Of a stretch of 64,000 bases of DNA, positions 1 through 64,000 are shown piece after piece. Position numbers and translations under genes: made by a program. The stretch lies in the NCBI GenBank assembly GCA_025093985.1, contig JACAAK010000001.1, positions 3,410,001 through 3,474,000 of the forward strand, given 5' to 3'. The notes beneath the pieces were generated by a model. That model did not search any database and had not been told where the DNA came from. It saw only the letters and a program-made list of their open reading frames with translations. Within the stretch, counting starts at the first letter, position 1. Each line of letters opens with the position of its first letter. The stretch is from Calvatia gigantea. Taxonomy: Eukaryota; Basidiomycota; Agaricomycetes; Agaricales; Lycoperdaceae.

Positions 1-1599
1 GGGGTACGGGTAGGGGTTTTTGAGGGCACTCAAAATAGCGCCATTTGTGACCAGTTCATTGCTATATAGCATAAATTAGGTCAGCATCCTCGGCTCAAAC
101 AATTACGGGCACTCACGCTTGAGTATCTGGTCTAAACACCCTCACCCCATGCGGTTCTAGGCACTCCCTCATGCGCCGAAAGACATAGTCACTTGCGGAG
201 AAACTGCCAACCAAAAGAATACTCTATTCAAAGCGTAAGATCTTCATTATGATCCAAATTTAGAGCACAGGCGATCAAAAATGCTTACAGAGATTGACTT
301 ATGGGCGATTTGGCGCTGGGATAGAACAACATCGGCGATACGTTTGATGGAGGGTTCAAAGAAAGAGGCGATGTGCTTCCTATAAAAAGCTAAGACTCTG
401 ACTGGAACGGCTCGGGCTAACACACACCCGTCAAGGCGAAGGCACCCTTGAGTGATCCCGAGCCCGGCACCCTCATTTTTCGCGAAGCCAAGTTGAATGT
501 GGGGAGTATTCGCGGAGCGAAATTGAATATAGTGGGTATCACCGGGATCATCGAAGGTGTGTTGTATCGTCTGTTCGAAACATTGCTTTATTTTGGGAAG
601 GTCCTCGAGGAACATTGAGCCCTTGAGCAGTTCTGACAATTGTTAGGGGTAAGCTCAATACTCCCATGTATGGTCCATACTATACAAATATTCCCCAGCG
701 GCCTCGGTTACGAAAATGGAACCTTCAGAATGGCCTAAATATGAGGTAATCTTTGTTCAGCGCTCCAAGCCGATGAAAGTGATTCCCATTCTTACACTGG
801 GGCCTTGCAATTTCTTCGAAGGTCCGACCGCTAGTTGCAGAAGCATAAGCACTGATACTCACAGTTCCCTCGCCAGCATCAACAATAATAATGCCGTCAC
901 CCCTCTGTCAAAATAATGCCGTCAGGCTCAGTCTAGCCCAGACCTCATGTTAGCATACCGAAATCGAATTGCCCACAGGTCCCCCGTCAGAAAATAGGTT
1001 GAGTATCGCTTCCCCCTGTGTGATGAAACTGAGCCGATTTCGTCCCCCCTTGACTAGACCGGCCATCTCCGCAGCCTGTCTCATCAAGGACTGCTGAGGA
1101 CCCTCCCACTCATTGGGGTGTGAAAGAATGTAATGGATTTCCCGCTCGTCCCAGAGGGCAGTCCCAGTCCCAGGACGAACTCGCTGGATGTGCTGTTCAG
1201 CACAGTTGTTGAGATACTTCAGTAAGTTCGATTGGGCCTCAGCCACCTCATCGCTGAATGGTAAAGCTGAGGTCCTCGTGCTTCCTGAGACAGCTCTGTT
1301 AGAATACACGACAGGTGGAATCTTGGTATTTCCACTGGCCAAGAACTGGCCTGCAAACCTTAGGTAACCGAGGGTCAGCTGCATAAAGTCATCATCGGAA
1401 CGATGGCTCAACTTGCGAATGGCCTGGATCTCTGGCTCTTTTCCTGGCTCGAGAATGCTTCAAGGCTCATTAATTCCCTTCCCTTAATCGCCCACCGCTA
1501 AAGCAATGATTACCTGTATGATATACCACTGTACGTCGTGCCTACTTCGAAGGCAAGGAGCAATTTGCAATCTGGGCCTGAATATGGTACCCTCAACAT
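1..1599 (-). CDS. Hsp70-type ATPase, array member H1 (3' end outside window)
   Basis: Read on the minus strand from an ATG at 1597-1599. Exon 1 (about 1514-1599) carries the phosphate-1 loop 'LLLAFEVGTTYSGISY', followed by a GT intron. Later exons give the helix 'HPNEWEGPQQSLMRQAAEMA' (about 1060-1130), a phosphate-2 loop 'IIIVDAGEGTVSISAY' (about 850-900), 'SIFVTEAAGEYL' (about 690-720), a long exon at 247-639, and the adenosine-site exon 'ILLVGSFSASDYVFRR' (about 115-225). The last visible exon (about 1-66) reads 'NELVTNGAILSALKN', which is where sister copies enter the proline-rich linker and Gag domain, so the fusion part lies beyond base 1. Compared with H4-H7 it lacks about 60 residues between 'IPPVVYS' and 'LPFSDEVAEAQ', a deletion shared with H2. 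The catalytic Asp of DVGTT is Glu. Frames look open across the exons, but nucleotide hydrolysis is doubtful. Confidence 0.72.
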
Positions 1600-2194
1600 A
1601 TTGGTGTAGGAAGGAAAGGGGTATCTCTAAGAGTATTCTCTTCCGCAGCTCGATGCGTTTAAAGGGCAAGGAGGCGTCGTGTAGGTGCTCCAATATTAAT
1701 GGTGTGTAAGTGGCCGCTCAGTCAGCTGATGCTGTAGGAGGAAGCTTCTGGGTGGGAAAGTCGTGCCTCATGGCTTCGTGTTCCACTTCCCTAATATTCT
1801 TATGGGTGCTTCCCTGTAGTTGAACGTTGAACTGCCACCTCTACGCTCACTGTGGATAGAATTGTTACGAGTAAGTCTGTGGGAAGACCGAAAGTCCCAC
1901 AGTCTGGTCTTTGGGTTCATGGCGACTAGCCAGGTGTATCTGTAGAAATGGAGTGATGATCGATGAAGGTTGGCGCTATTTTGTGATATGGCAAGGCTTC
2001 ATGAACTTTCACTTTTTCTCTCAGTTACTCTTGGCTTGTGTTGTAGGTACTATAAATACAGATCTTTTAGCCCTTCACTCAAGTGACCGTTCCTACACCT
2101 CGAATTCGCGATTATCCTATCATAGAATACCGCCGTGGGCCCATTGCCAGACGGATGTTGGCCCCCTTACATACGGAACCGCCACCCCACCTCC
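1600..2194. other. Intergenic: H1 upstream region and H2 3' flank, no supported gene
   Basis: No ORF here resembles a protein I recognise. The stretch 1721-1943 is a diverged copy of 4678-4898 (upstream of H2) and of the split block at 5567-5645 plus 6100-6205. Shared landmarks are 'GAAGCTTCTGGGTGGGAAAG', 'CCTAATATTCTT' and 'GAGTAAGTCTGTGGGA'. Since it lies directly upstream of H1 and H2 it probably contains the promoter. Confidence 0.6.
1721..1943 (-). repeat. Array upstream repeat block, copy U1 (upstream of H1)
   Basis: This is a direct, diverged copy of 4678-4898, positioned about 120 bp upstream of the H1 start codon, as U2 is upstream of H2. The pair shows that H1 and H2 arose by tandem duplication of a unit that included promoter sequence. 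Confidence 0.7.
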
Positions 2195-4546
2195 TCATGG
2201 GTTGGTCGACTGCGGGGAGGTGTTCTGCCAATTATACTCAGCAACGAGGCGAGCGCTGATAGCGGCAATGTTGTAGTCCGTGTCAGGGAGGGTATCGAGA
2301 AAGGAAATGCAGGAATCATAGGAAGATGGGAGCCCAGCAGTAATGGATACGATAAGATCACCATCGCTGATGTCTCCGCCTGCTTCATTAACCAAGAAAC
2401 CCAGGCGCCTGAGCACGTCCAATGAATGCCGACATCGTTTCGTCATCCTCAAGGTGGAGCTTGTGGAGCTGACGACTGAGGGAATTGATAGTGGCTCGTC
2501 TCTGCGCGGTGTGTACAGCAGCAAGCGCGTTCCAAATGAGCACCGGATCATCGGAGGAACAATGAACGAGCTGGGATGGCGAAACATGCAAGATTAATTC
2601 CGCACGAGCGCGCGCTTTCTTGTTGGTGAACTTTTTCGTTTGCTTGGACCCTTGGGCTCCTCCAGGGTGACTCTCTGTGCCGTCAACAACACCAAGCAGT
2701 CCTTCCCTAACTAGATGGGCGGTCATGTATATTTTCCACTCGTAGTAATTGTCGTCGGTGAGTTTATCAAAGCGACCTGGACGGCGCAGTTAGGGGTGGG
2801 GGTTGCGACGGCGCAGCAGCGGCGGTTGTGACGACTGGGGGACACGGGTGCGCAGCTGGGGGCTGTGATGGTTTAATATCGATGGTGGTAACAGCAGGAC
2901 TTCGAAGCGGGAACTGTGATAGTGTAACATCAATGGTAGTTGCAATGGGAGTGCGGTTAGGGTTTTTGAAGACGCTCAATATAGCGCCATCCGTGACCAG
3001 TTCGTTACTGTATAGCAAAAAAGTAGGTCAGCATCATTAGCTCAAACAGTAATGAGCACTTACGTTTGAGTATCTGGTCTCAACACCTGAAGCCGATGCG
3101 GTTGTAAACTCTCCTTCATGCCGTCGAAAGACATAATCACTTGCGGAAAAACTGCCAACAAGTAAGAACGGTCTGTTTAAGGAATTGTCGTCATCCTCCA
3201 AATTTTGAGCACAGGTGTATCGAAACACTCACAGAGATTGGCTTACGAGCTTTTTGGCACAGGGATAGAACAGGCACTGACGATGCACTTGATGGATGGT
3301 TCAAAAAAAGAGGCGATATGCTTCCTATAAAAAGTTCAACACTTTTGAGTGGAGCAGCTCAGGTTTGGACACGCACCCGTCAAGGAGAAGATGTCCACGA
3401 CTAATCCCGAGCTTGACATCCTGGTCACTTACCTGAATGTCGTGGGCATCCACAGAGTCAAAGTGAATGTCATAAGTAATGCTGGGATCACTGAAGGCGC
3501 GTCGTGTTGTCTGTTCGAAATATTAGCTTCATTTTGGGCAAGATCCCTGAGGAACCTGGAGTTCTTGAGCAATTCTGACAATTGTTAGGGAGCAAGCTCA
3601 AAAATATCAGATACGATTCATACTATACAAATACTCCCCAGCGGCCTCTGTCACGAAAATGGAACCCTCAGAATGGCCTAGACGTAAGATGATCTTTGTT
3701 TAGCGCTTAAAACCAATAAAAATCATTCCCATTCTTACAGCTGGGGTCTTGCAATTTCTTCGAAGGTTCCCACCACCGGTGGGGGAAACATAAGCACTGA
3801 TATCCACGGTTCCTTCGCCGGCATCAACGATGACAACGCCGTCGCCCCTCTGTCAAAGAAAAAGCCATCAGTCTCAATCCAATTTAGACCTCGTATTAAT
3901 GTACCGAGATTGAATTGCCCATTAGCCCTCTGTCAGTATACAGGTTGAGCGTCGCTTCTCCCTGAGTGATAAAACTGAGCCGATTTCGCCCTCCTTTGAT
4001 GAGGCCGGCCATCTCTGCAGGCCTGTATCATCAAGGACTGCTGAGGACCCTCCCACTCGTTGGGGTGTGAAAGAATGTAATGGATTTTTGCCCTGTTCCA
4101 AAGAGCTGTCCCAATCCCAGGATGAACTCGCTGGATGTGCTGTTCAGCACAGCTGTTGAGATACTTCAGTAAGTCCGATTGGGCCTCAGCCACCTTCTTG
4201 CTGAATGGTAAAGCTGGGGTCCTCGTGCTTCCTGACACAACTCTGTTAGAATACACGACAGGTGGAATCTTGGTATTTCCACTGGCCAGGAACTGGCCTG
4301 CGAACCTTAGGTAACCGAGGGTCAGCTGCATAAAGTCATTATCGGAACGATGGCTCAACTTGCGAATGGCCTGGATCTCTGGCTCTTTTCCTGGCTCGAG
4401 AATGCTTCAAGGCTCATTAATTCCCTTTCTGTTAATTGCCCACTGTTAAACAATGATTACCTATATGATACACCATTGTATGTCGTGCCTACTTCGAAGG
4501 CAAGGAGCAATTTGCAATCTGGGCCTGAATATGGTACCCTCAACAT
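2195..4546 (-). pseudogene. Hsp70-Gag fusion pseudogene H2
   Basis: Start ATG at 4544-4546, with the same exon 1 as H1 ('LLLAFEVGTTYNGVSY'). The next large exon (about 3933-4345) has the H1-type internal deletion and a one-base insertion near 4020 (an extra G after 'CTGCAG' compared with H1) that shifts frame after 'SLMIQA'. The phosphate-2 loop 'DAGEGTVD' is near 3790-3835 and the adenosine-site exon 'LVGSFSASDYVFRR' near 3090-3170. After 'LVTDGAILSVFKN' comes a Pro/Ser/Thr-rich linker (2767-2960). A frame change near 2765-2790 then leads into the copia-type Gag (UBN2) domain: 'DNYYEWKIYMTAHLVREGLL', 'ARAELILHVSPSQLVHCS' and, after another frame change near 2410, 'SITAGLPSSYDSCISFLDTL'. The stop at 2195 matches the 3' end of the other copies. 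At least three frame breaks make it a pseudogene. Confidence 0.8.
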
Positions 4547-4677
4547 ATTGGTGTGGGGAGGGAAGGGTGTGTCTCTAAGAATACTTCTTCCGCAGCCTGA
4601 TGCGTTTAAAAGACAAGGAGAGCGTCATGTGGTGCTCTAATGGTGGCCCACTCGAGGGTCAGTGCAAGTAGCCGCTC

Positions 4678-4898
4678 GGTTAGCTGATGCTGCAGGAAGC
4701 TTCTGGGTGGGAAAGTCATGCCTCGTGGCCTCGTGCTCCACTTTCCTAATATTCTTGTGGGTGATTACATGTAGTTGGACTGCCGCCTCTAGACTTACCG
4801 TGGATAGCATTGTCACGAGTAAGTCTGTGGGAGGGCCGAAGACCGAAGGTCCCACAGTCGAGTCATTGGGTTAATGGTGACTAGCTAGATGTATCTGA
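4678..4898 (-). repeat. Array upstream repeat block, copy U2 (upstream of H2)
   Basis: Diverged direct copy of 1721-1943, placed just upstream of the H2 start codon. It keeps the same ordered landmarks, including 'GAGTAAGTCTGTGGGAGG' and 'CCCACAGTC'. Confidence 0.7.
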
Positions 4899-5256
4899 TG
4901 AATTTATGCTTTACTCTTGGCTTGTGTTGTAGGTACGATAAATACAGGTTTTGTAGCCCTTCAATCTGGGAACCATACCTCTATCTTGTTACAGGCTGCT
5001 CCAACTACATGCTATTCTTTTGTGGTGCCCATAAACTAGGTCTCAACCTTATTCTAATGATCTATAATTAATGTAAATCTATGGTCAAGTAGTCATAAAT
5101 TGTGTGATTACATAAGTGTAAGAAACACTAAGTCTCAGTCACTCGTTATACGCACGGGAACTGAGGGAACAGCTTCTACGATGCCTGCTGTATTTAAGCA
5201 GAAAGCAGTAAGGGTCGTCTATCTAGAAAAAGGAAACTTCGTATGTCCAAATCCTC

Positions 5257-5282
5257 GCGGCGTGTCCACCAAGACACGCCGC
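5257..5282. repeat. Perfect hairpin, 10-bp GC-rich stem
   Basis: 'GCGGCGTGTC' and its exact complement are separated by the six-base loop 'CACCAA'. There is no T-run after it and no gene next to it, so its role is unknown. Confidence 0.6.
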
Positions 5283-5452
5283 CCCATTGTCCTTCCATCC
5301 CCTCATTCAAGTCCGTCGTCCTCACGTCCACCTGTTGTAGGTCCGCTTTCGGCATCGGACCGCGTTTGTAAATCCAACAATAAGGGGTCAACCAGTCATA
5401 CCCCATTTTTACTGTGTACTGTACCCAATGTTATAGTAAAGTTGGGGTGTGT

Positions 5453-5478
5453 TAGGAACCAAATATGTTTGGTTCCTA
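5453..5478. repeat. Perfect hairpin, 11-bp stem
   Basis: 'TAGGAACCAAA' and 'TTTGGTTCCTA' form a perfect 11-bp stem with loop 'TATG'. Outside it a GGGG (about 5444-5447) and a CCCC (5479-5482) can extend the pairing over a bulge. It may be the tip of a foldback element or of an old terminal repeat. Confidence 0.6.
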
Positions 5479-6382
5479 CCCCAGGCATGGAGAGTGTCGC
5501 GTGGTGTTGTAGTGATGCGCCCCCTTGATGACCATCGAAAGCGCCCCTCAGAGTCACCTATTTTGTGGGAAGCTTCCGAGTGGGAAAGTTGTGCCTCGTG
5601 GCCTCACCTAATGTTTTTGTGGCAACTTTCATATAGTTGGGCTTGGTCGGTTATCAAGGTGGGAATTAGAGGGTGCCAAAGAAGAATAGAGCTTGCGAAG
5701 CGGGTGGACGCGTCCGGAAACAGGTTGAAGGGATTTGCACAACATGCTGGCAAGAGGAATCCAAGTGTGCTCAAAGTCATCCCGAGGGCCGGGTTTATTG
5801 GGATAAAAAGGGGATCTTCGTAGTACGAGGCCAAGGTACACAAAGGTACATACAAACATGGTAACTAGTATTAGGGGAGTTGAAGGGAGTAGGGTCTTGA
5901 GTAGGCCGTAGGCGAGACGCGAGCTCAAGGGCAGGGAGGCTTGGCCCGATGTCGATGTTGAAGCACATCCGCGCTCTCGTAGTGGTTGATTGATCCACGG
6001 ATTTGATTGATTTTGTAGTCCGAAGACGACAGAACACTGATAAAATTCCTGATCCGTTGGCGCCAATCGAAAAAGACTCAGGTTCGCTGCAGGGGCCGCG
6101 GCCTCGGTGCTCACTGTGGGTAGCGTATCACAAGGACGAGAGTCTCACATTCAGGTCATTGGGATGAATGTATCTGTGAAATGAAGTGATGAAGGTTGGC
6201 GAAACAGTGACGCAACGCTTCAGTTACCGTGGTGTGAAGGACCCAGTTTGTGCTTGCTGCCTTCCACTCTGTTATAACACTTCATAATGGGATCCACCCA
6301 TGGGCCACATTACTACTCTGGCGTGACAAGAAAATGCAAGACATGATAGATTACTGATATGACCTATTTTCTTTCATATTTA

Positions 6383-6593
6383 CAGTAAGGGACAAAACCC
6401 TTCCAATGATTTTGACTTTTTCATGAAATCTCAAATAACTCAGCAACCACTAAGCCAATTCATTTCAAATTTTAAATGAAGGTAGTCATGCTTCTTATCT
6501 ACAAATATGTTTAAGCATTTAATATTATACTTTGTTTCTATGGAGATATGAATTATTGAATATTATGAGTGCATTGGAAGGGTTTTGTCCCTC
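6383..6593 (+). repeat. M3 left terminal inverted repeat (about 211 bp)
   Basis: Pairs with 43771-43982. The outer 67 bases are nearly identical, the middle is diverged, and the inner 40 bases match again. The repeat begins 'GGGACAAAACCCTTCC' and ends with the same sequence inverted ('GGAAGGGTTTTGTCCC'), so each terminal repeat could itself fold back. Confidence 0.82.
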
Positions 6594-6797
6594 ATCTTCT
6601 CCAGGCACATAACTCTGTTTACTGCTCTCAAACAAATTCAAATAAAATCATATGATGAGAGTAGATTGTGTATAAAGATGAAAGCTTACTTCTCCAGGCC
6701 AAAGTAACCCAATAACTTATCTTCTGTTGACATGAAACCTCTCTCTTCTTCTCAGATTGATCATATCTGTTAAGACGAGTACACCACGGTAGCTCTA
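6447..6797 (+). repeat. Long direct repeat, copy 1 (M3 arm plus LTR start)
   Basis: Near-identical to 7940-8290. Both copies run from 'CCACTAAGCCAATTC' through the M3 arm and transposase start to 'ATATC', then into the first 30 bases of an LTR at the same junction. The two copies bracket the E1 gag fragment. Confidence 0.85.
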
Positions 6798-6971
6798 TAT
6801 ATAAGACCTATGTAATATGTGTACATTCTTTAGACAATCTAGTCTTTCTTCTGCCCATCATTCCTCTCAGATATCCTCTAGCTACAGTCTACAACGCGCA
6901 TCTCAATAAACCCAGTGAGTACGACTCCCCTCCACCACTAGCGTAGCTATTGTGGTGTACTCGTCTTAACA

Positions 6972-6984
6972 GGTTATGGGCCCC
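6972..6984 (+). promoter_or_regulatory. E1 primer binding site
   Basis: 'GGTTATGGGCCCC' directly follows the LTR end. The same 13 bases follow the sense end of the LTRs of E2, E4, E5 and E6. The sequence resembles the internal initiator-tRNA-Met site used by Drosophila copia, which primes from a tRNA half-molecule. Confidence 0.75.
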
Positions 6985-7148
6985 GACCACTGCTCACTCC
7001 AACCACGCTTTGCAACACAGGTAGAGTGTAGGAGGCTATGGTCATACGCAACCTGGGAGATGGTGGCCCTTTGGTCCATTTGATCCCTGAGTCTGCCCCA
7101 TATTGCGACGTGTGCATCATACACTGCTGTCCTACATGATGCTAACGT

Positions 7149-7937
7149 ATGTTTACCCTATTCTTAGATATGTCTAAACCGGCTTCTGCTCCACCGGGTT
7201 TTGTACAAACCCCTAGCGGACAGCTTCCCATCCTTACTGGGATGGGTAACTACACCATTTGGTCGCTTCGCCTTCAGTCTGCACTTATGTGCATTTCCTT
7301 AAACGATTGTTCTTGGACCGGATGGGACTTCTCTGGAGCACTGGACAAACCTGTGCAATACGAGCAGCTCTATGGACCTGCTCACCCTGCCGTTCCTGCT
7401 TCCGGCACTATGCCGGCACGTCCCGCACAACCAGGAACCCTAATTCCTGCGACTGCTGAGGAGTGCCGCAGTGTTGGAATGGCCAACAACCTCTGGATGT
7501 GAGCTCTTGGGTTGATTGAGGCAACTTTCCCCAACAGCATGCTAAAGCATTCAGCCCAGAACGCTCGCACGCTCTGGTCTCAGTTGTAGGGCCAATATGG
7601 CCTTCCTGGACCAGCCCAGGTCTATAATGAGTTCATTCGCACAATAACGTTTGAGCTCCCTCTCAGTGGTGATCCCTCGCTCAAGATGAGCAAGCTCCAG
7701 CAGATCTTCAGGCAGCTTGACACCATGGATAGTGGCATCGCCCCGGAGATTGAGACGATGATCCTCCTCCACTCCCTCCACCCATCTTTGAGCCATGTAG
7801 CTCAGATGCTCCTCACCTCGAACACGTTGCTTCATGAGCTGACGTGGGATAAGGCCTGAAGCGGCATTATTGCCGCTTACGCCTTCAACCAGACTGCCCA
7901 CGCGCAACGAGTGCGCTTTACTCCATGACAAGGAGGT
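7149..7937 (+). pseudogene. E1 gag fragment, copia type
   Basis: The frame from 7149 (preferred start ATG 7170, as in E2) encodes a copia Gag: 'PSGQLPILTGMGNYTIWSLR', 'GLIEATFPNSMLKHS', 'YNEFIRTITFELPLSGDPS' and 'LLHSLHPSLSHVAQMLL'. In-frame stops are TGA 7500-7502, TAG 7587-7589, TGA 7857-7859 and TGA 7926-7928. At the matching codons E2 or E4 have CGA, CAG, CGA and CGA, so each stop is a single C-to-T change. The Q-rich C-terminal part and pol are absent. Confidence 0.85.
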
Positions 7938-7939
7938 GG

Positions 7940-8260
7940 CCACTAAGCCAATTCATTTCAAATTTTAAATGAAGGTAGTCATGCTTCTTATCTACAAATA
8001 TGTTTAAGCATTTAATATTATACTTTGTTTCTATGGAGATATGAATTATTGAATATTATGAGTGCATTGGAAGGGTTTTGTCCCTCATCTTCTCCAGGCA
8101 CATAACTCTGTTTACTGCTCTCAAACAAATTCAAATAAAATCATATGATGAGAGTAGATTGTGTATAAAGATGAAAGCTTACTTCTCCAGGCCAAAGTAA
8201 CCCAATAACTTATCTTCTGTTGACATGAAACCTCTCTCTTCTTCTCAGATTGATCATATC
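7940..8260 (+). repeat. Long direct repeat, copy 2 (M3 arm, transposase start)
   Basis: Second copy of 6447-6767. It contains the transposase ATG at 8225-8227 and ends with ATATC (8256-8260), the left target duplication of E2. Confidence 0.85.
8225..8260 (+). pseudogene. M3 transposase, N-terminal piece
   Basis: ATG 8225-8227 opens 'MKPLSSSQIDHI', matching 'MRSLSSTQTNRVL' of M1. The gene is cut here by E2 and resumes at 17272. The identical piece in the first direct-repeat copy (about 6732-6767) leads into E1 instead. Confidence 0.75.
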
Positions 8261-8676
8261 TGTTAAGACGAGTACACCACGGTAGCTCTACACTAGTGGC
8301 GGAGGGGAGTCGTACTCACTGGGTTTGTTGAGATATTGATTGTAGACCGTAGCTAGTGGATATCTGAGTGGAATGTTGGGCGAAAGAGTAGACTGGATTG
8401 TCTAAAGAATGTACGCATACTACATAGGTCTTATATATCTAACGTCCCTGGTCTGTGCGCCGTTCTACCTAATACAGGTGAGGTCTTATCTGCCAGTAGC
8501 ATATACAGAGCATACTGCGTACATTGTTCTACATACTTTTAATAGACCATGACCAGCAACCTAGAGTGCAGTCTAGTACATTGTTTGTTATCTCTCTTCA
8601 AGAGTGAAGTACTCAAGAACCCGTTTCAGCTATAAATAGACTGAACCAACGTAGTGGTACGGATCGAGATTCAACA
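8261..8676 (-). repeat. E2 3' LTR (type A)
   Basis: Sense ends are 'TGTTGAATC' and 'CGTCTTAACA'. A TATA-like 'CTATTTATAG' lies about 40 bases inside the sense 5' end (near 8630-8640). Confidence 0.88.
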
Positions 8677-8690
8677 CTCCTCCTCACTCG
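8677..8690 (-). promoter_or_regulatory. E2 polypurine tract
   Basis: The sense sequence 'CGAGTGAGGAGGAG' abuts the 3' LTR. The equivalent tract is present next to the 3' LTRs of E3, E4, E5 and E6. Confidence 0.75.
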
Positions 8691-8701
8691 AAGGAGGGAG
8701 A

Positions 8702-10945
8702 TTAATGTTTCATCGATCGAGTGGCTTTATCCCATGCTTCGATATCGGAACCGAAAATCAGTCCAAGCTCAGGGCGGAAGAGATTGATTTTGGTTACGCC
8801 AAGATTCTTTGTAAAGATATCGGCGGGATTGTCTTGTGAAGACACATCACCAATAACAATGATACCCTCCTCGACTAATTCTCGCACATAGTGGTAATGA
8901 ATATCCACGTGCTTCGATCGTTTTTCAACAATGGGGTTTTCAGTCCAGAATTTGGACCCATCGTTGTCACCGTAGAGAATAGGAGTTGGGTGCTCAATCT
9001 TGAGCTCCTCCAGAAGCTATGACAGCCATTTCACTTGTCATGAAGCGTCAGACAGTTCTTTATATTCCGCCTCAGTGGACGATAATGAAACCGTCTTTTG
9101 TCGCCGTAAAGTCCAGGTTACAGCACCGGACGCGATCATACAAACGTTTCCTGAAACAGATCGGCGGGTTTCTGTATCTTGAGCCCAATCCGAGTCACTT
9201 AGGCATTCCAGCGTCACCGCGGATTTCCCAGTATCGCCTTCATATTTCAATGCATAGTTCCTTGTCATAGACAAGTACTTTAATACATGAATTCCAGCGC
9301 GATAGTGCTCGGGTGCGGGGTTAGCGGCGTGTTGCGCCAGCTTAACTATGGCAAAGGCTATGTCGGGCCTAGTACCGATCATCAAGTACATTAAAGATCC
9401 AACCAATTGTTGGTACTTTAGACGGAAGGGGTGCGATGCAGTTTCCTTGTTCGTTACGAACTGGAAGCTGGCTGGTAATGGTGTTTTAGCCGTGGCAGAC
9501 TGTGGAACCTGGAAGCGCTGCAAGATCTTATCCAGGTATTTCACCTGTTGGATGAAGATTTGACGCTTGGAGCGATTCCTCGAGATTTTCATCCCAAGGA
9601 ATTCTTCACAAGGACCATGGTCTCTGCATTCCCACTTTTTCGTGAACTTTCCCTTCAACTCATTGAGGAGGGTGGAGTTTTTCTTTCCCAAGAAATTCAC
9701 GTCATCAACGTAGACAATGGCTACTACAAGCTCTTTTGTTTTCGGATGTCTGTGAAAGTATACAGTGTAGTCAGATTTGTAGCGGGTAAATCCCAGCTCA
9801 ATCATAGATTGATGCAATTCCTTCCACCACTGGCGACCGGCTTGTTTAAGGCCATAGATCACTCGTCTAAGCCTCCATACTTTCCCTTCCTGCCCGGGAA
9901 GTCGAAACCCTTCGGGCTGTTCCATGTATATTTCCTCGTCCAGTTTGCCATATAAATAGGCAGTTTTTACATCAACGCTGTGCATATCCCAATCATGGAT
10001 TGCAGCGAGTGCGAAGCTTACGCACGCAGACTCGTAGCGAACAACTGGAGAGAAAAGCTCGTTATAGTCAATGCCTTCAACTTGCGAGAACCCCTTCGCA
10101 ACTAAGCGAGCTTGCAGGCGGCCATCGGACTTTTCAAGAAATACCCAACGGTTTTTAACCATCCTCCTTCCTTTCGGAAGATCTACGAGTTCATAAACCC
10201 CTTGTTTCTTCAATGCTTCGAGTTCCTCGATACACGCAGCCATCCATTTTGCCTTGATAGGCTCAGGAAGCTTAAGCATGTCACGGAAAGTTTCAGGCTC
10301 TCCGTGTGCGGTATTGTGAACCGTCTGTATCAAGAAATCGATCAGTTTTACTCCTCCCTCAGCGACAAGCCTTTCAATGTCCATGTCATTTACATCGTGA
10401 GATGTTGGATCATTGTTTTCAGGCATAGGCGGCAGTTCCGGACGTGGAGGGAGCTGAAATGGAGGCATATTAAAGGGTTGTGGCGGGTACCGCTGAGCAC
10501 AAACTCTTTGCCTCACATATTCAGGATGGTTAGTCCTTGCTCTTCGCTCACGAATTACTTCGTCCGGAGGGGCATTGGCGTGTACGCGCTGCCTTTGCCT
10601 CTGCTGCTCTTGTCGGTGAGTCCGATCTATTTCTCTTTCTATCGAAATTGGATGCCTATTTTCTCCGTATGTGTTACCTGGTCTGACAGGAGGCCTGCCT
10701 TGTCGTTCAAAACGACGCGGCTCTACCTGGTCGGAACCAACAGCTCGACGTTTGGGAACAGGGATTGGGAACTCCTCGTTCTCGGTGTCCCATACATCTC
10801 TGTCCACATGCCAATTATCACGTACATCAGGCTCCTCCTCAACGGTCGTTCCACGCGAAGGTGGCGACTCAGATGGGGGAATCCAGGGTGGCGTATCACC
10901 AGGTGATGGCCATCGTAAATTAATACTGTCAGGCAGAGTAAAATC
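8702..10945 (-). pseudogene. E2 pol: reverse transcriptase and RNase H
   Basis: Continues the frame of the integrase part past a TGA (10946-10948). RT hallmarks are 'KNRWVFLEKSDG', 'DVKTAYLYGKLDEEIYMEQP', 'RVIYGLKQAGRQWW' and the catalytic 'AIVYVDDV'. RNase H motifs are 'SDSDWAQDTETRRS', 'SSTEAEYKELS' and, past another TGA at 9038-9040, 'SQDNPADIFTKNLG'. The frame ends at 8702. E4 has CGA at both stop positions. The N-terminal 150 residues of this part (10340-10800) form the Pro/Arg-rich spacer between integrase and RT. Confidence 0.9.
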
Positions 10946-12713
10946 TCACCTGGGTAAAGGAGGTGTAGGTGGAGAATATTTCGGTTTAAATGGTGGAGAA
11001 ACCGGAGGTAACGATACTTGATGATCAGGTGGAGGTGGAACAATTCCAGCGTCATCCGAAGATGGCGGAATAGGTGGTTCATTCTCTAATCCTGGTCTAG
11101 GCAGGTTTCTCTCTCCTCCGTGATTAGGCCGGTTACTGCTATCCGGCACTGAATCGGGGCATTTAGGGAAATATCCCTCGTCGAACAAGGCATTTGGTGA
11201 TATAAAAATCACATTGCCTGCCGTGTGCCGCATAAAGACGTAATTTTTACTGCCTTTATATCCAAGAAAGATCATAATCTCGGATTTTGCGGACAATTTG
11301 TTTGGGCGGATCTCATCGGGTAGATAAACATACGCGCCGCATCCAAACACATGGATATGGGATAAATTTGGTTTTTCCCTCGAATAACACTCAAAAGGTG
11401 TCTTCCACTGCAGACGCTGGACTGGCGTGCGATTGTATAAATGCACAGCTGTGTTCAACACAAATTCCCACCATGAGTCAGGTAGACATGCCTGTAGCCT
11501 TATAGCTTGGGCTTTCTCGTGTAGGGTGCGGTTCAGTCGCTCTGCTCTCCCATTTTGCTGATGCGCATAGGGAGCAGTGGTCTCGTGGGTAATTCCACGC
11601 GCTGTGAGTCCTGCCAATAACCTTTCATTGACATATTCTCCTCCATTATCGGTGCGAAGTCGTTTAACTCGCATACCGGAGAGGTTCTCAAGCGCACTGA
11701 TTAGCTGTATTAGCTTCTCAGAAGCCTCAGACTTCTTTCGAAGGAGGACTACATGTGCGTGAGAAGAGAAGTCATCAAGGAACGTCATTGCCCATTTATA
11801 TTTATGGTAGCTAATGACGGGCAGTTCCAGCAAGTCTGAGTGACATAGCTCAAAGACTGCGGTGGCTCGCTTGGAGTTAATCGGGAAGGGGTTATTATGC
11901 ATTTTCCCCTTGGCACAGCCGTCGCAAATGCCTTTCCGAGTAGATGGTGCGGGAATCGACGCGATGCCCTCTACGTGCTTTGGAAGCTCGGAGAGTGCGC
12001 GGTCCGAAGGATGTCCCATTCGACGATGCCAATCGATATAATCAAGTTGGCGTAAAGTCAACGCGACTGGTTTCTCCTTGCTATTTTGCAAGACATACGT
12101 GTGCACCGTATGTACGTTGTTTTTGAACAAACGATGAGGCCAGGCGGATAATACAGCTCTTCCTGATTTATCACGGATGGTGGTCCCTTTAACGGTTGCC
12201 TCTAAAACATAGCCGTTCCGAAGAATCTGGCCTGAGGACATTAACCGTTCTGTGATTTCTTTGATGTAAAAGACCGGCGCAATACACGAAGTAGCGCTCT
12301 TGGACTTTCCCTTGTCTGACACGTCATGCTGGAAAATCACAGACCCTCGTCCAGTCATTTCATAAATCCGGTTGCCAGCGGCTTGTATAAGCCCGAAATG
12401 GCCCATCTTAACCTCTGCGAAATCAGAGAGATAACCAGTGACATGGTACGATGCTCCAGAATCAAGGAGCCAGTCTGCGTTATTCACAGAATGTTTATTC
12501 CCTTCTTCTCGACACTTTTGGCACTGAGACAAATCACAAATGTGATATGTGATGATCTGATTAAGATCCTCGTGCTCTTCGTGGAGTTCTGACCTTAACT
12601 TGTCTGAATACTCGTGATTATTCACGGTATATGTAGCGTTCATCTTACTTTCCAGCTTAGAAATTCCAGCGGAATAAGCAGAAGGGGAAGCGCCTTGAGC
12701 GCGCTTCCAGCAT
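10946..12713 (-). pseudogene. E2 pol: protease and integrase
   Basis: The protease active site is 'WLLDSGASYHVTG' (about 12440-12480). The integrase zinc region has 'HRRMGHPS' and 'CDGCAKGKMHNN', and the DDE core is 'ELCHSDLLELP', 'RTDNGGEYVN' and 'HQQNGRAERLNR'. 'IFLGYKGSKNYVF' is the C-terminal copia-type motif. Upstream of the protease there is no classical CCHC knuckle; instead there are 'CTDFLNCNVC' and 'CDLSQCQKCREEGNKH'. The frame ends in TGA 10946-10948, which is CGA in E4. The N-terminal side is displaced by E3 and resumes at 14910. Confidence 0.9.
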
Positions 12714-12911
12714 ACATTGCAGTTTAGAAAGTCTGTACAGCGGTGTCTACGACGAGTCCCTACAGGAGGTGGACGACGTGCTACATCTGCATAGGTGCCC
12801 CGCTCTCTTCGGCGGCCACCTGGTCGTCCCAACTCAACTTCGGAATCTCCAGGGCGTCCCGCTCCGAGGCGGACAGTCCCTGCGTCTGTAATCGTTCCGT
12901 CCATCCGTTGA
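12714..12911 (-). repeat. Direct repeat bordering E3, copy 1
   Basis: About 198 bp of gag-pol linker sequence that recurs at 14910-15108 on the same strand with a few indels. Both encode 'GRRRERGTYADVARR' and 'RRRHRCTDFLNCNV'. The fragment E3 lies exactly between the copies. Confidence 0.88.
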
Positions 12912-14364
12912 AAACTGTTGGGTATTTCTCGAAAAGTCGGATGGCCGCCTGTGAGCTCACCTAGTTGCGAAGGGTTTCTCGCAGATTGAAGGCATCGATT
13001 ATAACAAGCTTTTCTCACCAGTTGTCCACTATGAGTCCGCGCGCATAAGCTTCGCACTCACTGCAATCCATGATTGGGATATGCATAGCGTTGACGTAAA
13101 AACAGCCTATTTATATGGTAAACTGGATGAGGAAATATACATGGAACAGCCTGAAGGGTTTCGACTTCCCGGGCAGGAAGGGAAAGTGTGGAGACTTAGA
13201 CGAGTGATCTACGGCCTTAAACAAGCCGGTCGCCAGTGGTGGAAAGAATTGCATCAATCTATGATTGAGCTGGGATTTACCCACTGCAAATCTGACTATG
13301 CTATATATTTTCACAGACATCCAAAAACGAAAGAGCTTGTAGTAGCCATTGTTTATGTTGATGACGTGAATTTCTTGGGAAAGAAAAACTCCCACCTCCT
13401 CAATGAGTTGAAGGGAAAGTTCACCAAAAAGTGGGAATGCAGAGACCATGGTCCCTGTGAAGAATTCCTTGGAATGAAAATCTCGAGGAATCACTCTAAG
13501 CGTCAAATCTTCATCCAACAGGTGAAATACCTGGAGAAGATCTTGCAGCGCTTCCAGGTTCCGCAGTCTGCCATGGCTAAAACACCATTATCCACCGGCT
13601 TCCAGTTCATAACGAACAAGGAAACTGCGACTAGCCCCTTCCGTCAAAAGTACCAACAATTGGTTGGATCTTTAATGTACTTGATGATCGGTACTAGGCC
13701 CGACATAGCCTTTGCCGTAGTTAAGCTGGCATAACATGCCGCTAACCCCACACCCGAGCACTATCGCACTGGAATTCATGTACTAAAGTACTTGTCTATG
13801 ACAAGGAACTATGCATTGAAATATGAAGGCAATACTGGGAAACTGACGGTGACGTTGGAATGTCTCAGTGACTCGGATTGGGCTCAAGATACAGAAACCC
13901 GCCAATCTGTATTGGGAAATGTCTGTATGATCGCATCCAGTGCTGTCACCTGGACTTTGTGGCAACAAAAGATGGTTTCATTATCATCCACTGAGGCGGA
14001 ATATAAAGAACTGTCTGATGCTTCATGACAAGTGAAATGGCTGTCACAGCTTCTGGAGGAGCTCAAAATTGAGCACCCAACTCCTATTCTCTATGGTGAC
14101 AATGATGGATCCAAATTTTGGACTGAAAATCCCATTGTTGAAAAACGATCGAAGCACATGGATATTCATTACCACTATGTGTGAGAATTAGTTGAGGAGG
14201 GTATTATTGTTATTGGTGATGTGTCTTCACAAGACAATCCTGCCGATATCTTTACAAAGAATCTTGGCATAACCAAAATCAATCTCTTCCACCCTGAATT
14301 AGGACTGATTTTCGGTTCTGACATCGAAGCATGGGATAAAGCCGCTCGATTGATGAAACGTTAA
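12912..14364 (+). pseudogene. E3 RT-RNase H fragment
   Basis: Same protein as E2/E4 pol: 'DVKTAYLYGKLDEEIYMEQP', 'AIVYVDDVNFLGKK', 'SSTEAEYKELSDAS', 'SQDNPADIFTKNLG', ending at TAA 14362-14364. In-frame stops are TGA 12952-12954, TAA 13732-13734, TGA 14026-14028 and TGA 14182-14184. At these codons E2 or E4 have CGA, CAA, CGA and CGA. There are no frameshifts, so decay is by point transitions only. Confidence 0.88.
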
Positions 14365-14389
14365 TCTCCCTCCTTCAAGTGAGGAGGAG

Positions 14390-14909
14390 TGTTGAATCTC
14401 AATCCGTACCACTACATTGGTTCAGTCTATTTATAGCTAACACGGGTTCTTGAGTACTTCACTCTTGAAGAGAGATAATGAACAATGTACTAGACCGCAC
14501 TCTAGGTTGCTGGTCATGGTCTATTAAATAGAACAATGTACGCAGTATGCTCTGTATATGCTACTGGCAGATAATGTTGAGAGAACGAGTAGACATCCCA
14601 ATATAAGTTCACACTACCTAAGCATGTAGGCGTCAGCGGTGGAGGGTAGTCGTATTCATCCGGGAGACGGTCCAGTAGGAGAGGCGCATGGTAGTGGACA
14701 TAGTCCTGCTTATACCATCGTACTCAGAGAGTCTTGAGGAGAAGGGAAGCGATGCTTAGTGAAGCTAGCATAGAGCAGAGAAGACATAGTGTCTTACGCC
14801 AAAGGGCGTCACTAAGAAGCATACATACTACAATGCTACATAAGGGTATATATACTAATATCCCTGGTCTGTGCACTCTAAACCCTTATACGGGTGAGGT
14901 CTAACTACC
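14390..14909 (+). repeat. Composite of partial LTRs in opposite orientation
   Basis: 14390-14574 is the sense first half of a type A LTR ('TGTTGAATCTC' to 'CTGGCAGATAA'). At 14575 a type B LTR begins in antisense ('TGTTGAGAGAACGAG') and stops at 14909 inside its own sequence. The head-to-tail join resembles template switching or end joining between two LTRs. Confidence 0.75.
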
Positions 14910-15967
14910 ACATTGCAGTTTAGAAAGTCTGTACAGCGGTGTCTACGACGAGTCCCTACAGGAGGTGGACGACGTGCTACATCTGCATAGGTGCCCCGCT
15001 CTCTTCGGCGGCCACCTGGTCGTCCCAACTCAACTTCGGAATCTCCAGGGCGTCCCGCTCCGAGGCGGACAGTCCCTGCGTCTGTATCGTTCCGTCCCAT
15101 CCGTTGATGGGGCTGCACATCATCCTCTGCATCAGAACAAGAATAGTAGTCAGTTGAAGGTACTGACCCACACCCTCCGTCGGAACCGTAGTCGGTGTCC
15201 GAGTCGTTGTCATCTAAGACCGACTCGAGGACAGACTCGATTTCCTTCGGTGCCTGCTTCTTCTTGAGCGGCTTGGGCTTCTTGATAATCGCCGGCTTGT
15301 TATACACAGGGGCCGGCCACACGATCTCGTCTTCCTCCCTTGTGACGGTGGATGGAGAAGGCTCTACATCCATCTCATCAAACCGCTTCCACATCTCCTC
15401 CGAACTCTCGCCCGATGATGAAATTGAATTGAGACGTTTGTCCCAATTCTTCAAGGCGGTAACCTTGGCTTTCACTGAAGGTTTTCTACGAGATTCGGGC
15501 TCGGGCGCAGTTATGCGCGACGCGAGCGGAGTGGCATTACTGCCGGTGGCAGCAGCGTTAGAGGCAATGGGAGATGTCTTGGCTCGACGCGTTGCTTCTA
15601 CAAGGGAACGGGTGGAAGGTGGCGGCACGGTTTGTGCCTGCGACACGAAATCCACATCCTGAATATAACCGGAAGAGGTGGCGGCATTGCCTTGCGCACC
15701 TCCCTCCTTTCCCTTTCCTTTTCCTTTTCCTCGGGGGCGCCATCGGCGTTTCTTCTCGCCGTCGCCTTCTCCTCCAGATGGCTTTTGCTGCTGCTGCTGC
15801 TGGGGCTTTTTAGACCCCGAAGGCTGCTGCTGACCTTGCGGTCGCTGCTGTCCTCCTTGCTGCTGGCGCTGCTGCTGCTGCTGCTGCCCACCTCCCTGTC
15901 GTGGAGTAAAGCGTGCTCGTTGCGCGTGGGTGGTCTGGTTGGAGGCGTAAGCGGCAATGATACCGCT
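14910..15967 (-). pseudogene. E2 gag C-terminal and spacer region
   Basis: Continues the gag frame after TGA 15968-15970. A Gln-rich stretch (about 15780-15930; CTG/CAG microsatellite on the plus strand) is followed by a Lys/Arg-rich 'KGKGKGK', then 'DVDFVSQAQTVPPPSTRSL', an acidic segment with 'VLESVLDDNDSDTDYGSD', and 'GRRRERGTYADVARR'. It is cut at 14910 by E3, and the direct repeat shows the original continuation at 12714. Confidence 0.8.
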
Positions 15968-16657
15968 TCAGGCCTTGTCCCACGTCAGCTCATGGAGCGA
16001 CATGTTCGAGGTGAGGAGCGTCTGAGCTACATGGCTCAAAGACGGGTGGAGGGAGTGGAGAAGGACCATCGTCTCGATCTCCGGGGCGATGCCACTATCC
16101 ATGGCGTCAAGCTGCCCGAAGATCTGCTGGAGCTCACTCATTTTGAGCGAGGGATCACCGCTGAGAGGGAGTTCAAACGTTATTGCGCGAATAAACTCGT
16201 TGTAGACCTGAGCTGGTCCAGGAAGGCCGTATTGACCCTGCAACTGAGACCAGAGAGCGCGAGCATCCCGGGTGGAGTGCTTCAGCATGCTGTTGGGGAG
16301 AGTTGCCTCAATCAACCCAAGGGCTCGCATACGAAGGTTGTTGGCCATACCAACACTGCGGCGCTCCTCAGCAGTCGCAGGAATTGGAGTTCCTGGTCGT
16401 GCGGGACGTGCCGGCGAAGTGCTAGTCGCCGGGGTAGCTGGGTGCTCAGGTCCGTAGGCCTGCTTGTACTGGACGGGTTCATCCATGGCTCCAGAGAAGT
16501 CCCATCTGGTCCAGGAGCAATCGTTTAAGGAAATGCACATAAGTGCAGACCGAAGGCGAAGCGACCAGATAGTGTAGTTACCCGTCCCTGTAAGGACGGG
16601 AAGCTGCCCACTAGGGGTTTGAACAAAGCCCTGCGGAGCAGGGGCTGGTTTAGACAT
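15968..16657 (-). pseudogene. E2 gag N-terminal region
   Basis: Start ATG 16655-16657 ('MSKPAPAPQGFVQTPSGQLP') lies about 185 bases after the primer site. Capsid-like features are 'NYTIWSLRLRSALMCISL', 'ARALWSQLQGQYGLPG', 'MSELQQIFGQLDAMDSG' and 'LLHSLHPSLSHVAQTLL'. TGA 15968-15970 interrupts after 'ELTWDKA'; E4 has CGA there. Confidence 0.88.
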
Positions 16658-16841
16658 ATCTAAGATAGGGTAAACACGCATTAGCATCATGTAGGACTGC
16701 AGTGCGTGATGCACGCGTCGCAACATGGGGCAGACTCAGGGATCAAATGGACCAAAGGACCACTGTCTCCCAGGTTGCGTACGACCGTAGCCTCCTACAC
16801 TCTACCAGCGCTGCGAAGCGCGGTCGGAGTGAGCAGCAGTC

Positions 16842-16854
16842 GGGGCCCATAACC
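16842..16854 (-). promoter_or_regulatory. E2 primer binding site
   Basis: Minus-strand 'GGTTATGGGCCCC' immediately after the 5' LTR. Confidence 0.8.
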
Positions 16855-17266
16855 TGTTAAGACGAGTACACCACGGTAGCTCTACGCTAGTGGCGGAGGG
16901 GAGTCGTACTCACTGGGTTTGTTGAGATATTGATTGTAGACCGTAGCTAGTGGATATCTGAGTGGAATGTTGGGCGAAAGAGTAGACTGGATTGTCTAAA
17001 GAATGTACGCATACTACATAGGTCTTATATATCTAACATCCCTGGTCTGTGCGCCGTTCTACCTAATACAGGTGAGGTCTTATCTGCCAGTAGCATATAC
17101 AGAGCATACTGCGTACATTGTTCTACTTTTAATAGACCATGACCAGCAACCTAGAGTGCGGTCTAGTACATTGTTTGTTATCTCTCTTCAAGAGTGAAGT
17201 ACTCAAGAACCCGTTTCAGCTATAAATAGACTGAACCAACGTAGTGGTACGGATCGAGATTCAACA
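16855..17266 (-). repeat. E2 5' LTR (type A)
   Basis: 412 bp, partner of 8261-8676. The sense TATA-like motif 'CTATTTATAG' is near 17220-17230. The right target copy ATATC follows at 17267-17271. Confidence 0.9.
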
Positions 17267-17587
17267 ATATCCTCTTTCTCCTTGACAAAGGACATACTGC
17301 TACCCAAATTGCTTCCACTACTGGTTATTCCCTCAGTACTATCTCTAGAGTTCACTCTAAACATAGGCCAACAATTTCCAAATCCACTGGTGGCTGTCCA
17401 AGCAAGCTTTCCCCCTCTGATACCAAATATGCCATTCGACTTCTCACCTCTTGCAAGGCCAATAATGCCTCTCAGGTCACAAAGGCCCTCCAAAATGTTA
17501 CCAACCAACCTGTTTCATCCAAAACAATTCGAAGGACACTCAAAAGGGCAGGGATGAAGGCTGTAGTGAAGAGAAAATGGCCTTTAC
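17267..17587 (+). pseudogene. M3 transposase, DNA-binding (HTH) piece
   Basis: After the ATATC duplication the frame continues 'LFLLDKGHTATQIASTTGYS', 'STISRVHSKHRPTISKSTGG', 'RLLTSCKANNASQVTKALQN' and 'TIRRTLKRAGMKAVVKRKW'. These are the paired helix-turn-helix region of Tc1-type transposases, close to M1. The frame is open to 17587, where E6 is inserted. Confidence 0.85.
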
Positions 17588-18131
17588 TGTTGAGAGAACG
17601 AGTAGACATCCCAATATAAGTTCACACTACCTAAGTGTGTAGGCGTCAACGGTGGAGGGTAGTCGTATTCATCCGGGAGACGGTCCAGTAGGAGAGGCGC
17701 ATGGTAGCGGACATAGTCCTGCTTATACCATCGTACTCAGAGAGTCTTGAAGGAGAAGGGAAGCATTGCTTAGAGAAGCTAGCGTAGAGGAGAGAAGACA
17801 TAGTGTCTTATGCCAAAAGGCATACCCGAAGGGGTCTACATACTACAATGCTACATAGGGTATATATACTAATATCCCTGGTCTGTGCACTCTAAACCCT
17901 TATACGGGTGAGGTCTAACTACCAGTAGCATAATTGGATCATACTGTGCACGTCCGCATGTACTAGAAGGTTCCATGCGTAGTATCTACCTGCTACTTAC
18001 AGTGCAGTATCCTACGTGCGTAGTCCATAATAGTGTCCATTATTATCGACCCTCTGAAGGTGAAATACTCGAACCCCGTTTCAGCTATAAATAGACTGAA
18101 CCAACATAGTGGTACGGAGCGAGATTCAACA
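17588..18131 (-). repeat. E6 3' LTR (type B)
   Basis: 544 bp, sense ends 'TGTTGAATC' and 'GTTCTCTCAACA'. The first 75 sense bases, including the TATA-like motif, match type A LTRs. Beyond that the two types diverge. Confidence 0.88.
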
Positions 18132-20139
18132 CTCCTCCTCACTTGAAGGGGGGAAGATTAACACTTCAATAATCTAGCGGTATTGAAACCAGACTTAGAC
18201 ATTGGAATCTTCAACAAAAGAGCGGCAGTGCCGAACATCAAATGTCGGAGTCATCAATGATCATGCGGAATTAACCAGCTTTTGAAAGTTGGAAAAGCAT
18301 TCCTGTAGCGGAGAGGAATTGATGCTAGCGTTTGCTATGATGGCCATTAAGGATGCAACGACAATTGCTTTGAGCTATCAAATATCCTTTAACTCAACTT
18401 TTGAACTCCCGCGACTAACTCGCTGCGACTTTCGTCTAAGAGTAAGGAGTAGGAAAGCCTAGAAGGGCTCCTCCAGAAATTGTAAACTGCAATTCTTTCG
18501 AAGCGTTCAACAAGTCTGTTTTTCCGCGTAGGTGCGAAATACAAAAACCATTTTTGCTTATTCAGCATGCGATTATTGTGAGATTAGGAAAGCGGCAGTA
18601 CTAAGCCAGCGTAACCAAGGCCGTCACTTTGCGGTTATGTAGACCAATAAACTGCGGCAGTCACATGAGCCAGCGAAGCAATGATGCTACAAGCCTTGTT
18701 CTGATTTGACTCGAACAAATTCCAAATTAATGGATTCGCAAATGGAAGTGGTCTCATGCAATTTCCTCCATGCAAAAGGCATTTCAGCCGATGCGGATTA
18801 AGGATTCAGTCCCAAGGAATGCATACACACTTTTTGTTATTTCCCATCAACTTCGAAAAGGAGGGAGGAATGATTAAGTCCCGTATTTGTTTTTCCATAC
18901 AACTCCGAAGAGGTGGAAGGATCTTTGAAATTGACCCTATATATTTTTCCAGACTCTCAATTTGAGGCGGATGGATAAATTCCATGTAGATGTTTTACCG
19001 TCGACTCATAAAGAGGCGGAAGGTTACATTCAAACCTATGAAGTTTTTCCTCGATCTTGTAAAAGAGAGAAAGGATCGTTAGACCCTATCTTATTTTTGT
19101 CTTGCGAAAGGAATAAGTTCCTATCATATTTTTACAGTCGACTCTTGAACGAGTATGAAGGAATATGTTCCTGATTTATTTTATCCAACAACTCGTAAGA
19201 GGTGGAAAGGTAAAAGCATAAACCTTATAATATTTTCTCCTACTACTCGTAAGAGGAGGAAGGAATAATTTCCTAATGTTATTTTTGCCCAAGACGCTCA
19301 TCTTGAGACGTCGGCGGGGATAACTCCCCAGTTGTTTTATCAGCGGCTCGCGAGAGGCGATAGGAACAATTGAAAATCCTATGAATATATTTTTCCAGCG
19401 ACTATGGTGGAAAGGAATATTTCTAAACCTAATATTTTTATCCAAGCGTCTTCGTATGAAGGCGGAAAGGAATATCATATCCTTTGTATTTTCCCTATCG
19501 ACTCCGAAGAGGAGGGCTCGCAATGACGTAGGAATCGGTATCATGTTGCGGCAGTCACTTGAGCCAGCTAGTTACATCGCATTCGCGGCAGTCGCTCGAG
19601 CCAGCTAGTTGCGGATCCATTAGACTTTATTGCCAAAGCGAGGTCGACGAAGTGGTTTTGGAAAATGCGGATAAAATCCAGTGTAATCGCATGAAGGCGG
19701 ATTATAGTCCAGCTCAGTCAAGGATTAAAGATTCCTTCCACGTAACACATATGGTGCTCATCTGGTGTCATTCAAACTCTCTTCTTATCTGGTAAGCCGA
19801 AGCCCGTCAGATTATTCCAATGTATCTTCTCATCCAGTCTGCAAAAGCAGTTTTGTCATCAACGCTAAGCATTTCTCACATGCGCGGATAACTGGAGAAT
19901 TAAATCACAAAAGCGATACCTTCAACTTAGTGAAGTTCCTTTGCTGTTAAGCGCAGGATAAGGCGGTCATCGGATTTGGAGTAAGAATGCTGTATCCATT
20001 GTTCTCCTCCATGCTTTTCAGCATGTTAAGTTTCCTAATACATGTTACTCAATCGTATCGCTTTTTAGGGCTTAGAGAGTGTTTATCATGTTACGAACCA
20101 CCGCGGCGCACATCAATTAAGACGGACCAGCGAAGTGTA
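18132..20139 (-). other. E6 interior: decayed pol and hairpin array
   Basis: The 3' pol end is recognisable at 18165-18240 against E2 8700-8780, and the RT region at 19800-19970 against E2 9900-10120. Between them are the hairpin array (18885-19540) and repeated copies of 'GCGGCAGTC..GAGCCAGC' near 18593, 18655, 19549 and 19585. No coding frame is supported. Confidence 0.7.
18885..19540. repeat. Array of about 13 degenerate hairpin units, about 50-bp period
   Basis: Each unit runs T-rich (TTTTTCC), then a short palindrome of the type 'ACTCGTAAGAGG', 'CTCGCGAGAGG' or 'ACTCCGAAGAGG', then 'GGAAGGAAT..TTCCTA', itself a small inverted repeat. Palindrome centres fall near 18907, 18958, 19007, 19060, 19106, 19147, 19196, 19251, 19299, 19349, 19400, 19453 and 19506. 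The units are too diverged for a simple satellite. The counterpart in E5 (about 40610-41250, inverted) keeps the same layout. Confidence 0.7.
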
Positions 20140-21741
20140 CAGTAAGGGACAAAACCGTTCCAATGTTTTGAACTTTTCAGAAGATCAGCTCATACTCAAG
20201 GACTAATGTGGCTGTTCCTAATTTAATTGTAGATAGTCCAGTATCTTATCTAATCATATGCAAAGTATGATTATGTAATCCTTGTTTTGGGGGAGTTATT
20301 AATTAATTAATATTTTAAGTACATTGGAACAGTTTTGTCCCTCTCAAATTCTGAGGCACATGACTTCGTTTATTGCAATCAAATAAATACAAATAAAATC
20401 ATGTGACCATGTAGGGTGATGTATAAATGGATGTGCTTATTCTCAGGTGCAAATTAACTCCCCCACTATACCTTTACAACTATATGCGCTCTCTTTCCTC
20501 TACTCAGACCAATAGAGTCCTCTCTTACCTGGACCAAGGGAAATCTGCTCATCATATTGCTTCTATTACTGGTCTGGGAGTCAGTACTATTTCTAGGATT
20601 CGCTCCAAACATAGATCAACACTTTCCAAATCTGTTGGTGGCCGCCCATCTAAACTTTCTCCTCTGATATCCACTATTCTGTTCGCCTCATCACCTCTCG
20701 CAAGGCTGACAATGCCTCCCAAGTCACCAAATCAACTTCAAAATGTTATTGCCCAGCCTGTATCCACCAAAACAGTGCGCAGGGCACTCAGAGGAGCTGG
20801 AATGAAGGCTGTAGTCAAGCGGAAACGACCTAAACTTACTGCTGTCCATAGGAGGAAAAGGTTGGAGTGGGCAGAAGCACATGTTAACTGGACCCTGGAG
20901 GACTGGAAGAGGGTTATTTGGACAGATGAGTCCAAAATCAATCGGTTTGGATCAGATGGAAGGGTTTGGGTATGGAAAAAGGCAGGAGAGGGGCTGAATG
21001 ATAGATTGGTTGAGGGAACAGTCAGTTTGGTGGAGGAAATGTGATGATCTGGGGTTGTATGCTGTGGGATGGAGTGGGGTTTGCCACTAAAAATTGAAGG
21101 GAAGATGGATGCTGACCTTTATGTTCAAATTTTGGGGGATGAACTAAAGAGGAGCATCAGGTGGTATGGGAAGAATGAGGAGGATATGGTCTTCCAACAG
21201 GACAATGACCCCAAACACAAGAGCAAAAAGGCTACAAACTGGCTAGATGAGTCTGAATTGGAGGTTATGGTATGGCCCCCACAGTCTCCAGACCTTAATC
21301 CCATTGAACATCTCTGGACTCACCTCAAGAATAAGCTGGGAGAGTATGATACTCCTCCTGATAGCATGAATACCCTATGGGAGAGGATACAAAAGGAGTG
21401 GGATGACATAGAACCAGAAGTGTGTCAGAATCTGATAGAGAGTATGCCTAGGAGGGTCTAGGCAGTTTTACAGGCCAAGGGAGCTTATACCAGGTACTAG
21501 AATACCCATTTGTATATAAAATTTCAAGAGGGACAAAAAAACGTTCCAATGCACTTAAAATATTAATTAATTAATAACTCCCCTAAAACAAAGGATTACA
21601 TAATCATACTTTGCATATGATTAGATAAGATACTGGACTATCTACAATTAAATTAGGAAGTGCACAGCCACAGTAGTCCTTGAGATATGAGCTTGATCTT
21701 CTGAGAAGTTCAAAACATTGGAACGGTTTTGTCCCTTACTG
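20140..21741 (+). mobile_element. M1: Tc1/mariner element, full length
   Basis: 1,602 bp with ends 'CAGTAAGGGACAAAACCGTT' and its complement, flanked by TA (20138-20139, 21742-21743). Terminal inverted repeats are 20140-20343 and 21528-21741, near-identical. Each has 'GGGACAAAACCGTTCC' outside and an inverted copy inside. E5 has the uninterrupted target (single TA, minus-strand sense 'GTGTAGCC' near 40040), confirming the insertion. Confidence 0.92.
20484..21500 (+). pseudogene. M1 transposase, Tc1/mariner DD34E
   Basis: The start ATG at 20484 is chosen because 'MRSLSSTQTNRVLSYLDQGK' matches the M3 start. HTH region to about residue 110; catalytic motifs 'VIWTDESKIN', 'QQDNDPKHKS' and 'SPDLNPIEHLW'. 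One base is missing near 21028 (after 'EGTV'), a second frame change follows near 21090, and a TAG at 21460-21462 interrupts 'MPRRV' where M3 has a Gln codon. The final stop is 21498-21500. The element is therefore defective on its own, although its terminal repeats are intact and could be moved by a transposase supplied elsewhere. Confidence 0.88.
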
Positions 21742-21759
21742 TAGCTATTGTAAAGCTTG

Positions 21760-22259
21760 TGGCCCACCTGGATGAATTCACTCATTAAACCTTTGCCAAT
21801 GCATCGGTTAAGGCTCGCCTCTCCTTCGGCAATGAATATGAGTTGGTTTTGCCCCCCAGGCTCAATAAGGCCAGCCTTCTCTGCAGCTTGCTTCATCAAG
21901 GCCCGCTGAGCGCCTTCCCAGTTATTGGGATGTGAAAGAATATAATGTATCTCTCGTTCGGCCCAGGGATTAGCCCCAATTTCAGGATGAGCTTGCTGAA
22001 TGTACTGCTTGGCACAGTCGTTGAGATACCTCAGGAAATCCGATAGGACCTCAACAATTGTCTTGCCGAGCGGCAAAGCCGGAATCCCCGGTATAGGACC
22101 CATAGTCCGGGGGCGTAGGTGTAATTTGAGCCTGTGATAAGAGATGAGCACTCAAGCATTGTCATAACAATGCAGATTACCATTCTGCCTTCCGCCATTC
22201 CTTTTCCTCTGCAGTGACATCGATCCCATCCCGCTCCGTTTCAGCGCCAGCAGCACAGA
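21760..22259 (-). pseudogene. Captured 500-bp piece of Hsp70-Gag gene H3 inside E6
   Basis: Matches H3 45677-46176 over its full 500 bases with about three substitutions. It includes the exon 'LPLGKTIVEVLSDFLRYLND' through 'FIAEGEASLNRC', the preceding intron and the end of the upstream exon. The intron is retained, so the piece was copied from DNA or unspliced RNA. It is absent from E5. Related 15-base sequences flank it: 'TAGCTATTGTAAAGCTT' on the left and 'GTAGCATTAAAGCTT' on the right. Confidence 0.9.
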
Positions 22260-25200
22260 AGATTTTAAGTCCCGTGTAGCATTAAAGCTTTAATCGTATG
22301 CGGTTATTCACCAGCGATTAAGAACTTGTTTTACTGTACTTCTCCCTCAGCGACGAGTGTTTTTCGATTTAAATGTCAATGCACATTGTTAATGGCGGAT
22401 CATTATCGATGCAATTCCAGAAATAAAAAGAATTTTCTCGCAAGTTTGTTAAGCTATGCGAGGCAAAAGCTCATATGGAGGTATAACCATCACATATTTT
22501 TAGGATGATATATCCGAGCTATTGCGCTTTTCTGTTAGACGCTAGTGTAAACGCGTAGCAAGTCTTATGCTTGTCTAACTCTAGTCGGTGAGTCCAAACG
22601 AGTTCTTCTTGAAATTGAACGCCTAATCCATTATAGTCTACCTGTAGGTGACCCGCGTAATGAACAGTGCGGTCTTTCCTAGTCAGGTTCAATTGTGCAG
22701 TGCGTATTAACCAGCATTTTATTCTATAACTCCTCCACAACGGTCGTACCACATAAGTGGCGACACAGAAGTGTGGTGTGTCAAAAGCGGTAGATATCCT
22801 GTGAAGGATGCGCATATATTGCATCAAATTGGCGAATATGTCAGCGTAAGACATAGGATATGGTGGGCGGAGATTTCTCGAATGGAAATGGAAAGGAATC
22901 AGGAGGTGATCGTGGAGTTCAATGGAATATATCCTGCGACATCCTAAGATGGCAGATAAAGAAATTGCTATCTCTTGCTTCGTGCAGGTTTTGCTCTCTT
23001 CTTTGCAAATGAACTGGTTTTACTGCTATCCAGTTGCTGAATCATGACGTTTTAAGGGTATATTCCCTCATCGAGTAAGGCATCCAAAATGTGGATTGTT
23101 TGTAGAACGTTAAGCCTTTCTGTGTGCCGCTTGAACTCAAAAGTTCTCGTTGATCAAACGATCGAGGTATGTTACATCTCGAATAAGCGATCATGTTTGG
23201 GCGGTCATCATGTTAACTGATGCGCCGCGAAGCCAAACCCACAGTACAGAACCAATTTAATGGTTTATCCCTTGATTTACACAATTAAGTGTCTTCCACT
23301 ATAAATGCTTGGACTGGCACGTTACGCTCTAGTCAACGCTAACTATCACTGAGACGGGTAAGACTTCCCCATTGCCATAAAGCTTTTAGGCTCTCAAGGT
23401 GTAGTGCGGATCAGTCTCTCTACATCAACCGTTGCGAAAGCATTGGGAGTAGGAGGTTTAAGTGGGTTATTCATGCCACGAATGTTTGCTATTGCTCTCG
23501 TTTAGACAAACTCTCCTCCATAATCAGTTGCGACATTGGCCATTGTCTGCTATACTGTAGAGGTTTCTCTAATGAATCTTAGAGCCTCATAACTTCTTTC
23601 GAAGGAGGACAACTATCATCATGAGATAAGAAGTCATAGAGTAGCGTCGTAATAGATGACAAGCAATTTCATCAAGTCTGAGTATTACGCTCAAGGACGA
23701 GGATATTCGTATAAAGAATTCTGGATAAAGGTACTGATGCAATTTCCCTTGTGAAATAATCCAGAGCGGCAATGAAATAATGCAATCATCTCAACAAGTC
23801 GTAAAAGACGAGTGAAGAAGGCATAATCATGGGAAGTTCTGTTTGATGATGTCAAACGATATAGTCTAGTAGGCGTAATGTTCAACAACCAGTCATCTCC
23901 TTGCTTGTAATTGCAAGTTCGTGTACAACGATGAGATTGGGTGAACTAAAACAGCTCTGCATGACTTATTGCAAAGGTGGTGACCTTCAACAGTTGCCTC
24001 AAAAGCATTATACTCGAGGACATACGTTATAAGATTTTCTCGATATAGATCGGCCACACACTAATGTGGCGCTACAAATCTTTTTCCCTAATGTCATAGA
24101 CTAATGCTGGAATGTAAAAGCAGTTCAGACTTGTCTTTCCCATAGGATTCCAGTTTCTTGCCTCAAGCCTAATGTAAAGCAGCGAGGTCTAAGAATTAAA
24201 TCTGGTGACACAGTGCTGAAGCTCAACTGTTATACGTTGGGAGCTATTCTGCTAATTCCTAGACGTGTCGTAATTTCCTTTCTTTGTAATGATGCGATTC
24301 ATGAGATCCTATAAAGGATATTCTTCTCAAGTGAATAGAGCGTCGTGCTCCCGCTATCATCTTCATATGATCCGTAAGGATTTCTCACTTGTTGCGTAGA
24401 AAAGGATTTATAGCCAGCACTTACATTTCACGCGGCACACCGTTATTCGTAGCATTTATCAAGGAGTATGAAGTCGAAAGTACTACCATATATCCATCCA
24501 TTGGTATCAAGGTCAGCGACATCGGAAGATGGCGACACAAGAACTCCTCCGGCGCCAGGCTCCGTAAAGAGCGGTCTAAAGGATTTCTTAAGGAATTCGT
24601 CAGCGTGTTGCATCGTATGGTGCTATACACATCCTCTTTCTCAATTATAGTTGCTAAATGGTGCGCTCAAGTCCTAATTATGGACGGCGACTTCCATGAA
24701 GTCAAACTTCCTTGAAGCAATCATTGTTATTCCTGTAGTTGGCGGACAAAGCATTTTTAACGTGCTCGTCCATGCTCTGACTTAAAACAGGTCTTCAAAC
24801 TTGGGCGCGTGGACATGCGCTTAACACAAGTGAAGGAACGTTGATGCTAGAAGCAGGGCGCGATATAAAGCGATGCAGCTCCTCTATAAGAGAAATAGTA
24901 TATGGCGGCAGTCGCTCGAGCCAGCGACATATTTAAACTATATTCTGAAGTATTTCCTGAAACGACGTAATGGCGGTATTACCAGCTCATTATCCTTCTC
25001 CCCTTATTTCCCAGCTGCAAGGACGTGATAAGCGTTCTTCTCCTTGCTATCTTCTTTGGATATTTTTGCGAATGCCACAAATGCGGCGGCCCACTGCCTT
25101 AGCATGGCATAAGTGCTTTTAAGCGCATGAGCTATCCGTAGAAAGAGTAAAGTGGTAGTCGAATAGACGTGGAAGGGGTAAAGCGTTGAAGCCTAAGGCG

Positions 25201-25852
25201 AAGGAACAAACGGCGGACTTCTCAAAGATATTTTCTATATCCCAGCTTTATTTGATTAAGCGGGCCTTAGCGGCTTATAGCTGCCAGCTTAAGTGGGTCA
25301 AATAGCTCAGGTATATGCTCATGGTGTGTTATTCTACTCAAGGCGGGACTTGCCCAATCGACTTGAAACACAAGAACACAAGGCTTATAATTTGCCTGAC
25401 ACTGCGGTATTTATTGCGGTCACGAAGACCAGCTAATTTACCAGCAAAGCGGAGTGTAGTGCTCAGCGTAGATGATACATCATATAGTAAATTACTGAGG
25501 CGGATCTGAAGAGAATCCCAGAAAGCCCAAAGCGTCGTCGTCGATCAGAGAGAGAATACCAGAACAGAGGTGGAGCAACCAGAGCGGAACAGTTCTGCTG
25601 CAACCCAGAATGGGGAGCGGACCTAAAGCGGTCGAACCAGACCGGAGATGGCGGTTTGCCAGATCAAAAACCAAGAACGGGTAACAACGTGTCAGCATCA
25701 TGTAGGACTGCTGTGCGTAGTGCACGCGTTCACAACATGGGTCAGACAGGGTATCAAGTGGACCAAAGGCACCACTGTCTCCCAGGTTGAAAGCGACCGT
25801 AGCCTCCTCAAACTCTACCAGCGTGCTAACGCGGTCCGAGTGAGCGGCGGTC
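22260..25852 (-). other. E6 interior: decayed pol/gag remains and leader
   Basis: Short stretches align in order with E2 integrase and protease DNA: 22735-22790 to E2 10840-10870, 23045-23095 to 11170-11200, 23285-23330 to 11400-11440, 23590-23660 to 11730-11790. Frames are destroyed by indels. 25500-25852 is the 5' leader, related to the E2 leader at 16700-16841 ('CCACTGTCTCCCAGGTTG'). ORFs of 60-130 codons here are not conserved as protein. Confidence 0.65.
23942..25640. repeat. 1.7-kb segmental duplication, copy 1
   Basis: Nearly identical to 26658-28354 in the same orientation, with one short patch of difference near 24200 and single-base indels. It is made of E6 interior sequence. Confidence 0.9.
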
Positions 25853-25865
25853 GGGGCCCATAACC
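25853..25865 (-). promoter_or_regulatory. E6 primer binding site
   Basis: Minus-strand 'GGTTATGGGCCCC' next to the 5' LTR, identical to the site in the coding copia elements. Confidence 0.8.
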
Positions 25866-26403
25866 TGTTGAGAGAACGAGTAGACATCCCAATATAAGTT
25901 CACACTACCTAAGCGTATAGGCGTCAACGGTGGAGGGTAGTCGTATTCATCCGGGAGACGGTCCAGTAGGAGAGGCGCATGGTAGCGGACATAGTCCTGC
26001 TTATACCATCGTACTCAGAGAGTCTTGAAGGAGAAGGGAAGCGTTGCTTAGAGAAGCTAGCGTAGAGGAGAGAAGACATAGTGTCTTATGCCAAAAGGCA
26101 TACCCGAAGGGGTCTACATACTACAATGCTACATAGGGTATATATACTAATATCCCTGGTCTGTGCACTCTAAACCCTTATACGGGTGAGGTCTAACTAC
26201 CAGTAGCATAATTGGATCATACTGTGCACGTCCGCATGTACTAGAAGGTTCCATGCGTAGTATCTACCTGCTACTTACAGTGCGGTATCCTACGTGCGTA
26301 GTCCATAATAGTGTCCGTTAACCCTCTGAAGGTGAAATACTCGAACCCCGTTTCAGCTATAAATAGACTGAACCAACGTAGTGGTACGGAGCGAGATTCA
26401 ACA
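25866..26403 (-). repeat. E6 5' LTR (type B)
   Basis: 538 bp. It differs from the 3' LTR by a short deletion near 26320 and a few substitutions. TTTAC follows at 26404-26408. Confidence 0.9.
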
Positions 26404-26657
26404 TTTACTCACTAGGGTTCACAAGCAGAAGAGGCTGGTATTTGCAAAAACATATGCAAACTGGACTGTGGAGGACTGGAAGCAGGTAGTTTGGACAGAT
26501 GAGACTAAAATCAATTGGATGGGGTCAGATGGAAGACATTGGGTGTGGAAAACAGCAGGAGAGGGGCTTAGTGACAGGCTGGTGAATGGAACTGTCAAGT
26601 TTGGAGGAGGTTCTTGCATGATATGGGGGTGCATGCTATGGCAGGGGCCTGGCCATA
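26404..26657 (+). pseudogene. M3 transposase, first catalytic piece (copy 1)
   Basis: After the TTTAC duplication: 'TRVHKQKRLVFAKTYANW', 'VVWTDETKINWMGSDGRHW' (first catalytic Asp) and 'GGGSCMIWGCMLWQGPGH'. Identical to 29516-29769. The frame is broken at 26657 by the 2.4-kb insertion that ends at 29057. Confidence 0.85.
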
Positions 26658-28354
26658 TGAACTAAAACAGCTCTGCATGACTTATTGCAAAGGTGGTGAC
26701 CTTCAACAGTTGCCTCAAAAGCATTATACTCGAGGACATACGTTATAAGATTTTCTCGATATAGATCGGCCACACACTAATGTGGCGCTACAAATCTTTT
26801 CCCTAATGTCATAGACTAATGCTGGAATGTAAAAGCAGTTCAGACTTGTCTTTCCCATAGGATTCCAGTTTCTTGCCTCAAGCCTAATGTAAAGCAGCGA
26901 GGTCTAAGAATTAAATTCCGGGACACTCGAGCTGGCCCAACTGTTATACGTTGGGAGCTATTCTGCTAATGCCTAGACGTGTCGTAATTTCCTTTCTTTG
27001 TAATGATGCGATTCATGAGATCCTATAAAGGATATTCTTCTCAAGTGAATAGAGCGTCGTGCTCCCGCTATCATCTTCATATGATCCGTAAGGATTTCTC
27101 ACTTGTTGCGTAGAAAAGGATTTATAGCCAGCACTTACATTTCACGCGGCACACCGTTATTCGTAGCATTTATCAAGGAGTATGAAGTCGAAAGTACTAC
27201 CATATATCCATCCATTGGTATCAAGGTCAGCGACATCGGAAGATGGCGACACAAGAACTCCTCCGGCGCCAGGCTCCGTAAAGAGCGGTCTAAAGGATTT
27301 CTTAAGGAATTCGTCAGCGTGTTGCATCGTATGGTGCTATACACATCCTCTTTCTCAATTATAGTTGCTAAATGGTGCGCTCAAGTCCTAATTATGGACG
27401 GCGACTTCCATGAAGTCAAACTTCCTTGAAGCAATCATTGTTATTCCTGTAGTTGGCGGACAAAGCATTTTTAACGTGCTCGTCCATGCTCTGACTTAAA
27501 ACAGGTCTTCAAACTTGGGCGCGTGGACATGCGCTTAACACAAGTGAAGGAACGTTGATGCTAGAAGCAGGGCGCGATATAAAGCGATGCAGCTCCTCTA
27601 TAAGAGAAATAGTATATGGCGGCAGTCGCTCGAGCCAGCGACATATTTAAACTATATTCTGAAGTATTTCCTGAAACGACGTAATGGCGGTATTACCAGC
27701 TCATTATCCTTCTCCCCTTATTTCCCAGCTGCAAGGACGTGATAAGCGTTCTTCTCCTTGCTATCTTCTTTGGATATTTTTGCGAATGCCACAAATGCGG
27801 CGGCCCACTGCCTTAGCATGGCATAAGTGCTTTTAAGCGCATGAGCTATCCGTAGAAAGAGTAAAGTGGTAGTCGAATAGACGTGGAAGGGGTAAAGCGT
27901 TGAAGCCTAAGGCGAAGGAACAAACGGCGGACTTCTCAAAGATATTTTCTATATCCCAGCTTTATTTGATTAAGCGGGCCTTAGCGGCTTATAGCTGCCA
28001 GCTTAAGTGGGTCAAATAGCTCAGGTATATGCTCATGGTGTGTTATTCTACTCAAGGCGGGACTTGCCCAATCGACTTGAAACACAAGAACACAAGGCTT
28101 ATAATTTGCCTGACACTGCGGTATTTATTGCGGTCACGAAGACCAGCTAATTTACCAGCAAAGCGGAGTGTAGTGCTCAGCGTAGATGATACATCATATA
28201 GTAAATTACTGAGGCGGATCTGAAGAGAATCCCAGAAAGCCCAAAGCGTCGTCGTCGATCAGAGAGAGAATACCAGAACAGAGGTGGAGCAACCAGAGCG
28301 GAACAGTTCTGCTGCAACCCAGAATGGGGAGCGGACCTAAAGCGGTCGAACCAG
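26658..28354. repeat. 1.7-kb segmental duplication, copy 2
   Basis: Copy of 23942-25640, same orientation. The short ORFs that appear conserved between the copies (for example 24389-24715 and 27103-27429) reflect this recent DNA duplication. Confidence 0.9.
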
Positions 28355-28857
28355 GACAAGATCCACCTCCTATTTCTTGTCCTGGAAACCTAATTGAATA
28401 TCAGAACAATATTGTTGTTGATGCAACCTAGCTTAACCTATGCTGCCCAAGATTTCTGGTACTGTCCCGGGATCAGGATACTATGGACTCATAATTCCTT
28501 AAGTCAGTTACCAATGGAATCATCACCTTTGATAACCGCTGTGCGTGCCTACTAAAGGTTCAAATTGGCCTGGCAGATTAACTCAAGAAATAACGTTGAA
28601 AAGAGTCGGGCTCAATGAAGCTGTTCCGCCCTCTTTCAAAGGAATTATATGGCTGCGGGTAGCGCAATGACTATAAACTATTGAAGTTTGAAAATGATAA
28701 AGCCCATACCAGTGTTGAACCTCCTCCGGATATACCCACCCAAGGAGTTTAATGTCTTCTACGTACATGCTGCCATTTTCGTGCCTACAGTGTGCGACTC
28801 CTCGATGGACAAAGGTTTTAGGTATTTAGGCCTTGATTGACAAATTTGAATAGCCAG
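28355..28857 (-). pseudogene. Decayed promoter and first exons of an Hsp70-Gag gene
   Basis: Aligns in order with H4 from about 49097 to 49600. Best part: 28360-28530 ('CCACCTCCTATTTCTTGTCC', 'GATTTCTGGTACTGTCCCGG') against 49097-49275. Weaker matches continue over exon 1 and about 200 bp of upstream sequence. Many 1-3 base deletions are present, unlike the fresh copy at 21760-22259. Confidence 0.72.
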
Positions 28858-29064
28858 GATGGCGGTTTGCCAGATCAAAAACCAAGAACGGGTAACAACG
28901 TGTCAGCATCATGTAGGACTGCTGTGCGTAGTGCACGCGTTCACAACATGGGTCAGACAGGGTATCAAGTGGACCAAAGGCACCACTGTCTCCCAGGTTG
29001 AAAGCGACCGTAGCCTCCTCAAACTCTACCAGCGTGCTAACGCGGTCCGCATGGGCCGGCCATA

Positions 29065-29101
29065 ACACACATTGAAGGTACCATGGATGGTGACCTTTAT
29101 G
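29065..29101 (+). pseudogene. M3 transposase remnant next to the recombinant LTR
   Basis: 'ATTGAAGGTACCATGGATGG' and 'TGACCTTTATG' encode the 'IEGTMDGDLYV' step that recurs at 29777-29808 just before E4. It completes the duplicated M3 piece begun at 26404. Confidence 0.75.
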
Positions 29102-29515
29102 TGTTAAGACAAGTACACCACAATAGTTTGCACTAGTGGCGGAGGAGAGTTGTACTCACTGGGTTTGTTGAGATGTGCATTGTAGACCGTAGCTAGAGGA
29201 TATCTTAGAGAAATGATGGGCAGAAGGTAGACTGGATTGTCTAAGGAATGTACGCATACTACATAGGTCTTATATATCTAGTGTCTCTGGTCTGTGCGCC
29301 GTTCTATCTAATACAGGTGAGGTCTTATCTGCCAGTAGTATATACAGAGCATACTGTGTACATTGTTCTATTTAATAGACCATGACCAGCAACCTAGAGT
29401 GCAGTCTAGTATAATAGTGTCCGTTATTATCGACCCTCTGAAGGTGAAATACTCGAACCCCGTTTCAGCTATAAATAGACTGAACCAACGTAGTGGTACG
29501 GAGCGAGATTCAACA
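29102..29515 (-). repeat. Recombinant solo LTR (type A/type B)
   Basis: Its left half equals the E4 LTR (29809 onward) as far as 'GTGCAGTCTAGTA'. It then switches to type B sequence ('TAATAGTGTCCGTTATTATC') to the end. The flanks are TTATG on the left (target of E4) and TTTAC on the right (target of E6). The mismatch is what an unequal crossover between the E4 and E6 LTRs would leave. Confidence 0.85.
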
Positions 29516-29808
29516 TTTACTCACTAGGGTTCACAAGCAGAAGAGGCTGGTATTTGCAAAAACATATGCAAACTGGACTGTGGAGGACTGGAAGCAGGTA
29601 GTTTGGACAGATGAGACTAAAATCAATTGGATGGGGTCAGATGGAAGACATTGGGTGTGGAAAACAGCAGGAGAGGGGCTTAGTGACAGGCTGGTGAATG
29701 GAACTGTCAAGTTTGGAGGAGGTTCTTGCATGATATGGGGGTGCATGCTATGGCAGGGGCCTGGCCATATACACCACATTGAAGGTACCATGGATGGTGA
29801 CCTTTATG
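29516..29808 (+). pseudogene. M3 transposase, first catalytic piece (copy 2)
   Basis: Same 254 bases as 26404-26657, then continuing without interruption to 'IEGTMDGDLYV' and the E4 target TTATG (29804-29808). Confidence 0.85.
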
Positions 29809-30216
29809 TGTTAAGACAAGTACACCACAATAGTTTGCACTAGTGGCGGAGGAGAGTTGTACTCACTGGGTTTGTTGAGATGTGCATTGTAGACCGTAGC
29901 TAGAGGATATCTTAGAGAAATGATGGGCAGAAGGTAGACTGGATTGTCTAAGGAATGTACGCATACTACATAGGTCTTATATATCTAGTGTCTCTGGTCT
30001 GTGCGCCGTTCTATCTAATACAGGTGAGGTCTTATCTGCCAGTAGTATATACAGAGCATACTGTGTACATTGTTCTATTTAATAGACCATGACCAGCAAC
30101 CTAGAGTGCAGTCTAGTACATTGTTTGTTATCTCTCTTCAAGAGTGAAGTACTCAAGAACCCGTTTCAGCTATAAATAGACTGAACCAACGTAGTGGTAT
30201 GGATCGAGATTCAACA
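29809..30216 (-). repeat. E4 3' LTR (type A)
   Basis: 408 bp. The polypurine tract 'GAGTGAGGAGGAG' lies just to its right on the minus strand (30217-30229). Confidence 0.9.
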
Positions 30217-30241
30217 CTCCTCCTCACTCGAAGGAGGGAGA

Positions 30242-33200
30242 TTAACGTTTCATCGATCGAGCGGTTTTATCCCATGCTTCAATATCGGAGCCGAAAATCA
30301 GTCCTAACTCAGGGCGGAAGAGATTGATTTTGGTTACGCCAAGATTCTTCATAAAGATATCGGCGGGATTGTCTTGCGAAGACACATCACCAATAACAAT
30401 AATACCCTCCTCAACTAATTCTTGCACATAGTGGTAATGAATATCCATGTGCTTTGATCGTTTTTCAACAATGGGATTTTCAGTCCAAAATTTGGACCCA
30501 TCGTTGTCACCGTAGAGAATAGGAGTTGGGTGCTCAATCTTGAGCTCCTCCAGAAGCTGTGACAGCCATTTCACTTGTCGTGAAGCGTCAGACAGTTCTT
30601 TATATTCCGCCTCAGTGGACGATAATGAAACCGTCTTTTGTCGCCGCGAAGTCCAGGTGACAGCACCGGATGTGATCATACAAACATTTCCCGATACAGA
30701 TCGGCGGGTTTCTGTATCTTGAGCCCAATCCGAGTCACTGAGGCATTCCAACGTCACCGTCGGTTTCCCAGTATCGCCTTCGTATTTCAATGCATAGTTC
30801 CTTGTCATAGACAAGTACTTCAATACATGAATTCCAACGTGATAGTGCTCGGGTGTGGGGTTAGCGGCATGTTGTGCCAGCTTAACTATGGCAAAGGCTA
30901 TGTCGGGCCTAGTACCGATCATCAAGTACATTAAAGATCCAACCAATTGTTGGTACTTTTGATGGAAGGGGCTAGATGCAGTGTCCTTGTTCGTCATGAA
31001 CTGGAAGCCGGCGGGTAATGGTGTTTTAGCCGCGGCAGACTGCGGAACCTGGAAGCGCTGCAAGATCTTATCCAGGTATTTCACCTGTTGAATGAAGATT
31101 TGACGCTTGGAGCGATTCCTCGAGATTTTCATCCCAAGAAATTCTTTACAGGGACCATGGTCTCTGCATTCCCACTTTTTCATGAACTTTCCCTTCAACT
31201 CTTTGAGGAGGGGGGAGTCTTTCTTTCCCAAGAAATTCACGTCATCAACGTAAACAATGGCTACTACAAGCTCTTTTGTCTTCGGATGTCTGTGAAAATA
31301 TACAGCGTAGTCAGATTTGCAGCGGGTAAATCCCAGCTCAATCATAGATTGATGCAATTCTTTCCACCACTGGCGACCGGCTTGTTTAAGGCCGTAAATT
31401 GCTCTCTTCAGTCTCCATACCTTCCCTTCCTGCACGGGAAGTCAAAACCCTTTGGGCTGTTCCATGTATATCTCCTCATCCAGTTTGCCATATAGATAGG
31501 CTGTTTTTACATCAACGCTATGCATATCCCAATCATGGATTGTGGTGAGTGCGAAGCTTACGCGCGCAAACTCGTAGCGGACAACTGGTGAGAAAAGCTC
31601 GTTGTAGTCGATGCCTTCAATTTGCGAGAACCCTTTCACAACTAGGCGAGCTCGCAGCCGGCCGTCAGACTTTTCGAGAAATACCCAACGGTTTTTAACC
31701 GTCCTCCTTCCTTTTGGAAGATCTACCAGTTCGTAAACTCCTCGTTTTTTCAATGTATCGAGTTCCTCGATACACACAGCAGGAAGCTTAAGCATGTCAC
31801 GGAAAGTTTCAGGCTCTCCGTGTGCGGTATTATGTACCATCTGTATCAAGAAATCGATCAGTTTTACTCCTCCCTCAGCGACAAGCCTTTCAATGTCCAT
31901 ATCATTTACATCATGAGATGTTGAATCATTGTTTTCAGGCATGGGCGGCAGTTCCGGATGTGGAGGGAGCTGAAATGGAAGCATATCAAAGGGTTGTGGC
32001 GGGTACCGCTCAGCACGAACTCTTTGCCTTACATATTCAGGATGGTTAGTCCTTGCTCTTCGCTCACGAATTATCTCATCCGAAGGGGCATTGGTGTGTA
32101 CGCGCTGCCTTTGCCTCTGCTGCTCTTGTCGGTGAGTCCGATCTATTTCTCTTTCAATCGAAATTGGACGTCTATTCTCTCCGTATGTATTACCTGGTCT
32201 GACAGGAGGCCTGCCTTGTCGTTCAGAACGACATGGCTCTACCTGATCAGAACCAACAGCACGACGTTTGGGAACAGGGATTGGGAATTCCTCGTTCTCG
32301 GTATCCCATACATCTCTGTCCACATGCCAATTATCACGTAAATCAGGCTCCTCCTCAACGGTCGTTCCACGCGAAGGTGGCGACTCAGGTGGGGGAACCC
32401 AAGGTGGCGTATTGCCAGGTGATGGCTGTCGTGAATTAATGTTGTCTGGTGGAGTAGAATCTCGCCGGGGTAAAGGAGGTGTAGGCAGAGAATATTTCAG
32501 TTTAAATGGTGGAGAAACCGGAGGTAACGATACTGGATGATCAGGTGGAGGTGGAACAATTCCAGCGTCATCCGAAGATGGCGGAATAGGTGGTCCATTC
32601 TCTAATCCTGGTCTAGGCAGGTTTCTCTCTCCTCCATGATTAGGCCAGTTACTGCTATCCGGCACTGAATTGGGGCATTTGGGAAAATATCCCTCATCGA
32701 ATAAGGCATTTGGTGATATAAAGATCACGTTGCCTGTCGTGTGCCGCATAAAGATGTAGTTTTTGCTACCTTTATATCCAAGAAAGATCATAATCTCGGA
32801 TTTTGCGGACAATTTGTTTGGGCAGATCTCATCAGGTAGATATGCATACGCGCCGCATCCAAACACATGAATATGGGACAAATTTGGTTTTTCCCTCGAA
32901 TAACACTCAAAAAGTGTCTTCCACTGCAGACGCTGGACTGGTGTGCAATTATATAAATGCACTGCTGTGTTCAACGCAAATTCCCACCATGAGTCAGGTA
33001 GACAAGCCTGTAGCCTTATAGCTTGGGCTTTCTCATGTAGGGTGCGGTTCAGTCGCTCTGCTCTCCCGTTTTGCTGATGTGCATAGGGGGCAGTGGTCTC
33101 GTGGGTAATTCCACGCGCTGCGAGTCCTGCCAATAACCTTTCATTGACATATTCTCCTCTATTATCGGTGCGAAGTCGTTTGACTCGCATTCCGGAGAGG

Positions 33201-33349
33201 TTCTCTAATGCACTGATCAGCTGAATAAGCTTCTCAGAAGCCTCAGACTTCTTTCGAAGGAGGACTATATGTGCGTGAGAAGAAAAGTCATTGAGGAACG
33301 TCATTGCCCATTTATATTTATGGTAACTAATGACGGGCAGTTCCAGCAA
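30242..33349 (-). pseudogene. E4 pol: integrase, reverse transcriptase, RNase H
   Basis: From 33349: the integrase core continues ('RTDNRGEYVNERL', with Gly to Arg in the conserved NGG; 'HQQNGRAERLNR'), then a Pro-rich spacer, RT ('NRWVFLEKSDG', 'AIVYVDDVNFLGKK') and RNase H ('SSTEAEYKELSDAS', 'NPADIFMKNLG'). TGA 31442-31444 sits where E2 and E3 have CGA. Compared with E2, about nine residues are missing before 'CIEELDTLKKRG'. The final stop is 30242-30244. Confidence 0.9.
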
Positions 33350-35100
33350 GTCTGAGTGACATAGCTCAAAGACTGTGGTGGCTCACTTGGGATTAATCGG
33401 GAAGGGGTTATTATGCATTTTCCCCTTGGCACAGCCGTCGCAAATGCCTTTCTGAGTAGATGGTGCGGGAATTGATGCGATGCCCTCTACGTGCTTTGGA
33501 AGCTCGGAGAGCGTGCGATCCGAAGGGTGTCCCATTCAATGATGCCAATCAGTATAATCAAGTTGGCGTAAAGTCAACGCGACTGGTTGCTCCTTGCTAT
33601 TTTGCAAGACATACGTGTGCACCATATGTACGTTGTTTTTAAACAAACGATGAGGCCAGGCGGTCAATACAGCTTGTCCTGATTTATCACGGATGGTGGT
33701 CCCTTTAACGGTTGCCTCTAGGACATAGCCGTTCCTAAGAATCTGGCCTGAGGACATTAACCGTTCTGTGATTTCTTTAATGTAAAAGACCAGTGCAATA
33801 CTTGAAGTAGCGCTCTTGGACTTTCCCTTGTCTGTCACGTCATGCTGGAAAATCACAGACCCTCGTCCTGTCATTTCATAAATCCGGTTGCCAGCAGCTT
33901 GTATAAGCCCGAAATGGCCCATCTTAACCTCTGCAAAATCAGAGAGATAACCGGTGACATGGTATGATGCTCCAGAATCAAGGAGCCAGTCTGCGTTATT
34001 CACAGAGTGTTTATTCCCTTCTTCTCTACACTTTTGGCACTGAGACAAATCACAGATGTGATATGTGATGATCTGATTAAGATCCTCGTGCTCTTCGTGG
34101 AGTTCTGACCGTAACTTGTCTGAATACTCGTGATCATTCATGGTATATGTAGCATTTATCTTACTTTCCAGCTTAGTTTCACTAGCGGAATAAGCAGAAG
34201 GGGAAGCACCTTGGGTGCGCTTCCAGCATACATTGCAGTTTATAAAGTCTGTACAGCGGTGTCTACGACGAGTCCCTACAGGAGGTGGATGACGCACTAC
34301 ATCTGCATAGGTGCCCCGCTCTCTTCGGCGGCCACCTCGTCGTCCCAACTCAACTTCGGAATCTCCAGGACGTCCCGCTCCGAGGCAGACAGTCCCTGCA
34401 TCTGTATCGTCCCATCCCATCCGTTGATGGGGCTGTACGTCATCCTCTGCATCAGAACAAGAATAGTAGTCAGTAGAAGGTACTGACCCGCACCCTCTGT
34501 CGGAACCATAGTCGGTGTCCGAGTTGTTGTCATCTAAGACCGACTCGAGGACTGACTTGATCTTCTTCGGTGCCTGCTTCTTTTTGAGCGGCTTGGGCTT
34601 CTTGATAATCGCCGGCCTGTTGTACACTGGTGCCAGCCACACGATTGCATCTTCCTCCCTTGTGACAGTGGATGGAGTAGACTCTACATCCATTTCGTCA
34701 AACCACTTCCACATCTCCTCCGAACTCTCGCCCGACGAAGAAGTTGCCTTGAGACGTTCGTCCCACTTCTTCAGTGCGGTAACCTTAGCTTTCACTGAAG
34801 GTTTGCGACAGGTTTTGGGCTCAGGCGCAGTGATGCGCGACACGAGCGGAGTGGCATTGCTGCCAGTGGCGGTGGAGCTAGATGCAATGGGAGGTGTCTT
34901 GGCTCGACGCGTTGCTTCTACAAGGGAACGAGTGGATGGTGGCGGTACAGTTTGTGCCTGCGACACGAAATCCACGTCCTGGATATAGCCGGAGGTGGTG
35001 GCAGCGTTGCCTTGCGTACCTCCCTCCTTTCCCTTTCCTTTTCCTTTTCCTCGGGGGCGCCATCGGCATTTCTTCTTGCCATCGCCTTCTCCTCCAGATG

Positions 35101-35131
<31 letters not shown>

Positions 35132-35239
35132 GGGCTGCTGCTGGGGTTTTTTAGACCCCGAAGGCTGCTGCTTCCCTTGCTGCTGGCGCTGCTGCTGCTG
35201 CTGCTGCTGCCCACCTCCCTGTCATGGAGTGAAGCGCGC
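33350..35239 (-). pseudogene. E4 gag C-terminus, protease and integrase N-terminus
   Basis: Gln-rich tract (35100-35215), basic 'KGKGKGG', 'DVDFVSQAQTVPPPSTRSL', Cys motifs 'CTDFINCNVC' and 'CDLSQCQKCREEGNKH', protease 'WLLDSGASYHVTG' and integrase zinc region 'CDGCAKGKMHNN'. Stops: TGA 35222-35224, 33536-33538 and 33383-33385, each CGA in E2. Confidence 0.88.
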
Positions 35240-35793
35240 TCATTGTGCGTGGGCAGTCTGGTTGGAGGCGTAAGCGGCTATAATGCCGCTTCGGGCCTTG
35301 TCCCACGTCAGCTCGTGGAGCGACGTGTTCGAGGTGAGGAGTGTCTGAGCTATGTGGCTCAAAGACGGGTGGAGGGAGTGGAGGAGGATCATCGTCTCGA
35401 TCTCCAGGGTGATGCCACTATCCATGGCGTCAAGCTGCCCGAAAATCTGCTGGAGCTCGCTCATCTTGAGTGAGGGATCACCACCGAGGGGGAGCTCAAA
35501 TGTTATTGCGCGAATGAACTCGTTATAGACCTGAGCTGGTCCAGGAAGGCCGTATTGGCCCTGCAACTGAGACCAGAGTGAACGAGTATCCCGGGCGGAA
35601 TGCTTTAACATGCTGTTGGGGAGAGTTGCCTCTATCAACCCAAGAGCACGCATCCGGAGGTTGTTGGCCATTCCAACACTGCGGCACTCCTCAGCAGTCG
35701 CAGGAATTGGAGTTCCTGGTCATGCGGGATGTGCCGGCGAAGTGCTAGAAGCCGGGACTGCAGGGTGCTCAGGCCCATAAGCCTGCTCGTATT
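35240..35793 (-). pseudogene. E4 gag, part 3' of the E5 insertion
   Basis: 'EQAYGPEHPAVPAS' through 'LRMRALGLIEATLPNSMLKH' to 'DKARSGIIAAYASNQTAHAQ'. Stops: TGA 35720-35722 and 35240-35242, both CGA in E2. It resumes from 42564-42766 across E5. Confidence 0.88.
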
Positions 35794-36349
35794 TGTTGAA
35801 TCTCGCCCCATACCACTATGTTGGTTCAGTCTATTTATAGCTGAAACGGGGTTCGAGTATTTCACCTTCAGAGGGTCGATAATAACAGACCATCACGGAC
35901 TATGTACGCAGTAGTTGTACCGCCCTTCTGGTAGTCGGTTATACCCTCCGCATGGAACATTCTAGTACATGCATCGTACATAGTATGCTCTACTTATGCT
36001 ACTGGTAGTTAGACCTCACCCATATAAGGGTTTAGAGTGCACAGACCAGGGATATTAGTATATATACCCTATGTAGCATTATAGTATGTATGCCCTTTGG
36101 TTACGCCTTTTAGGTAGGCCTTCGGGCTAAGACACTATGTCTTCTCACCTCTATGCTAGCTTCTCTAAGCATCGCTTCCCTTCTCCTCTAGACTCTCTGA
36201 GTACGCTGGTATAAGCAGGACTATGTCCGCTACCACGCACCTCTCCTACTGGACTGTCTCCCGGATGAATACGACTACCCTCCACTGCTGACGCCTACAC
36301 GCTTAGGTAGTGTGAACTTATATTGGGATGTCTACTCGTTCTCTCTACA
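35794..36349 (+). repeat. E5 5' LTR (type B)
   Basis: Begins 'TGTTGAATCTCGCCCC', with TATA-like 'CTATTTATAG' about 40 bases in, and ends 'GTTCTCTCTACA' instead of the usual CAACA. Confidence 0.9.
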
Positions 36350-36362
36350 GGTTATGGGCCCC
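36350..36362 (+). promoter_or_regulatory. E5 primer binding site
   Basis: 'GGTTATGGGCCCC' directly after the 5' LTR. Confidence 0.8.
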
Positions 36363-39300
36363 AACCGCCGCTCACTCGAACCGCGTTAGCAACGCTGGTA
36401 GAGTTTGAGGAGGCTACGGTCGCTTTCAACCTGGGAGACAGTGGTACCTTTGGTCCACTTGATACCCTGTCTGACCCATGTTGTGAACGCGAGCACCATG
36501 CACAGCAGTCCTACATGATACTGACACGTTGTTATCCATTCTTGGTTTTTGATCTGGCAAACCGTCATCTCTGGTCTGGTTCAACCGCTTTAGGTCCGCT
36601 CCCCATTCTGGGTTGCAGCAGAACTGTTCCGCTCTGGTTGCTCCACCTCTGTTCTGGTATTCTCTCTCTGATCGATGACGATGCTTTGGGCTTTCTGGGA
36701 TTCTCTTCAGATCCGCCTCAGTAATTTACTATATAATGTATCATCTACGCTGAGCATTACGCTCTGCTTTGCTGGTTAATTAGCTGGTCTTCGTGACCGC
36801 AATAAAAACCGCAGTGTCAGGCAAATTATAAGCCTTGTGTTCTTGTGTTTCAAGTCGATTGGGCAAGTCCCGCCTTGAGTAGAATAACACACCACGAGCA
36901 TATACCTGAGCTATTTGACTCACTTAAGCTGGCAGCCATAAGCTGCTAAGGCCCGCTTAATCAAATAAAGCTGGGATATAGAAAATATCTTAGAGAAGTC
37001 CGCCGTTTGTTCCTTCACTTCAGGCTTCAACGCTTTAACCCTTCTATGTCTATTCGACTACCGCTTTACTCTTTCTACGGATAGCTCATGCGCATTAAGT
37101 GCTTTATGCCACGCTAAGGCAGTGGGCCGCCACACTTGCAGCGCTTAAGCTGGTATGGTAGACAGCAGCCGCAAGGCTTGCAGCACCAATAAAACCATGG
37201 CACTGCGCCAATAGCAGCAGCACTTGCAGCATTCGCAAAGATATCCAAAGAAGATAGCAAGGAGAAGAACGCTAATCGTGTCCTTGCAGCTGGGAAATAA
37301 GGGGAGAAGGATAATGAGCTGGTAATACCGCCATTATGTCGTTTCAGGAAATACTTCAGAATATAGTTCAAATATGCCGCTGGCTTGAGCGATTGCTGCC
37401 ATATACTATTTCTCTTATAGAGGAGCTGTGTTGCTTTATATCGCGCCCTGCTTCTAGCATCAACGTTACTTCACTTGTGTTAAGTGCATGTCCACGTGCC
37501 CAAGTTTGAAGACCTGTTTTAAGTCAGAGCATGGATGAGCACATTAAAATGCTTTGTCCGCCAACTACAGGAATACAATGATAGCTTTAAGGAAGTTTGA
37601 CTTTATGGAAGTCGCCGTCCATAATTAGGACTCGAGCGCACCATTTAGCAACTATAATTGAGAAAGAGAATGTGTATAGCACCATACGATGCAACACGCC
37701 GACGAATTTCTTAAGAAATCCTTTAGACTGCTCTTTACGGAGCTTGGCACCAGAGGAGTTCTTGTGTCGCCATCTTCAGATGTCACTGACCTTGATACCA
37801 ATGGAAGGATATATGGTAGTACTTTCGACTTCATACTCCTTGATAAATGCTATGAATAATGGTGTGCCGCGTGAGATGTAAGCGCTGGCTATAAATCCTT
37901 TTCTATGCAACAAGTGAGAAATCCTTACGGATCATATGAAGATGATAGCGGGAGCAAGATGCTCTATTCATTTGAGAAGAATATCCTTTACAGGATCTCA
38001 TAAATCGCATCATTACAAAGAAAGGAAATTACGACACGTCTAGGAATTAGCAGAATAGCTCCCAACATATAACAGTTGAGCTTCAGTACTATGTCACCAG
38101 AATTAATTCTTAGACCTCACCACTTTACATTAGGCTTGAGGCAAGAAACTGGAATCCTTCGGGAAAGACAAGTCTGAACTGCTTTTACATTCCAGCATTA
38201 GTCTACGACATTAGGGAGAAAGATTTGTAGCGCCACATTAGTGTGCGGCCGATCTATATCAAGAAAATCTTATAACGTATGTCCTCGAGTGTAATACTTT
38301 TGAGGCAATCGTTAAAGGTCACCACCTTTGCAATAAGTCATGAAGAGCTGTATTAGTTCACCCAATCTCATCGTTGTACACGAACTTGCGATTACAAGCA
38401 AGGAGATGAATGGTAGTTGAACATTACGCCTACTAGACTATATCATTTGACATCATCGAACAGAACTTCCCAAGATTATGCCTTCTCCACTCGTCTTTTA
38501 TGACTTGTCGAGATGATTGCATGATTTTATCGCCACTCTGGATTATTTCATAAGGGAAATTGCATTAGTACCTCTATCCAGAATTCTTTATACGAATATC
38601 CTCGTCCTTGAGCATAATACTCGGACTTGATGGAATTGCTAGTCGTCAATTATGACGCTACTCTATGACTTCTTATCTCATGATGATAGTTGTCCTCCTT
38701 CGAAAGAAGTTATGAGGCTCTAAGATTCATTGGAGAAACCTCTACAGTATAGCTGACAATGGCCAATGTCGCAACTGATTATGGAGGAGAGTTTGTCTAA
38801 AAAGAGAGCAATAGCAAATATTCGTGGCATGAATAACCCACTTAAAAACCTCCTACTCCCAATGCTTTTGCAACAGTTGACGTAGAGAGACTGATCCGCA
38901 CTACACTTTGAGAGCCTAAAAGCTTTATGGCAATGGGAAAGTCTTACCTGTCTCAGTGGTAGTTTAAGCGTTGACTAGAGCATAACGTGCCAGTCCAAGC
39001 GTTTATAGTGGAAGACACTTAATCGTGTAAATCAAGGGATAAACCATTAATTTGGTTCTGTACTGTGGGTTTGGCTTTGCGGCACATCAGTTAACGTGAT
39101 GACCGCCCAAACATGATCGCTTATTCAAGATGTAACATACCTCGATCATTTGATCAACGAGAACTTTCAAGTTCAAGCGGCACACAGAAAGGCTTAACAT
39201 TCTACGAACAATCCATATTTGGATGCCTTACTTGATGAGGGAATATACCCTTAAATGTCATGATTCAGTAACTGGATAGCAGTAAAACCAGTTCATTTGC

Positions 39301-41982
39301 AAAGAAGAGAGCAAAACCTGCACGAAGCAAGAAGTTGCTACATTTCTTTATCCGCCATCTTTAGATGTCACAGGATATATTCCATTACATTCCACAATCA
39401 CCTCCTGGTTCCTTTCCATTTCCATTCGAGAAATCTCCGCCCACCATATCCTATGTCTTACACTGACATATTCGCCAATTTGATGCAGAATATGCGCATC
39501 CTCTAAAGGATATCTACCGCTTTTGACATACCACACTTCTGTGTCGCCACTTATGTGGTACGACCGTTGTGGAGGAGTTATAGAATAAAATGCTGGTTGA
39601 TATGCATTACACAATTGAACCTGATTAGGATAGACCGCACTGTTCATTACGCGGGTCACCTACAGGAAGACTATAATGGATTAGGTGTTTAATTTCAAAG
39701 AAGAACTCGTTTGGACTCACCGACTAGAGTTGGACAAGCATAAGACTTGCTACGCGTTCATGCTAGCGTCTACCAGAAAAGCACAACAGCTCGGATATAT
39801 CATCCTAAAAATATGTGATGGTTACACCTCCATATGAGCTTTCACCTCGCATAGCTTAACAAACTTGCGAGAAAATTCTTTTATTTCTGGAATTGCATCG
39901 ATAATGATCCGCCATTGACAATGCGTGTTGACATTTAAATCGAAAAACACTTGTCGCTGAGGGAGGAGTACAGTAAAACAAGTTCTTAATCGCTGGTGAA
40001 TAACCGCATACGATTAAAGCTTTTAATGGCTACACTTTGCCGGTCCGTCTTAATTGATGTGCGCCACAGTGGTTCATAACATGATAAACACTCTCTGAGC
40101 CCTGAAAAGCGAGATGATTGAGTAACATGTGTTAGGAAACTTAACATGCTGAAAAGCATGGAGGAGAACAACGGATACAGTATTCTTACTCCAAATCTGA
40201 TGACCGCCTTATCCTGCACTTCACAGCAAAGGAACTTCATTAAGTTGAAGGCATCGCTTTTGTGATTCAATTCTCCAGTTATCTGCGCATGTGAGATATG
40301 CTTAGCGTTGATAACAAAACTGCATTTGCAGACTAGATGAGAAGATACACTGGAATAATCTGACGGGCTTCGGCTTACCAGATAAGAAGAGAGTTTGAAT
40401 GACACCAGACGAGCACTAAAGGTGTTACGTGGAAGGAATCTTTAATCCTTGATCGAGCTGGATTTCAATCCGCCTTCATGCGATTATGCTGGATTTTATC
40501 CGCATTTTCCAAGACCACTTCATCGACCTCACTTTGATAATAAAGTCTAACGGCCTTGCAACTAGCTGGCTCGAGTGACTGCCGCAACATGATACCGATT
40601 CCTACATCATCACGAGCCCTCCTCTTCGGAGTTGACGGGGAAAACACAAAGGATATGATATTCCTTTCCACCTTCATACGAAGATGCTTGGATAAAAATA
40701 TTAGGTTTAGAAATATTCCTTTCTGCCATACATAGATCGCTGGAAAAATATATTCATAGGACTTTCAATTGTTCCTATCGCCTCTCACGAGTCGCTGATA
40801 AAACAACTGGGGAGTTATCCCCACCGACGTCTCAAGATGAGTGTCCTAGGCAAAAATAACATTAGGAAATTATTCCTTCCTCCTCTAATGAGTTGTAGGA
40901 GAAAATATTATAAGGTTTACGCTTTTACCTTTCCACCTCTTATGAGTTGTTGGATAAAATAAATCAGGAACATATTCCTTCATACTCGTTCAAGAGTCGA
41001 CTGTAAAAATATGGCAGGAACTTATTCCTTTCGCAAGATAAAAATAAGATAGGGTCTAACGATCCTTTCTCTCTTTCACAAGATTGAGGAAAAACTTCAT
41101 AGGTTTTGAATGTAACCTTCCGCCTCTTCGTAAGTTTACGGTAAAACATCTACATGGAATTTATCCATCCGCTTCAAATTGAGAGTCCGGAAAAATATAC
41201 AGGGTCAACTTCAAGATCCTTCCACCTCTCCGGAGTTGCATGGAAAAACAAATAAGGGACTTAATCGTTCCTCCCTCCTTTTCGGAGTTGATGGGAAATA
41301 ACAAAAAGTGTGTATGCATTCCTTGGGACTGAATCCTTAATCCGCATCGGCCGAAATGCCTTTTGCATGGAGGAAATTGCATGAGACCACTTCCATTTGC
41401 GAATCCATTAATTTGGAATTTGTTTGAGTTAAATCAGAACAAGGCTTGTAGCATTATTGCTTCGCCGGCTCAAGTGACTGCCACGGCCGATTGATCTACA
41501 TAACCGCAAAGTGACGGCCTTGGTTACACTGGCTTAATACTGCCACTTTCCTGATCTCACAATAATCGCACGCTGAATAAGCAAAAATGGTTTTTGTATT
41601 TTGCACCTACGTAGAAAAACAGATTTGTTGAACGCCTCGAAAGAATTGCTGTTTACAATTTCTGGAGGAGCCTCTTTAGGCTTTCCTACTCCTTACTCTT
41701 AGATGAAAGTCGCAGCGAGTTAGTCGCGGGAGTTTAAAAGTTGAGTTAAAGGATATTTGATAGCTCAAAGCAATTGTCGTTGCGTCCTTTATGGCCATCA
41801 TAGCAAACGCTAGCATTAATTCCTCTCCGCTACAGGAATGCTTTTCCAATCTTCAAAAAGCTGGTTAATTCCGCATGATCGTTGATGACTCCGACATTTG
41901 ACGTTCGGCACTGCCGCTCTTTTGTTGAAGATTCCAATATCTAAGTCTGGTTTCAATACTGCTAGATTATTGAAGTGTTAAT
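36363..41982 (+). other. E5 interior: leader, decayed pol, hairpin array
   Basis: 36363-36730 is the leader, with a 134-codon frame that matches the leader, not gag. 36730-41982 is the E6-type decayed interior. The hairpin array counterpart lies at about 40610-41250. 'GCAGTC' and 'GAGCCAGC' type motifs recur near 37390, 40560 and 41480. No gene is supported. Confidence 0.7.
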
Positions 41983-42007
41983 CTTCCCCCCTTCAAGTGA
42001 GGAGGAG

Positions 42008-42563
42008 TGTTGAATCTTGCCCCGTACCACTACGTTGGTTCAGTCTATTTATAGCTGAAACGGGGTTCGAGTATTTCACCTTCAGAGGGTCGATAATAAC
42101 GGACCATCACGGACTACGTACGCAGTAGTTGTACTGCCCTTCTGGTAGTCGGTTATACCCTCCGCATGGAACCTTCTAGTACATGCATTGTACATAGTAT
42201 GCTCTACTTATGCTACTGGTAGTTAGACCTCACCCGTATAAGGGTTTAGAGTGCACAGACCAGGGATATTAGTATATATACCCTATGTAGCATTATAGTA
42301 TGTATGCCCTTTGGCTACGCCTTTTAGGTAGGCCTTCGGGCTAAGACACTATGTCTTCTCACCTCTATGCTAGCTTCTCTAAGCATCGCTTCCCTTCTCC
42401 TCTAGACTCTCTGAGTACGCTGGTATAAGCAGGACTATGTCCGCTACCACGCACCTCTCCTACTGGACCATCTCCCGGATGAATACGACTATCCTCCACC
42501 GCTGACGCCTACACGCTTAGGTAGTGTGAACTTATATTGGGATGTCTACTCGTTCTCTCTACA
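42008..42563 (+). repeat. E5 3' LTR (type B)
   Basis: 556 bp, same length as the 5' LTR and differing by scattered substitutions. GTATT follows at 42564-42568. Confidence 0.9.
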
Positions 42564-42776
42564 GTATTGGACTGGTTCGTCCAGTGCTCCAGAGAAATCC
42601 CATCCGGTCCAGGAGCAGTCGTTTAAGGAAATGCACATAAGTGCAGACCGAAGGCGAAGCGACCAGATGGTGTAGTTACCTGTCCCAGTAAGGACGGGAA
42701 GCTGTCCGCTAGGGGTTTGAACAAAGCCCGGCGGAGCAGAGGCCAGTTTAGACATATCTAAGAATGGGGTAAACAC
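42564..42776 (-). pseudogene. E4 gag N-terminus, part 5' of the E5 insertion
   Basis: Frame from 42776, preferred ATG 'MSKLASAPPGFVQTPSGQLP', through 'NYTIWSLRLRSALMCISL' to 'ALDEPVQY', where E5 interrupts. No stop occurs in this piece. Confidence 0.88.
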
Positions 42777-42940
42777 GCGTTAGCATCATGTAGGACTGCA
42801 GTGCGTGATGTACACGTCGCAACATGGGGCAGACTCAGGGATCAAATGGACCAAAGGGCCACCGTCTCCCAGGTTGCGTACGACCGTAGCCTCCTACACT
42901 CTACCAGCGTTGCAAAGCGCGGTTGGAGTGAGCAGTGGTC

Positions 42941-42953
42941 GGGGCCCATAACC
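42941..42953 (-). promoter_or_regulatory. E4 primer binding site
   Basis: Minus-strand 'GGTTATGGGCCCC' next to the 5' LTR. Confidence 0.8.
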
Positions 42954-43361
42954 TGTTAAGACGAGTACACCACAATAGTTTGCACTAGTGGTGGAGGGGA
43001 GTTGTACTCACTGGGTTTGTTGAGATGTGCATTGTAGACCGTAGCTAGAGGATATCTTAGAGGAATGATGGGCAGAAGGTAGACTGGATTGTCTAAGGAA
43101 TGTACGCATACTACATAGGTCTTATATATCTAGTGTCTCTGGTCTGTGCGCCGTTCTATCTAATACAGGTGAGGTCTTATCTGCCAGTAGCATATACAGA
43201 GCATACTGCGTACATTGTTCTATTTAATAGACCATGACCAGCAACCTAGAGTGCGGTCTAGTACATTGTTTGTTATCTCTCTTCAAGAGTGAAGTACTCA
43301 AGAACCTGTTTCAGCTATAAATAGACTGAACCAACATAGTGGTACGGATCAAGATTCAACA
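42954..43361 (-). repeat. E4 5' LTR (type A)
   Basis: 408 bp, same length as the 3' LTR. TTATG follows at 43362-43366. Confidence 0.9.
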
Positions 43362-43743
43362 TTATGTTCGCATTTTGGATGACAAACTTTACCAAAGTCT
43401 CAAGAAATACAGGAAGAAGAAGTGGCAAGTCCTTTTCCAACAGGACAATGACCCCAAACACACAAGCAAAAAAGCAAAAATGTGGCTTGAAAACAGTGGT
43501 TTAAAGGTTATGGAGTGGCCACCACAGTCCCCAGACCTTAATCCCATTGAACAGCTCTGGACTTATGTCAAAAACAGGCTAGAAGAGTATGAAAACTACC
43601 CTTCCAGCATAACTGAACTCAGAGAAAGGGTAGATATAGAATGGGGCAAAATTCCTGCATCAGTGTGTCAGAATTTGATAGAGAGTATGCCTAGGAGGGT
43701 TCAGGCTGTTTTACAGGCCAAAGGGGGCTATACAAAGTACTAG
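43362..43743 (+). pseudogene. M3 transposase, C-terminal catalytic piece
   Basis: After TTATG: 'VRILDDKLYQSLKKYRKKKW', 'FQQDNDPKHTSKKAKMWL' (second Asp), 'PPQSPDLNPIEQLWTYVKN' (Glu, DD34E) and 'VCQNLIESMPRRVQAVLQAK', stop TAG 43741-43743. The piece is fully open. It is separated from the rest of the gene only by E4 and the earlier insertions. Confidence 0.88.
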
Positions 43744-43770
43744 AGAACTGATTTTGTGTAGTTTCAGACA

Positions 43771-43982
43771 GAGAGACAAAACCCTTCCAATGGACTCATA
43801 ATGTTGATTAATTCATATCACCACAGGAACTTAATATTACATAATGCTGTTTATACCTATTTGTAGATAAGATACAAGACTACCTACAATTAAATTCTGA
43901 AGTGGATACCTTTACTGGTTGCTGAGTTATTTGAGATTTCATGAAAAAGTCAAAATCATTGGAAGGGTTTTGTCCCTTACTG
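43771..43982 (+). repeat. M3 right terminal inverted repeat
   Basis: About 212 bp, pairing with 6383-6593. It ends 'AAGGGTTTTGTCCCTTACTG' followed by TA 43983-43984. Confidence 0.85.
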
Positions 43983-44105
43983 TACCCTTGACAAAATGAT
44001 GAACACCTCATGTAGACCTGTGCTTAGACCACCCGGGATACTGGCTACAATTATACCACTTGGTACATCCCGTAGAAAGGGGTAGAGATGGCGAACACGG
44101 GTACC

Positions 44106-46487
44106 TTATATGTAAAGTGTTCGGGATGTCGAGTTTGAGGTGGCTGACTGCCGCTGATACTCACGAACGAGGTGAGTGCTGATGGCATCGAGATTGTAAT
44201 CCGAGTCAGGGAGGGTGTCGAGAAAGGAAATGCAGGAATCGTAGGAGGACGGGAGTCCGGAAGTGATGGATAGGATAAGGTCATCGTCGCTAACATCTCC
44301 ACCCGCTTCTTTAACTAGGAGAGCCAGGCGTCTGGCACGTCCGATGAATTCCAACATCGTCTCAGTGTAGTTGACGACGGAGAGAGTGGATGGTAGACCG
44401 CCTATGCGAAGTATGTGCTGCAGCAAGCGTAGTCCAAATGATCAATGGGTCGTCATGGGAGCAGTAGTCGAACTGGGACTGAGAAACGTGCAAGATTAGT
44501 TCTGCGCGAGCAAGCGCCTGCTTGTCACGGAACTTTTTCACTTTCTTGGTCCCTTCGGCCCCTCCAGGGTGCTTCTCTGTTCCGTCAACTACGCCGAGGA
44601 GTCCTTTCCTAACCAACATAGCGGTCATGTACACATTCCACTCGTGATAATTGTCATCGGTGAGCTTATCGAAGTAATCTGATGACATGGGTGGCGATGA
44701 TTGGGATTGCGGTGACAAGGGGTATGCATGAGATTCTGCAGCGACGGGGATGACAATAGGGCGAACAAGACGGTCTAGGACGCAGGAAATAGCACCATCC
44801 GGGACCACTTTGTTACTGCACAGTACAAAGATAGGTCAGCATCCTTGTCTCTTAAGTAGTCACAGGGACTTACGGTTGTGTATCTGGTCTAAAGACCCGA
44901 AGTCCCTGTGGCTCCAAGGTCTCCTTCACACGCCGAAAGAGGAAATCACTTGCGAAAAAACCGCCAACCAGAAAAACGGTCTATACAAAGAATAAGAAAC
45001 GCAGTAGCGCACCAACCACCGCTCAGACATATCAGATGCTCACAGAGATATGTTTGCGGGCAGTACGGCACTGGGTCAGGACGCCTTCAACAATGCACTT
45101 GATGGAGGGCTCAAAAAAAGAGGCAATTATCTTTCTATACGAAGCTAAGCTTTTCGGCGGCGAGCAGCTTAGTTAACGCTCACCCATCAAGGCGAAGATG
45201 TCCGCGAATGATATCCAACTTGATGTCCCTGTCGCTCACAGAACCAAACCGAATGTAGTGGGGATCACCTGGATCACGGAAGGCATGTTGTATTGTCTGA
45301 TCGAAATACCGCTTCATGGAGGGAATGTCACCATAAAATTTGGTACCTTTAAGCAGCCCTGGGAGCCGTCGTGAGTGAGCTCAATACTATCATCTACAGT
45401 TCAACGTACCGTCCAAGTATTCCTCGGCAGCCTCTGTCACGAAAATGGAACCTTTGAGATGGCCTATCCATAATACTATCTCCGTATTTCAATCTATGGG
45501 AGTCATTAATGAACTTACATTGGAATTCTGCAATTTCTCTGAAGGTCCTCCCGCCATTCTCGAGTGAATAAGCGCTGATATCTAAAGTTCCCTCACGAGC
45601 ATCAACGACGGTAACGCCATCACCCGTCTGTTGAGAGGAATTGTCAGAGAGTCTTAGCCCAATCCAAACCCGACAATGGCCCACCTGGACGAATTCACTC
45701 ATTAAACCTTTGCCAATGCATCGGTTAAGGCTCGCCTCTCCTTCGGCAATGAATATGAGTTGGTTTTGCCCCCCAGGCTCAATAAGGCCAGCCTTCTCTG
45801 CAGCTTGCTTCATCAAGGCCCGCTGAGCGCCTTCCCAGTTATTGGGATGTGAAAGAATATAATGTATCTCTCGTTCGGCCCAGGGATTAGCCCCAATTTC
45901 AGGATGAACTTGCTGAATGTACTGCTTGGCACAGTCGTTGAGATACCTCAGGAAATCCGATAGGACCTCAACAATTGTCTTGCCGAGCGGCAAAGCCGGA
46001 ATCCCTGGTATAGGACCCATAGTCCGGGGGCGTAGGTGTAATTTGAGCCTGTGATAAGAGATGAGCACTCAAGCATTGTCATAACAATGCAGATTACCAT
46101 TCTGCCTTCCGCCATTCCTTTTCCTCTGCAGTGACATCGATCCCATCCCGCTCCGTTTCAGCGCCAGCAGCACAGACTCGGCCGTTACGGCTATAGTACA
46201 TGACAGAAGGGACCCTCACATTTCCACCGGCTGTTTTTTGTCCTGGAAACCTTCAGCTGAGGATCAGAGCTGCATCAAGTCGTTACCCAGCAGTAGCTCA
46301 ACTTGTGCACGCCCTGAATCTCCGGCTCCTTTCCGGGCTCGAGAATGCTACAAAACTTGTCAATTGCCTTCTGTAAATCACAGGCTCTCGGGGTGATAAA
46401 TTACCTGTATGATATGCTACTGTGGGTGGTGCCAACGTCGAAGGCGAGGAGCAATTTCCGCGGTCCATAATATGGATCTCTCGACAT
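44106..46487 (-). pseudogene. Hsp70-Gag fusion gene H3, frameshifted in Gag
   Basis: ATG at 46485-46487 opens 'MSRDPYYGPRKLLLAFDVGT' with phosphate-1 'DVGTTHSSISY'. Downstream exons carry 'LPLGKTIVEVLSDFLRYLND', 'HPNNWEGAQRALMKQAAEKA', phosphate-2 'VVDAREGTLDISAY' and adenosine site 'TVFLVGGFFASDFLFRR', the only copy with LVGG. After 'VVPDGAISCVLDRLV' comes a linker, then Gag: 'YFDKLTDDNYHEWNVYMTAM', 'ARAELILHVSQSQFDYCS'. A 20-base deletion near 44369, compared with H4, breaks the frame after 'TIHSLRRQLH'; the rest of Gag continues in another frame ('SITSGLPSSYDSCISFLDTL') to the family-typical end at 44106. It is probably a recent pseudogene and is the source of the piece captured by E6. Confidence 0.82.
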
Positions 46488-46928
46488 TATTGGTGGAGGA
46501 GATGGCGCGTCAGCAAGTAATCTTCTTCCCACGGTTTGGTGTTCTTGAAGGGCATGAGGTACGTGGCGGGATGCTGTCATGCTGGGCGCCATAATCGAAA
46601 CGTTTATTGATATATCGCTATGTGATCAGCGACCAGTTGATTGATCATTAAGATGATACCACGGGAAACTCTTGAACAGAAACCCAAAGATCACACCCTC
46701 ATACTCTTGTCATTCTACACCCATTACACGAAAACGCGGCGGGTGTGTGGCTGGGGAAATATATTGTTTTGCGAGAACTTCGAGTTACATTTGTACCGAT
46801 TCTCGAAAAGGCGACAAAAAGGTCGGGGCCGGCCCGTGCCCAGCTCGCCCAAGTTTCCGAGCTTAGCCAGAACACTCCAACATAAGATACATACTAGTCA
46901 ATTGAGCACGACAGTGACTCCCGATGCC
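46488..46928. other. Intergenic H3-H4, no supported gene
   Basis: Upstream of H3 and downstream of H4. 46855-46925 is related to the regions 3' of H5 (49945-50027) and H7 (54650-54760), sharing 'GAGCTTAGCCAG.ACACTCC', a conserved 3' flank of the family. Confidence 0.55.
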
Positions 46929-49363
46929 TCATTTGTGTAGGGCCCGGGGTGTAGAGTCTGAAGTGGTAATTTGCCGTTGATACTCACGAATGAGGTGAGT
47001 GCTGATGGTGTCAAGATTGTAATCCGAGTCGGGGAGGGTGTCGAGAAAGGAAATGCAGGAACTATAGGAGGACGGGAGTCCGGAAGTGATGAATAGAATA
47101 AGATCATCATCGCTGACATCTCCACCCGCTTCTTTAATCAGGAGAGCCAGGCGTCTGGCACGTCCAATGAATTCCAACATCGTCTCACTGTGCTCCAGTC
47201 GGTATTCGTGTAGCCGACGACGGAGAGCGTTGATGGCAGATCGCCTATGCGAAGTATGTGCTGCAGCAAGCGTAGTCCAGATGATCATGGGATCGTCATA
47301 GGAGCAATGGACAAACTGTGGCGGTGAAACATGCAAGATTATTTCTGCACGAGCACGCGCCTGCTTGTCAGCGAACTTTGTCACTTCCTTAATCCCTTCG
47401 GTTCTGCCGGGGCGAGATTCTGTGCCGTCGACAACACCAAGGAGTCCTTCCCTCACCAGATGGGCGGTCATATGTAAATTCCATTCATGATAGTTGTCAT
47501 CAGTGAGCTTATCGAAATGACCAGACGATGCAGGCGGCGGCAGGGGTTGTGACGCTGCAACAACGGTGGTGTCAGGAGTGCGACTGGGAGGAGTGGGAGG
47601 TGGTACAACAACATTAGTCGTGCCGGTAGGGACGCGGATAGGTCGTTGGATGATACTTGAAATAGCGCCATCCGCGACTATCCTTTTTCTACGCAAACCA
47701 AAAGAGGTCAAGGTCATTTTTTTCACAAATTCCAAGGTGCTCACAGATTGATATTTGGTCTCGATACTTGAATCCCATGCTGTTCCAAATCCTCCTTCAC
47801 CCGGTTAAAGAGATAGTCACTTACTACAAAACTGCCAATGAGGAAAACATTCTTTCAAAGAGTGAGAATATGTAAGGGATAATATCTGTGTTAAACCCCT
47901 ACAGAAATAGGCTTTCGAGAAGTATGGCTCTGATTTAGGACACCGTTAACCATACACTCGACCGAGGGTTCAAAAAATGAGGCAATGACCTTCCTGTGAA
48001 GAGCTAAGCTTTTTGTGGATGCAGCCAATAATGAACGCGCACCCGTCAAGGCGAAGCCCCCCTGCATTGATCCCAAATCTGGCGCCTTTGTTGCGGGTGG
48101 AACCAAAGGGAAGGAAGTGGGGATTTTCTGGGTCACGGAAGGCGAATTTTGTCGTCCTGTCGAAACTACGTATCATTTCCGGAATGTCTTCATGGAATTT
48201 AGAGCCTCGGAGGAATTCTGACAACATTGTTCGTGTGATATTCAATATCCAGGATCATTCGACTTACCGTCCAAATACCTCCTAGCAACTTCCGTCACAA
48301 AAATGGAGCCCCTAAAATGGCCTAGGTATGAGGTCGTCTTGGTTGAGCGTTTCGAGTAGATAGAAGCCACCCATGCTCTCACATTGCGGTTCTGCTACTT
48401 TTGTGAAAGTCCTTCCGCCGTCCTCGGAAGCCCATGAACTGATATTCAGATTCCTTTTTCCGGCTTGAATGATAGAGCATGCTTCGCCCCTCTGTTAAAC
48501 GAAAGCCTATTGGCGTCATTCTCTAACATGAAAGTCTTGTTTTACTCACCCCAATCCAGTCACTCTTCAGCCCACTATTGATACATCGATGAAGAGACGC
48601 CTCTCCTTCCGCAATGAAGGCGAGTTGGTTTCCTCTTTCAGGTTTGATGAGACCTGCCCTTTCTGCAGCCTGTTTCATCAGGGTTTGTTGAGGTCCCTCC
48701 CATCCATTGGGATGGGGAAAGATGTAGTGAATTCCCGGTCCACTCCAGAGACTGGTCCCAACTCCTGGATGGACTTCTTGAATATATCGCCTAGCACAGT
48801 CATTGAGGTAGGTCAGGAAGTCCGATAGGACCTCGACTACCGACTTGCTGAGTGGTAGGGGTAGAAGGTGCGCATTTGCCGCGGAATTCGTCGTTTCAGG
48901 TCTCAGATGTAATTTGAACCTATAACAAGAGCTGAGGGTGAGTGCTCGCACAGTGAGGAAACAAAATCCACCATTCCGCTTTCACCCAGTTCTCTTCTTC
49001 AGCGATAATATCTATCCCGTCTCGTTCAGTTTCAGCGCCCGCAGCGCGAACTCGACCGTCCTCGTCATAGTATATGACTGTAGGTATCTTCAAATATCCA
49101 CCTCCTATTTCTTGTCCTGGAAACCTAATTGAATATCAGAACAATATAATGTTGTTGATGCAACAGTAGCTTAACCTATGCACGCCCAAGATTTCTGGTA
49201 CTGTCCCGGGATCAAGGATACTATAGGACTCATTAATTGCCTTTTGGTCAGTCACCGCACACAGGGAATTCCATCACCTGTACGATACACCACTGTGTGC
49301 AGTGCCTACATCGAAGGCGAGGATCAATTTGCGTCCTGAGCCAGAATATGGCTCCCCCAACAT
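46929..49363 (-). CDS. Hsp70-Gag fusion gene H4
   Basis: ATG 49361-49363 ('MLGEPYSGSGRKLILAFDVG'). About nine GT-AG introns. Landmarks in order: phosphate-1 'DVGTAHSGVSY' (second Thr to Ala), 'LPLSKSVVEVLSDFLTYLND', 'HPNGWEGPQQTLMKQAAERA', phosphate-2 'IIQAGKRNLNISSW' (canonical DAGGGTxD lost), 'LSEFLRGSKFHEDIPEMIRS', and 'RLDG' joined over a 49-nt intron to 'KVIASFFEPSVECMVNGV'. The adenosine-site exon is 'NVFLIGSFVVSDYLFNRV'. The last exon (to 46929) starts 'RIVADGAISSII', passes through a Pro/Thr-rich linker and becomes Gag: 'HFDKLTDDNYHEW', 'ARAEIILHVSPPQFVHCS', 'ETMLEFIGRARRLALLIKEA', 'ITSGLPSSYSSCISFLDTL'. It stops before any zinc knuckle or protease. No frame break was seen. Predicted product is roughly 670-690 residues, cytosolic (no signal peptide). 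Confidence 0.82.
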
Positions 49364-50027
49364 ATTCGTGCAAAGAGAGGTCGTGTCTCTAAGGAAGCTT
49401 CTTCCCGCAGCCTGGCGTTTTCAAAGGGCATCAAATGTGCTGCGTGGTAGCCGCAATGATGGGACAAACTCTACTGTTAAGTTATGAAAATTGATTGGGA
49501 AAGCCCACACCTCGTGTTCGAACCTCACTGCGGACTAGACTAACCCGATAAGTTTTGTTTGCTCTTGTTAAACGGTACACTGGCTCGCCACTTTGTCGCT
49601 GCTTCCCTGTGTAGCGCAGTTTTCCATCCGATGTACAGTAGCGTTTCTAGTGGTTATTTAAGGCCTATTGATTCTGACACATTTGGCACACGTCCAGTGT
49701 GGATGCGACCTTTCCACCAAGGATACCACCAAGACTTTTTCATCGCAACATTAGCAACGATTAAGTTCAGTATTCATTTTACAAGTTACAGCCTGTTATT
49801 ATACAAAAAATGGCGAACTGATGTAGTGGATGCATGACCGGGAAGGTGTCTGGTTTTACGACAACTTCAAGTTACGGGTACATTTGTATTGATTCTCCAT
49901 GAGGTGACAAAGAGATCAGGGTAGACCTGTCCTCAACGTTCAACTCTCTCAAATCTCCGAGCTTAGCCAGGACACTCCGGCACAGCATACATGCTAGCCA
50001 AACGAATGAGGTAGTGACTCCGACGGC
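49364..50027. other. Intergenic H4-H5: conserved H4 upstream block
   Basis: 49547-49588 carries a block also found upstream of H5, H6 and H7 ('AAGTTTTGTTTGCTCTTGTT' and 'TACACTGGCTCG'), about 185 bases before the H4 ATG. Further right, 'TCTCCGAGCTTAGCCAGGAC' near 49955 is the shared 3' flank of H5. No gene is supported. Confidence 0.6.
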
Positions 50028-52519
50028 TCACATGTATAGGGCCCGGGGTGTAGAGTGTGAAGTAGTAATTTGCCGCTGATACTCACCAATGAGACGAGCA
50101 CTGACGGCATCAAGATTGTAATCCGAGTCAGGGAGGGTATCGAGGAAAGTGACGCAAGAATCGTAGGAGGACGGGAGTCCAGTGGTGATGGAAAGAATAA
50201 CGTCGTCATCACTAACATCCCCACCGGCTTCTTCGATCAAGAAAGCTATGTGTCGAGCGCGCCCAATGAATGCCGACATCGCTTCGTTGTGCTCGAGGCG
50301 GAGTCTGCGGAGTTGGCGACTGAGGGAGTTGATGGTTACTCGCTTATGCACGGTGTGTGCTGTAGCGATTGCATTCCAAATGAGCGCAGGGTCGTCATAG
50401 GAGCAATGGACGAGTTGTGATGGTGCTACGTGCAAGACTAATTCCGCACGAGCGCGCGCCTTCTTGTCATTGAACTTTTTCACTTGCTTGGGCCCTCCGG
50501 TTCCGCCTGGCTGACTCTCCGTGCCATCAACAACACCAAGGAGTCCCTGCCTAACCAGATGAGCGTTCATATATGTCTTCCATTCGTGATAGTTGTCATC
50601 AGTGAGCTTATCAAAATGACCAGACGATACAGGCAGCGGTGAAGGTTGTGGTGCAGGCAGCAGTGAGGGTTGTGACGCAAGCGGCAGTGAGGATTGTGGT
50701 GCAGGCGGCAGCGAGGGCTGTGGCGCTGCAACAACAGTGATGTCAGAAGTGCGACTGGGAAGGGGTGGTGGCGGTGTGGCAAGGTTGGTTGCGGTCGTAG
50801 GGATGTGGACAGGCCGCTTGAGGATACTTGAGATAGCACCATCTGCGACTACCTTGTTTCTATCCAAACCAAGAGAGTCAGATTCTTTTTTTTTCACGAA
50901 TTTCAAGATACTCACACCTGCGTATCTGGCCTCCATACTTGAATCCCGTGTGGTTTCAAATCCCCCCTCACCCGGCTGAAAAGATAGTCACTTGCCGCAA
51001 AACTGCCAACGAGGAAAACATTCTTCCAAAGAGTGAGAACATGTAAGGATATTCGTTTTAAAATCCCTACAGAGATAGGTTTTCGAGAAGTATAGGTCTG
51101 ACGTAGGACACCATTGACCATACACTCGACTGAAGGTTCAAAGAATGAGGCAATGACCTTTCTGTGAAGGGCTGAGCTGTTTGTGGACGGAGTCAATAAC
51201 GAATGCGCACCCGTCGAGGCGAAGCTTTCCTGCTCTGATCCTGAATTTGGCATCGTTGTCGCGTTCGGAACCAAAGCGGATGAAAATGGGGTCACTTGGA
51301 TCACGAAAGGCAGCTTTTGTCGTTTTGTCGAAATACTGGGTCATTCCCGGAATCTCTCCGTGGAATCTAGAACCTCGGAGGAATTCTGACAAAATCATGG
51401 GTGTGATATACAAAAAGAGGGATCGCTCAACTAACCATTTAAATACCTCTTGGCAGCCTCCGTCACAAGAACGGAACCCCTAAGATGGCCTGGGCGACAT
51501 CATCTTGGTTGAGTGCTTTGAGTAGATAGTAACCATCCGCACTCTCACATTGAGATTCCGCTACTTCTGTGAAAGTCCTTCCACCATCCTCAGAAGCCCA
51601 TGTGTTGATATCCACAGTCCCTTTGCCGGCCTGAATGATAGTACAGCCTTCGTCCCTCTGTTGAACGTATCAGCGTCCTTCTTCAACATGAAAATTACGT
51701 CCTGCTCACTCCAATCCAGTCAACCCCCGATCCACGATCGATACATCGATGAAGAGCAGCCTCTCCCTCCGCAATGAAAGTGAGTTCGTTTCCTGACTCA
51801 GGTTCGAGGAGACCAGCGATCTCTGCAGCCTGTCTCACCAAGGCTCGTTGGGGTCCCTCCCATCCGTTGGGATGCGGGAAGATATAATGAATTCCCGGCG
51901 TATTCCAGAGGGTGGCCCCAGCTCCTGGATGGACTTCTTGAATATATTGCTTGGCACAGTTGTTAAGGTAGATCAAGAAGTCCGATAGGACCTCAACTAC
52001 CGACTTGCCGAGTGGCAGGGGTGGAATTCCTGTTGAATTTGTCATCCCAGGCCTCAGATGTAACTTGAACCTATAACAAGAGCTGAGCACTGAGCACTCA
52101 AACAGTGAGGCAACAAAGTCTACCATTCCGCTTTCACCCAATTCTCTTCTTCAGCGATAATATCCATCCCGTCTCGTTCAGTTTCAGCGCCTGCAGCGCG
52201 AACTCGACCGTCCCTGCTGTAATACATGACCGTAGGTATTTTCGCATTCCCGCCAGCTATTTCTTGTCCTGGGAACCTAATTGAATGCTAGTGATATAAA
52301 GTTGTTAATGTAACAGTAACCTAACTTGTGCACACCCTGGATCTCTGGCACTCTCCCGGGTTTGAGAATGCTGTGGAACTCATTAATTGGCTTTTCGTCG
52401 GTAACTGCAGTCGGGGTAGTCCATCACCTGTATGATACACCACTGTGTGTGGTGCCCACATCGAAGGCGATGAGCAACTTGGGTTCTGCGCCAGAATATG
52501 GTTCCCGTGCCATGCTCAT
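50028..52519 (-). CDS. Hsp70-Gag fusion gene H5 (best-preserved copy)
   Basis: ATG 52517-52519 ('MSMAREPYSG'; a second ATG is two codons on). Exon 1 ends at 52428 after the canonical phosphate-1 loop 'LLIAFDVGTTHSGVSY'. Then come 'GGNAKIPTVMYYSRDGRVRA', 'LPLGKSVVEVLSDFLIYLNN', 'HPNGWEGPQRALVRQAAEIA', 'FIAEGEAALHRC', phosphate-2 'IIQAGKGTVDINTW' and 'VLVTEAAKRYLN'. 'RLDG' is joined over a 49-nt intron to 'KVIASFFEPSVECMVNGV'. The adenosine site is 'NVFLVGSFAASDYLFSRV'. The terminal exon (about 50880-50028) begins 'NKVVADGAISSILKRP', the last helix of an Hsp70 NBD, runs through about 85 residues rich in Pro and Ser with repeated 'PQPSLPPAPQ'-like units, then Gag: 'HFDKLTDDNYHEWKTYMNAH', 'ARAELVLHVAPSQLVHCS', 'SITTGLPSSYDSCVTFLDTL', 'ARLIGEYQRQ'. 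All splice sites examined are GT-AG and no frame break was found. About 690 residues: NBD about 1-415, linker to about 500, Gag to the end. Confidence 0.87.
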
Positions 52520-53468
52520 GCAAGAAGGAGAGGACGTGTCTTGAAGGATGCTTCTTCCTAGTAGTCCTACAGCCCGACGTTTTTAGAGGGCATCAAGTTT
52601 GCTGCGTGGTGGCTGCAATGATGGGACAAAGTCTACTGATTGAAGGTGGTTGCCCAGTCAGCAGGTGACAGGAAGCTCCACCTGATTGGGAAAAGGTCAC
52701 ACGCCTCGTGTTCGAACTCCCTGCATCCTGGACTAACCTGATAAGCTCTGTTTGTTCTTGTTAAATGTACACTGGCTCGTCTTCTTGACCTGCATAAAAT
52801 TTACGACTTGTTGACCGTCAGACAACAGGCACTCAAGTTGGCGATGGATGCTGCTGTTTGGTGCTCGGTGTAGATGGCATTACTATCACGAGCAAACCTG
52901 CTGGGGGACCGAAAATTTCACAGTAGGCGGGCGGTCGGGACAATGACAGTTAGATGTATGTATAGAACTGGACTAATAAAATTTGGTATTTCTAGTAAAA
53001 ATGACTCTGCGGTATAATGCGAGGTTTTACTTGGCGCGAAATGTCGTTGCAGTCAAAAGGGGAATGTCCCCTCAAAGTTGTCAGAGATAAGCTCACCGTG
53101 TGTTGGTCAATTAATTATTAGCCATAAGGTGGTATTTAGATGCTGTAGTATAAAGGACCAATCTCCTCGTGCGTGATACCTTTGCAGGTACCTGAACCAA
53201 CTTCTTAACCGTCACTCTGTCCTCGATATTTCCGGTACACACAATATTCACCGCCAGAGACCTGGAACAATATCTGATCATTGTCCGGTAATTTCTTTCA
53301 TTTCTCCCAGTTTTGTTAATCGCTCTGTATTTCTCGCAAGAATCCCTCTACTGTGCCATAGCTGCAGCCCAGTAGCATAAGAAACCCGTGTCACGGGTAC
53401 GACGAATACAGATCTCCCTCCCCTTCTTCGCACTCGACGGCGCTAACCCCTCGCTCAAATGACCATTC
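52520..53468. other. Intergenic H5-H6: conserved H5 upstream block, then unassigned
   Basis: 52740-52780 is the shared upstream block ('TTGTTCTTGTTAAATGTACA'), about 220 bases before the H5 ATG. From 52850 to 53468 I see no gene. Short matches to sequence around 2080-2130 ('CGCTCAAATGACC' against 'CACTCAAGTGACC') suggest old array intergenic DNA. This segment replaced the 3' half of H6. Confidence 0.5.
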
Positions 53469-54073
53469 TTATAATTCGAAATCTAGAATATATTGCTTGG
53501 CACAGTCGTTGAGGTAGGTCAGGAAGTCCGAAAGGATTTCGACTACCGACTTGCCGAGTGGCAGGGGCGGAAGGTGTGTAACCGCTGTTGAATTCGCTGT
53601 TCCAGACTGCAGATGTAACTTAAACCTATAATAAAGGGCTGAGTGCTGAGTACTCGCACAGGGAGGTAGCAATAAGGTTCACCATTCCGCTTTCACCCAG
53701 TTCTCTTCCTTAGCAATAGCCTCTGTCCCATCTCGTTCAGTTTCAGCGCCCGCAACACGAACTCGACCGTCCTCACTATAATACATGACCGTAGGTATTG
53801 TTGTATTTCCACCGGAAGTTTTTTGCCATGGAAGCCTAGTTGAGTGTGAGGGCGGTATAAGGTTGGTAATGTAAGAGTCGCCTAACCAACGCACGCCCTG
53901 GATGTCCGGTGTCTTCCCGGGATCAAGAATACTATAGGACTCGTTAATTGACTTTGGTCCGTCACCGCACTCGGGGTGGTCCGTCACCTGTACGATACGC
54001 CACTGTGTGTGGTGCCCACATCGAAGGCGATGAGCAACTTGCGTTCTGGGCCGGAATATAGTTCCCATGTCAT
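53469..54073 (-). pseudogene. Truncated Hsp70-Gag family gene H6 (5' exons only)
   Basis: ATG 54071-54073 ('MTWELYSGPERKLLIAFDVG'), phosphate-1 'DVGTTHSGVSY', then 'SILDPGKTPDIQGV', 'GGNTTIPTVMYYSEDGRVRV' and 'LPLGKSVVEILSDFLTYLND'. The similarity ends abruptly after 'CAKQYI' (about 53486) and a stop follows at 53469. The rest of the NBD and the Gag part are missing, so this is a deletion remnant. Confidence 0.85.
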
Positions 54074-54761
54074 ACTCGTGCAAGAAGAGGAGGATGTGCA
54101 GTGTTTCTAAAGAAACTTCTTCCCGCAGTCTGGCGTTTTTAAAGGGCATCAAGTGTGCTGCGTGGTGACTGGCACGATAGGATAAGCTCTACTGTTTATC
54201 AAAAGTGGCCGCCCGGTGACCATGCGAACACCTCATGTTCGAACTTACACTGTCCCGGACTACCCTGACAAGTTTTGTTTGCTCTTGTTAAATGTACACT
54301 GGCTCGCCCCCTTGTCACTGCTTCCATGTGCGCAATCCTCCATCTAATGTACTCAGTGTTATGGTGGTTACTTAGGACCTATTTTGGAGACGTTTGGAGA
54401 GGGGTCGAGACTCGAGAGTGGACGCGACCTTTTCCACTAAGGATACCACCAGGATTTTTGCACGGCAACATCAATACATCAACAACTTAGTTCAGTTTTG
54501 CTTTTACAAGCTAAAGTCCGTTATACAAAAACGTGGCAGACTGGTATGGTGGTGCATGACGGGGAAGGTGTCTGGTTTTACAACAACTTCAAGTTATGAG
54601 TATATCCGTATGAATTCTCTACGAGGCAATGAAAGGTCACCTGCGCTCGGCTCTCTCAGGTTTTTGAGCTTAGCCAGGACACTCCAGCATAATATACATA
54701 TTGGTCAAACGAATGAGGCAGCGACTTCTGAGGCCTCATATGTATAGCGCCGGGGTGTAGA
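54074..54761. other. Intergenic H6-H7: conserved H6 upstream block and H7 3' flank
   Basis: 54268-54306 is the shared upstream block ('AAGTTTTGTTTGCTCTTGTT', 'TGTACACTGGCTCG'), about 195 bases before the H6 ATG. 54655-54690 is the shared 3' flank ('GAGCTTAGCCAGGACACTCC'). No gene. Confidence 0.6.
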
Positions 54762-57155
54762 TTATGAAGTGATAATCTGCCGCTGATACTCACTAATGAG
54801 GCGAGCACCGAAGGCATCAAGATTATAATCTGAGTCGGGAAGGGTGTCGAGGAAAGTAATGTAGGAATTATAGGAGGAGGGGAGTCCAGTGGTAATGGAA
54901 AGAATAACATCCTCATCACTGACATCCCCACCAGCTTCCTTGATTAAGAAAGCCATGTGTCGAGCGCGCCCGATGAATATAGACATGGTTTCGTTATGCT
55001 CGAGGCGAAGTTTGCGGAGTTGACGATGAAGGAAGTTGGTAATGACTCGCTTGCGCACAGCGTGTGCTATAGCGATCGCATTCCAAATGAGCGCGGGGTC
55101 GTCTTGGGAGCAATGGACAAGCTGGGATGGCGAGACATGCGAGATTAACTCCGCACGGGTGCGTGCCTTCTTGTCAGCGAACTTTTTCACTTCCTTGGGC
55201 CCCCTAGTTCCGCCAGGCTGACTCTCCGTGCCGTCAACAACACCAAGGAGCCCTTCCCTCGCCAGATGGGCGGTCATATGTATCTTCCATTCATGATAGT
55301 TGTCATCAGTGAGCTTATCGAAATGACCAGACAGCGCAGGCGGCAGCGAGGGTCGTGACGCTGCAACATCAGTGGTGTCAGGAGCGCGACTGGGAGGAGG
55401 GGGCGATGGCGGTGCAATAATGTCGGTCGTCCTGGCAGGGGCGTGGACAGATCGTTTGAGGAGACTCGAAATGACACCATCTGCGACTTTTGTGTCTCTA
55501 TACAAACCAAGAGGGTCAGGGTAATTTTTTCGCGGATATGAAGGTACTCATCTGTACCTATCTAGCCTCAACACTTGAATCCCGTGCGGTTTCAAATCCT
55601 CGCTCACTCGGTTGAAGAAATAGTCATGTGCCGCAAAACTGCCAACAAGGAACACAGTCTTTCAAAGAGTGAGAACATGTAAGATTGATATCCGTGTTAA
55701 AACCCCTACAGAGATATGCTTTTGAGAAGTGTGGCTCCGATTTAGGATACCGTTAACCAGACACTCAGCTGAGGGTTCAAAGAATGAGGCAATGACCCCT
55801 CTGTGAAAGAGCTGAGCTTTTTGTGGACTGAGCCAATGATGAATGCGCACCCGTCGAGGCGAAGTCTTCCTGCATAGATCCTAAATCCAGGATCTCTGTC
55901 ATGTGCGGAACCAAAGTGGACGAGGTAGGGGCCATGTGGATCGCAGAAGGCAGGTTTGGTCGTCCTGTCGAAATACTGTATCATTTCCGGAATGTTCCTA
56001 TGAAATTCAGAGCCTTGGAGGAATTCTGAAAAAACCATGAGCGTGATACTTAATAGGATCGTTCAACTTACCGTTCAAGTACTTCCTAGCAGTCTCCGTC
56101 ACAAAATTGGAGCCCCTCGGGTGACCTAGGTGTGGAGCCGCCTTGGTCAGTGGTCGCTTCGAATAAATAGAAATAATCCATGCTCTCACACTGTGGTTCT
56201 GCCACTTCTTCAAAAGTCCTTCCTCCATCCCCAGAAGCCCATGCACTGATATCCAGAGTCTCTTCGCCAGCTTGAATGATATAGCACCCTTCGCGCCTCT
56301 GTTGAACGAGACTTATTAGTGTCCTTCTCTAAATCGAGAGCCATGTTTTGGTTTTGCTCACCCCAATCCAGCCACCCACTAGCCCACGATCGATACATCG
56401 ATGAAGATACGCCTCTCCTTCCGCAATGAAAGTGAGTTGGTTTCCTCCCTCGGGTTTGATGAGACTGGCTCTTTCTGCGGCCTGTCTCATCAAGGCTTGT
56501 TCAGGTCCATCCCATCCATTGGGATGAGAGAAAATGTAGTGAATTCCCGGCTCATTCCAAGTGGTCCCAACTCCCGGACGATCTTGAATATACTGTCTGG
56601 TACAGTCATTGAGGTAGATCAGGAAGTCCGATAAGACCTCAACTACCGACTTGCCGAGTGGCAAGGGTGGAAGGTGTGTAACTGCCGTTGATTTTATCGT
56701 CCCAGGCCTCAGATGTAACTTGAACCTATCTTGGGGCTGAGCACTCGCACAGTGAGGCAGCAATAGGATTCACCGTTCCACTTTCACCCAGTTCTCTTCT
56801 GCAGCGAGAATATCTATCTCGTAGCGTTCCGTTTTAGCGCCCGCCGCGCGAACCCGACCGTCTTCGCTATAGTACATGACCGTAGGTATCTTTGCATCTA
56901 GCTTTTGTAGTCCTGGGAACCTAATTGGATGTCAGAGCGATATGGAGTTGTTAATGCAGCAGCCTAACTGCACTTCCAGGATCTCTGGTACTTTCCAGGG
57001 ATCGAGAATACTATAGAACTCGTTAATTGCCTTTTCACCGGTCACACTACGCTTGAGATAATTCATCACCTGTACGATACACAACTGTGTGTGATGCCCA
57101 CATCGAAGGCAAGGAGCAATTTGCGTTCTGGGCCGCGATATGGTTCCCACGGCAT
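54762..57155 (-). CDS. Hsp70-Gag fusion gene H7
   Basis: ATG 57153-57155 ('MPWEPYRGPERKLLLAFDVG'). Phosphate-1 is 'DVGITHSCVSY', with Thr to Ile at a nucleotide-contacting position. Next come 'AKIPTVMYYSEDGRVRAAGA', 'LPLGKSVVEVLSDFLIYLND', 'HPNGWDGPEQALMRQAAERA', phosphate-2 'IIQAGEETLDISAW', 'FLQGSEFHRNIPEMIQYF', 'RLDG' plus a 49-nt intron, and 'ASFFEPSAECLVNGI'. The adenosine site is 'TVFLVGSFAAHDYFFNRV'. The terminal exon starts 'TKVADGVISSLLKR', has a Pro-rich linker and Gag ('HFDKLTDDNYHEWKIHMTAH', 'ARAELISHVSPSQLVHCS' with an intervening 'RT', 'SITTGLPSSYNSYITFLDTL'), ending at 54762. No frame break was seen, so it may be expressed. The altered nucleotide loops argue against normal ATPase activity. 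Confidence 0.8.
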
Positions 57156-57563
57156 GGTCGTGCAAGGAGAGGAGAGTCTCGAAGGATGCTTCTTCCCATA
57201 ACCTGGCGTTTTTAAAGGGCATCAAGTTTGCTGCGTGGTGGCTGCCCAGTTGGCACGCGACAAGAAGCCCCTCATGTCCAAACTTCTCCGCGTACTGGCT
57301 AGCCTGATAAGTTTTGTTTGTTGTTGTTAAGTATGTTGTGCATTGGCTAACCCCTCGTTACTACTTCTACTTGGGCGTGATCTTTCATCGGTTCATCCAA
57401 TGTGATCTTAAAGTGGGTTTTTGGGACCCATCCTGGACATATTGGAGGCGCGCCCAAAATAGACGTGGACACACCACCAAGGGTGCTATCAGGACTTTTG
57501 GATCAGCAACAATTTCATTCAGTTTTCCTTTTGCAAGCTACAGCGTTATATGGTTATATGAGC
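57156..57563. other. Intergenic H7-P1: H7 upstream region
   Basis: 57306-57350 is a more diverged copy of the shared upstream block ('AAGTTTTGTTTGTTGTTGTT'), about 150 bases before the H7 ATG. The array ends here and the phosphatase pair begins. Confidence 0.55.
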
Positions 57564-60500
57564 CTAATTCACCACCTGTGACTTAAGTGCTCCAGAAGCA
57601 ACATTCCCTCCAGCAACAGGGCGAGCAAGGCGGTTCTCTCCAGCATTGACAATGAAGCTGGCAATCGGGAAACCGTCCGAGTTACGGAAAGCTATGGAAA
57701 TAAGATAGGTGGGGGGGAAGGAAATGAGAAGTCGATGAGCAATGTAGCTGCACTAGGACACTTACAAACATCCCTCATGGAGTAATAGGTTGCGTTGAGA
57801 ATCTTTGGTGAAACTTCAAGCGTGAAGAACCCCCTGAAGAAACCCTCACTCCACTGCAAATCAATGTTGTCCTTGACGAATAGGGAGGAGAAGTTGACAG
57901 CCGACTTGAAGTCACTACCCTCAAATGGTGCAGTTGTCGAGGTTACTCCAGTACCGGCGAATTCGACCCCGATCGCACCACGCCCAGTGGCAGGATCATA
58001 TCTATGTATATTCTCGACATTCTTCAATATACTGGCGCTCTAGACAGGACTCACCTCATTGTGTCATTCACGTCTGGGAACAAAAAGAAGTGCCTGCGAT
58101 GGGTGGTTGACAGAGGTCGAAAATTCGAATTACTCACGGGCAAGGTCAGACACCCAATTGGCATGGCTATCGCCGGACAGTATCGCGGTATTGCTGATTT
58201 TGTTGTTGTAGAGATGATCGAGGATACGGTTTCTGTTGGCGCGGTAGCCGTCCCAGGCGTCCTAAATTACGACCGCACTTGAGTTTACGCCTCAGTTAAA
58301 GTGACCGAATACTTACGAAGTCGAGGACTGTAGGTGTAAACCGTTGGTTAGTAACGGTCGATAATCTTATCGGACTACCACTCACATCCTCCCTCGTCGA
58401 GTTCGGTGAACACAATTTGCTGACTGGTTTTGTTGAGGAATCGCAACATTAGTCAGTTTGTTCTTTACTTACCCGATCACACGCCAGACCGCTCCGCGGG
58501 ACTTGGATTCGGAAAGGGTATCCATTAGCCCTTCGCCAAGGGATTATCAAGGGAACGACAGGATAATACAAGGAATACAAACACTTCTCTTGGTTGGCCC
58601 CCATCAAAGATCGACGAGGCTCATTCGCGAGGGAGGCAACAACTGCCAATGACACCAGTTCCATTTACGTTCACGGAAAAACAGACAGAGGATGGGCTTA
58701 CAATCTGAAATGGCACGTGGATCGCACTTCATTACTAGGGTTCTGGAGTGGTGAAGACTCACCAGAATTATACCCGACCTGGCATGGAAAGCGCATTCCT
58801 GTGAGCCTTCATTCGACGGGATTGGTATCAAAACGCACATCGGTTACATCACGGTCGTATTGGCCTAAAATGCGCACATTCAGAAAGAAGGTGAGCCCTT
58901 GTTTCCGATTTGACTCACGAGTATCGAGCATGGATAGGTCGAGCAACTTTCCAATCTGGAAGTTTCTCCAGATACGAAGCTGGTCTTTTGCATCGACCTG
59001 CCGAATAGGCATCCATTCGTGGTAGGCACGGACCCCAGCGAATTTCCTGTCCGTGAAGCATGCACCAGAAGGCGAAAACGTGCATCCCGCGGCTGTGTCG
59101 TTAGAATCAGTTGTGCCTGCTTTCCATGCATTATCTGCGATCTATTCACAAAGTTGAGCTTAAAATCAGAACAGAAGAACATGGAACTGACCTCATGGTC
59201 GTCCTATGGTTATAGCGGGCGAAATCACATCATTAGTGACATAAACCACTTCCTGCGGATCACGTACCCTTGTAGCCGGAGGAGAAACGGCGGGATTTTG
59301 TCAGGACGAGTTCCATGACCGTTTGGAGTAAAATAAACTCACCAAACAGTGATCCAGGGAGCGGACTGGTGGGCGAATTGCAGATCGGGATCAGACCTGT
59401 ATTGTTCCAACCGCTGTCGATAATCGTGGATAGTTGCCAACTCTCGACCGAGGACAACGCGACCAATGCTTGCTCCACCACCAGTACTCTCGTACATCTA
59501 CTTCAAGCTCACAAGGCCGCTGAGATATGGGATAAAATCACTACTCACGTAGTCTCCAAGATGAACGAAGACATCAGCTGAAGTGTTGTGTGCTGCATAC
59601 CCATAAGCATTGAACCACCCTACTCCGCAAGTGAGTGAATCTGCTTTATTGCGTCAAGAATGCTTACCAGCTTGGAACTGGGAACAGGAGAATACGGCGA
59701 GCGTCAAAGGCTTCCCTCCGTTCACATGTTCGGCAGGTGCTGGAAGGGACAGCATCAGACCTGCGCCGACTGTTGTATTTCAACCAACTCACTATTGCTG
59801 CTCGCCAAAGTCCGGGTCTTTCCAATGGGGCTAACCGTGGAAGGGTTGGTACAATCCGCGAATTGGTAAAAGTATTTGGTATCCGGCTTCAAACCAGTGG
59901 CCTCAACTTTGACAGTGAAATCGACATCATAACTAGTAAAGGCTTCTCCGGAGTCCACACTTCTGCCCGAAAGATCGCCCGTGGTCCCGATCTTGAACGA
60001 GACACACACAGGTACACTCTGGTCAGGCAATTGACCATTGCCGCTGGGGAGGGGAACAGCACGGGTCCAAAGGATGATTGAGTTGTCGAGTGGGTCGCCC
60101 TGATGTAATCAGACATCAGATCTCAAATCTCAAAGTTAGCATTTGGAAGTTCTTCTTGCGTACACTCGCAACTAAAAACAAGACATAAGTATCCAAAGCT
60201 GCGGAATCGTCCTAGGAACTGACCAGAATGTGTGAAGTTAACTCCCGAGCTCCATACGACGGGCGCCTTGTTTGATTTCAGAGACAATCAGCAATACTGC
60301 TGGTGATACCCTTACATTGCTGAAATCGGAGGTATAGAAACCGGGATACGGCGCATCTTTGAAACGGGAGGCATCGACTGTATCCCGTCGAGTCGGTTGA
60401 TGGTTCCTGCGGCTTATTGCAACAGTGTCATGGGCGAACTTCAGACTACCATCACTCCTGATTTCTATCAAGTGACGAGATTGAGGACTCACTCGTGGTT

Positions 60501-60600
60501 CGTCAAAAAAGGGAGAACGGAAGACTAAGTTCCTGTCAAACTTCTCCACATTTGCGGCTACAGCGAGAGCGTAAAATAGGAGGAAATATGGGCGGCGCAT
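57564..60600 (-). CDS. P1: PhoD-like secreted phosphatase
   Basis: ATG 60598-60600; stop TAG 57564-57566. The N-terminus 'MRRPYFLLFYALAVAANVEK' is a likely signal peptide, so the enzyme is probably secreted or periplasm-facing and hydrolyses phosphate esters. About 15 short GT-AG introns. PhoD N-terminal domain: 'APVVWSSGVNFTHSG', 'DPLDNSIILWTRAVPLPSG', 'ATGLKPDTKYFYQFADC' and 'SPIGKTRTLAS'. Metallophosphatase domain: 'AVFSCSQFQAGWFNAYGY', 'ADVFVHLGDY', 'APWITVW' joined to 'DDHE', 'ACFTDRKFAGVRAYHEWMP', 'QYDRDVTDV', 'RSLMGANQEKW', 'SKSRGAVWRVIGQQIVF', 'GDSHANWVSDLA', 'GRGAIGVEFAGTGVTST', 'NIDLQWSEGFFRGFFTLEV' and 'ARPVAGGNVASGALKSQ'. All metal-site motifs are intact and no frame break was found. 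Size, roughly 640 residues, suits the fungal family. P2 is a tandem copy 1.6 kb away. Confidence 0.9.
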
Positions 60601-62184
60601 CTTTGCGGATGCTTCAGCACACCAAATCGGATATGCGCCCATATTTATTGTAATTTGGTGCTCGCCCAAAGGCTCTTCACACCAAAACCTCGCCGCATGC
60701 CCGCGAGGAATTCGGATGCACGTTCGTCCTGCTAGAGGCTTCCAAAGTGTGAAGTATACACACGACCGAACTCGAAATAGCACCCCAACCCTTTATGAGA
60801 AAGAATAGCCCAATGGCGACGAGTGGCGTATGAAAGCCCCGCGCTTTGCTCCTTCATTATCTTCGTCCTGTCCCATCGAACCCGTGCAAGAATCCCCATG
60901 TGAAACCGATAGGTGAGAGCGAACCTTCAGCTCATTCTCACAGCAGTGGAGGTGCGTGAAGTTGATATACGAGTTGGTGTTGGATGTCGTTTCGGAATGG
61001 GAAATGTTCAACTAAAACATGCAGTCCGTCTCATTGGTAAGAATCATGTATATGCGAATGATTTGATTATCCAATTAATGCTCACTGTGGTTCATTTGTC
61101 AACAGCTGAAAGCTTATCATCATAACGTCCTGCACCCGGATTTAACCCAGCATATTCCCTGAAGCAAGAAACCCGAGCTTCCCGATAGAACAAGGACCGT
61201 GGTGGTGCCGGGAGAGAGTGCACGGGAGCGTAGCAGTGGAAATACCAGGCATGGAGGGCCTGGGGAATCAAGGAAAAATTCAACGCAGTGCATCTGGATT
61301 CTGGGCAAGCTAAACGCAAGGCCGTAAATGACGGGATCCGGCAATGTCACGAGCCGACGCGGGGAAGCAGAACAGACTCGGTTCCTAACTCATGCGTAGG
61401 AAAGGAAAACCCACCTGAGATAAAAGTCAACCCAGAAACAGTCTTTGAATAATTGTATCTGTATCAACCTCCTCCGTGCCACCTCCGATATGATTTGATT
61501 GAAGCGGATGAATGAAGCGAACCCCGTTTATGTACCCAAGTACAGTTGACATAGGAGTTCTCGACTTCGACAACTAAGTCATGAGGGCAATGAGGTTGGG
61601 AACAGTGAGGGAACACACTTGTTCAATATAACCTTCGCGAGGGGGGGTCATGTCCAAACATTCATGCAAAGTCAGCCCTTTGGCGAACATAATTCGCTCT
61701 ATTCATCCATCAATTGATCACCTCTGTGCGCCGGTACACCAACTTTTTCATTTTTTTGCCAGGAGTCAAATTGCGGGAAACGCGATCACAACCCCGGGCA
61801 AATTACATATTCATAAGTGACAGAACGCGTGAACTCGCCGGTACAGGGTATAAACCAGGGGGATTTTTCCAAAGAACCAACCACAGCGGGTTTCAGGAGT
61901 AAAACTAAGTATCTCCGTACTATGTTGTTGCGTCGTCTCCGGACTGCGTTGAATCAAACACAGCTTCTTCATACACCGCACAAACTTGAGTCTTAGTGCA
62001 ACCTTTCCAATATGTTACGCGGAAGTTGGACTCGAAAAGTCATATTGATAGCTACGGTAATCCTCTCGGATAGGAAGCTTTCTCGTACAGGAAACACCGT
62101 CAACGTTTCCGAAATTTGAATTGTCAGCTATTTCATTCGACATCCATCCTCTGTAGCGCTACATCCAGTAACCGAGTTGCAAGA
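60601..62184. other. Intergenic P2-P1, no supported gene
   Basis: 1.6 kb between the P2 stop and the P1 start, on whose minus strand the P1 promoter must lie. I see no recognisable protein, RNA gene or repeat of the families found elsewhere in the window; the ORFs of 60-75 codons overlap each other in several frames and look like chance. Confidence 0.5.
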
Positions 62185-64000
62185 CTAAAACCCAACGACC
62201 TGTGATTTGAGTGCCCCCGAAAGGACGTGTCCCCCAGCAACAGGTCGAGCAAGATGATTTTCCCCGGCATTGACAATGAAGCTGGCGATTGGGAAACCGT
62301 CCAAGTTGCGAGAAGCTACAAACAAAACGGAAGCAATGAGAAGGCAATATGGGGCGAAAAAACACTCACTAACGTCCCTCATGGAATAGTATGTCGCATT
62401 GAGAGTTTTTGGGGAAACCTCAAGTGTGAGAATCCCCTGAAGAAACCTTCACTCCACTGGAGATCGATGTTGTCCCTGACATATACGGAAGATACGTTCG
62501 TAGAGGCCCTAAAGTCACTGATATTGAACTGGTCTGCGTCGACGTCACACCAGTTCCAGCGAATTCTACGCCAATTGCGCCGCGCCCACTTGCGGGATTA
62601 TATCTGTGTGTATTTCTTTGTCGCATTCTGGGTTTCGGACGCGTTTCATGACACTTACGTCATTATGTCATTTGCATCTGGGGAAAAATCGAGAACGCTG
62701 AACATTGTTTAACATAAGCAAAAGCTCGAGACACCCACGAGCAAGGTCGGACACCCAGTTGGCGTGACTGTCACCTGCTAATATGACCGTGTTGTCAATA
62801 TTATTGTGATAGAGGTGATCAAGAACACGGTTTCTGTTGGAACGGTATCCATTCCACTCGTCCTAAACGGATACCATGTCACATTGAATTGTACAAAAAA
62901 CTGGATTCTTACCCAATTGATGACTAGAAGTAGGGACAGTTTGAATTGGTTCAAAGACCCGCACAAATTGCACTTACCTGCTCCAAGGGAGACTTGAGTG
63001 AAAAGAACCTGTTGACTGCAATCACATTGAGGACCTGCAAAATGAACCCCATAATAGTTTTACTGAGATACTTACCCGATCACGCGCCAGACGGCTCTTC
63101 GGGATTTGGACCCGGAAAGGGTATCCCTGAGCCCTGGATTCCGGTCCCGTCAGAATGACCCCGAGACGGAGGAAGCTGCACTAACATTTCTCCTGATTGG
63201 GCCCCATTAAGGACCGGTTAGGCACATCAACGAGAGATACAACCACTACAATGGTCACCAAGATTATCGTATCCAAGATGTAAAGTATACTCACGTTCTA
63301 AAACAATGTGAAAAATACTCTTAGCTACCGAAATTGTAGGGAAGACTCACCGCGATTGTACACAACCTACAAATAAAGGCAGAACTCTGTGAGTCGCCAC
63401 TGCGTATACTCTAGTATGATATAACAACTCACATCAGTTATATCACGGTCATAATGGCCTGAAAATAGATCAGCAAACCGGTACACCCTACAGAGTTAAA
63501 ATCAACTTACGAGTATCAAGCATTGACAGGTCAAGTAACTTTCCAATCTTGAAGTTCCTCCAAATGCGGAGCTGGTCTTTTGCATTGACCTGACGGATAG
63601 GCATCCATTCATAGTAGGCACGGACACCAGCGAATTTTCTGTCCGTGAAACATGCACCAGAAGGTGAAAATGTACATCCCGCGGCTGTGTCATTTGAATC
63701 GCTCGTGCCCGCTTTCCATCCATTGTTTGCAATCTGTTACGAGAACGTGAGTTAAAGGGTCAGAATTAAGCACCGCTCACCAACCTTATGATCGTCCTAT
63801 AAAGCCATGAGATGAATTAATTGATGAGCAGAATTCTTGATGAATTTCCTTAAGAAATACACACCCTCCTAACCAGACAGACAACATGACGTTTCATCAG
63901 GCCAAGTTCTAGGATATAGAAGGCCGAAACTCACCAAACAGTAATCCAAGGAGCAGACTGGTGAGCGAACTAGAGATCAGGATCGGACCTACATTGCCCT
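62185..64000 (-). pseudogene. P2: decayed PhoD-like phosphatase copy (5' end outside window)
   Basis: Stop 62185-62187 after 'ARPVAGGHVLSGALKSQ'. Exons parallel P1: 'APWITVW', 'GWKAGTSDSNDTAAGCTF', 'YEWMPIRQVNAKDQLRIWRN', 'GDSHANWVSDLA', 'GRGAIGVEFAGTGVTST', 'NIDLQWSEGFFRGF'. Damage: TAG at 63970-63972 in 'DPDL*FAHQ' where P1 has Gln; the DDHE motif reads DDHK (about 63790); one base is missing near 62535 (after 'TQTSSIS') and another near 62430 (before 'LTLEVSPK'), giving a premature TGA at 62420-62422. The remainder lies to the right of 64000. Confidence 0.85.

Follow-up and report, generated by a model that had tools for sequence, protein, structure and literature searches.

The genome of Calvatia gigantea contains a cluster of genes in which the nucleotide-binding domain (NBD) of an Hsp70-like protein is fused to a copia-type Gag capsid. 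The results largely establish a host gene family in which the C-terminal region of an HSPA12-type Hsp70-like protein has been swapped for a copia-type Gag capsid without the zinc knuckle. Its members share one architecture, keep Gag under selection, have lost the knuckle and carry a broken ATP loop, and the family has both duplicated and decayed. We know of no domesticated capsid with an Hsp70-type domain, and a multi-copy, spliced copia-capsid/Hsp70-like family would be a new domesticated-capsid architecture. An earlier note on this DNA had regarded such a protein as undescribed. None was found in the titles and opening lines of abstracts in the literature, and no full-length fused protein was recovered at E<=10 among 7988 scored candidates of 370-1176 aa, in a search run without a positive control. 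Viral contigs were also searched, and none was found.

Nine NBD-Gag copies (F1-F9) form a single cluster at C1:3395519-3467158. The stretch of DNA that was analysed (the window) comprises 64,000 nt of the forward strand (GCA_025093985.1, JACAAK010000001.1:3,410,001-3,474,000) and holds five whole copies and part of a sixth (Table 1). The earlier note had counted five copies, labeled H2, H3, H4, H5 and H7, which are F5, F6, F7, F8 and F9 here. Those five are real, the total is nine, and H2, which had been placed within 44106..57155, is a pseudogene that lies well outside that interval. Spliced models of F3, F7, F8 and F9 are fully open, as had been stated for H4, H5 and H7, and each has nine GT-AG introns; intron 9 of F9 has a shifted donor, GTACAG. 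The remaining 5/9 copies have lesions or doubtful gene models. F6 has a single frameshift within Gag, near 44365, and the last exon of F4 (C1:3409336-3410061) lies nearly all to the left of the window. The 3' half of Gag is common to F6 and F7. Local multiplication by duplication, with neighbors exchanging Gag tails, is for the most part demonstrated. The only TTAGGG arrays found lie close to where C3 and C56 begin, and a subtelomeric position of the cluster is not supported. By eye, F1 and F2 appear to have a second, partial last NBD exon ahead of the linker; in F2, this exon gave two matches.

Table 1. Fused genes and NBD fragments located in the window.
Feature	Position	Strand	Evidence
F8 (H5), intact NBD-linker-Gag, 10 exons, 672 aa	50028..52519	-	spliced model, nine GT-AG introns, 0 stops, 0 frameshifts
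Last exon of F8, with the NKVVADGAI helix, a Pro-rich linker, an almost complete copia-type capsid and the stop	50028..50859	-	PF14223 E 3e-21, junction model
F7 (H4), intact NBD-linker-Gag; last exon 46929-47688	46929..49363	-	spliced model, 0 frameshifts, 0 stops; PF14223 E 4.3e-23
F9 (H7), open NBD-linker-Gag; last exon 54762-55497	54762..57155	-	spliced model open to own stop; PF14223 E 5e-19
F6 (H3), NBD-linker-Gag; last exon 44106-44815	44106..46487	-	spliced model; PF14223 E 4.2e-10 on 5' part
F5 (H2), pseudogene of the NBD-linker-Gag type; last exon runs down from 3007	2198..4549	-	model with 10 frameshifts, 1 stop; Gag matches 2216-2777
F4, degenerate fused copy, 5' part (NBD)	1..1602	-	model with 1 frameshift, NBD without part of exons 3-4
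W53 (H6), 5' piece of an NBD gene copy, without Gag	53487..54073	-	first exons only
W21, NBD-copy fragment (exons 3-4), sequence almost the same as F6	21789..22254	-	exons 3-4 only

The last exon follows a common plan, in which the final NBD helix leads into a Pro-rich linker and then a capsid that ends before the zinc knuckle. Last-exon models bear out that the end of the NBD, the linker and copia Gag lie in one exon, and the single junction and single 3' end proposed earlier hold in the spliced models. Linkers are 38-72 aa long in F3, F6, F7, F8 and F9, with the reading frame kept throughout. When the UBN2 profile was applied as the earlier note had suggested, PF14223 exceeded its curated cut-off in 4/4 last-exon ORFs of 44106..57155 (E 4e-10 to 4e-23), including that of F6, which contains just the 5' half of Gag. 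F8 alone matched residues 13-179 of the 187 in the Drosophila Copia capsid 8s41 (E 3.1e-5). A profile of fused-type rows only matched the same structure with E 5.2e-10, and a mixed profile (15 rows, 8 of them TE-type) matched Copia capsid 8vvw with E 2.2e-25. The homology extends across nearly the whole capsid domain; unlike the fused family, Copia 8vvw is a transposon protein with a zinc knuckle in the alignment. The string '8VVW' was not found in the accessible text of the Copia capsid paper (PMC11835246).

F8 Gag is 63-82% identical to the other eight fused copies, with one additional 33-aa piece of F2 at 58%. Among the matches listed, two decayed relatives in the genome reach 45-46%, and at least 39 further genome matches lie at 24-31% identity among the best candidates scored. 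Thirty-five columns are invariant in eight TE-type Gags, and 21 of these are kept in >=90% of 13 fused-type rows. The CCHC zinc knuckle is present in 8/8 TE-type Gags vs 0/4 of proteins P0001-P0004. It is absent from the fused gene models, and knuckle queries scored <26 bits throughout C1:3380001-3474000 (94 kb). In the Gag tree, fused Gags and four database proteins form one clade (support 100/98) of two subfamilies, with database proteins in both. This clade is separate from the 11 TE-type rows compared, in a tree that takes in one copia Gag of this genome, the one out of six that passed the filter.

F1-F9 are clearly homologous to N1-N3, which together with D1-D5 and E we take to be fungal HSPA12-type Hsp70-like proteins. 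N1-N3 have the same exon structure as the fused copies and share the NBD up to the ADGAI helix. N1-N3, D1-D5 and E keep DAGGGT and the canonical C-terminal region and have no Gag, whereas the fused copies show the reverse. The non-fused NBD profile is colinear with Hsc70 (2v7z) at a weak E of 0.018, and N2 matched NCBIfam HscA with E 0.0069, far under the cut-off. No Hsp70 Pfam family was matched by F8 or N2, and the genome profile search found no PF00012 match anywhere in the cluster. The canonical C-terminal region had no match of >=26 bits in the same 94 kb; positive controls for this search were recovered in L038-L040 down to 42% identity. Replacement of the Hsp70-like tail by Gag is thus mostly shown, and Gag lies in the C-terminal position that the earlier note gave it.

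The phosphate-2 loop DxGGGT (DAGGGT) is intact in 0/9 fused vs 9/10 non-fused copies, the tenth being pseudogene N4. Its middle glycine is changed to K, E or H in 9/9 fused copies and its aspartate is gone in 4/9; these nine broken loops are not independent, as one ancestral change may account for all. The adenosine-loop VGG has become VGS or IGS in 6/9 fused copies. Both motifs are kept in 9/10 non-fused copies covering them, including D4, whose model has one frameshift and one stop outside the motifs; N4 lost both. Phosphate-1 (DxGTTxS) is recognizable in 9/9 fused copies, with residue changes in six (E for D in F4 and F5, GTA in F2 and F7, GIT in F9, and loss of the post-S glycine in F6). 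Since the phosphate-2 loop is broken in every fused copy, the fused NBD, a degenerate domain of about 400 residues, is probably a pseudo-ATPase. The 'chaperone ATPase' of the earlier note was rejected as the likely state on the same ground. In the NBD tree, fused NBDs alone were rejected as one clade (p-AU 0.0017); once N4 is added, they fall together on one side of a weakly supported branch (47/72). N4 must be read as a fused copy minus Gag, and it is a probable ex-fused pseudogene.

dN/dS was calculated with codons containing a gap, frameshift or stop left out. The proposed check on Gag revealed purifying selection, with NG86 values of 0.12-0.31 in 36/36 pairs and YN00 values of 0.12-0.57. 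Neutrality was rejected in 9/9 chosen Gag pairs (p 0.0005-0.003) by simulation with single-difference codons only. The constraint also holds among the open copies F7, F8 and F9. Constraint is tighter on Gag than on the NBD in F8-F9 (bootstrap 1.00) and F7-F9 (0.96); Gag dN/dS is below that of the NBD in 6/8 pairs, with bootstrap >=0.95 in 2/8. NBD dN/dS is 0.34-0.43 in close fused pairs vs 0.05-0.18 in seven non-fused pairs. The Gag part has been retained by natural selection, which suggests that the host uses the capsid.

The leading mechanism, proposed tentatively and by analogy with yeast Drt2, is capsid interference with copia-type particles. The Gag part would retain the capsid fold and self-association, so that the fused protein could co-assemble with the Gag of copia-type elements or of gag-only ones. 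Lacking the RNA-binding knuckle and bearing a bulky head, the fused protein would poison or stall the particle. Once expressed, the fused proteins are predicted to act as trans-dominant capsid-based restriction factors, like yeast Drt2 and Ty1 p22. Counted for interference were the capsid homology, purifying selection on Gag, the conserved columns, the missing knuckle, the single Gag clade, birth and death of copies (4/9 open), the Gag 3' half shared by F6 and F7, and the decayed relatives with terminal direct repeats. The 5/9 damaged or doubtful copies were counted against it, as were the rejection of a clade of fused NBDs alone and the Gag-loss reading that N4 needs. Also counting against it, all 13 fused-type rows depart from the TE-type Gags at two columns that the latter keep invariant. 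A target is missing, since among the matches listed the only close element Gags in the genome are the decayed C5 and C12 (the relatives at 45-46%); the other listed copia Gags, at <=31% identity, are perhaps too distant for co-assembly. Restriction factors are often under positive selection, but only purifying selection was seen on Gag at pairwise resolution, which counts against restriction.

Possible, with somewhat less probability than interference, is that Gag serves as an oligomerization module. It would gather the NBD-like heads into an Arc-like particle or a multivalent scaffold, for a host process that has nothing to do with transposons. Purifying selection on Gag, its conserved capsid core and the lost RNA-binding knuckle agree with this, as does the tighter constraint on Gag in F8-F9 and F7-F9, although most of the eight pairs lack such bootstrap support. 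The purifying selection that persists on the NBD suggests that the head may matter too. However, no partner or cellular role is known, and a scaffold gene would less typically gain and lose copies so fast. It is rather unlikely that the family is a decaying by-product, a chance fusion spread by tandem duplication with most or all copies heading to loss and little function left. The damaged copies, two NBD fragments, N4, the relaxed NBD and the universally broken ATP loop fit such decay, but the clear constraint on Gag, open copies included, the frame maintained across the linkers, and the four database proteins in two subfamilies of the same Gag clade do not. Less likely again are self-assembled RNA-free shells or arrays displaying the pseudo-ATPase Hsp70 domain, with the dead NBD as a partner-binding switch; if true, this would be a new class of chaperone-fold/capsid machine and not a simple truncated-Gag inhibitor. 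The reading as ordinary retrotransposon insertions, next to or within Hsp70-like genes, was rejected, despite the abundant copia sequence in the region, because the junction lies within an exon at an identical place without LTR or Pol, nothing is interrupted by Gag since the canonical C-terminal exons were not found in 94 kb, and the Gag clade stands apart from the TE-type rows compared. The absence of LTRs had been claimed earlier, and no LTR-like pair flanks F6-F9 in window positions 36000-64000 among the 20 of 28 repeat families listed.

Domesticated capsids of animals, such as Arc, PEG10 and Fv1, are of Ty3/gypsy or retroviral origin and resemble the fused family in that a Gag became a host gene. 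Fv1 is also mentioned in the account of DRT2 of Saccharomyces cerevisiae, where DRT2 is described as a domesticated Ty1' GAG restriction factor at a locus with structural variation and gene conversion (PMC10951436). As described there, DRT2 is likewise a fungal host gene from a Ty1-type capsid fragment, but it is a capsid C-terminal domain, whereas in the fused family a nearly whole capsid closes an Hsp70-like gene that is rich in introns and has nine copies. Restriction has been demonstrated for DRT2 and is predicted for the fused family. Ty1 p22/p18, a copy-number-control factor, is a truncated Ty1-type Gag described as acting at capsid assembly (PMC8458377, PMC4599808), a mode that is predicted for the fused family too; unlike the fused proteins, it comes from the element and lacks a foreign domain. 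Since a single genome contains open copies next to decayed ones, together with non-fused sisters and related elements in decay, capsid domestication becomes testable stepwise.

Gag-only non-autonomous LTR elements are a possible donor type. In plants, such elements are known as TR-GAG. C5 and C12 have terminal direct repeats of ~170 nt, and a Gag with CCHC lies between these LTR-like repeats; target-site duplications were not evident for either element. P0005-P0012 are gag-only proteins with CCHC. Such elements are mobile and keep the knuckle, whereas the fused family consists of host genes without it. Of the Gags compared, those of gag-only, LTR-like elements stand closest to the fused Gag. 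The case for a gag-only donor is weak, as the protein searches covered a length range that Gag-Pol proteins exceed and a decayed pol-like stretch adjoins the C5 unit.

Nine gene copies (F1-F9) that join an Hsp70-like nucleotide-binding domain (NBD) to a Gag domain through a linker were defined in the 46 Mb genome by exon-level matching and a purpose-written splice-aware alignment, and all lie on contig C1. The window spans C1:3410001-3474000; short introns, like the Leucocoprinus birnbaumii origin of one Gag relative (P0005), point to a basidiomycete. 4/9 copies (F3, F7, F8 and F9) are open, and each of their spliced models has nine GT-AG introns in the same phases and order. This bears out the earlier note, which had claimed open frames for F7, F8 and F9. 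The cluster also contains two NBD fragments (W21 and W53) and N4 (C1:3380048), a pseudogene without Gag.

Fused NBD-linker-Gag copies and Gag-plus-CCHC units (L, locus stretches with their own coordinates)
Feature	Location	Strand	State
F1, NBD-linker-Gag	C1:3395519-3398395	+	model uncertain, extra introns needed to avoid stops upstream of Gag
F2, NBD-linker-Gag	C1:3399639-3402307	+	one frameshift, in Gag
F3, NBD-linker-Gag	C1:3405867-3408309	-	open start to stop
F4, NBD-linker-Gag	C1:3409336-3411602	-	frameshift; NBD without part of exons 3-4
F5, NBD-linker-Gag	window 2198-4549	-	ten frameshifts and one stop
F6, NBD-linker-Gag	window 44106-46487	-	one frameshift, in Gag
F7, NBD-linker-Gag	window 46929-49363	-	open start to stop
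F8, NBD-linker-Gag	window 50028-52519	-	open start to stop
F9, NBD-linker-Gag	window 54762-57155	-	open start to stop
Gag-plus-CCHC unit	L032:4920-6261		between LTR-like repeats, without internal pol
Gag-plus-CCHC unit	L033:4325-6512		between LTR-like repeats, without internal pol

The final NBD helix of N2, a non-fused copy (C1:3362 kb), is VADGAISGVLDRPVR followed by RSRVTRSAFGV, and N1 and N3 are similar. The corresponding exon of F8 is VADGAISSILKRPVH, followed by the linker. From helix to Gag, F3-F9 have 38-72 amino acids with 16-35% proline, and frame is maintained across the linker in F3, F6, F7, F8 and F9 despite the differing lengths. No match of at least 26 bits to the canonical Hsp70-like tail occurs in the 94 kb searched, while three positive controls were recovered, down to 42% identity. 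The tail was therefore replaced rather than interrupted. The models of F1 (L030:7202-7716) and F2 (L031:1310-1692; two junction matches) show an apparent second partial last NBD exon ahead of the linker. The doubled exons seem to be a trace of recombination between paralogues, and are a possible relic of the making or spread of the fusion.

The UBN2-like Gag proposed in the earlier note was recovered, as PF14223 scored above cut-off in 4/4 ORFs of the interval. F8 Gag alone matched the Drosophila Copia capsid 8s41 (E 3.1e-5, residues 13-179 of 187), as did a profile from six fused-type rows (E 5.2e-10); a 15-row profile that mixed in 8 TE-type rows matched 8vvw (E 2.2e-25). A CCHC knuckle is present in 8/8 TE-type relatives (P0005-P0012; P0005 is a Leucocoprinus birnbaumii protein) and in decayed units on contigs C5 and C12; fused Gag stops before it. 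The eight TE-type Gags share 35 invariant columns; for 21 of these the residue is conserved in 90% or more of 13 fused-type rows, and for two it is altered in all 13. In a Gag tree that takes in just one autonomous copia Gag of the same genome, F1-F9 and four database proteins (P0001-P0004) form one clade (100/98) separate from 11 TE-type rows. The clade has two subfamilies, one with F1, F2, P0001 and P0003, the other with F3-F9, P0002 and P0004. P0001 and P0003, which we infer come from other species, have a junction sequence of the same kind and a Pro-rich linker. Among the best-scoring candidates in the genome, F8 Gag has 39 further matches at 24-31% identity.

Gag is under purifying selection. 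Its dN/dS was 0.12-0.31 in 36/36 pairs (NG86; 0.12-0.57 by YN00), and replacement changes fell below neutral simulation in 9/9 selected pairs (p 0.0005-0.003). Gag dN/dS was lower than NBD dN/dS in 6/8 same-pair comparisons, with bootstrap of at least 0.95 for F8-F9 and F7-F9 only. NBD dN/dS was 0.34-0.43 in close fused pairs (F7-F8, F7-F9, F8-F9 and F1-F2) and 0.05-0.18 in seven non-fused pairs, some with saturated dS.

The NBD class, which we take to be HSPA12, gave no Hsp70 family in a Pfam search of F8 and N2, and a profile search of the genome found no PF00012 match in the cluster. The phosphate-2 motif, assigned via weak colinear matches to Hsc70 DLGGGT (E 0.13 and 0.018), is DAGGGT in 9/10 non-fused copies covering it (N1-N3, D1-D5 on C56, and E on C77, read from its sequence; the D4 model is broken elsewhere by one frameshift and one stop). 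The tenth, N4, has WAGG and a stop. In contrast, DAGGGT is found in 0/9 fused copies, whose motif changes are not independent losses: QAGKGT (F8), QAGKRN (F7), QAGEET (F9), DAREGT (F6), DAGHYT (F1), DAGHRT (F2), NTREGI (F3) and DAGEGT (F4, F5). The adenosine loop VGG is present in the same nine non-fused copies but in 3/9 fused ones. The chaperone ATPase of the earlier note is thus not upheld; judged by its motifs, the fused NBD is probably not an ATPase. A second non-fused Hsp70-like cluster of similar exon structure lies at C56:1959741-1987695 (L047, L048, L050-L052).

In the NBD tree a weakly supported branch (47/72) separates F1-F9 together with N4 from the remaining copies, and a single clade of F1-F9 without N4 was rejected (p-AU 0.0017). 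N4 keeps the fused-type exon start ILRHPTHGP, across a frameshift, and so resembles a once-fused copy whose Gag has gone. Copies are often closer to each other in Gag than in the NBD (F3-F8 dS 0.77 vs 1.49), and the 3' half of Gag is common to F6 and F7, at 85-92% identity per window, against 40-70% in their NBD windows. Given these patterns, one fusion event with later duplication and swapping of Gag tails fits best; it is unlikely that the same join arose repeatedly and independently.

In the C5 and C12 units a short Gag-plus-CCHC is flanked on both sides by LTR-like direct repeats (about 170 nt; 87-90% identity), and 14 matches to this repeat occur across the genome. P0005-P0012 are gag-only and end in an aromatic residue in 8/8 (AF, TF, AW or VW), with longest contigs of 1.0-1.4 kb for 7/8. 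With a decayed pol-like stretch adjoining the C5 unit, and protein searches limited to lengths below those of Gag-Pol proteins, a gag-only element is a likely donor of the fused Gag. Perhaps the Gag-plus-CCHC units are a fungal counterpart of plant TR-GAG elements. The C12 unit contains an insertion (L033:5091-5952) with inverted ends of 217 bp (98%).

Domesticated capsids are already known, and the NBD-linker-Gag architecture would be new among them. Searches of openly licensed PMC papers listed, by title and abstract opening, no Hsp70-Gag fusion protein, and a protein database search run without a positive control found no long relatives. The preferred reading, held tentatively, is that the fused proteins may act by capsid interference of the Drt2/p22 kind (PMC10951436; PMC8458377), because capsid homology and the conserved core are kept while the knuckle and ATP loop are lost, and because the family shows a birth-and-death pattern in copia-rich surroundings. 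A main weakness is that no target element was found in this genome. Use of the Gag part as a scaffold, a close rival to capsid interference, is somewhat less likely, and gradual loss of function of the family is less likely again.

Two long regions in the window (9038-16735 and 30242-35221, minus strand), copia-type by their motifs, carry Gag-like and Pol-like ORFs with few stops; the Gag-like ORF at 15968-16735 appears unlike fused Gag. LTR-like direct repeats at 35794-36299 and 42008-42513 are 97-98% identical and 6.2 kb apart; the copia Gag-like fragment at 42546-42779 is not enclosed by them. A transposase ORF (43330-43743, plus strand), presumably Tc1/mariner-type from its motifs, is about 400 bp from the F6 3' end. 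Upstream of F9, a 234-nt direct repeat (86%) occupies 58913-59146 and 63505-63738.
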